From Protonemura montana (Eukaryota; Arthropoda; Insecta; Plecoptera; Nemouridae), in the NCBI GenBank assembly GCA_947568835.1, contig OX387606.1, forward strand, positions 14,260,001-14,324,000: a stretch of 64,000 bases of DNA, read 5' to 3'. The stretch's first letter is position 1. The number at the start of each line of letters is the position of its first letter. The translations under genes were made by a program, and so were the position numbers. The notes under the pieces are model-generated. The model had not been told where the DNA came from. It saw nothing but the letters and a program-made list of their open reading frames with translations, and searched no databases. This document shows, piece by piece, positions 1-64,000 of this stretch.

Positions 1-920
1 CTTTCCAAGCTTGGAAACAAATGTCAGCTTTTCAGCAGATGTTGATGGTTTGATATGCCTTGATTGGTAGCAACAAACAACAGCGGAGACAAAGACCTGG
101 TATGGAAAGACACTAGCCTTATAAACATTGATCACCTATGAGATCACTCAAGGATTATATATCATAAATTTAATCCATAAATAATTATTTTTCAGTGAAT
201 TGTAAGTGAAGTGGGACTTTTCAAATGTCAGATATAAGAATGTGATTCATGGAAACAAATTTTCAATATTCCTACAGGCCTATTTCTTCAAGCTAAATAA
301 ACAGCTTTCAAACAAAACTCTCTCTCGGCTCCTTTTTATGCAGTAGCATAATGAGGCTGTTATTACATTTTATGTAATTTTTAGTTATTGTTTTATTCAG
401 TTTTTAGTAAATTATACGGAGCATTTGATAAAAGAACAAGCAAATTGATAAACTTGGACATTTTAAAAGAAAGACCAATGGACCTGTTTAAGTAATTTGG
501 TTTCGTAATTTTTGTTCAAGAAAAAGAAAATGCATCAATAGCACCAACAAAGTTACCAATAATGTCGATTCAATAGCAGTGCAAATCATCCTTTGTGCAT
601 GTAACAATTCACTGTACATTCTGGAAATGATGTAAGAGAGCAATTCCAACTGTGATTCAATCTACTTTTAACTAAGATGGATGGATGTGAACAAATTGAT
701 TCCTTTAGACTTTTTAATGATGGTGGAGTCCTGCCAATTTCCAACCCAAACAAATATTAACAATTCTCTTGATGTCTTTAAAAAATCTCCAAACTCCCTT
801 CCTATCCTTTACTGGCATAACAAAGAAGCGGTCTTCCAAAAGCCTCAATTAAATCAATAAAAGAACTGCAGCACATTTACTGATAAAAAACCACGCCAAA
901 GTTTGGTGAACTCAACTTAC

Positions 921-14753
<13,833 letters not shown>

Positions 14754-15709
14754 TGATGATTTCAGCCGAAACCTCTACTGACACTATCACGAACTTCGGA
14801 AAGAATAAATATCTATGTGTGATATTGCATTACTTGAAAGAACAACCCTCGCGAGCTTTACTAGATGGAACTTACAACGCAATGCAGTGTGCCATTTCAA
14901 CAAGACCTTCGACCGTCGGCCATTTTCATTCGTCAGTTCGTTTCATGACACAGAGGGCGCAAGCACCGACTAAAAATAAAAATCGCGCCAATTTTAAATA
15001 ATCCTTCATTTCGTTTGATTTGGAGAAAAGAAGAACCTGTAATACAATACATTGTTTCCCCAATCGCCAGCTAGAAATTCATCTAAAATTCAATATTTAT
15101 AAGGCACACCTTGACATGGAACATCGTATATCTACAAATATCTTGAAGTTTTCAAACTCTGAGATGAACATATTTAAACTCAAAATTGTAACACCAAATT
15201 TTGACCCAGCCTTGTTCTAGGCAAAATGTTGCTGTTCTGACCAACCATAGACTGTGGTGAAAAGCATTTTGAAAAAAAAAAATAGTTGAAGGATAACATG
15301 CTATACCAACAAGACCACAAACTTGACACGTTTTGCATGATTTTTCGTTCCTCTGGTGTTTTTCACATAAGAAATGCCCAAGCTGCGAACTCTGCTGAAT
15401 TACTCACCGATAAACCCATCCTTGCTCCCGATAAAAATTGTCTTTTCAATTAATGACTATACCAGCATATAAGGTGGTCCGTTTTCTTTGATGATTCAAG
15501 ATGAGGTCTCGAAAATATTTAAACAAACTGAAAAGGAGAAGAAACCCAAGAACCAAATTATGAGTTAGAATATTTTATTTCAAATTGCAACCAAAAAAAA
15601 AAAAAATTCTTGCAACACTTATCAATAACAGCATTAATGATACAGTATCTTCTAAATTGCAATATAATTGCATGCAAATAATCCTCACGCCTTTTATATC
15701 CTTTCATTT
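14754..15709. other. OGT upstream / SPH downstream intergenic region
   Basis: About 1 kb separates the OGT start codon from the 3' end of the serine protease homologue. It must hold the OGT 5'UTR and promoter, but I see no TATA box or clear initiator. Short plus-strand open frames here look like chance. Confidence 0.5.
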
Positions 15710-15715
15710 TTTATT
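15710..15715 (-). terminator. poly(A) signal of the serine protease homologue
   Basis: TTTATT on the plus strand reads AATAAA on the minus strand, 37 bp downstream of the stop codon at 15752-15754. Confidence 0.6.
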
Positions 15716-15751
15716 ATAAATTGTAAGTACATCTTTTTTACGTTGACAACT

Positions 15752-18700
15752 TCAAGGAATGTAAGATGAAGTGTCCATGTTTTCCGCAGCCATTTTCCTA
15801 TCAATCCAGGGTCTGAACTGAGCGATGTCGACGTACACGCCAGGAGTCCTGTTTTCGCCGCAACCGATGCCCCAGGCAACGATGCCAGCTTGTTGGTATT
15901 TTGATGGGTCACTGAGCAATGGGCACACTAAAGGACTGCCTCCATCCCCCTATTGCAAACAAACACACAAGGTCTTTAAAAACAGAGACGAAACAAAAGA
16001 AATATTTACAACTAGTAATAAATCACATTCAGAGCAGAAAAAATGTCAGTAATTTTCATCAAGTTTTACACTAATTCGAATGCCACAAGCCCTGCCCGTG
16101 TCCAAGAGAAGGTTTTCTTGCTCTTATTGTCTGAGAACTTTGAATATTTGGCCTTATACAGTCATTTTTACTCTGTTATACATTTGGACACGGTCCATTT
16201 GATTCTGCCGATCCAGTCTGGAGAGTTCGGAAATTTTGAATCATGCTTTATTGCTTTGAATTATTTTATGTTTTCTAGGATTTCTATAAATAAGATTAAA
16301 CGCCATTAATCCATGTATCTTACGGTGCAAGCGTCATTTCCTGGCTCCCCTCCGGCACAAATAAAGCTCTCGTGGAGCTTGAATCGAGGTCCAAGACGAG
16401 TCTTGCGCAAATCTGCTTGGCATTGCGTGCGAGGCACGATGGGCAGATCCCGCTTCTTCAGAATCACCTGGTATGTGCCGTTTTGGCCTGCAAAGAACAC
16501 AGTGGCATCGTACAGAAATTTACTCTGTTGTGTTGATTCAGTCTGGACCAGGTAACCATCGGCAGAAACCTTTTTTAAGTGCTCTTCGTCCCACATTTCA
16601 CACATTTTGCTGATGCTGCATTGACCTCATTCTCAAAAATACTGGATATACCATCACAGATAAATGAATTCTTTCTACATCTGTTCCATAAATAATATGT
16701 TTGTTGTAAAGAACTGTGTTTTCCCAAACCAACTGCCCCAGTAAAAAAATTGGAATTGGATGCCTAATTTGTCCAGTTCTAGAACGAAAAACTAAGAGTC
16801 TTCCAATAACTAGCTTTTTGAAAGTTTTCCATTGCAACCTTTGTAATTTTATTTATTCCTGTCATTTTAATGTACCTATGCACTTAATGAGGCATAATAT
16901 CTAACTAGGTGTAATAATTGAACAGCTTCGTGTAGGCACAAACAAACTCCACAAAAACTGTCAGCTTTCTAGAAAGCCGCTTACCATAAACGTCGCGGCC
17001 CCATCCGCTGGTGAAGCATCGGCTCCTGTCGAACACGGTTCCAGCATTGGGCAGACATATAGTGCCGATATGTTGATCATCTTGCACCGGTGTCTCGAGG
17101 AAAAGTAGCGCGACATCGCTGTAAAGCGTCTTCGGAGTGTACTTCTCGTGAATCACAATGCTGTTTACGAACATGTCCTGGTAGGGGAAAGGCTCGCTTG
17201 TCGTCTGAGTGTCCCATTCTCCAGCACGAATAACAAGGTCGGCAGCCTGGTGTCTGGAAATTTTAAATGGTTGATTATTTAGAGAAAACAACAAAACATA
17301 GTTTTAACAGGTTCTGTATAAGAACTAATATCTTCAATCTTCAATTACACCCTAAGGTCCTCCACCTAAAATCTATTGCTAATTCGTTGAATTTTGAGAA
17401 TATTTGCTAAATTCCAAACTCAAAGCTACTAAGTGTCTGCAACTGACAACCCAACCCATACTGCAGTTACATTCAGTTTTGAAACTTTTGACTTGACACT
17501 TTTTGGCTCTACTTTCTCTATTGAACAATCTCCTCTCCTTATTTCGATCAAATGCGAAGCACACTTCTAGGAATAGAACCGATAGAACTGAAGGTTGTAA
17601 GAAAATGTGTTTGTAAATAGAAATTGAGTAAATAACAACATCGACAGATGTCAACACATAATCAAATAAATAAATGTCACGACGAAGTATAATGATATTC
17701 ATCAACTCGGAACTCCAATTTTATTGACCTAACGGTTTGGCGTGTTGGAAACACCGGTTTATATGAGATCACCAAAGTTAAGCAACACTGCGCTGAGTCA
17801 GATATTGGATGGGTGACCATCATACACATGGCCAGTTCAGTTCAGTTCGGGAGAGAGGTTAGAGGTATGATTGTTAGTACAGCAACATCTTTCGCCTTAC
17901 TCATCAACCGCTCGACAGCATGGATTTGTGGAGGAATCCTGCTGTTCGAGTTGTACCGTCCTTCGGAAGGGACGTTAAGCCAGTGATCCCCAATTGGTGC
18001 TATTTGACAGGAGTAGGCTACGTGCCGTCACCGGGTTTAACCTCCTTCCTTCTAGGCTAGGTTAGGTTCATATCTTCCTCATCATCATCCACTCATTCAC
18101 CGATGCCATTAGACTAGTGCCACAGGGCCCATTGTCAAAACAGTGCGTCGTTAAACACAATAATCAATCAATTAATCCAACATGATTCCTCAGCTATTGC
18201 AAGCTCTTTGGATGTTTAAGTAGTCAGTGCTCGCGTGCTTGATGGTTTCAGAGAACTGTTGCTTAACGTCGGTGAACAGAGATAGTTTTGATATTGGATG
18301 AATCTAGGATCTCCCCAGCAACAGTTTTTTGTGAACTCACCTAGACTCAAGTTCACAAATTAGTCTAACGTTCGAGCGCTAACAATAGCGTACATGCTAT
18401 AACATTTGTGCGTTGACCCAAAGTCATCAAATTCATCTTATATGTTTTTGTTTTTGTTTTGGTAATTTGCTAGATTTTCATTTTACTTCCTTAATGATAT
18501 CATCCTTATTTTTCAAGCAAATAAACCTTTGTCAAATGTACTAGCTATACAAGAAATGACAAGAATGTACGTGAATCCCTAATGGGTTGTTTTCCTCACA
18601 GTAATTGAGACACCAAAGTTATAAGATTAATGATTGCCATTAAACATAATCACTTGGTACATCATCGCGATTTTGTTTATAAGTACTTTTTAATGCGTCT

Positions 18701-18766
18701 ACTGATAGCTGAGTTCAAGGTTCTAAATTGCAATAATAATAATAATAATATAATAATATAATAATA

Positions 18767-18798
<32 letters not shown>

Positions 18799-21700
18799 TA
18801 ATAATATAATGTTTATTTCAGAACATTTAGTGCTCTAGATCAAAGGGACGTCAATAATATTTAGAACGAATCGCGTCACTCCATTGACACGCAATTGATT
18901 CGAATGGACCACGACCGAGTTTACTTAAATTCATCAACCCCACTGTGCCATTAGAATCTAGAAAATCTAGTAAATCTAGAACACTATGCCAATAGCTCTC
19001 ACTGAACACAGATAACAACTGTCTGAACCGCACGAAACAAGTTGATAACCAAAATTTAATTATTTTATGTTTAAAGATTCAATCCTGGTAATCGGTTTTT
19101 CGTGTTGTGGTTTTCCGTAATTTCCCACAACCACTTCAGATGCTGGAAAGTTCCTCTACCAATGGACACAACCGTTTCTTTGCCCCTCGATTAAAAGAAT
19201 TCCCAGCCTATCCTGACGAGAACAAGGTTTAAAAATTTGGTTTGACCAACATTTTCTGTGACAACTAATTCAAATATCTTAGTTACTCCGCATGTGATAT
19301 GGTAATCGTTTCGACTACCACTTTAAAGGTGAGAACATGTTAAAACCCGAAACTAGCCAAAACTAACAAAATTAAACTAGCTGCGAACCCCTTTGCTGCG
19401 AAGCTTCGCCTCCTGAGTCCATTCGGCTCTGTTTACGCTTTGAGGGGTTTCAAAATTATGTGCATTTGAAAACCCTACTCTAGTCCCTGCTCTAGACTCT
19501 CTATAAGTAGCCGTCTTTTATGTTACCTTGTACAACTATGAAGCCAGAAGAAGTAAATTGTGGAAGGTGGTGGTCGTTTTTGGTTTAGTATAGTTCATAA
19601 AAGGGCAATGTAATACGATCTACTATTCGAGTAATATTTCCTAGATTGCTTACTTACCCATCGACGCAATGAGCTGCAGTGAGAACAACGCTGTTACTGA
19701 TAAGCGACCCTCCACACTGGTACAGAGGTACTCCGTTCTTCTGGGCCGCGATAGCCACCATCCAAGGGAACTCGCCGAACTCCGACTCTCCTAGGAGGTC
19801 TCCGATGATACAGAAGCCGACGCCATCAGGGTTACGGTGGCCACATCCTTGGTGATGCCCTGTCGGGGGTTCGGGAATGTACACACCGCCAGTACCACCT
19901 CCTTCACCGCTAGTACCACCTCCTTCACCCGAAGTTCCACCTCCGCTTCCGGGCTCAGGACACGGGGTTTGTTCTTTGCCGAGAACGTTCTCGTTGGGAC
20001 AACATACGTCCAGGTAATTTTCACACTGCTTCTTGTTGATTCTGGTGAGGGAAGAAGGAAATCGTAAACACTGACGCGACCATAAGAATATCACGGATTG
20101 CAATTAACATGGGCAACTTAGCTACATGGGCAAATTAGCTACATGGGCAAATTAGCTACATGGGCTTTGGGCAAATGAATGGGCAATGCGCATTGGCACA
20201 TGAACAGGCAACGTACAGGCACACGATTTCTTATTCTGACCTGGTCGAGTAGTTTTGTAGTAAATTTGACAAATATTTGGGAAATTTAGTAGCCCTTTAC
20301 TTAGCATTCAAAACCCAGTTCAAATAGTTTTTCTAAAAACTTGTGCTAAGGATAAATTAAATAGACATGAGTCTAAAAACTAAAAATGTGTTCCAGGTAT
20401 ACGCGAGGGTTTCATGACCTTAAGGTTTCATTCCGAACCATGGTGATCATGGTTGCCTCGCGATTTCAGCACCATAACATTTAAGTTGATTGAGGCCCCC
20501 CCCCCCCCCCCCCCTATCCCCACCAGGCCCCTTACAAAATTTTAATTCTTCGCGTTCTGACGTCAAAGATGATATCCATACACGTCTTTTAAACCACTGC
20601 TACACTGGTATAGGTTGGATTATAGGATAATAACATAAACCATTCTGGCAGGACTCTGAAATATATTCAGTTTTGCAACTTCTTTCTTTCTGCGCAACCA
20701 CTGGCACGAAGAAAAACGCACGTAAACCTGTCCTCCAGGAAGGTTAAAGCAAAGTTAACCAGTTCCCCGGCGTCCCCGCCTCCGCCCGTGCCATCGCAGG
20801 CCATCGTTGCCCAGCGGCCATCGCGAGCGTCGAACTCAGCGCTACCCGCTGACCTCCAACGCCCCTATGCAAAGCAGGCATCTGGTAGGGGTTTTCCTAA
20901 AGCCTCCTAAAGACTCAACCTGAACGCAAGGAAAATTTCCTTGTCGCGGACTTTCCTGTCGCTTGCAAACGCGTTGCCCAACGCAACCATAGCTTCTTTA
21001 TTTGTCACTCGTTCAAAATCTGCGTCCAAAGCAATGTTCGTGAACCTAATCTGAGTCGCTTTGTATTTATTTTCTTCTGCTTTTGCTAGTTGCGCCTCCA
21101 ACCCCGCTCCCTCCACCTTCATGTTTATTTCGGTTAAAACATTCAACACACTAAATAAACACAAGCGACTTTTTTTGGGACTAGTGAAATTGGAGATTTT
21201 GCTTCGCTCGCTACCCTCGTCAGTTGTTTTTTTTGTCTAGTTGATTTGTTATGGCAATTGTTTTGTTTATGGTCCATGGACGTTTTTCAATAATGCATTA
21301 TCTTCTATTCTACTGTGATTTCCGCTCACAATCACAGGTAACTATGGTACACTCCATCATATCTAGAGTTTCCATCATATCTCTTCACGATCTATTCACA
21401 TCTATTCACATATTGTATATGGATGAAACCATTAATTGTGTTAATTTTTACTCGAACATAAATTTGCTCCACCCCAAAACCAATGTAGATTCTGTTGAGT
21501 TCTGATATTATAGACAACTGGGATTCAGACGCTTAGTAAAGTCATAAAAAACACATCAAACTGACTGACCTGATGTCGATTATATTTTCGCCTCCATGGA
21601 ATTCCTCGCAGGCTCCTGCATCCTGATGCACGACGGGTTCTGTACTGCACAAGTGGTAAGGGACACATGTGCATTCTTGGCTGCTGTCATCTCCTGATCT

Positions 21701-21985
21701 CAGACTAGTTCCACCAGTAGCCAGTTGTCTGGACCTGGGTTTCACTGCAGCGGGCTTTGCAGGAGATGGCGGAGCCGCCGCTGGTTTTCCAGGAGGCTTT
21801 CCACCAGGCTTTCCGGCAGCGGGAGCAGCAGCGGGTTTTGGTTTCTTGTTGCCACCACCAAACCTATTGGGTACATCACTGTCCGCATATTCTTCTTGAT
21901 CACGGTTTGAGCATGTCAGCTGGCTGTTCGCTTCGTACACGCAGATACACGCAAGTATGGCAAGACAGAGTAAATATTTACTCAT
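15752..21985 (-). CDS. clip-domain serine protease homologue (non-catalytic, masquerade/PPAF type)
   Basis: Five coding exons, 21570-21985, 19658-20041, 16985-17253, 16324-16487 and 15752-15949, encode 476 aa. Residues 1-21 are a signal peptide (MSKYLLCLAILACICVYEANS). A low-complexity Pro/Ala/Lys/Gly stretch follows, then a clip domain (CTCVPYHLC, IDIR, CENYLDVCC) split across exons 1 and 2, then a tandem GGGTSGE linker at residues 172-191. The chymotrypsin-like domain starts around FGEFPWMVAI. His263 (TAAHC) and Asp313 (YSDVALL) remain, but the catalytic Ser is Gly414 (GDGGSPLVCP), so it should be proteolytically dead. Known relatives act as cofactors for prophenoloxidase activation or as pattern-recognition/adhesion proteins in haemolymph. 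There is no R-IVGG activation site, as is usual in this class. The stop follows TSSYIP. Function in this species is inferred. Confidence 0.94.
17741..18175 (+). mobile_element. 5S rRNA-derived SINE (SINE3-like)
   Basis: The head aligns with 5S rRNA and keeps the internal promoter: GAGATCACCAAAGTTAAGC (box A region) and TTGGATGGGTGACC (box C region), spaced about as in 5S genes. The body continues beyond the 120 nt of 5S. It includes GTCCTTCGGAAGGGAC followed by GTTAAGCC, similar to a conserved central motif seen in many marine-invertebrate SINEs, and ends in GTCGTTAAACACAATAATCA, an A-rich tail. Length past the 5S part and the tail argue for a retroposon, not a functional 5S gene. No clear target duplication was found. 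It lies antisense in an intron of the SPH gene. Confidence 0.8.
18732..18811. repeat. (AAT)n microsatellite
   Basis: Imperfect run of TAA/AAT triplets with occasional TATAAT phase breaks, within the SPH intron. Confidence 0.9.
20107..20166. repeat. 17-bp tandem repeat, about 3.5 copies
   Basis: The unit ACATGGGCAAATTAGCT is repeated with one base change in the first copy and a diverging last copy. It sits about 65 bp upstream of the acceptor of SPH exon 2. Confidence 0.85.
20496..20514. repeat. poly(C) tract, 19 bp
   Basis: Uninterrupted C run in the first coding intron of the SPH gene. Homopolymers this long are prone to length errors in assemblies. Confidence 0.9.
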
Positions 21986-22199
21986 TTCTGTAAAATGAAA
22001 AGCAACTGTTATGCCTGGTAATATGACTAAAATAGGTACAAAATGTAAACAGCAACCTCGGTCTTGGAGTATGACGTTGAAAGTGACATTGGATATTGTT
22101 GACCTCGAGTTTTCAAGAGAGTGGTTCGAATATAATCTTATTCAAAATCTAGAATGCAAATAACAGTAGCCGGTGCTAAACGAAGATGTGTTTACTTAC

Positions 22200-22275
22200 T
22201 TGCGCCTGTCCGTCCTCTCAATTCGAGAGTTGAGATGAGACTGACCAGCACCGGGAACAAATCTTCGCTGTTATA
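22200..22275 (-). promoter_or_regulatory. SPH core promoter and 5'UTR exon
   Basis: On the minus strand a TATA-like box (CTATAACA, TATAA at 22271-22275) precedes an arthropod initiator TCAGTC, whose A falls at 22242. The spacing is 33 bp, as expected for a TATA/Inr pair. The transcript would run to a donor (GTAAGTAAAC) at 22199 and splice to an acceptor (CATTTTACAG) at 21988-21989, three bases before the ATG codon. A TATA promoter suits an inducible immune gene. The start site is inferred from sequence only. Confidence 0.7.
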
Positions 22276-22463
22276 GCAAATCCCAACACCGCAACGCTAC
22301 ACCAGAGATGTCTGAGGGGAGATATGCATGACGTCAGACGCTTCTACTCTAACCGAAGAACATCAACAATATTTTCATTGTAGGTAGTGAAAATGGCCCA
22401 CCCACCTTCAAGCATGAATACCCTGCCTACATGCTAAAATTTTGGGTCCATTGACTTGTGGAA

Positions 22464-23410
22464 TAATAATAATTATTATTATTATTATTATTGCTTGATT
22501 GTTTTTGGCAATGCTACCTGGTTACAATACATACATCACACTTATCATCTTAATGCAATTTTTATAGACAATTCTTTAATTAGCAGTGCTAATTAGTAAT
22601 ATTTATTTACTTAGTTAGTCTTAAAAAATAGTTTGAACTCTTCTACTTTTTTGGGTAGTATGTTGATGTCCTATGTAGTGTGATTCCATTCCGATATGGT
22701 TTGCCCAATGTAGGAGTATCTCCCCACGTTTGTGTTGTAGCCTTTTCTTTGTTTTTTGTATATACTCGGGGCTCTAGCCGAAGGATTTTTCGTGTATATT
22801 TGCATATCTCTGCATGCCTCCTTCCCTGTGACTATGTGGAACATTTTGACGAGTCTAGCGAGTTTCCTGCGTTTTTTCAGGATGTCCCACTTCAGCTCCT
22901 CTATCATATCGGTGGGGCTTTGCTCCCTTTTAAACTTGTTTAGCGCTTTCCTGGCTGCTAGTCTTTGCTCTTTTAAGCATTTATCGTGAGGGTCCCAGCT
23001 AGCGCTGGCATATACTAGAATCGGCCTGGCTAGGGACTTATAGGCCGTGTCTTTTATTTCTCTACTGCTTCCCCGAATGTTCCTCATCGCAAAATTGAGG
23101 CGATTTTTTACTTTTTTAATTTTTTTTTTCTAATTGTGGCCTCCAGCTTAGTTTGCTATGTCTGATTACTCCCAGATATTTAACATTTTTAACCCTTGCT
23201 AGTGGTGTGGAGTTTACGGTAAATGTGAAATTTTCTTGGTTTGGAGGGCGTTTGTTCGTACATTTTATTATTTGACATTTGCTTTCATTTAGCTTAATTT
23301 GTTTTTAAATACCCAATTGCATATGTTATTTAGGTATCTTTGTAGTAACTCACAATTCTGTATGTCCCTAATTGTTGTGTAGAGTACGCAGTCATCTGCA
23401 AAGAGTCTTC
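22464..23410 (-). mobile_element. 5'-truncated, decayed LINE (reverse transcriptase C-terminal part)
   Basis: Read on the minus strand, the relic starts at the catalytic LFADDC motif (near 23389-23403) and runs through KNVKYLGV. It continues into a 138-codon frame containing AYKSLARPILVYASASWDPH and KRRKLARLVKMFHIVTG, typical of CR1/Jockey-like LINE polymerases. At least one stop and frameshifts interrupt it. The 3' end is an (AAT)n tail at 22464-22492, with TTGCCAAAAACAATCAAGC just before it. Everything 5' of the FADD motif is missing, as expected for incomplete target-primed reverse transcription. Confidence 0.88.
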
Positions 23411-24947
23411 ATCGTCATGTGATCTCTTGTCCAATATCGTTTATAAAGAACTGAATCCAAGAACTTGAAATACTTGTTAATTTGATACACCAGCATGTGG
23501 CTATAAACATGCTATCAGATTAATCACGTTGTCTAGTCCTGGGATATGAAATTTCTATGGTAGTGTGGGCCGGGGCGTTCACGAACGATTCACCATGGAA
23601 GGGCCGGTTACCCAAGACCGAAGTATCATGATTATGTGTCGCTTACCAACATAGACGAAGCGAGGCCAGTAAGGGGCAACTGGGGGCAACGTGCCCCGCG
23701 AGCATGTCAAAGAGGCCGCCAAAAAATTACTATGAAACTGCATTTTGCTCAAACGCATATAAATCCACGCAATCATATTAATTTACGAGATACTTCCAGC
23801 TGCCTCTGCGAAGATATGGGTTGTGGGCGCAGGCGGAGAGGAGTTCAAATTGTGGTTAAGAAACGTTGGACATTAGTTCTTGTTGGGTCAGGGACAGGGA
23901 TTTGCACAAATGCATTTTCAAAGTACATACTTCTAGGTTTTTAAAAAGGAATGCGTCATACTTCGATCAAAAGAAAAGTAGTTAACAAGCACTGTTTGTA
24001 GGCAACGCGACCCCTCCCAAAACTAATAATTCAATGTTGTTACCAGGCGAAAATATGAGGGATTTCCCCATACATAATTCTCCCTTTCCTCAGATCAAGT
24101 TTTTATTTGGAATCAGCTTGCATGAAATAAAAATCACTTCGTGATTTCTGATGACATTGGGGTTTCCAATAAACATTTTGTCGATAAGGAATAAAGGCTG
24201 ATATTCAATAATATGTCATCTCCTTTTAAAAAAGCTATAATCATTAGAAAAGGCGGAAGGCGTAAGGTCTTGACCCACGATAGCTGGCGAAAAAAAATTT
24301 AGCCCATTGCAATTATTAATCTGCTATTTTACTCAGCGAGTTGCATTCTTACATCTAGAGTGATTTGTTAGTTGGTTGTAGAAATTGGGTTGATGTTTTT
24401 TTTATGTTAAGATTTTGCCCAGATAACGAGTCCAACTGTACGAAATGTCGAAGTCTGGTCGAAGTGGGTAAGGGTATTTCATATTTATGGGATCCGCTCA
24501 TTACATACCAACTCAAAATCTGCCAATGCCTCAAGGATACTTGGTACAGGACGCAGTTAGCTATTTTAACACCTCTTACAATTACGAAAATAAATACCGT
24601 AGCATTTAAGCATATTCTCCTGCTAACAGTGTGTGGGTTCCTGTTATAATATAAAAATTACTCAAATGCTGATTGGAGTCTGAAGGTCATAGCTCGTTAT
24701 AGCTCGAAAGCAGTAATACCTCGGATATGTAATTTACACACATTTGCAATTGTAATTTTTAATGCATTCAGTAATGTCAGATTTTAAATACATGCTCAAC
24801 TCTTACAATATAATGAATCTCACCAGTTTCAAAGTAAACCTTCCTCAATAATGAACAATAATGAACAGTCTTTGAAGTGACCTTGCTAAAAATGGGAAAA
24901 ACGGGTTTAAATATAAGAAACCAGAAATGAATTTTTTGTGAACAACA
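23411..24947. other. intergenic region upstream of SPH and downstream of HBS1
   Basis: No gene recognised. Near 23675-23700 a short imperfect inverted repeat (GGGGCA...TGCCCC) occurs in a GC-rich patch; the rest is AT-rich. Confidence 0.5.
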
Positions 24948-24953
24948 TTTATT
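24948..24953 (-). terminator. poly(A) signal of HBS1
   Basis: AATAAA on the minus strand, about 120 bp beyond the HBS1 stop codon at 25075-25077. Confidence 0.55.
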
Positions 24954-25074
24954 TGATTTTTGTTTGCATATTATATTTTTTAAACCGACAAGCCCTCCAG
25001 CTCAACACGCTTGTATGGGTTTAAAATTTCCCTTGTTGCACATCCTTACACTTGAGAGTCCTCCTTTGTCCCAG

Positions 25075-28000
25075 TTAAAATATCTGTAAAAAAAGACAGA
25101 AAACCATTACAAATAGGTACTCATTATTCTGGAAAGAAAGGCGAAAATAAGGAGCCAAAATCCCAACCATTAAGTCCACATATAAGTCAGCAAATTGAAT
25201 CAATCATGTTATTTCTCTGTTTGTTATTTGTATCCAGTAATTTTATCCAATTATGTGCAGTAAACACATGACAAAATCACAATTTTTCATGATATATTAA
25301 ATAAAAATATGTAAAAGGAACATTACAATCAAAAACAGATGCATACTAGATACTTCATTACCTTGGTGACGAGGCCTGCAGCAACGGTGATCCCCCCAAC
25401 CCTGAGCATGAATCGACCGAGCTCCTTGACGTTCTGGTAGAGCTCCATGCCAACGGGCCGAGCGGTCGTGATCTCTACGAGCGCGGTGGAGTTCCGCGCT
25501 AAGCACCGTGGCCTCCGTTTCACAACCTCGCCACTGCTTTTGTGCAACTGCGCCACTAGTCGAGTCACCACCGCCTGCTCCAGCAAGGACTGGTGGTGCA
25601 AAATTACCTGCAAGGCAAAATACATAGTTTCTTCTGTGTTGGTTGCACATTTTTGGCAATGGCCCTGAGGCAGTTACTTGTTACATAACGGCACCATCTG
25701 ATAATTATGTACAAAAATGTTCCTAGTCTAGAACAAAAGGTAAAGTACCGGTGACAAAACATTGCCTAATTTTTTATTTTTTTATTTATAAACACACTAC
25801 CATCACAAAAATGGGTACCTAATCAGGAAATCGAACCCCGGACTCCACCCTTTGCAGGTGCTGCTCTGAACATCTGAGCTTGTTGGATGATGTAAGTGTA
25901 TTTGAAGAGAATAATTGAGTAATGTAGTAATTGAAATGTAATGAGTAATTCAAGTATGAAATTCTCCAAGGTTATTTACAGACTGAACTCTATGAGGTGA
26001 TGTTATGACAAAGCAGAAGTAAAGAGATTAGATGGATTTTATAAATGCAACCAGAATTAAGTTGTTAAAAAAATAGGTGTCGTAAAAATAGCAACAAAGA
26101 GAGCATGAAAATAGTACCGGTTGAACTGTGAAACTAATGCCTCGTACTAACCGTGCATCCCTTGGTGATGGGTATGTCGATGTTGAAAACGACGATACGA
26201 GCTTCAAACTTGGACGTGACTGGGATGGGTTGGGCAGGGTCGCACAGGATGTTCCCGACGGCAACGTTTCCCATGTCGACGCCCGCGAGCGTCAACGACA
26301 CCTGGTCACCGGCATAGCCAGCCGCAGCAGGCATCTCGTCAATTAGCAGCGCTGAACAAACGGACATTTAAAACAAAATAAAAGCCTAATTTGGGAACTC
26401 AAATGAAAGAGTCGAATAGTGGGTAAATATCCTCATTAAATAATGGCACTGATACCAATAATCTTAGCACCAATCCGCAGACAACTTTTGTGCAGAACTG
26501 TTTTGATTGGTTTTGCCTCTAAATGAAAAAAAAAGGTTCTAGTGGTGGCAACTTGTGTGCTGTCCATTGCTTTTAAGTATCCTAAACTATCTTAAAACCA
26601 AAACCTTGTGAAACAACAAATACAAAATATAAATGGTAAAGAATTGCAAAAGGCTGAAAATGGGATTCATAGGTACACAGAATTACCACAGGGATGAGTT
26701 ACGAATGGAAAATAGTTTACCTATAAAGGTCGTAATAAAATCAAAAGAAAGATAGTAGCACGCTTCCAAACTTACTAAAAATAAGCATACCAAAAGCAAA
26801 TCAGTTCCAACATCACAAGAGCAAAGCACGTAAGTCTTTCTCAAGTACAGCAACAACGTAGGATGTCGTCAATTCTGTTCGCCTATGCAGAGTGAGTCCA
26901 CATTTAGCCTGGTTACCTTTGATCTGAGCCGGTTCATTGAGCGGTTGGACCAGTACACGGTCCCCCACCTGGACGGCACCAGTCTCCACTCTGCCAGACA
27001 CGCTGAACCCGGAGCCTACGCCCTTGAAGATGTCGTTCAAAGACATCCGGAATGGCTTTGTGATCGGACGCTCGATTGCCGCAAAGCCGTCTGTAGAGGC
27101 AATTAAAGCAATAAGAATCGGTGATTTGTTAAATCACCGAAACTGGATATTTGAAACTGCATTATAAATGTGGATATATCTTTTGCAATTAAATGGAGAA
27201 ACATTCCCTGAGGTTTTCTAGTAGACTCCTAGTGGGTCATTAAAGAGGTAAGATTAAGAGGTGGTTAAGCAATGAAAAAATATTCCCTTTTCAAATAGTG
27301 CCTAGATGCATTTTTTAAAAGTTCAATGGCAAAGAGTATGTTTTTTTATCGCTAATCATGAGTCCATTACAGAGTCATTTAAAACTCAATGCCTTGCACG
27401 ACATCAACGCAAAATTTTACATGCAGTTTCCCTGCAAAGTGCAAACTCTTATCTTTGCTCCACATTTTGTCATTGTCAACAAGCTGCACTTAAGGCTGAC
27501 CATAAAAAATAATCATAACCACATGGCTCACATTTTGTGAACGCATACCAAGAGTGAATCTGATGTAGTTTCACTGAGACAATTGTTATTTTAGTTTTTT
27601 TTTACATTGTAAACTTATACACCTTCCTCTATTGAAATAAGCTGTATTTACTGCGAATCTGTTGGAATTTTCCTCAGTATACAAATTGAATATTTTTTTC
27701 TGATGGAAACAACACAAAAGAAGTATGAGTGGGACCCAGAATATTCAAATAGCAAATGTGTTGCCAGGTGGAAAGAGCCAAGAGGGCTTCCGAAAACAAG
27801 ACTAAGTTAGAAGAATACACTTTTGAGTCTAGACAGTGGTGCTATAAAGTGTGTCAGGTCACCTTGTCAGATCATGCCTAATCAAAAAAAAAAAACCAAG
27901 ATTCTGAATAAATAATGTTGTATGATTTGGTTTAATTAGCTCCTATTCCAACTCACCGATGACATCCAGCAGACATGGCCCATTGTACCACTGGTTGAGC

Positions 28001-31000
28001 AAGTCTTCAGTGGGCTTAGCTACAAGGTTCTCTCCGGTGAGCCCACTGCACGGAACGAACTTCACATCGCGCTCCCGGAACCCTGCCTGCTTAAGGAAGC
28101 TGCCGAGCTTCTGAACAATTTCCTCGAAGCGGTCCTGCGACCAGCCGACCGTCTCCATCTTGTTCACGGCCACACCCAACTGGCTCACGCCTGTTGAATC
28201 AACCGCATACATTCAGTTGTCAGAGAATTTTAAGCATATGCTCTGATACAATGCTATTTTAGTTCCAAAAACAGGGATTTGTTTAGCAATCTTCCAATTA
28301 AGAACGCTCTCTGTTCTTACCAATATAACTATCAATTGCAGTCTATCACGACATTTGCACTCAAGCAAATTGGATTCCAACAGGTCATTAGCTTGGTTAA
28401 TTAGTACTTTTGCATATTAAGACTTAAAAATACTTATGGAAGTACAACAATCGAAACTGTTTGATTAGTTTACTTTGCCAACATTGAAGCCAGATTATCA
28501 TACGGAATTACACTACGGAGAGGTTCTTCCAAAGCAAAAGGGTTGTTCACCCTAAAAAAACGAGCTCTCAAAGATTGATGGTAAAAGCCAGTACTGACCC
28601 TTGTGCAGAGATCTGGATGAAAGATTCATGTAGACCTCTTTTTAAACATTTTAAATGCCGACTCTCACTAGCTTGTATATTTTTAATGTTTGTTTTTAAT
28701 AATAAGAGCTTGGTAAATTCTGCAACAAATTCTTATGTTACTAGACAGAAATTAAAATATGGGCTTGATGTACCAAATGTATTTAAAAAAAAATGACCTG
28801 TTTATACTGGCAGTTAAACAATGTAATGAGTTCAAACGTTGTCCTAAGCTATATCCTAATGAACATTGATTTTATAGCATAGACAATTTTTTGTACTATA
28901 ACTGACTTTCCTGTATAACATTTTATGTTCTTGTGGAATAAAATAAAAATTATTAATCTACTTTGCCAAATGCCATCTTATCAGCATTACATATTTCTCT
29001 CTCTCTCTCTCTCTCTCCAGCAAGTTTAGAGAAGCTCAAATTTTTCAATGCTTCTAAATATCACAATTAAGCAAAGCTTTGCAAGGCTCCATTCAAATCC
29101 CCAGAACCAACCAGAAAATCTTCAAGATGTGTGAACTATGCGTATGACTATAAAAAAACTAATCTGAACCATCACACACCAAATAAAAGAGTTTCTGGCA
29201 GATCGTCCACATCCCCACCTACCTAAAGATCTCACAAGCAGTGTATGCTCTCGCGTTTGGCCGCCGCTTTCGAACCCTGTCTCAAACTCGCCGCGTGTGG
29301 CGTCAACAACGAGGAATGCGACGTCGGCCTGCGTGGCACCGGTGATCATGTTTGGTATGAAGTCTTTGTGTCCGGGAGCATCCAGCAGTGTCACGCTCTT
29401 CGTAGCAGTCTCGAACTGCGAGTGGCCAACGTCCATAGTCACGCCGCGCGATCTGAAAGCCACCGGAAGGTCAAGATTAGGTGGTTGTGTGGATATGTTA
29501 GTCTTGGATTGTACAAATATGTTGACAAAATTTAGTGTTCTGTAATCTTATTTTTAGAAATGGGCAGGGGCGGCTCGTGAGGGAGGGCTGCGGGGCGGCT
29601 GCACTCCCTAGCATTTTCGACAGAATAAAAGTATAATTGTTATTATAATTACAATTAGAAGTGTTATTACTATTATTATTGTTCTACGCGTTTTGTGTGT
29701 TTTAAAATGGTTGCTACTTTCGAAATACGAAAAAAGGCGCTATTTACGTCGCGCCGACAGCACGAGCTGCCGAATGCAACGAGACGATCCAGTAGGCGGT
29801 TGTCCGCTGCCTATAGAGCATGAACGCCGCCGCTTGCTCTCTTTGGGGCAGCGAGCGCTGCCGTCCTGCCTGCTCAGCTATGAGTGCGTGGTAATGGCCT
29901 TGAACGTGTGTCGCCTGTCGTCGTTCGCAAGCCCAGCGAGGGCAGCAGAAAACCCGCCCTCGGCCAGCCTCGGCCAGCCTCGGTCAGCCGCCGGGCTGAG
30001 CTAGCAGCGAGAGCGAGTGAGACAGAACGATACACACGATCGCACATATTTTCCACGGCAATAGTTTCAAAATAATAGTACTACCGTTTACTAGCCTGAA
30101 TTTCTGTCCCACCTAGTTTCACATACTGTGTACGTTTTTGTGCAATGAAAATTAATCCAATGTGTGACTTGACAGCTAGAATTCAATGATAACTTTTTTT
30201 TTAAATATCACATGTTGAATATCACGATATTGAAATCCTACTACAGTGTTCATTACTTATGGTGCTGGTGGCGATGGGGGGGGGGGGGGGGGGGGATTTT
30301 ACTGCCGCCCCTCCAAGAAAAACAGTCACGAGCCGCCACTGGAAATGGGTATAACAATTGCAATGAAAGCTTTAGTTAAAAAGGCTCTTTTCACAAGGCT
30401 TAATTTTGCGAGACAGCTGTGCGATAGTCTGAATTAACTGGTGGTTTTAATAGTAGGTTTTTGGGCGTTACAAGGCGTTAGCTAAAAGACTTGAGCTTAA
30501 AAGTCTCGGGAATATTGAGACTGACATTTATTGCAGAACTAGGGCTGGAGAACGTTCAGGTCTGCTTCTCTCGAGTTATCCAAATCCATGCAAGCACCAA
30601 ACAAATGGTCCATTTTAAAATGTACAACGCCGCATCGATTTCATCTTATGTTAGAGATTTTTTTTTAATTTCTACCTCTCCTCGCCCGTCTCATCCAGAA
30701 TCCACGCATACACGAACGACTGTTTGCCAATTTTCTTGCTCTCCTGCTCGTATTTGTGCATTGTCTTCTTGTTCACCTGGCCCAGCGAGTACAGCAGGTG
30801 CCCCATCAAAGTACTTTTCCCCGCATCAACGTGGCCTGGAGGATACAATAATACCATCTAGATTTAAATAATCCAGTGCTTTGAATCAAATAACCCAAAA
30901 AAAACCATAACTAAGCGGTCCAATGGTATTCATAGGTGAATAGTGAAACTGTGATGCTCAGGTGAGATTTGACAACTTACAATATTCGATAGCTACAAAT

Positions 31001-34000
31001 AACAGGCCTATAATCTTATTGCAAAACCTTGTCAAGCAGGGCAGCCACACTCGAGTTGTTTTTTATCACTGGTTTACTCTTGAATAATATGCTTTAATAT
31101 GCACAAAAGAAGTGGCATTAAAATTAAAAAGAAACTGCCTTAATGTCACACTTATGTATTGTTGGTGCTAATGGCAAATACCTTAACTCAAGTTCTGGGG
31201 CAATCACAAAAATTGTAAACCTACCGATCACAACCATGTGCAACTGGTCTTTTCTATCTCCTCGTTCAGCTGCGTAGAGAGCGCTCACATTCTTCTCTCG
31301 ATTCCTGAAAGATAAAAAAAAGATAACGCACTTAGCTAGGAAGTTATAGAAACAAGATAAAAAGTCACAGATTTTGCATATTATTTGTACTTATTGCAGA
31401 TTTTTTTCATCAAATTGTCCCTCTTAGTGGATAGATTACTTCATCATTACCTTGTCCACCAATCCCTGACATATTAAAGCTGATAATTTAGTAATTTCTC
31501 AATAGATTACACTCAAGCAAAGCATTTGTTTTCAGTACCGAGGAGTTCTGGAGTCATCTATGGCAGGCGTTGCTCGACCGGAGGAAGGAGACCCCGATCG
31601 AGGAGTCGGACAGTTGGAGTCAGCTTTTAGGCTCTCGTTTCCGTCGGCTACATTGAAGCCCTTAGTGACGTTCTGCTTACGCGTGCCCGAAGGCACCACT
31701 TTAATAGACGGCGTCACAGTGACTGGTGGTACCTATCGTTGAAAATAGATGCACTGCTCAGACCAGCTTGGAAGCTAGTTGATTCTACTTAGTGTAGGGA
31801 CCAGCAAGTTACTTCTTATAGCAATATTATAAGGGAGTATATTTGGGTAGACAAAAACGTAATATTTAAATTAAATCAAAATATTTGTATTTCTTGAATT
31901 GTAGCTTGCATAGACATATCAATCAATCAAGCAGAGTTTATGACAAAGGAACACAAAAAAATGGAATAAAAACAGGATAAGTCTCGTAATCTTATAAAAA
32001 ATGTCAACCTAGTTAGCTAGCAAATGTTACTGTGTTTCTTAGAATACGTTTCCAGTTTGTGGTGTCCAGCCATCGTGGTTTTATGGTTGGTTAACATATG
32101 ATGGAAGTCCAATTGCTTTGCCTTTACATTCCACCGATGGACTGCTTATTGCCCATATCGTTTTCTAGCAATCCGAAACTAACACATCACTTTCGAAGTT
32201 CAATTATCTGGGTTTCTTTAGAGTTTGTTGCATACAAGTTATTACACACAAGTAGAAAAAAAGGTAAGTTGTGGAAGCACACTTGGACTATTTCCATACT
32301 TCTATCAATTCTCGGTGTAAAAATTGGCCTCCATACTTGTTCCAGCCTTTGGAAAAGTATTTAAAATCTTGTCATGGTAGTAAAAAATGAAATAACGCAC
32401 AATATATGGCAGTGTAGGTACCTTGTCCTCAACATTCTGACTGAGGTTGAGGGCGCTAAATTCCACAGCTGGCTCGCTCTGAGTTGTAGAGATGGCTGGT
32501 CTTTTTGCTCCTGCTAAGATCGTAATTTGAAGACAAACATTTGCTGGTGACGTTGATTAGTAGGTAGGACTGAGGCTAGGTACTAGGCACATAAAACAAG
32601 CATTAGACGGTTCAGATAGATCATAGACTGGATAGAAATTACTTCATTTATGTATATTTCAATAGAAAATCAATAGAGTACCTACTGATAAGGAATAAAA
32701 CTCGGGATTTCATACGTCAAAAGGTCAGTCACTCTTTTATTATTGCTATCAAGGAGACATATCTTACACGCATTTCTCATCCCTCAGTTTCTACTTCTGC
32801 CAGATTCTCATATGCTTGTGTCCCAATTTAAATTAACCTCAGAAATACACAATCGCGGTAGCAAGAGATCTCGTTTAGGTTGATTCCTGAAGTAATAAAC
32901 TACTCAAGAGAGTGCAGTATAAATGAATCCACTCCAGTAAATTTAAGAACTTCACACACAGATATTAAAAACTTATTAAGGTACCCAAAGCCTTTTTTTT
33001 ACTAACTTACAGCTTAAAATAAAAGACACTATTGCTAAAAATCTACTGTATTCCAAGTTACTCGAGAGATATAAAAATATTAATTTTTGCAAAATTGGGT
33101 AAATCTACTTCAAATTTCGTCGCAGATGCTTCTTTACAAGATCGTCCGGAGAAGGAGTTTGAAAGTCAAATCGAGATATCTCGTGTAGCACTTCTCTCTG
33201 CTGCTTGTTCAGAAGAGGATTGACACGTTTCAACCACCTACGACATATCACCTTCCCAAACGATGACGCTGACTTGGCTCTCGGCAACCTTGCCTCAACT
33301 ATTAGTCTCGCATTCTCGGCACAGTTGAATTCCTCGATGCAGTGCAACTTTGATAGCCTTTCAACCAAGCCATCATCAACAAAGGCAGAGTGAAATTGGG
33401 TAACCTGTCCGATATTCAATTTATGTCTACGGTTCTCTACTGATTTCAGAGCGCAACTCAAATCAATATTAGGCTCATTTTCAACTCTATTTGAAACAGG
33501 CTTTGGTGTAAATTTAGACTCTTCTAAGTATTCTGGATCTTTTGATGACATAGAAGGTGATTGATTGGAAGAAAGAATTTGAAGGTGAGGATTTGTTTTT
33601 AAATGCTCATTTGCACGATCTGCTAAAGATAAGAATTTACTCTCAGAAATCGGGATTTTTTTGTGTTTTGACATTAGTGAGAAAAAGGATCCTTGTTCCT
33701 CGTCCTCATCACTAGAATTCTCTGTCAAAGTATTAACTTTTTTGAACTGAAATTTAGGAACGTTCAATTTTGAGCTTGAGCTAGATTGAAGTCTCTTTGC
33801 TAATTCATCCATAGGATTATTTCCCGATGGATTGGATGTTGCCATTCTCTCAGAAAGTTTTATATTGGACGGTTTTTCTATAGCCAGTTGAGAAATTCCT
33901 TTCCTGAGAGCATTGACATCTTTGTTTTGTTTAATGCCTCTTAAACTTTTTGCAGGGTGTAAAGGTTCTGTATTCTCATCTTACCTTCCCCATTGCCAGC

Positions 34001-35169
34001 CAAAGAGTCGGAAGATTCGAAGCAAACAGAACAGTAAACAGAACATGAAAAAATAAAGGGCTTGGCGTTAACATATGTGAACCATTACAATGTAAGAACA
34101 ATTCTTCAAGAAGACCATACGTTTTCTCACCTTGATCTTTTCCGATGTCTCTTCTCTCACGTTGACGTTTAGAATGAGGGTCTAAATGGAAAATATATTT
34201 CATTACGAGAAGAAAGGTGTAATTGGACAATGTGAAAGATAAATTTGACAAATTATCAACTAGAGAATTCAATCACCAGCCCTGTCAATCCTTCTTAATA
34301 GTGTGGGTTATCAATATGCATTGGCAACACAACCCACTTCACCGCAACGATTAGAATTCACAGGTTGGGCGGCAAGTCACGTGTGCTTGTGTAATTTGTT
34401 ACGAACACACTGAAGAACTGGAGGAATGTACTTAGTAAGCAATTTAAGAGAAATGAGTAAATAACTGAACTCTTCACCTTCTACTTTTGCTGATGATGCG
34501 GCACTGCTCAAAACTTCATCGAGTGCTGTAGCAACGTTAAATTTATTCTTCAAGACAGTCTCAACGAGAACTTGTTCAGAAACTGTTTCTCCCAAAACAT
34601 TACGAATTTCATCAAGACATGACCTTAACCGTGCTTCATCAATCTCACTAAGTGCAGGTCGATGATAGGTCTCAGAATCACGACGTTGAGGGCCAGCGTT
34701 CTCAGAGTCAAGTTCAGATTCATCAACTTCAGCAATATCATCTTCTTCATTAAGGAAAGCTGCCATTTGCTGGGGTTGTCTGTTGCGGTCGTACATAAAT
34801 GCAGCTAAAAAAAAGTTTAATTCATGTTTTGATGGTTTCACCATGTTCTGTAAATTGTTTATTGTCATTAGATTTATTGACCATAGATTGAATATAAGTC
34901 CCTACCATCGCTCGGTGAAATGGTGTAGTCATCCTCCACTGAATGACCGTAGACATCGTCATAGCCATCATACTCTGCAAAAGATTAAGATATTCACATC
35001 TTGCAAAGCTTGTTTTGGATGAAAGTGGTTTCTGGTACCAAAGATAAGAATGCAAAGCATCCCTCGCATGGCATTCATGTACCAAATAGCCAAATGTGTT
35101 TAAACGAAATAATAATACGATCATACCGTCGGTATAGTTCATAGACCGCACATTTCTGTGGCGTGACAT
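25075..35169 (-). CDS. HBS1: HBS1-like translational GTPase (ribosome rescue), full-length isoform
   Basis: Hbs1 pairs with Pelota/Dom34 to split stalled ribosomes in no-go and non-stop mRNA decay. Exons: 35127-35169, 34906-34974, 34478-34804, 34131-34181, 32422-32510, 31539-31732, 31225-31304, 30676-30835, 29223-29452, 27957-28190, 26917-27090, 26152-26351, 25362-25607, 25075-25083. All phases agree and give 701 aa, close to human HBS1L. The N-terminus MSRHRNVR and the UBA-like segment [13 protein letters not shown] match the family. The GTPase has GHVDAGKS (285-292), RGVTMDV, DAPGH (362-366), NKME (424-427) and SGLTGEN, followed by two beta-barrels ending [11 protein letters not shown]. The last exon is only K-I-F-stop completion and is the least certain; reading through the last donor would give a slightly different tail. 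The exon at 33105-33967 is skipped in this isoform. Confidence 0.94.
25770..25892 (-). mobile_element. tRNA-derived SINE fragment
   Basis: Minus strand shows AAGCTCAG (A-box-like), an anticodon-like loop CTGCAAA, and GGGGTTCGATTTCC (B box), followed by CTGATTAGGTACCCA and an AT-rich tail. The D stem is degraded and the body extends past tRNA length. It shares its post-B-box sequence with the copy near 63190-63290. It lies in an HBS1 intron. Confidence 0.7.
28996..29017. repeat. (CT)n microsatellite
   Basis: About eleven CT dinucleotides within an HBS1 intron. Confidence 0.95.
29565..30341. mobile_element. third non-autonomous hAT-like element (777 bp) in an HBS1 intron
   Basis: Termini CAGGGGCGGCTCGTGA and TCACGAGCCGCCACTG are inverted with one mismatch over 16 bp. 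The perfect 8-bp target duplication GAAATGGG flanks it at 29557-29564 and 30342-30349. The interior is GC-rich and includes a CCTCGGCCAG decamer repeated about three times near 29957-29989, and a 20-bp poly(G) at 30276-30295. No transposase frame is present. Confidence 0.9.
30276..30295. repeat. poly(G) tract, 20 bp
   Basis: Uninterrupted G run inside the hAT-like element, close to its right end. Confidence 0.9.
32736..32741 (-). terminator. candidate poly(A) signal for the SKI7-like isoform
   Basis: AATAAA on the minus strand about 365 bp past the SKI7-like stop codon and before the next HBS1 exon at 32510. This is where an alternative last exon would need to end. Confidence 0.5.
33105..35169 (-). 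CDS. HBS1: SKI7-like splice isoform of HBS1 (alternative terminal exon)
   Basis: Exons 35127-35169, 34906-34974, 34478-34804 and 34131-34181 are shared with HBS1. They would then join 33105-33967, which carries its own stop (TAG at 33105-33107), giving 450 aa with no GTPase domain. The shared exon ends in phase 1 (CAA G). Both possible next exons begin with two bases finishing a Gly or Glu codon, so either choice stays in frame. The terminal exon encodes 287 codons, serine/acidic at first and ending in [11 protein letters not shown] (residues 429-439), a motif I associate with SKI7/HBS1LV3 proteins, which bridge the cytoplasmic exosome and the SKI complex. One gene making both proteins by splicing is known in vertebrates, plants and many fungi. 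The acceptor before AACCT has a weak pyrimidine tract, as a regulated site might. Confidence 0.85.
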
Positions 35170-35317
35170 GATTAAACACTAGAGAATAGTCATACCGATA
35201 ATTGATAAATAAAGACTCCAACGTCAAAAATGTAAGACGACCACTCCCACCACTCCAGCCAGAGCAGCTGTCATACGCAATATAACTGACCTTGTGAACC
35301 GGTCGTGTGGCACCCAT
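35170..35317 (-). other. possible HBS1 upstream exon with in-frame N-terminal extension
   Basis: An ATG at 35315-35317 opens MGATRPVHK and reaches a good donor (CACAAG|GTCAGT, exon edge 35291). An acceptor (TATTCTCTAG) at 35179-35180 would join it in frame to CLI just before the conserved MSRHRNVR. This could be a 5'UTR exon or give a 12-residue extension. The conserved start matching human MARHRNVR favours the downstream ATG. Confidence 0.4.
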
Positions 35318-36062
35318 TTTGCGGATCCACCGACTCTGCCTTGAACGTCGATAAAGAAAATTACTTCCCTGCTGCCATGTTCACTCCACGTGCTGTTTTT
35401 AGCAATCAAATGAAAAAAAAACGTTTTTTTTTAATGCCCATGAATGGAAATGATTCAATAGAAACACTGTGGCCATGTGTGACCAAACTGAATCTTTAGG
35501 TACTATAAATACTTACCATTCTTATGAAGCTGCTTTATTGGACTAAACATGGAAAAAATTCTAGGTAGGTATTTCACACATCTCTGCATAGATTAAAGAT
35601 GTGAACTTTTGTTGGATCTATAAACTAGGTTCTGTCGCATATTTTAACAGGAGATCCTGTAGGTAGGTACTGCAACGGGCTGCTAAACGCATCCCTCACT
35701 CTTGTATAGACCTTTGGGTGGACGAATCAAGCTTTCGAGGATATACCTAACCGCAGAACAAAAGAAAATACTCGCCATGTCCGTGCCATGTTACATTCTT
35801 TGCTATGACTACGAGAATAGCACACCTTGAGGAATGACTTAGAAATATTTTGATTTTTAAAATGCGTTTTGAAAAATGAACAAATGCATTTCTGTAGACC
35901 TGTAAGTAGGTAACATTCTTTATTTTTAGCACATTTGTTATTTGGTAGGTACATATTAAATTATAGTTATAAATATAGTTAAAAATTAAGTTATAGTCAG
36001 GTGAATAATAGTAGTTAGTATTTACTTATAATTAATTAATTTTTATAAAATATCCCAGAATT

Positions 36063-36800
36063 GCTTACTTTCGTGCTTTTCAGGAACTAGGTTTTTATCT
36101 TTTATGTATTCACAGCACTTCACTTTTGGCTGTTTCGCATTTCCTAATTTCTAAAGGTAGACAATTAAATATTTGAATTCCTTTAATAAAAATAGAGTTA
36201 TCTTTCAATTTGGATTCGATATGGATATTATCATTATTTCTAATGTGATGATTATGTACAGTACTATTTGGTTTGACAAAAATAGTTAGGTAACTAGGAG
36301 CAATTCCTTCGCATTTCTTGTAAGTATATAAAAATAATAATAATAATAATAATAATTCTTTATTATCACGATTGACCAATATGGTATGAGACATGTCAGG
36401 GGTAGTCTACTAACTAAAAAATATACATAGAAACCAATTTACACAGTTCTTCTATTCAGAAACTCGTTAACAGAATACAAACTTTTTTTTTATAATTGTT
36501 CTAGTGTACTGAGCACAATTCTCTGCTTGACATTACGCCAAGACAAAGCTTCACACATTGTTTTTGTAGAAGAGAATTTGCGTACTCTAAGAATACTCCT
36601 CCTTGCTCTATTTTGTAGTTTCTGTATTTATCAATAATAAGTTAGTTTTCCATAGTGGACAGGTTAGTTTCGGATATTGTTATAAGTCTGCATACAAATG
36701 TACCTATTTCATATCATTTATAAATATGTATTCTATATCGTTTATGTATAGGTAATATGAATAGTAATGGTCCTAATATTGACTTACATTGATATTGTGA
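36063..36800 (-). mobile_element. internally deleted, nested LINE relic
   Basis: Minus-strand fragments occur in LINE order: SILGPLLF near 36757-36782, then KLQNRARRSILRVRKF near 36600, then CEGIAPSYLTIFVK and IFNCLPLEIR at about 36120-36310, the usual C-terminal end of such polymerases. The FADD region is missing. Between the second and third blocks sits another 3' end with GATAATAAAG followed by an (AAT)n tail at 36331-36356, so a second element probably inserted into the first. Confidence 0.8.
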
Positions 36801-39800
36801 CTGACAATGATACACGTCTTGTCTTTCGCAAGCATTTTTTTATTTTTCTTTAATTATTTGCCAGTTGGTCGGCATGGAACAACTACATACTATTACAAAT
36901 ACGTCGTCGGTAATATGCAGTTGTGCCAATATTTAACTAAGAAACTCCAGTTTACCTCCTCGTTCATTTTTTCGCCATTTTCTTGGAAAGTCTAATCTCA
37001 CAATCAAGTTTATTATCAACAATTTTCAACCGTTAATCAGTTTCGTGATTTCATACGTTAGTGTCAACGAAATTCGATTGACACTTGTTTAGTTTAACGC
37101 GGGCTTAATTATACCACACGTTCCGTTTATGAAAGACTTTCAACAAGAAATCGTGGTTTTCCTCAATTAGTCACTTACCTATCGATCGCCCGTCTAAGGA
37201 ATGCAAGCATGTGCAGTCAATACCATGCTACCCACCTAATACCCATCATGAACCTCGAGGAAAACACGCTAGACACGGATTCTTTTAAAGAATCCCATGC
37301 ATCGTTGACTGTATCACGTTTTCTTGTAAAGATTCCGTCTAGAGAAGAAATTGAGAGTCCGTTGAAAACACATTTCAATGGTAATACTGAAGGAATAGGT
37401 TGAAGGAAATTAAGAAAACATTGCAACCCCAGGGGTTATTTGATGTAGTATTCGTTGGCGTATTGTTGGTTACCTTTAAAGGGGTTTTTACCCTTGAATT
37501 TTAACTTCAATCATCGATTTGGAAGATTTAATAATGGCATTTGGACTATAAACAAAACTCGTGTGTCCACGGCCGTCCGTGAATAAATTGCCACTCCCGT
37601 AAGAAATAACCCATTGTGCTTTTTCGACCCCTAGCACCTAGACAATTTGAGCATAGTCCTCCATTCTTCTTGTGTTGAAATAATTTGGATTTATCATACG
37701 ATTATTCGTTTAGCCACGGTAAGCGAATTACCGCAGGTATGTAATTAGCATGTTGCATATTTGCGTGCAGTACCGCTCTTAGTGTGCCGCGGACGAGCTG
37801 TAGCGGCAGCGACAGCGCTCGGAAGAAAGAATCGGTAGGGAAGGGATAGACTTTTGGCGACTTTGGCCAACGGAGCGGCCGCAGGGAAAGACAGTACTCT
37901 ACAAGAGAATCGTACTCAGCTCGCAGATCGCGCCGCACGAAAAGCCAGAAATCTTCGAAAATTAATTGCAAATCCATATTTTCAGAAAATTCTTTTAAAC
38001 AGGTCAATTTCAATTTATATTACAATTAAAAATCTATGGTTAAATTTAATTTTCGAGGGTAAATGCCCCTTTAATTTGTGTTGCAGGATTTTTTGGTTTT
38101 CAGGCGTTTCCACATAGAAGCTTAGACCAGCAAGCGAAATCTGCAATAATTTACGTAAAATGTATGTTAAATTGGAATAGTTGGTTGAATTTGCACTAGC
38201 ATAGGTTTTTTTTATCCCGCTACAAATAAATAAATAACTTATTAATGCATCAAAACAAAAACCGCAATTGACAAAAGGGCTCAAATATGCCTTTTACTAT
38301 ACAACCAATAACAGTTTTGGTAAACCCAGTACAAATCACCATTACAAGGACGGGAACGAGCCGGGTGTAGAAATGCTGCTGCCGTGTTATACCTACCGTC
38401 TGCCAATAGGTCGAGGTAACCACCCCCACATGCACCCTTCCCTGCGCTCGATTGGCTGACGAAAAGAGCAGCGGCGTGAGAGACTGCTCTCGGCATTTCC
38501 TTCTCGAGAAAGCAGATCCCCACAACGGGTGCACGCAACCACAAAAGCTTGCATTGTCTAGCAGATATGTAAGAATAGTTGAAACATTAATAGTTTGCCC
38601 ATGTATCTTTCTATGCTACATTACAATTAGAGCTCGTTGGCTTGCGAAATTGGGCTTGCATTGGATACTGAAAAGTGCGTGTTAATAGCTGATATTCGAA
38701 AATTAACTGAAAATAACCTACTGTAATTGTATGAATGATGGCCATCATACCAAACCTCATCTCCACTTAATGTACGCTACTAACAGTTCATTTCTAGATG
38801 AAAATCACGTCTCTCGAGTCCGTAAGCCTGAAAAGTACTCCCAGCCCCGAACTATCTTCCATTTTCTAGTCCCTTTCTTTCTAACTCGATACTGGGATGA
38901 AATCTCCAGCTCGATAAAACCCACCGAGAAAATAACACCAAGGAAGTCAGACAGGCTCAGTCGGTGGCTGGTTGTAAGGCTGAGCTGTGACCTCTCCGGG
39001 CATTGACCCTATCGCGGGCGATCAGAGTAGCGCATTTCTGGGGCCACTCTGCTCGCACTACTCGGCCGGCCTGCCGTTCTACCATGCGCATTGCCAGCCG
39101 ACGCCGCCGCCATACCCGCGCGGTCCGCCAACTGCCTGTTCGCTGGCTGGCTGGATGCTTGGCGCAATGCCAAACCCGTTTATTTATGCGATAATTTTTA
39201 TTGTCAGGTCACGTGTTGGGTTGGCAAACTGTCTTCCATGTGAGTGTGTGCGTGAGAGTGTGTGTGCGAGAAAGACTGAACGCACAGGCGAAAGTGTGGC
39301 TGGTAGACTCGACTCGATGGGGTTGGGGTACTATAATTATATGCATGTGAAGAATGTGGACTCGCTGGATGATGTAGCTAGTTTCCGTTTGAGCATTTCT
39401 AGGAATTTGGCATTGCTAGAGTTTTGCGTGAAGCTAGTCGTCTAGACACGAAGTAGGGTTCCGGACAGCATCGGCCATGGATAGGATTTTGACATACCGG
39501 TTAAGCAACCGGCTGGCTAGCTCAGTTTAAATAGAAAATAAATGGATCAGATCAATTTTAATTGGATCTAGCTTCATAAAGAGATCAAGATCGGCCATTT
39601 CTGAAGATATAATACTGAAATATCTTTGTCGACATGTAATAAAATACCTTTGGCTTGAACACATAGTAGAATGAAAAATCTCGCCGAGGTGGTCTTTGTT
39701 GATCGTGTACAGCTGCATTAAGATTTCAGTTAGTGTTTCAGAGAACTCCGTGAATGTTTTTAATCACAACACAGGAGAACTCTGTTTCCACTGACTACAG

Positions 39801-42800
39801 GAAATGCCACAAGAATCGGCAGCATTCAGGACATGGGAATATGGCACCTCGGTCATACACCAATCTAACACAACTTCGAGTTATTATAATCGTTCTATTA
39901 CCTCCTACGTGGACAATGCGAAGAACTAGGATACAATCGAAACAAATTAGCACAGCTTCACAATGGCACGTGCGAATTCCACGGACGACTGCTATTTCCT
40001 AACTAATCCACTTCAATTGGTGCATCTCAAAAATCAAGGCCTTTGGTCTAGTTAAAGTAAAATCATGCTTTGTACATGGGCAATTATAACTCTCTAGGAA
40101 CTAATCACATCTAAAGAGGAACGAAGCATTTTCTGCATGAAGCAACTTCTCGGGTTACAATATATTACACAACAGCTAGGCTCGTATCATTCAGCGATAT
40201 GCCAGGGCATGAGCGGCCGGATGATGCCGCCTTTTCTCGGATGCTGTCGGTTCACTTTTGGCTGGTGCAATCGCTCCGTCGACGGCGTCCCGTTGGCGTG
40301 AGAAGCGATGAACATTTCGGAGAGTGAATAGGAGAGAGAAAAAGACTGACTTAGTGATTCAGCCTAGCCAATTTCTCCCTCCCATTCACGTATCCAATAA
40401 TTGCTGGTCGGCGGCCGCTCAGTTACGATGTCGCCGTCGAAAGGATGCATACCGACTGCAAGCGCGAGCGCCTTGCCGATCCGGGATGATGCTGTGGCTG
40501 CTGGACAAATTGGCGCCAACTGCTGAACCAGTCGCATGACTCAAGGGCAGAACAGTTTTTTGTTATCCAACCAATTTTGGGTGCAGCCGGATGCTTGGTC
40601 ACGTGACGATTGAATGAATGCATAGAGCGTCACCATACGCCATCTTTGATTAGGGGCGGTTAAAAATTAGTTCGCAAATATTAGTCAGTGGAAGAAACGA
40701 TGGTATAGGGGAATGGAATCGTATACCGGGGGCAAGATAAGACCGGATTGACAAAGCAAAGCATTCACAAATCGTGAAGATAACCGGAATGATAAAAAGC
40801 GCAGTTTAGATATGAAAATTTTTTACAAAAAAGTATATTTTCAGGACGCATTTGTAACGTTCACTTTTTGAACCTCGTTATCGCGTCGCAAACCACATAT
40901 ACCCGCGTGAGACCACGCAATTTCCTGCTAACAATACGATTACATTCTACGCTCGGGCTCGACTCACTGATTGACCATTATGAGCTGTAGGAATTTTCCA
41001 TGATGCCCGAGAAGAGAAAGCAACTCGATAAGGCAACGCTCGTTTTAACACAGTTGAAAAGAACTCGTTTTGTTTCTGGTCGGTTAAAGCACCAAATTGC
41101 CAACAAATCTATTCCTGAAACGGGGCCGTCCCGACTGGCACTATTTCGGGCGTCGAAGAAGCCCTCAGATAGCCCAAACAAAATGGCCGTTATTTCATTG
41201 TTGACGATTCGAACTCCACACGATCAATAAGCCGAGCTGTGTATTTCCGTTTCACAAAACATAGCCAAGCTCACTTAACATGTCGCAAAAACAAGCTTGA
41301 ATTGACTTACGCATTATCAAACGATTATGGCACAATATTTTGAAATATGTTGAACGCACTTCAAAAACGCAGAGACGTAGAGAGTACACGCACTATCGCC
41401 AGCCCCAAGAATTCTAATGGCGGCTAGAAGCGTTCGCCGTCTTTCCTTGTGCTACCAGCTCAGACTGCAAGGGGCATCTGATTTGCCCGACGCACGAGCG
41501 CTCCGCCCAGAACTTCTATTGGTGGATATGCGGCAACGCTATTGGCGGCGAGGCACGCTACGATTGCGCCTTTGTAAGGGTGGCCGAGGCCTGGCATTTC
41601 CTAATTCTATGACACCAATAGACGGCGATGTTGTAATGGCCACGTTTCTTGCCGTTTGCCTTCTGTTCTCGTGAACTGATATTTTCATATTTTCATCATT
41701 GCCAAAGAAGAGTCTGATAACGCCAACAAAAAATCAATTTGAATACAATTTTGTTCGATCTGGTGACGAAAGATGGATCGTAGAAATGTCGACACTTGGG
41801 CGAACATACCTACCCAATTTTCTCCCTCTGGCACCGCGTATCTGTTAGTAGGTATGTGAAAGTATGCCATATCTGGATTTTCTAGGAAATTAACTTTTTC
41901 CGTGGCCATTATTATCTGCAGATGCAGCCAACACAAGATTAACCAGAGAAATCTCGTGTTAGACAAATACTAGGAAAAATTAAAACAAGTTGTACATATA
42001 AATAATCGGGGACCCGGTAAATATGCATAAAAGCGTTGTAGCCGAGGTGGCCCCAGGAAATACTATGTTCAAACAAATGCTCCATAACCCCGAAATATAG
42101 CCAGCCGAAAAAAACCCACCCCAATTATGTATGGACCCGACAAGAAACCTCGAGCTCCGTAACCCCTCATACCCATACAAAAAGGAAGACCCCATCGCAG
42201 CTCTCGATATAATACACCGCTGGCCGCGTTAGCCCTGAAATTGGGGGGGGGGGGGGGACAGGGGGCACAGGGAGGGGCACACAGGGCCGCCGCCGCCGCA
42301 CTATAGCGCGTCCGGTCAGTAATCCCGAGGCCCGAGTTCACCCGCTCGATCAGAGGCGCGAGCGCGCGCTTGCGGGGCGATTGCGCAAAAGCATATCGAC
42401 CTTGTCAGGTCAACGACCTCACAGTGACACGTGGAGCAAACATGGCGCAGAAGAGGCGTCGCGTCCCTCGACGCAACGCCTAGACGTCGCCCGCATTACA
42501 CATTTGCAATGGGATGCGTGTCTGTGTGTGTGTGCAATCGCATCATCTGATAACGAATGATGTCGTGATAACGTCCACAATTGATATTACGGAATGAAGT
42601 GCACATGTGATGCCCAGAGACATCGGAGACTGTGTGCGGACGGGTTGCTTGACTCAAATACTTTCCAGGGACTTTCATTTTACGAGGATTACCGATAGAA
42701 TTGTATTAATCAATTTCGCAATCTTAATAGCAATAAAAGATAGCATGGTTGTAGGTACCCAGCTATTTTACCGGACTATTAAAAAAATTGACGATAGTTT

Positions 42801-43916
42801 CGCCCTCGTGGATATTATTATATGTATTACTCAGTATCTCGAAATCTCGTCATCTCGAAAGAAATTTCAAAGCAGAGCCAAGGAGCTAGACTAGATAAAT
42901 GGCCGATTGCTGGAAGAGGGCGCTAGCCAGCATGACGGGTCAAATCCTTTACTTCCTAGTTGATCGCGAGTTGGATTCCTCCGAGACTGAGTGGGAGTTG
43001 GAGCTTACACGTGCCGAGCCAGTAGACGAAAGCGAGTTTATTTTTAAGGGTGACCTAATAACCGACGGCGCAGGCGTCTCCTCGGAGATCAATAGTGCGG
43101 CAGCGTCGAGAACATAGCCCGAAGTCGTGCACCAGTGGCGCACGCTCGTGTTGCGTTTCGATTAGCGTTAATTAATTTGGCACGATTTGACGTCGGATGT
43201 GTGCAAGTCACATGAGCAGTTGGGAAATTGTTTAACGAGATGTGTCATGTTGGCTTAGTGCTAGGAAAAGCTGTGAAATTGGTACTAAAGTTTATGTCGT
43301 TATCACCGCCTGATGTAATATTTGAAGTCTGCTCGCGAACACCAGTGTCAACTTTAATACCTAGATTCTGACGATTGATTTACGTAAAAATGTATCTACC
43401 GAACTCTAGCATGTGAACCAAAAGAAAATTAAAAAAAAAGTTAATATAGTGTAGGTTTTAGATGGGTACTATTTAATCACCGGGAAAATTGTGTCCCGTT
43501 GAGCGCAAAATGTAGTTGGTCCTATTGCCAATTGGTTAGACCGAGCACATGCACGCTCCAATATCCGCAGGGACAATAACTAACATGCAGAGCAGATAGA
43601 CTACGGAGAAAATGACGTCACAGAGCGAATTGTGCAATTCCACGCGTTCGGTAGTACGCGTCATACTATTGATAGTGAAATGTGTGCGTAATTAGCACCG
43701 GAACACCCACGACAGTACCCCACACCCTCTCGTGACAGAATATGCAGTGCCACTCCAACCACCGAGCTGCCAAAAGCTTGGCAAGCAACAGTTATCGCTT
43801 TCCAGCTCCAGATTCCAAAAAAAAAAAACACCTACCACGAAAAATATCGTGGACGATGAATTGAATTTAAACAAAATTGTCATCCCATTTAATCACTAAT
43901 AGATCAAGATTCTTAC
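36801..43916. other. long intergenic interval, no confirmed gene
   Basis: Seven kilobases without a recognised protein. Open frames such as 37209-37403 (+), 40999-41230 (+) and 42899-43117 (+) look partly coding in composition but match no family I know. Three CCAAT/ATTGG boxes cluster at about 41514-41630. A 15-bp poly(G) is at 42243-42257. Candidate minus-strand exons are described separately. Confidence 0.5.
41311..41430 (-). promoter_or_regulatory. candidate minus-strand non-coding first exon with CCAAT cluster
   Basis: A strong donor (GC|GTAAGTCAATTC) marks the left edge at 41311. Just upstream, at 41514-41630, are three CCAAT motifs (CTATTGGTGG, CTATTGGCGG, ACCAATAGACGG). The nearest downstream gene on that strand is HBS1, for which this may be a distal first exon. 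No transcript evidence. Confidence 0.35.
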
Positions 43917-44015
43917 CTGAAAACGCAGAGGAGCTCGCGCCCAACGCGACCGCCGCCAGTCGCTCCCGAACGCAGAGTTAGCACGAGTCCACGCATTCCC
44001 TAACACGGGCCACAT
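41814..44015 (-). other. two candidate exons forming an 85-codon in-frame chain
   Basis: Exon 43917-44015 opens with ATG (MWPVLGNAWTRANSAFG...) and ends at CAG|GTAAG. Exon 41814-41969 has an excellent acceptor (TTTTAATTTTTCCTAG) and a GTAGGT donor, is open throughout, and includes a hydrophobic run RFLWLILCWLHLQIIM. Both are multiples of three. CCAAT and GC-rich sequence lie upstream at about 44040-44100. I do not recognise the product and found no third exon. It could be an unknown gene, alternative HBS1 5' exons, or chance. Confidence 0.3.
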
Positions 44016-45042
44016 GGATACCGAGTTGTCTCGCTACTCCGCGCAGTCCCAAACGAGCATACGGCTCTCGCTTTGCCCGCCAACCAATTTATTTATTCCA
44101 GCTCCCCTCTCTCGCGCTCGTCTCATCACAGTCACCGTGCCTGAAACACTACCCGCCGTACTATGTGCACTCCACTAATCAGCACCTCCACTTCCATACA
44201 CTTTTTACGTTAATTAACGTAAACCACCTGGTATTTTCATCAATTTTCCCCACAATGATCTAGACAGTTTGTAATGTGCATCCGTTAGAATCGTCCTTTT
44301 TCGATGCTAGACGAGGCTTCGAGTGGTTTTCTTGGAAATATGTAGGGCGAAAACTGCAGTCGATATACCGACTTTACGCACTGCTGATACGGTCAATCCA
44401 CCCGAATCTGACTCAAAACTGTAGGAAAGCTAAAAAATCGTTACATTTTGGTACTCGTTTGAGGTGTTCCTTTGTTCGAATGAGATCGTATCAAGAGATG
44501 CAACGCAAGCTGTGCTGCGCTGCGCCTGTAACATCAGGGTTGAAGGAACCGAATACATGCAGGTCGAAATTTGTGCGAAACGGTGCGTTTGCAAATTGGT
44601 AGAAGCAGCTGGCCTGAAGTGCTATTACCTCAGACAACAATCACCTGCTCTTCTCGCAATTCTGCACTTTTGAGATTAGTTATAGGATGATCCACTTAAT
44701 GAGTGTACCTAAACCAAATTACCATAATGTTTCACCTGTCGACGTATCCTGCAGCATGGATGTATTGTATGCTTGATGCAAGTCAATAAAAATTTGCATC
44801 CATATACGATAACATCAATTTAGTTATGATGGTCATTGACATTGGTCACTTTAAAGAAAAAGTATGTTAGCCATCTTTAGGCATTGATCTCAATGCCTCT
44901 CACGCAAGCATTCGAAATTAATCCTTAGTAAATTTGGCTAATGAACCCACACATTTTGACAAGTTTGATGACCCCAAGCATTGTTTATTATTATTGTTGA
45001 TTTTTATGGCAATACACCCAATTATTAGCATGGCATGTCATG

Positions 45043-45511
45043 TAGGGTTGCCATACGTCCCGCTTTTCACTCAAAAGTCCCGCTCGATCGTAATTTTCTT
45101 TTTAAAAAATCGCGAAATCGAACATCGCATTTGCATTGTTCCTTATAAATAGCTAATTGTTCCTCTTATTGTGCCAATGGCATTATGATTGTACGTATAA
45201 AAAAAATTAAAAATCTATAATAAAATAATTTATTTTTTAAATAGTTATACGAATTATACCTAAATTTCCTGCTAATAATTTGAAAGTTGATACATAAATA
45301 TGACTCAGGATTTCAAGTGCCAAGAAAAACATTAATATATTTAAATGCGTAAAATTGCTGAAAATGGCCCTCAAATCCTGTTCCCACATCCACACCCTTA
45401 TTTTTTGGGGAGCTTTGTCTCTCCCCCGAGCCTCCGGCCCACTCCGGCCTAACTACTTTTCGTTTGTTAAAATTTGTCCCGCCTCCCGAAATGTTTATTA
45501 TGGCAACCCTA
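45043..45511. mobile_element. fourth non-autonomous hAT-like element (469 bp)
   Basis: Perfect 13-bp terminal inverted repeats TAGGGTTGCCATA and TATGGCAACCCTA, flanked by the perfect 8-bp duplication ATGTCATG at 45035-45042 and 45512-45519. Subterminal GTCCCGC motifs are seen at both ends. It has no coding capacity and lies between HBS1 and TMEM70. Confidence 0.9.
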
Positions 45512-45519
45512 ATGTCATG

Positions 45520-47701
45520 TGATTTGGCCAATGTTAGGGCATCAGGTTATTGATAAAATATAAAAACATATTTCCACGATTTAAACAAATGTAGTGTAAT
45601 AATCATTATCCAACTATTAAAAAAAAATCATGTAGAGAGCCACCCCAAGTATTTGGTTCTCATGGTAAAGCTGCAAAAATTGAATGTGGAAAAGGGCATT
45701 GGGGGAGGTTGCTTGCCATCAAGGTTCCTGCAAAAGACTTGATACTGCTGATCTCCTAAACCCTGTCCAAAAACGTTGTGCCCCCCACCCCCACCACAAA
45801 GATGCATGGGGTCCCTGCAACAGTAAATCCAGCACCTCGATCAACAAAATTAACTCTTTCGTATCCTGGCAGTTGCGATGTTTCTAAACTTCTGCTAACT
45901 TAATTTTCCCTATAAAAATTCATGCTTATATCGGTATTTAAAATGAAGCTATGTATTTCAATGTGAGCTGCACAAATTTTGCAGGCAAGAAAGTTGCTTC
46001 AGGCCCATTGGCTATAGGTTGAATACCATCACAGTAGTATAAGGAGGCACCCAGGTTCTAACCATTGGTTAATTTCAGGGTGGACGCCGTCCACCCGCCT
46101 GATTATTTTCGATATGCATTTTATTTTAATTTTGCCTTGTCAATGAGCTGTTCTAATTTACTCCAGCTGTTCTAATTTACTCCAGAAGATACATCATTTT
46201 ATTTTATACAAACTTGTGATTTCTAAATTGGACAGAATTCCTTCCGATCCAGTTGTTTCGGGCTTATGTTTTGGTTAAAAGATGTTAGCAGGATTGCCTT
46301 AGAATTCCTGCCCCCAACTCCTCGTGTGGGCAGAGGTAAGCAACGTTAGTTGATCGATCTTTTCAACAATTCATTTCCAGGAAGAAACAATGGCACTAGC
46401 AGGAAAATTTAGGTTGACCGAGGTAACCCACGCGCACCATTTCCTCTCCTTTGTCCTCCCGGAATGTGCCTTGTTGTTTAAAAATCCCCGTGAGTCACTT
46501 GTACTGTTTGCCTCTCATTTCTTTAGAAATTTCCACAAATTAGAGGGTAATATTACAAGTATTTTACTGAAACAAATAAAATTTGTTGGATTCAAATTTA
46601 TGTAGTAGGATGGTTACGTCCTCTTCGGGGAAGTCTCATTTTAGTTACACAAAGTCTTTATGCTGACAATAATCCACAACTATCAACCAATGATTCCACT
46701 ATTTACAGAAAACAAGAAGAGCTAAAAGATCGTCAAGCGTCCACCCACCTTTTTTTTTTTAGAAATTTACCACTGGTTTTAACTTAACACAAAATGTTAA
46801 ATCAGCAACTTCTCTGATTTCACCAATAATAGCTTTTACTTATGAGATTTTGTCAGGTTTTAGAAATTATTGATTGAGTCACTAAATTCTTAACATTCAA
46901 TGGAAATCAATCAAACCACTTTGATATCCATGACGGGATAATGAGAAGGATACGGCTACAGTAACCAACAAGAAATGTTTCAAAAACATCTTTAGAGCAA
47001 GATATATGTAGGTAACAATTTATTTACAGAATCAAGGAAACCTAGAAAGTGAAATCTCCTCCAAATGATAACTTCATTCCATCCCACAAGCGTCAGTTTA
47101 GAAAATCAGCAATTTTATTTCCAAAATACAAAGTTCTGCAGCAAGACTAATTCACCGCCGGCTCTGGAAAATGCCTACTAGCATTTTGTGTGTTTCAAAG
47201 ACGATTGATGATCATTACTGGTTGAAGTTAAGCGAAGATATTATCAGAGCAGGTACTTCTAATGAAGAATGCCTGACATAGCAGGAACCATTCAAGTCTT
47301 TGTGCCAAAATAAACGAGGCAGCCAATTTATAGCTTTGCATATGTCAATATACAAATTACTGAATTTATGATCACCTTAATTACACTTATAAACCAACCG
47401 AGTGACATTTAACCGTTTTTTTTAATTCCTAATAGACTAGTAATAAGTAATCTCATGCAGTAGTTATATAAACCGAATGTTCTTAGATGATACACATTGT
47501 CTTTCATAGATACCCGGTGGAGCTGACTAAAATGTTTCAATGCGTGCAGGTTTGCCGGTTTCCAGCTCTTACTGATATTCATTATAGATATTACAAATTA
47601 AATACGATCTGGTAAATTTAAAACTCATATGACAACATTGTATGTCGTCAAATATATTGCCCAGTCTTGAAAATTATAGTTCTCCTACGGAACGAGATAG
47701 C
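45520..47701. other. intergenic region 3' of TMEM70
   Basis: Contains a palindromic GGTGGACGCCGTCCACC at about 46081 and a related GCGTCCACCCACC at about 46737, which might be ends of an old element, but no clear duplication was found. The plus-strand frame at 46390-46605 is unrecognised. Confidence 0.4.
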
Positions 47702-48710
47702 TTAGGGCTTTTTAGGAATACCATCCAACTTAAAATCAATAGGTTTATCATAGCCCATTATTTTAGCAAAGTGGGCTGGTTCTTCAAATAATCGCGCTTC
47801 TACGAACAGTGGTGCTCCTTTGGCCACAAAAGAAGTAAACATTCCAGGGACTTCAGGGACAACCACATCATCAGGGCGAAAAGTGATCTGTAAAGAATAA
47901 TTTCAGAATAAATAAAAACTTTCATGTGTTATATGTGACAAAGCACTGTAGTAAGGAACATTTATTTTACCTTTTTTTTCCGGAGAAAGAAATTTAAGAT
48001 AACAGCAGTATATTCGTTAGTATCATTGTTGTACAGAATTTCTGTGACATATTTCTTGGTGATAATATGAAGAAGGAATGGTGTAACAAATGTAAAGAAG
48101 CCTACTATAGTGCAAGCTGCCACCAGTAATGGCACACTAGATGCAATTGTAGTGCCTTGATAAAACAAAATGGGTTGAGCAACCAGACCACCAATACTGG
48201 TTGATAGGGAGAATATCTTTACAGCTCGTATTTGGGGGGTGAGAATGCCAAAGTACACTTGGGCGGATTTACTGCCATTTAATGTTTTATCTGTAAGATT
48301 CCCAGTTGTTGTTGACGATTTGCATTGTGTCGAAACAGTAAATGGGCGCAGTCTAACAGGGCGAATTGTTCTGTCAACCTGGAAAAGATAATAATTTTAT
48401 TTCAAGATGACCTGGAAAACACTTAAGTGGATGGATACTCTTATAAGATACGTCATTAATTTTATTGTTTAAAGAAAATGAAGATAGATACTGCAATTTA
48501 CAATGCGATATAGTCATACATAACCCTAGTTCACTATCATTATTCAGATAACTCTGCTGTCATTCATTTTTTCCTGAAACAATTGCGCAGACGTCAACTA
48601 AAAGAACAGGTTGGACATACTTTCTTTGAACCGATGGACAATAAGTCTTGAACTATGAACTTATTTAAAATCCCCGTTTTATGTCCAAAAATAAAAAAGT
48701 TGACCGCCAT
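47702..48710 (-). CDS. TMEM70: TMEM70 homologue, mitochondrial ATP-synthase assembly factor
   Basis: TMEM70 is an inner-membrane protein that helps build the c-ring of complex V and also supports complex I assembly. Exons 48621-48710, 47971-48378 and 47702-47887 are all phase 0 and give 227 aa, a little shorter than human. The N-terminus (MAVNFFIFGHKTG) is followed by a basic stretch RTIRPVRLRPF, compatible with a mitochondrial targeting sequence. The family core is clear: VYFGILTPQIRAVKIFSLST, two membrane helices forming a hairpin (around IGGLVAQPILFYQG and LLVAACTIVGFFTFVTPFLL), then HIITKKYVTEIL, and later FRPDDVVVPEVPGMFTSF. The first exon is assigned by its donor (AAA|GTATGT) and phase only, so the exact start is less certain than the rest. 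Confidence 0.9.
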
Positions 48711-48860
48711 GATAACCAACGAACCAATGCTACCAACAGTTACCAACGAAAACACCACACCAACCTCTGCGGAGCAATCGACCCTGACAAAATTAGCGGG
48801 CCTACAAACCCAAAGCTAAATTACGTTCCAAGTAAAGATGTATGGTATTATAAAACGTTT

Positions 48861-48866
48861 TTTATT
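48861..48866 (-). terminator. candidate poly(A) signal of SMOC
   Basis: AATAAA on the minus strand, about 235 bp past the SMOC stop and only about 150 bp before the TMEM70 start codon. Confidence 0.45.
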
Positions 48867-49097
48867 ACTACATACGCGTTTACCGAGGAAGATACATGTA
48901 AACTAGGTTCAGAATAATATAAAAACAGCTTTTGTAAAAGTTATCGGCGTAAATATACACGTTTGTTATTTTCTTTCACTGAGTACTCTCAATGCTCTCA
49001 TTTACAGTGGGAACTTTTGCCGCCTACCTAATATTTTTACTCACACTGACATCCTAGTAACCAGAAGTTACATCCAATAGACACCAACAAACTATCA

Positions 49098-52000
49098 CTA
49101 GTCTTCTCCGTTGAGATAAACGTCAAGAGGATTGAGTCCCCGTCTTCTAGAGGGTGGCGTAGTAATACGAGTTGCTGTAAAAGAATAATTTACAGAAATA
49201 AAAAAAAGTAAGTGAATGTAATATGATAATTCTCTTTTGCTTTTTGCAATTTTGACATAACACCGCATAATTTACATACGTGTCACCGTTTGTTGAGGAG
49301 TTAAGCAGTTGAGCCACTCTGTAAGGCTGATTTTTCTGTCGTGATTAATATCACAATACCGTGGCAATCTTTTTCCGCATCGCCGCAGTGATCGGTTGGC
49401 AGCAACGAGAGCCCGGAGGCTTTTCCATTCCTTACGCTCCAAAACCTGTTTGGAATAGAATAGAAAACAGATGATATGCCACGTACAGCATAAAATGCTA
49501 ATCGTTAAATTAATCTGTCACACCAAAGCAGCACCAAATTCATGGAAAATCTATGGTTTCTAGTCCTGCACTTACCTTGTTTTTGTTTTTGTCTAGTGCA
49601 TGGAAGTTCCACTTTGCTATGTGTTCTTCTGCTGATGGATTCCACATGGCCTCAGAGTCAGTACGTCCAGGCAGTCTGTAACACGGGAGTGACATATTTT
49701 AGAACACATTCCGACAAACAACGAAATAGTTCTTCAATTAGAACGCACCTTTCAGCATTGCCTGTTTTGTTATTCGACACGATCATCTTTTTCATTAGAT
49801 AGTCCATCAGCTCAGTAAGGAACTCTTGTTTGCGAGGCTCAGGGCATCCTAGAAAGAAAAATATTTGTTTGGTGATTATAATCAAAAATGCCCTGCCAAT
49901 TTGAAATATTTTTAATCAATCAATCAAAATTAAAAAATGTGTGTTTTTGTATCCATTATATCATACCACATGGCTACCAATAAAGAAACTGAATACCACA
50001 CAAGTTAAATTGTATGTTGCTTGCTGTTTTTAATTTAATAATGACAATAATAAAACCATGCTGTGAATACTGTTGTGTGTGTGTGTGTGTTTTTTTTTCA
50101 ATTAAAGCTAAACAAATAATCATCATTCTATTGTTAACATAACAACTATTATTTTAGAGAAATTTCAGAGAAATAACACAACTAGACAAATTCTCATCTT
50201 ACCATTCATAGGTCTGGATGGAGATGCAATCGAATCGCACTCTGGATTCTGATCTTTGACGGATGTCCCCGGAATCGGTTTCCCACTGTCTTCGTGAACG
50301 CACCAGCAATAACCTGTCAATCAGAGAAGCACATTTGTGGGGCATTTCTGCCTAACTTAAAAAGGACTCTGACAAGTCAATTTCGTATTTGCTTCCCTGC
50401 TTTAAGAGTTCAAAACGTGGGGAGTTATTCCAGAATAAAGCGTTTCTCCCACAGAAAAGAAAAAGGCCAATCTCTCAATTTGGAAATGGCCAAGAGTTAC
50501 CAAGCAATTACATTCACAAAAGTAAAATCTTGCTCACAAAGCTCAACTCTTTATGATATGGGAAATGCTATGCAAAATTTCATGGCTATGTCCAAAGTAT
50601 GAGCAAAAATGTTACCTGTAGACTTGTAGCACTGAATCTGATTGTATCTTCCGTCTTCTTTGCACTCAGGCACGTAAAGCTCGTTGTTTCCCGATTTCTG
50701 TTCGTCTAGTACTCCTCTGCGATCTGTCATGCAGTCAGCAGCCACTGAAACAAGTAATAGGTAGTCTTTCCAGGTGAAATTATTATTGAACTTGATTGCT
50801 TATAGTTTATTTATTTTTTTAATTTACATGCAAAGCAGTAGATTTGGAGCCATTTTTGATATTGTAAAAGTTCTGAAGCACAATCGTTTATCGGCATACA
50901 GTCAAAACGCACTAATTACCATTTTCATAGTTCTGCGATAAACATCGTTCAATTATTACAGTTGTGTGTATGTTTTTCGAACCGTGCTATTACTTGTAAG
51001 TGAATACAAATTTGGGAACATTTCAGACGGTAAAAGCGTACAGATAAAAGCGTATCTTTTAAACAACATTTTTTGGATTATTTTCAGCTTTGGTAGTCTG
51101 TAAAATAGGGACTTGAATGACGAAAAATGAAGTTAATGGATTTCAGCTATGCCTCGTCTGATCTTGAAATGCAGCATGCACGCAAAATAGCCAAGACCGT
51201 GAAAATCGTTCCTCATGCACTTACCCTCTGGTTCGCCTTTGCGATCGAAGCTTTCCTCTGCAAATCCGGGCAACAGATGACTGGTCATTGAAGTGACGCT
51301 GCCCTGCAAGACTGACAAACAATGACACTAAGTCAGAAGCAAGAAACGCAGCAGCCAAGATCCATGACAAGCTTCCACGTTTTTGTTAGCAGCTTAGCGT
51401 CGAGTGATTTCTGCGAAGTCTCGCTCGTATTAAATTGTAGGCCAAAGCAACAGCAACCCCCAACAAATCATTCTGAAAGCAGCACGGTTTGTCGGAACAG
51501 TTTCAAACGTTGACTTGTTTTCAATATTTCATTCAATTTACCAAAAAGATTCAGCATCATTCATCAAGATCCAATTATTCAATTCAAAATTTAAGGCATT
51601 CCAATCAATCACAAATGATTTATGAGTGACATGCATTCACATCTAACAGTTTCAGATTGAATTTGTTTCAATGCTGTTATTTCCCAAACATAATTAATAT
51701 ATAAAATTCAATATTTTTTTCTAATTTTGCCATCAAAATCACAATGATTGAAGTATTGAAAATATCAGCGTCCATGAGACTATAGTGCTTGCGACAGTAC
51801 CGTGTCTGTGCAACCAGATCGCAAGAAGCCAAAGCAATGTCCATCGCAGCTGTACCTAGCTTCGCGATAGAATGTAGCAAGATCGAAAGCTGCTGATTTG
51901 AGGCAGATGCGCCCTAAAGTAGAAGTAGCGGCAACGGTCTCTGTGAAAAAGCCAGTGGCGTGCCTAGAGGTCCGAACTTCATGGAGAGAATGCAAGAAAC

Positions 52001-55000
52001 AGACAATCCAAAAATGATGGGAAATTCTTTACAGTCCAATTGCTTGTTACTGTCCTTTACTGTCCTTTCAGAGAAAACAATTATATAAGTCAACCGATTG
52101 GGCAAGTCCCGTTTACAGAATTCTGGAATCTCTTTTTTTTTGTGTTACAAAAATAGCAACCAAATTTTAAGTGGAAGAGCAATTTAAGCCGTCCTTAGAA
52201 TGTGATCGCAGCCCTTCATCTCCCCCCAAGTCCGAAGATCAGGCTACGCCACCAATGCTTACAGGCAAAGGCGGTTTAAAGTATTTAGCGAGTCAAGCCA
52301 GCCACTGAAGTCGCCACACCTCGGCTACCGCGATAAGCGAACCTGTGGCGTTCTCACCGTTAGCGCCGCTCGCCTTGCCGAGATCGGCGCTCGCGAGGCC
52401 CGCCTCTGAACTCAGCGACAAAAACAGACGGAAAGAGACTAAAGAATAAGGACGCCTGGCATTTTGACAAAATAAACTGGTTGCTTTAGCCTACCTATTA
52501 AAAAAAAATTTTTGAAATTGAAATTAGAGTGGTGCCTGTAAATAGTTTTAATTGTACAGACATTTTAGATTCAGCAGTTCAGAACTGGCCCAAGTTACCA
52601 CAAATGAATCGCTTTGGCTTACTTCGTCATACACACATATAATATCTTACGAGACAAATGTTCTGTTTTGCGGTAGAAGAACTGGCCATACCAATCTTGG
52701 TGCGCTGTTAATGAAAAAAACAACATTGCTTTCTAAAAAACTAAAATTATAATTATTGCAGCATTCAGATTTAATTTGTTGAACCATTGGACATGTCTTC
52801 TTTGGAAGAAACATAATTCCTTTCAATAAACGCCATAAGCATAATTATTTTCACGGTATCCCAATGTAACGACAGTGTCACTTAGGAATTTAAAAAATCG
52901 TTACAACTAAAGGTATGAATTTAAAAATGTTGCAAATCAGCAATTGGGATGACCTAACAAACACAAAAATTATTAGAAATTACACATCTATTAGAAACTT
53001 ACGATTGAAATCGTGTCCCAAACAAGCGGCCCATTCTTCCCTAGAAATCCGGTCGTCGATATCCATGTCGCACATAGCAGCAAAAGTTCGCGCACATCGC
53101 TTGGGCTTGACGACCTTTCTAACGAGGCGCTGCAGGTCTTTGTACTCTTCCTTGACGAGGAATCCATCCGTATTAACATCCAGCTGTGTGAACTTCCACC
53201 CAAGCACAGTGCGGTCGAATTCAGCCGGCTCGGACGGTGCTGCTCCTAGTAAATTAAAAGAACATGTGCTTACCTAATTAAGAATGTTGGAAAACGTTGA
53301 GATTGAGTATTAGATAAATTACCAGCAATAGTGGGCAGTCTCTTGTATTCATTCTTGAAAATACCAAGCAAGTTGTTATTGAATGCAGTTCTCTCTTTTC
53401 GGTCACAATCTGGAAATAAAGATGCTTCTTTGTCAGCTCAAGTTGGCTTCAAATTTAGGTACATAAAGAAAATCTAATATATTTGCCTTTATTCTTTTTG
53501 TTTCCTCGAGCCAATGATGATCTCCTCCTGGTTCCAGGCTTGTTGCCTAGAAAACACAAAGATGACACTATGATGATTTTGTAATATACCATGTGTAATA
53601 TCACAATATTCCAAAAAGATGAAAGCAAGAATTATTTGCTGAAGAGGGGTTGTCGCTGATTTTACGGGAGGCTTATAATACAAAGAACTACATACAAGAA
53701 ACCGTCATTTTAAGTTAAGCTTTTATTACTATCCAAATTTATACGAACACCTGCACTGGAAATTTTAGTAAAGCTCTTAAGCCGCACGCATTCTTCACAG
53801 CCTCCATTCCCTGAGAAAACGCAGCCAAAGAATAGCAAAAGAGCTCTAGGATTTTATGAGCTGTATTTTGGTTGAAAATAGTTAATTATCTACTTGATCA
53901 AGGTAAAATGGTATAATTTTTTAAATTTATGTATACCTATAAAGTGATTGCAGTGTTTTAATAATTATTCGTTGCCTAGGTACAACAGGTCCACCCCTAA
54001 AGAAGATATAACTGCAAAACACCGAGACAAGCTTTCTAGTTTGGTAAGGCTGCCTAAGCTTGTGACTTCAAACTTTGATTTTGGAGACAGCATTGGTTAG
54101 AATAAGGATTTTATCACATCCAACCGTCAATGGTGACATAGAGGTTTTGTGACCCCTACGCTGACTTTTAGTTTCTGTGTGTGTGTTTTTTTTTAATTTG
54201 TTACTTCGGACCCTGGTTCAGTTGCACATTTTTCCAGTCTGGCTCCCCTTCCAACCATCGCTTGCTGGTTTCAGCTCCCTAGTGGAATCACCAGAAAAAC
54301 CAAAAAACCCTGCAACAACCTAAATCTTTCGAGAAATAAAACGGGATTCGAGGAATGGAGTCAGACGTTCTGTCCTGTGGCCATTGAATTAGCATCTCAT
54401 CAAAGAGTTGCTAAGAACTCGCCATTACGAGTCGCCTTAGTCTCTTCCGCCTTGAGGGGATCCCTTATCCCAACCGACAAAAATTGGAGTATGTGTACCC
54501 GGATAGCTCATTTGGTAGAGCACCCCACTGACAATTGGTAGGCCCCAGGTTCTTATCCCAGTTTGGTTGCACATTTTTCCAGTCTAGCTTCTCTTCCAGT
54601 CTTAGAAATTGCAAAGAATTTTTCTAGGGTAAGAAAATGTAGGTTGCTCAGGCTTTCCCACCTGCCTTGCACTTACCTTTTCGCTGGGCACAGTTGGGCT
54701 TGGTGAACTGCACCGAAGTGTTTGGGATTGGCTGCCCCGACGGTTTGACACACCAACAGTAAGCGGACTCCGCGTGGCACTGCACGGGTGCATACGTTCC
54801 ATCTTGGAGGCACGCAGGAACGAAGAACGGGCGGGCGCCGCTTGCCGGCCGGCTTTGACGTTGTGACAGCGTCAGGTCAGACCAGCACGGCTGTACTTCT
54901 ATCAGGAATATCAGTGGAGATATGAGAACGACATGGCCCAGACATGGAAGTATGGATATGTGAGAGTTAACATTTTTTTGAAAGTCATGTGTGGTAGACT

Positions 55001-58000
55001 CACTACTAAAGCCTCGATCGCTTCTCGTAGCAAGAAATTTCCTTTGAATTAGTTTTTTCCAATTTGTCAGTGCTCAGGACCCCGTTGCAAAAGCCAATGC
55101 ATTTATACTCTCTCCTTAGAGTCCTTTTTTAAAAGTATCTAGATAACAATTCTCTTTAAAACTAGACCTGTAACATTCTGTAATAAAATAGCAGAATCAA
55201 ATGATATGATACACCTATAGTAATTGCAATTTTCAAAAGGCTCAACCACTCGCAAGCCTTGACTAACGGGGATTTATTTTTTATTTTTTCATATTTGATT
55301 TGTTTTTGTTTATATTTTGTTTTGTTATTGTCATTCTCATGTAAAAAAAGAATAATAGAAATGCTTCACACCATTTAACAAAAAAAAAAATCTTTTCAGG
55401 TTGGCCAGATCAACACAGCAAAATTTAAGCTTAATGCAAAGAAATTCGGGGGTAAAGTTGTTATCACTGTGGTAACAAGTAACAAATCTTCAAAATTTAC
55501 AAATCTCATTTGTATAACACCCAATGTTAAACAAACTCTCCTAAGTAGATCTGGCTCCAGTCCTTTCTCCCCCCCCCCCCCCCCCCCTCTCTTTTCCATA
55601 CAAACTGCAAAATTGTTGATTGACCTTCTTTGAACCATGCCACCAATAAATCAACTGTGATACCAAAATTGATCATTTTCTCGATGTTTCTTTGTTTTAT
55701 AGCAGTCGATCTGCAGACGAGTCCGCAATCTGTTCCCAAGGTCCCGACATTTTTGGTCTCTACCAGCCAGCAGCCAGGATTCTGCTAAATTGAAAAGTTT
55801 CTCTCGCGTTCTGGACAAGCTCGAATGCCGCGTGCATTGAATGCTAAGTCGATAAGCCCACCATTATCCATTCGGAAGAGACAGGTAAATCTTAATTGAT
55901 TATTTGAGTAAGATTTTTTTCTAGACGAAGCGAACTTGAAAGCTGTTCAGGAAGAGCGGTTGATTGAGCTGCTCTCAATTCTGGTTTCGCTTAGAGACTT
56001 TTGTTATCTAGGAAAATAATCGAGAAACATCTGCAGCGATTTGTTTGTTTGACATGCCATGCCCTGCGATGACAGCGCTGCTATTTTGCTTAACGCTTGC
56101 TCGCGGGAATACATTTCTGTGAATCCCTGTCTTGTCGCTTCAAGAAAGCTGAAAAAAATTAAAATGCTAACTCTGTCTCTTCTAGAAACCAAAGCTGACA
56201 TAAATAAAAATATTCTTTGTTAAAATATGCCATTTTTTTGGGGTGGATCTTGTCTCCTGAGTCAAAGAATCCCTCAGGAGGGATCTTAACTGCGTATGCA
56301 GTGTATCGTAATGAGAGTGGGAGTGAGACCGATAGACGAGAGCCAAAAGGTGAAAAATGGCAGACCTTGACTTGAGCTGAGTGCATAGTTTTGTATACTT
56401 TTGTGCGAAACTCTAGTCCCGACAGCACGGGCAGCGTAGGTCTCATGGAGCGTGCCGCTTTCATTTTCAACACATAGCAATACCCATTCTTTTCTCTAAG
56501 GCAATACATCTACGTTTTTGTAGACTTTAGGGGACCTGCACGAGTCGTGAATCTATACCCTCAACAGAGCAAGTCCGATACCACACCAATGTATAGGTAC
56601 TCTATTTCTTGTTGAGAAGAAAGACGGCGATTACGTTCAAATTTGACATACCGCTACCATTGATGCGAACTAATTGTGACATCTTGAACGGATTGTTGCT
56701 TTAGACCTGCACCAAACTTGTGACGAGGCTATTCAGTCACGAGCAGGATCTTTGGTTGCGACCAGATATCACGGAAGTTACCTTTGCACTTCCCCCGGTG
56801 CTTGACGGTGACCGGAGTGCCCGTGCACTGCGCCTTCAGCAGCTGACACCGACTGGGGTAGGTCTTGTTGTCCGTGCCACACACGTGTTGTCGATGCGCT
56901 GATTTGTCGTTGGCCAGGCATGTCTGCAGGCGCGTCGCGCAGTCGCTCCTCTGCAATGATTTCATTAAGGTTGTGATGTTTAACCAACGTTTAACGGAGC
57001 ATCATCGCCGTGACGAATAACGAAATTTATCATGGTGGTTTAATGAGGGTGTGGGGGGGGGGGGGGGGGGGGACGATGTACTTCCATGATGTAGCAATTG
57101 TTATTCGTTTCACATCAGAATAACTTTAACTAGTACTTCAATGTCACATTAAGTAAGAAAATATAATTTTATTTGTTGTATAGATCGTTTCTCAGAAAGT
57201 CCACCGCCTTCAATTGACACTTAGACCCGGTTTTACAGTCAACAGCAGTAACTAGGTTCATGGCTATTTAAAGGGTTGGTGTACATTCGGTGATTACTGA
57301 TAACAAAAAACCCCAAATGGATTTATGCAGATAACTTCGTTTTGTTGAACTGGGCCCTGAGAGAATGACGAATTCATGTTTTTTTCAAAATTTATTCGGA
57401 CTTTCTGTTGCCTTGGCTTGCACATTGCGAGCATCTCTAGTAATCACATACGGAAATCAGTTTCGTTTTTCCTCTTTTCGGTACATGACGTATCACCTAG
57501 CAAAAAGCCTTGCCACTCCCTGGCCATCATTGGTGCAGAGCACGTCCAATTAGTAATAAATCCGTGTATTTTTTCCACGCGAATTGAATCGAAGTGATCA
57601 TCATCAGGTTCTTGATTGGCAGTTTGCTTTTCATTTACATCACCGCATCATTTTCATTAATCATTCGCAGATCAAAGTTCGCTTCCATAATTTTCTTAAT
57701 TAGCATAAGTCTTAAGATGCTGCATGCGCGATGAAGTAAGTGTATTCATAAATCTCTCATTGTTTCTGTAAGTGTATCGATCATAAAGAAATCTAATTAC
57801 GGATTCCGCGAGGTTCATGGAACAGCTCTGTGTAATATATCGAGTCAGACAAGATATGTGAGACTGCTTTCCTCCCCGTCTCGTCTACATGGCTAACAAG
57901 AGAATGCACCATTGCAACGAACAAGACGAGATACTGTAATTTCCTCATATTTGCTCAATTAAATGGTTTCGTTAATCACCGAGAGCGACTCCTGTTTTTC

Positions 58001-59428
58001 ATCTCTCTGTATGCTCCATGCCTGCGCCCAGCAGATGTGAGTTCTGTTCTCACTACTCTGTGGCGTTGGCGCCGCGAATGACGGCATTCGCGGACGAGTG
58101 GACTAGAGTGGACTGGTTAGCAAGTGCTTGGATGTGGCGCCAGCACAGGCCAACAATTTCTACTTGACTCGGATTTTTTTTTATCATTATTTTTATACGC
58201 CTAATTAAGATACACACGGCGTTCCGTTTAAGCTCGCGAAGGTTTTTGTTCGCATTTTCGTACCTCTAGCATTTTGCCCATGGTCGATCGGCCGACCGAC
58301 ATACACGGAGAAGTCGGAGACTGACCAAATAGTTGATAACATCCTTGAATATCGACGTAAGGTCCTCTACCATGCTGAGATTCCTTCGCGAGAGTCCTTG
58401 CTTGTATTTACAAAGTCATTCGGCAAATTAAATTATTGGGATTCTTATCTGCAGACTGCAGAAATGGCTTATGAAATATGAACTGGCCAATGAAATCAGG
58501 CTGACAGCAAAATTGTATTCGTTATATCATTTACTTACAAGGCCCGAATAGAAAACAAATATAATCCAACAAAACAACTGCATCGATACCTACAATACGA
58601 TAATTCGCAAACGTATCCGCAACGCAATTTGTAATTGTCGTTCAACACCCAGCGCTCACACAATATCAAATGTTTTATGATGCGCTTGACTGCGACGGTC
58701 GTTCCGTTATGCGTATTGTATTCTTTATTTTTTTTCCATTATGCACCAACAAAGAATGATTAATTGAATAACTGGTCTTTATTGAATGATGACAGCTTAA
58801 TTCGTGATGCAAACAAAATGCAGGATACTCAAGTTGTAAGTCAAAGACTTGACTGACAACTGACACTTACAATCAACCGCAGGGCGTGAAACTAACTAGT
58901 TCTAAGATGATAAATAAACGTAATTTTCTGACTGTCGATGTAGTGTACATGTAAGGTGGGGAAGGTAATAAAACCTTTCTTTTCTCTTAGGTTAAACCCT
59001 TCTTTTAGTAAGAACATTACTGTGAAAATGCATGAACGTAGGTAGCACAGCGAGAACTCCGGTACTATCGGAAATATAAATTGCATGATATGACAACGCA
59101 TGTGGACGAAAGATCGCGACTGGTTAAATTGAAACAAAAACTTTGACCGCACGTGCATGCGTCGGCGTATGACAGCAGGTCTATTAGGTAAAGTGTATGG
59201 GTAAAGTTGCCGACACCTAATTAAATTACAACTCATTTTAAGACCAGAGCAATGAACGGAGGGATTCGCCATAGAATAAAAGTTTCACACCTCTGTATGA
59301 AAAGCTATAAGAATATTTGATGGGAGACCTACCTTTGGAACACGCTGAGAGGCCACCGACAAGATTCTTCTTTCACACAGCACTAATATCACGAGGAAAA
59401 AGAAACCAACAGAAGCACGAGGAACCAT
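49098..59428 (-). CDS. SMOC: SMOC/Pentagone-like secreted modular calcium-binding protein
   Basis: Matricellular proteins of this family bind heparan sulfate and tune BMP/Dpp signalling. Exons: 59333-59428, 56782-56950, 54677-54898, 53487-53546, 53323-53409, 53003-53245, 51801-51913, 51225-51303, 50616-50744, 50203-50313, 49749-49848, 49576-49675, 49280-49445, 49098-49174; 583 aa. Order: signal peptide (FFFLVILVLC), Kazal (VCGTDNKTYPSRC), thyroglobulin-1 (YCWCV), basic linker, an EC module with EF loops at 234-245 and 271-282, a cysteine-rich segment (293-330), second thyroglobulin-1 (GYCWCV), and a C-terminal EC module with loops at 498-509 and 535-546. The 53487-53546 exon appears to use a GC donor (AAAG|GCAAAT). 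An upstream in-frame ATG at 59495-59497 would put the signal sequence inside, so the lower ATG is preferred. Confidence 0.93.
50072..50091. repeat. (TG)n microsatellite
   Basis: Short GT/TG run followed by poly(T) in a SMOC intron. Confidence 0.9.
51952..52253. mobile_element. possible degenerate hAT-like element
   Basis: CAGTGGCGTGCCTAGAG at the left and GGCTACGCCACCA at the right are roughly inverted and resemble hAT termini, but no matching 8-bp flanks are found. The left end lies about 40 bp upstream of the acceptor of the SMOC cysteine-rich exon. Confidence 0.35.
54205..54262 (+). mobile_element. SINE 3' fragment
   Basis: GGTTCAGTTGCACATTTTTCC and the following CAGTCTGGCT match the post-B-box part of the fuller copy at about 54497-54600; the tRNA-like head is missing. 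Confidence 0.6.
54497..54602 (+). mobile_element. tRNA-derived SINE
   Basis: TAGCTCATTTGG (A box, 54504-54515) and GGTTCTTATCCC (B box, 54548-54559) are spaced as in a tRNA, followed by TTGGTTGCACATTTTTCC and CAGTCTAGCT. The acceptor stem does not pair and the body runs past tRNA length, so it is a SINE, not a tRNA gene. It sits 75 bp from the first SMOC thyroglobulin exon. Confidence 0.7.
54899..56781. other. SMOC intron
   Basis: Holds a 19-bp poly(C) at 55569-55587 and otherwise no recognised feature. Confidence 0.6.
55569..55587. repeat. poly(C) tract, 19 bp
   Basis: Uninterrupted C run in a SMOC intron. Confidence 0.9.
57053..57072. repeat. poly(G) tract, 20 bp
   Basis: Uninterrupted G run about 100 bp upstream of the Kazal exon acceptor. 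Confidence 0.9.
58072..58093. repeat. perfect 9-bp stem, 4-nt loop inverted repeat
   Basis: CCGCGAATG and CATTCGCGG around the loop ACGG, in the large first SMOC intron, within a locally GC-rich stretch. Confidence 0.8.
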
Positions 59429-62165
59429 TTTTTTGAACAATAATGTCTCGCGAAAAAGAACGATTTTGAACTGTAACGGAAAAGTAACGACATGCACTCC
59501 AACTTTTTTACTGGTTCAAGCAGAGCTTCCGGCTCTCGTGTTCGAGTCCATGCTGAAAATAACTTTCCTTAAAACATCCTCGGTGGTGCGCTGCTTCTTT
59601 CGTACTAAGAGTAAGCTTTCGAGTATTTGCCTCCAGGCTGCGGTGTCAGCTGACCATCTTTCCCACTCACTCTCTCACCAGTAACACTGCATTCCTCTTC
59701 CACAAAAGGTACCCGAATAGTAGGTAAAGTAAACTAACGCTATTCAAAAAAGGGGTTCCAGTTTTTTTGTGTTAAAATCCAGGTTTAACAAAGTGGACGA
59801 AAGATTTGTCACCCCTCAAAATATGGTAGGACTTTTATCAATAAATATATGAGGGTGATTTACGATTATTGGATTCTATAATTTTAGGAATAAAATGGTT
59901 GGATTCCAGATACAGAATTTTCTTACTATTTCAGGTGACAAAATCATTCATTTTATTGATCATGTTTCACTTTTTACTCTTAATTAAAATCCACAAATCT
60001 TAGCATTTTCTGTATGATCATTTGCAATCAATTGCTTATCAACCTGTAACACAATTGTGAAACATTTTGATAATACAACAATTGCATACTTCAGGGGCTC
60101 GACCCACCAATGTCACAAACACCGCAATAACAATGCAGTGGATTCAACATAAAATGCACGCATTCAATTCGATGGTGTGTGTGCCAACAATATGTAGATA
60201 CATATAAGCTGCTTCATTATTAACACAAAAAAACAGTTTCCCAGCTGGTCTAAATGCTCTCACTCAAAATGAAAGATAGAACCCATAAACTGCACTATTG
60301 CACAGTGCAACACAATGTACTCATAAAAAAAAAGAAAAAAACACATGCTTAAAACAATAAAATTTACTCAAATTAGATGCAACATCATAAATTCTTTCCT
60401 GGTATTTTCCAATAACAATCGCAATAAAATGGTTGCAGTGAGTCAATCTTTGCGTAATAACCGTCAAAATGTACATAACCTTTGGGGCTCCCAACGGAAC
60501 GAGTTCGACCCCAATTAATTAACTACTAGTTTCTACAATGCTGCTCACTACCTACGAGGAGACCACATGGATTCATATTAAAAATAAATATAGCTAATAT
60601 ACCTACCGATTTCTTACAATTACTGCATTAATATTGAAATTCTCGCACGTACACATACAATACAAACTCTAGCGATCTAGCGTAGTTTGCGGTTGTACAA
60701 TTCGTAATTATGATATCTCTGTAAGGCATCACCATTGTAAATCGGCAGAATTAGTTTTCGACAATTTCAATACCTTCGGAATGTAACATAATCGCTGTAA
60801 TACATCCGTTTCTCTATTTACAAAAAAAGCTTGTTAATCAATCGGATCAATGGTTTGATCAACAAATGTAAGGCCAATCGTTGCTCTCAAGCAAATCACA
60901 ACCCTCGGCTGTCATTTTTAATGGCCAACAAAGAGAGGACTGTTTAAATGATGAAATATTATCCTGTGTGCCTACCGCACCACATTCATCGCAAAAAAAA
61001 TGTAGCAAGTCAAAATTAAGTACTAATATTTGCTGCCAGCCTGATTGCCTCTTTACATATCCCTTGGTGAATGAATTACGTAGCAGACGATTAGTGTTAA
61101 AAATGACTTTTAAGGAGTTTTTATAAAATTGTAGTAGCACGAAATGACCTATGCGTACTTTAAACTACTACCCAGTATTCCAAGAATAAGGCTCACACTG
61201 AACTGTGTGCTATGAAGATTTTCAGACCTGTAATATTTATTTGTATAAAATCTAATACTTTGCAATTTAAAAATGTATTTGCAGTTATAGCGTTCGTTGC
61301 TACCACTCGAGGCAAAGGCCTATCGTTTTAAATTAGTTAATAATATTACAGATTATCTTAATATCGACGTTGGAATGAACTTGAAAAGCCGCCGTTATCA
61401 ACTAGTCCCACAGAATTCTGTTTCCAGAACAAATTGACCTCGGGTACGCTCAAATCTATCAACTAATTCTTTAGGTATAAAAGGGAAGTAAATGCTTAAT
61501 TTTCCACTTTTGGAGAGAATCAAAGTAAGAAGTACCTTGGCCTAGATTGTGGCAAGGCAGCTAAAATTTGAGCAAAGTTGATATAAAAAAATCCCCTAGC
61601 ACGCTTCGACGATGTTGTATTACGAAGGCGTTGGCATAGCTTGGATGGAATGATGAGTCACGGTAAGAATATTTGCCGTTCGCGGCTAACTTGTCGACGA
61701 CTTCTGATTGAAAGCGGTTCACGCAGCTAGCGGCGAGTCGCTCGCACACTATTGGAGTAGCACTAGAGTTTTTTTTCGCGATTATATTATTAACTTTGTC
61801 CGACGTTGGAAGACTAGGCCTGAGCACGGTATTGTCGATTGAATGATAGGTCCCAATGCGATGGCTGAACTAATGTCCCTGCACCTGTAAAAGAAAGTAT
61901 GTTCGTTACTGGCCTGCAAAATTAACAGATGTAGACATATGTAACAAAAACCTTGAAATTTAGGGTGGTTTCAGGTCGCGTCAGAGATTAGCGAATAGGT
62001 TGCATTACGCTATCTCTAGCCAGATATGAAAGCAGATTTTTAATTAGCTGGATCAAGAAAAAAGGAAATTCACAGAGACCTACAGATTAAAAAAAAAAAC
62101 CCATCTAATTATTTTGCTACGTACCATTATTTACATTGCCTCAGCTGGCTGAAACTGGCAACGTG
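59429..62165. other. SMOC upstream and CREB3-like downstream region
   Basis: The left part should contain the SMOC promoter, though no TATA/Inr pair stands out. The rest is probably 3'UTR and downstream flank of the bZIP gene. An open minus-strand frame at 61561-61827 follows a plausible acceptor but matches nothing I know. Confidence 0.45.
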
Positions 62166-63450
62166 TTACTTGAGAGAACTCCTCGTTAGGTGCTGGCTGG
62201 CAGACTGCTGAAAAAACCAAGAACATTGATTACTAGGCTTGTTAAGACTAAGCCCAACGACAAAACATCAATTCTCCATCAGAAGGGCCAGAAGAAAAAA
62301 ATTGAACTGAAAGAAAATGAAATGAACCCCATGGCTGGGTAGTTTTCTTATATTGCATTTTAAAGCAGGCATCTTTTCATTGCCCTCTTGCCCTCTTTGA
62401 ACACAGAGGACATAAGGTTTAAAAAAAGGATCACCTGTTAACCAGAACTCACTCATTGAAATTACTGGTTGTCATGTGAATCAAGAGCAGTTTGGATCGT
62501 GCACAAATCTTAGAACCTCAGCACATACGTACTTGTGGTTTTCGTAAGATTCTCACCGAGAGGTTTGTGTTGTTTCTTGCCACCGAGTTGCTGCGGGCGA
62601 CCATTGCTTGAAGCTTCTGCAGTTGCGACAATAATGACGTGTTGTTGTCCTCGAGGATGTCGATTTTGCTCTTGTATTCGTTGTTTTCACTCGTCAAAAT
62701 CTCTACCTTCCTCTCGAGAGCATCCATATATTCTTTTTTCTTCCGCCGACTTTCTTGGGCGGAAATCTGTATGAACATCAAAATTGTTTAAGACGAATAA
62801 TTAAAATTGCTCTTTTTTTTCTGTAAGCAAATCTATATTCTGTTGATATTCATATTCTGAACCATATTTGGTAAGTTCATAATTGAACGTCAGCATCGAA
62901 GCAATTTCCTTGATACAAATCTACTCTTTAACTTGACTACCTTTAATAACAAGACTATCCTCTTTGTATCTTATTGGGTATTTTAAGTGCATACAATTTT
63001 TGAGAGGGTGATAGTGTTCATAATAACAAAATACTCTGCCCAATGCAAGCATTTACAATTTAAATAAGAATTTACTTATAAAGACTCAATTTTGGTTGGT
63101 TAACACACCAAGAATATTATACTCTTAACTTTCTTTGCAAAGTTCTGTTGTTATTTGCATTATATCACTTTTCCTGTCAAAACAGTATCTTTTTTATCAT
63201 CAACACTACCACCCTTTTTTAAAATGTGTACCCTATCAGGGAATTAAACCCCGTTCTTCAACATTCGCGACTGTTGCACTAATGAACAATCAACATGAAG
63301 CAGTACCTTATTTTTAATTTTTCTCCTGATCTTTTTCAGTGATTTTTCTTCGCTTTTGGTCAGGGGCAATCTAGTTGGGATGGGGTATCCTTCCGCTAAC
63401 AAGGTCCTCTTCTCTTCCTCAGTCAGCACTAAGGTGCCAGTTGAACCCTT
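62166..63450 (-). CDS. CREB3/CrebA-family bZIP transcription factor, 3' exons (partial)
   Basis: CREB3-family factors drive secretory-pathway genes. Exon 63307-63450 encodes the family-specific segment before the bZIP ([32 protein letters not shown]) and the start of the basic region (IRRKIKNK). Exon 62557-62766 continues [13 protein letters not shown] and a leucine zipper with hydrophobic residues every seven positions (L, L, Y, L, L, L). Exon 62166-62207 ([13 protein letters not shown], stop) is joined by phase and a good acceptor (TTTTTTCAG) and is tentative. With this ending no transmembrane helix follows the zipper, unlike vertebrate CREB3 proteins, so a membrane-anchored form would need other exons. 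The N-terminal activation domain is beyond the right edge. CrebA (CREB3L1/2) is the closest match I recall. Confidence 0.88.
63191..63290 (-). mobile_element. tRNA-derived SINE fragment
   Basis: Minus strand has a B-box-like GGGGTTTAATTCC followed by CTGATAGGGTACACA and GGTGGTAGTGTT, matching the copy at 25770-25892 after the B box. It is in a CREB3-like intron, 16 bp from the 63307 exon edge. Confidence 0.6.
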
Positions 63451-63517
63451 CTGTAACAGCAAAGGAAGATACATACATTAGGAAGTGAAACAAAAATAAA
63501 TACCATTCACACCTAGA

Positions 63518-64000
63518 TTTATTTATTTTATTTATTAAATTATTTATTCTTATTTTAACATCTTACAAGCGTACAAAAATAGCACTGTGGCAAGGAATAA
63601 ATATTTATTAACTTAAATCTAGATCTAGTTTGCTCCTGAATATTTTTGAGCTTACGTTAGCTGTATTCTCTCCGAGACATGGATCCAGTAGATTCCATTC
63701 CCTTATGGTGCAGAACAGGAAGAAGTTTCTGCCAACCACCAATTTGGCCCCCTTCTCCCTCAGTCTTTGGCCATGCCTTCCATGAAGGGTTTCCTCAATG
63801 CCAGCCCTTACTTCATTCCAGCCTTCATTATCACTCAGGGCTCGATGCACCCCACACAGCCTTGCTTTCTCTCTTCTTTGGCTGAGGCTTTTCCATCCTA
63901 GTTTTTGGAGCATATCACTCCACTATCCTGGACGTGAGACTTGCTAGTTGGGTCCCTGCGCCACCTTTTCACCATTCCCGTGACCCTCCTCGCTGCCTGC
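63518..64000 (-). mobile_element. LINE 3' fragment, running off the right edge
   Basis: Minus strand reads RRVTGMVKRWRRDPT near the edge, then after a frameshift KLGWKSLSQRREKARLCGVH and TIREWNLLDPCLGE, the usual C-terminal part of a CR1/Jockey-like polymerase. The frame ends at 63608 and an AATAAAT-rich tail lies at about 63518-63555. Inserted in an intron of the bZIP gene in the same orientation. Confidence 0.85.

Follow-up and report, generated by a model that had tools for sequence, protein, structure and literature searches.

The window, by which we mean the whole 64-kb stretch of DNA analysed, very probably carries one HBS1/SKI7 gene on its minus strand, most likely from an arthropod, in which the donor of exon 4 chooses HBS1 or SKI7. 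The analysis establishes the exons with their phases, the two open frames, and homology at both ends. The N-terminus common to the two forms is joined in frame to either continuation via exon 4 (34181-34131; 51 nt, TTTAG before, GTGAG after), which ends in phase 1. Its frame is continued both by exon 5b (32510-32422; 89 nt, GCAG before, GTACC after) and by exon 5a (33967-33105; 863 nt, preceded by ATACAG and closed by a TAG stop at 33107-33105). The initial annotation had proposed this shared exon and its phase, the two alternative next exons and, for one of them, a 287-codon terminal exon with its own stop. The coordinates and the phase 1 end are correct, both exons join exon 4 exactly in frame, and the terminal exon is open over 287 codons, counting the split one, up to the TAG. 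The features are as follows:

35127..35169, minus strand: HBS1/SKI7 exon 1 (coding part), shared; matches Hbs1l of 5lzw, MARHRNVRGYNY; GT donor
34906..34974, minus strand: exon 2, shared; matches Hbs1l of 5lzw
34478..34804, minus strand: exon 3, shared; its UBAh/HBS1_N domain includes VLGE; PF08938 E 2.9e-14, HBS1-like 1ufz E 3.4e-12
34131..34181, minus strand: exon 4, last shared exon, phase 1 end; donor AAG|GTGAGA, 10.6 bits
33979..33987, minus strand: donor-like AAG|GTAAGA, 10.3 bits, upstream of the acceptor of exon 5a by 17 nt
33105..33967, minus strand: exon 5a, alternative terminal exon, putative SKI7 head; 287 codons and TAG; similarity to human SKI7
33597..33641, minus strand: candidate SKI3-binding helix, tentative; LSLA opposite LSLS of human LSLSELIAET; helix in a low-confidence model
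33495..33515, minus strand: KFTPKPV, aligned opposite human DFVPKPV
33234..33278, minus strand: SKI7-like motif, putative RRP43/MTR3 docking; alignment with human ARPSAFASTLCLRY
33135..33170, minus strand: Patch 4-like motif, putative CSL4 binding, followed by a basic C-terminus; similarity to human SKI7, pattern match
32736..32741, minus strand: AATAAA, possible poly(A) signal for the short form; probability of at least one by chance 0.50
32422..32510, minus strand: exon 5b, first of the HBS1-specific exons; in-frame join, tandem TAGCAG acceptor
31539..31732, minus strand: exon 6, HBS1 linker, boundary tentative; in-frame join, weak modelled donor, 1.7 bits
31225..31304, minus strand: exon 7, GTPase start; in-frame join, Hbs1l alignment
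30676..30835, minus strand: exon 8, GTPase motif; in-frame join, Hbs1l alignment
29223..29452, minus strand: exon 9, GTPase; PF00009 E 4.8e-20
27957..28190, minus strand: exon 10, GTPase; PF00009 E 1.9e-6
26917..27090, minus strand: exon 11; in-frame join, Hbs1l alignment
26152..26351, minus strand: exon 12; in-frame join, Hbs1l alignment
25362..25607, minus strand: exon 13, C-terminal domain, reading-frame end tentative; PF22594 E 6.8e-23, PF03143 E 2e-9

The HBS1 form

The HBS1 form is spread over 13 exons and measures 699 residues, of which residues 1-698 align to Hbs1l of 5lzw (E 5.6e-207). Together with this end-to-end alignment, a PF08938 HBS1_N domain and a complete in-frame GTPase uphold the HBS1 identity assigned earlier. 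Exon 3 contains VLGE, a version of the VLGD/E sequence that a passage of PMC13232801 gives as the hallmark of the HBS1_N/UBAh domain. Against Hbs1l of 5lzw the HBS1 form scores 692 bits over its whole length, compared with 342 for eRF3a (5lzt) and 333 for the best EF1A chain; 3mca, the Hbs1-type chain of S. pombe, reaches 344 bits. Of Hbs1, eRF3 and eEF1A, it is Hbs1 to which the GTPase appears nearest by these scores, an assignment that depends on Hbs1l because the other Hbs1 chains, when only the GTPase is compared, score about as eRF3 does. The window also contains a mir-14 precursor and trypsin-fold exons, the latter with clip matches below threshold, and these point to an arthropod.

Coding frame and SKI7 similarity of exon 5a

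The open frame of exon 5a exceeds what chance would produce. No stop-free frame in the window is longer: its run of 291 codons surpasses the longest run of every one of 46 simulated windows of 64 kb (maximum 265), and the probability of 286 open codons at one given place is 1.3e-7 under an order-3 model. Its codon-position bias (chi2 24.6) stands above that of 11 control stretches (at most 15.7), these being arbitrary parts of the gene; several take in further exons, and one overlaps exon 5a, though in a different frame. The product is rich in serine. Its sole Pfam match, NAGLU_N (E 0.15; 12.3 bits where the cut-off is 28.3), was taken as chance. Modelled alone with AlphaFold, the product yields a mean pLDDT of 44.4 and a pTM of 0.21, a quality insufficient for fold searching, and the helices predicted over the SKI3-like stretch and the C-terminus were excluded from the evidence.

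In a direct BLASTP comparison of the whole product with 260 residues of human SKI7, one segment spans both exosome-docking motifs at E 5e-5, with 21/71 positions identical and 17 gap positions. The Smith-Waterman score against human SKI7 is 108, which none of 2000 shuffles reached (best 92), and without the last 25-26 residues it is 77 against a shuffle maximum of 73. Among the 188 segments of the window with at least 70 residues, the runner-up to exon 5a scores 47. Likewise, when human SKI7 was compared by BLASTP with the 1290 window segments that have 30 residues or more, exon 5a came out best (E 0.013; runner-up 0.69), and phmmer with the same query and segments gave no match at E <=10. The last 38 residues find human SKI7 (9g8m chain E) as the top match among 177,635 PDB sequences (E 0.076), and with a 73-residue piece it takes third place (E 0.44), two RelA/SpoT chains being ahead at 0.24. 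The whole product, searched by phmmer against the PDB, returns nothing at E <=10. Because the phmmer searches give little or nothing when longer pieces are used, the similarity that stands by itself is concentrated in the last ~70 residues, and mostly in the last 25. The SKI7 likeness proposed for the translated exon holds in the direct comparison with the human protein but not in the whole-product search of the PDB. The collinear similarity over two exosome-docking motifs supports the view that exon 5a encodes a SKI7 head.

A Patch 4-like motif is present, as judged from the metazoan consensus IaPF[D/R]F[K/D][S/T]aSPDDIV+A printed in a passage of PMC6143672. It fits 11/17 consensus positions, keeping the core FDF...SPDD(L)V and deviating at positions 2, 3, 7, 9, 14 and 17. 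The pattern F[DRK]F...SPDD[ILVM]V has its sole match in exon 5a among the 1290 six-frame segments that reach 30 residues. A search for relatives gave pattern matches only, 6 stretches in viral contigs and 48 in contigs of prokaryote genomes, and tblastn recovered no relative of exon 5a in either collection; the former should hold no animal genes and none are expected in the latter. The SKI7-like motif aligns with human ARPSAFASTL within the BLAST segment, with the proline absent and one inserted residue needed (metazoan consensus A+PShFAahL); part of PMC11540850 places its docking site at RRP43/MTR3. The absent proline, the six deviating Patch 4-like positions and a motif spacing shorter than the human one weigh against the SKI7 reading. 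The candidate SKI3-binding helix (human L454/I458) has LSLA opposite human LSLS and lies in the model of mean pLDDT 44.4.

Splice sites and isoform choice

The acceptor at 33967 is poor in pyrimidines (20% in 20 nt, compared with 50-90% for the remaining 12 acceptors of the gene model). Another in-frame site, TAAG|ATGAG, would start the exon at 33979 and add 4 residues, leaving the acceptor ambiguous by 12 nt. The decoy AAG|GTAAGA, at 10.3 bits, lies near the top of the range of the 13 modelled donors of the gene (1.7-10.6 bits, computed from base frequencies not trained on this species). The pyrimidine-poor acceptor and the decoy might indicate that exon 5a is a relic, an ancestral working SKI7 head now rarely or never spliced in, and the gathering of similarity at the C-terminus would agree with this. 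However, stops would accumulate in a long-dead exon, whereas all 287 of 287 codons are open, and the codon-position bias is still present; we regard a relic as improbable.

We consider it very improbable that exon 5a, whole or in part, is a cassette spliced on into the GTPase exons with the GTPase kept, a form that occurs in plants and fungi according to passages of PMC6143672 and PMC3597508. The interior of exon 5a has 37 GT sites, 10 of them in the phase required by exon 5b, and the best of these (2.3, 2.4 and 3.0 bits) exceed the exon 6 donor at 1.7. Against a cassette, an in-frame TAG closes the exon, and the in-phase donors are weak and all precede the Patch 4-like motif. Because they do not exceed 3.0 bits and all lie before that motif, the vertebrate-type arrangement fits. 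That exon 5a is a chance open frame within an intron, ending in a SKI7-like motif by accident, is scarcely credible: serine-rich composition, modest similarity and the failure of whole-product phmmer to find SKI7 would suit it, but length and collinear similarity were each tested against chance.

The initial annotation had also named a possible poly(A) signal at 32736-32741. The hexamer is there (32741-32736), and no other AATAAA or ATTAAA occurs over the 594 nt that separate the stop from exon 5b (33104-32511). However, half of simulated 594-nt stretches would contain AATAAA once or more (P 0.50), and the signal was discarded as evidence, being at chance level.

Under the reading of one gene with an exon 4 switch, exons 1-4 would provide the common N-terminus with its UBAh domain. 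Skipping from the exon 4 donor to exon 5b would give HBS1, the GTPase partner of Pelota that splits stalled ribosomes, and joining of the same donor to the weak acceptor close by, at 33967 (or 33979), would give an mRNA for SKI7, the adaptor that guides the RNA-degrading exosome to stalled ribosomes, ending at an intronic poly(A) site. The SKI7 product of about 450 residues would be devoid of the GTPase, as in the animal isoform. Its C-terminus would dock on the exosome, with the SKI7-like motif at RRP43/MTR3 and the Patch 4-like motif at CSL4, and its middle part would bind the SKI complex. The production of both mRNAs, the poly(A) site and the binding partners are what we infer from the sequence. 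The weak acceptor may keep the SKI7 form minor, and at the decoy, a near-perfect U1 site, U1 and the 3' splice-site machinery could compete over one stretch. It is rather unlikely that arthropods retain the ancestral HBS1/SKI7 switch and that here competition between the U1 site and the pyrimidine-poor acceptor sets how much ribosome splitting takes place relative to exosome recruitment.

Distribution and known systems

If the reading of one HBS1/SKI7 gene is true, at least some arthropods possess the link that bridges the exosome and the SKI complex. Drosophila has been stated to lack Ski7; if flies do lack it, they would be unrepresentative of arthropods. Knockdown of HBS1 via the shared exons would deplete both proteins. 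The factors of nonstop decay have been studied in Drosophila (Hashimoto 2017, as cited in other papers). In the portions of papers covered, SKI7 is recorded in several invertebrate phyla, arthropods not among them. Among the papers listed, we found no description of an arthropod SKI7 isoform in titles, opening parts of abstracts or the passages covered, and the covered passages of PMC4342817, PMC5777819, PMC13271354 and PMC13232801 contain nothing bearing on arthropods. The gene described here may possibly fill a gap in the known distribution.

The two-in-one arrangement was already known, as the initial annotation had pointed out, and the present locus matches its vertebrate type. In human HBS1L/HBS1LV3 (SKI7, HBS1L3; 9g8m chain E) the specific part has about 490 residues (632 minus the shared 144, from figures in part of PMC11540850), compared with 287 here, and the two motifs are 47 residues apart, compared with 30. 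The human SKI7-like motif has the proline that is absent here, and for the SKI3-binding helix our sequence offers only a tentative counterpart. In zebrafish, as described in a passage of PMC7924785, the SKI7-specific exon 5 of hbs1l contains both motifs, as the exon found here appears to do, and ski7 reaches its maximum at the oocyte-to-embryo transition. In plants and fungi one locus likewise yields two proteins via alternative splicing; their SKI7 form, however, keeps the C-terminal GTPase, whereas the exon here is terminal. In yeast, Ski7 and Hbs1 divide the same two functions between two separate genes.

Two reading frames from one set of common exons

The initial annotation had proposed one locus giving both HBS1, with its GTPase, and a SKI7-like short form, through a choice of exon after position 34131. 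The choice involves three exons:

34181-34131, minus strand, last of the four exons common to both predicted forms
33967-33105, minus strand, exon 5a, alternative terminal exon of 287 codons, the predicted SKI7 head
32510-32422, minus strand, exon 5b, first HBS1-specific exon

The common exon is preceded by TTTAG and followed by GTGAG, and ends in phase 1, given the phase-1 end of the preceding exon. Joined to 33967-33105 it reads ...DIGKDQ-EPLHPAK... up to a stop; joined to 32510-32422 it reads on through ...NVEDK. Both joins translate in frame, and the proposed coordinates and phases are right. A tandem acceptor TAG/CAG before exon 5b (32511-32516, minus strand) could add one residue to HBS1.

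Spliced in frame, the 13 exons of the HBS1 form (35169 to 25362) encode 699 residues. In a phmmer search of PDB sequences, Hbs1l of 5lzw, which we take to be from a mammal, matched residues 1-698 with E 5.6e-207; the top-scoring eRF3 and EF1A chains reached half its score. Pfam recovers HBS1_N (2.9e-14), GTP_EFTU in two exons and two C-terminal domain families. At the 3' end, exon 13 may either continue to a stop codon or have one further splice junction. The N-terminus common to both forms contains VLGE; PMC13232801 describes VLGD/E as the signature of the UBAh domain and reports ubiquitin binding by this domain in mouse. The G+C content between 25362 and 35169 (minus strand) is 39-49% in exons 1-4 and 5a versus 49-60% in exons 5b-13, with two exon boundaries slightly off in this comparison; the composition of the gene shifts at the start of the HBS1-specific part.

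Exon 5a lies in the longest stop-free run of the window (291 codons), which exceeds the longest run in each of 46 simulated windows (maximum 265), and no other of the 188 stop-free segments with 70 residues or more is as long. The probability of 286 open codons at one given place is 1.3e-7 under an order-3 Markov model of the window. For codon-position bias, exon 5a has chi2 24.6, and none of 11 control stretches of the gene, which are arbitrary and partly exonic, exceeds 15.7.

Similarity of exon 5a to human SKI7

When the last 38 residues of exon 5a, unaltered from the window, were searched against 177,635 PDB sequences, the top match was human SKI7 (9g8m chain E, entered as isoform 2 of HBS1-like protein) with E 0.076; the sole other match had E 6.2. 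A 73-residue query placed it after two RelA/SpoT chains (E 0.24), in third position with E 0.44, and a 303-residue query found no PDB match at E 10 or better. For direct comparison we used residues 8-267 of the human chain, taken from alignments. BLASTP returned a single segment spanning both docking motifs (21/71 identical, 17 gap positions, E 5e-5), and the Smith-Waterman score of 108 was reached by none of 2000 shuffles (mean 40.5, maximum 92). With the last 25-26 residues removed, the score falls to 77, above the maximum of 73 in 2000 shuffles, so some similarity also lies upstream. It includes FTPKPV facing human FVPKPV, and serine-rich composition may contribute to the score.

Searched by BLASTP against 1290 six-frame segments of the window (at least 30 residues), human SKI7 placed exon 5a first with E 0.013, the next having 0.69; phmmer listed no match at E 10 or less among the same segments. 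Among the 188 segments of at least 70 residues, exon 5a scored 108 by Smith-Waterman and the runner-up 47.

In the human structure, as described in PMC11540850, SKI7 residues 555-572 include a helix seated in the RRP43-MTR3 cleft, 602-616 bind CSL4, 617-632 form a helix touching SKI2, and a helix containing L454 and I458 binds SKI3. We inferred the human numbering by placing L454 and I458 on LSELI of 9g8m chain E; the three stretches then read LAARPSAFASTLCLRYPL, SPLVAITPFDFKSAS and PDDIVKANQKKAFTR, respectively. Putative counterparts of the human docking stretches follow one another in exon 5a as they do in human SKI7, the two key phenylalanines being separated by 30 residues instead of 47. 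Set against the metazoan consensus in PMC6143672, the Patch 4-like (CSL4) stretch fits 11 of 17 positions, and the SKI7-like (RRP43/MTR3) stretch lacks the consensus proline. A 15-residue stretch is a candidate for the SKI3-binding helix. By its anatomy, exon 5a would encode the exosome-binding end of SKI7, without a GTPase, and perhaps also its SKI-binding middle.

Splice choice at exon 5a

Exon 5a ends in TAG, and contains 37 GT sites, 10 of them in the phase required by exon 5b; these in-phase donors are weak, at 3.0 bits or less, and all precede the Patch 4-like motif. The plant and fungal arrangement therefore fits poorly, and the vertebrate type, in which the intron that follows the common exons holds an alternative last exon, fits best.

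Of the 20 bases that precede the AG of the exon 5a acceptor, 4 are pyrimidines, compared with 50-90% at the other 12 modelled acceptors. The pyrimidine tract is found at a greater distance upstream; between it and the acceptor sits a near-perfect donor-like AAG/GTAAGA (33979-33987, minus strand), 17 nt upstream of the acceptor. With assumed base frequencies it scores 10.3 bits; only exon 4, at 10.6, is higher among the modelled donors of the gene. Sites of at least 10 bits occur at 0.0002 per base in the window, and one within 50 nt is a ~1% event in this post hoc test. The exon 4 frame stays open through the intron as far as this site, and by hand count a join from it to exon 5b would be out of phase. 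There is also another in-frame acceptor, a TAAG that ends at 33980, whose use would lengthen the exon by four residues. In Arabidopsis, exon 4 likewise has a rare acceptor, adding five (PMC6143672). We infer that the weak acceptor would make the SKI7 form minor.

The possible poly(A) signal suggested for the short form, AATAAA at 32741, is present, and no second AATAAA occurs between the stop and exon 5b. Its occurrence is at chance level, since at least one is expected in half of such stretches.

Lineage and known HBS1/SKI7 genes

The window also contains the following features.

Other features of the window
40327-40386, minus strand, mir-14 precursor (Rfam RF00752, 60.3 bits, gathering 53), ~5 kb upstream of HBS1 on the same strand
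16905-22141, minus strand, trypsin-fold exons (PF00089, above cut-off), downstream of HBS1
47962-48396, minus strand, TMEM70/TMEM186/TMEM223 family exon (PF06979, E 1.3e-24)
52980-55073, minus strand, SPARC-type calcium-binding and thyroglobulin type-1 exons (E 5.3e-13 and 1.1e-17), as in SMOC-type matricellular proteins
62518-62787, minus strand, bZIP transcription factor exon (PF00170, E 2.6e-13)
13398-13709, minus strand, TPR exon, which we take to resemble O-GlcNAc transferase
17727-17842, plus strand, 5S rRNA match (43.5, little above gathering 38), perhaps a 5S-derived repeat
54497-54569, plus strand, tRNA-like Rfam match (32.7 bits versus 29; no ARAGORN call), perhaps a SINE head

The trypsin-fold exons also give PPAF-2-type clip matches of 19.8 and 20.9 bits, under the Pfam cut-off of 26, and presumably belong to a clip-domain serine protease homologue. 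Both mir-14 and clip-type trypsin-fold proteins are known as arthropod, mostly insect, features, and they suggest an arthropod source.

The Hbs1l match (E 5.6e-207) and the similarity of exon 5a to human SKI7 support the interpretation of one locus serving HBS1 and SKI7. The locus is very probably a single HBS1/SKI7 gene of the known vertebrate architecture, our confidence being slightly lowered by the phmmer result on the window segments and the weak in-phase donors.

Two-in-one HBS1/SKI7 genes are established in fungi (PMC3597508), plants (PMC6143672), zebrafish (PMC7924785) and human (PMC11540850). The invertebrates for which PMC6143672 describes SKI7-like proteins are cnidarians, echinoderms, cephalochordates, molluscs, brachiopods and priapulids; its main text does not contain the words arthropod or insect, and names Drosophila twice, neither time for a SKI7 isoform. 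A literature search on arthropod SKI7 gave no paper among the matches listed. Arthropod SKI7 isoforms could well be present in databases without comment. Marshall et al. 2018 reportedly surveyed transcriptomes. The value of the present gene lies in its likely arthropod lineage and the unusual exon 5a acceptor, and it perhaps fills a phylum-level gap in the distribution of SKI7.
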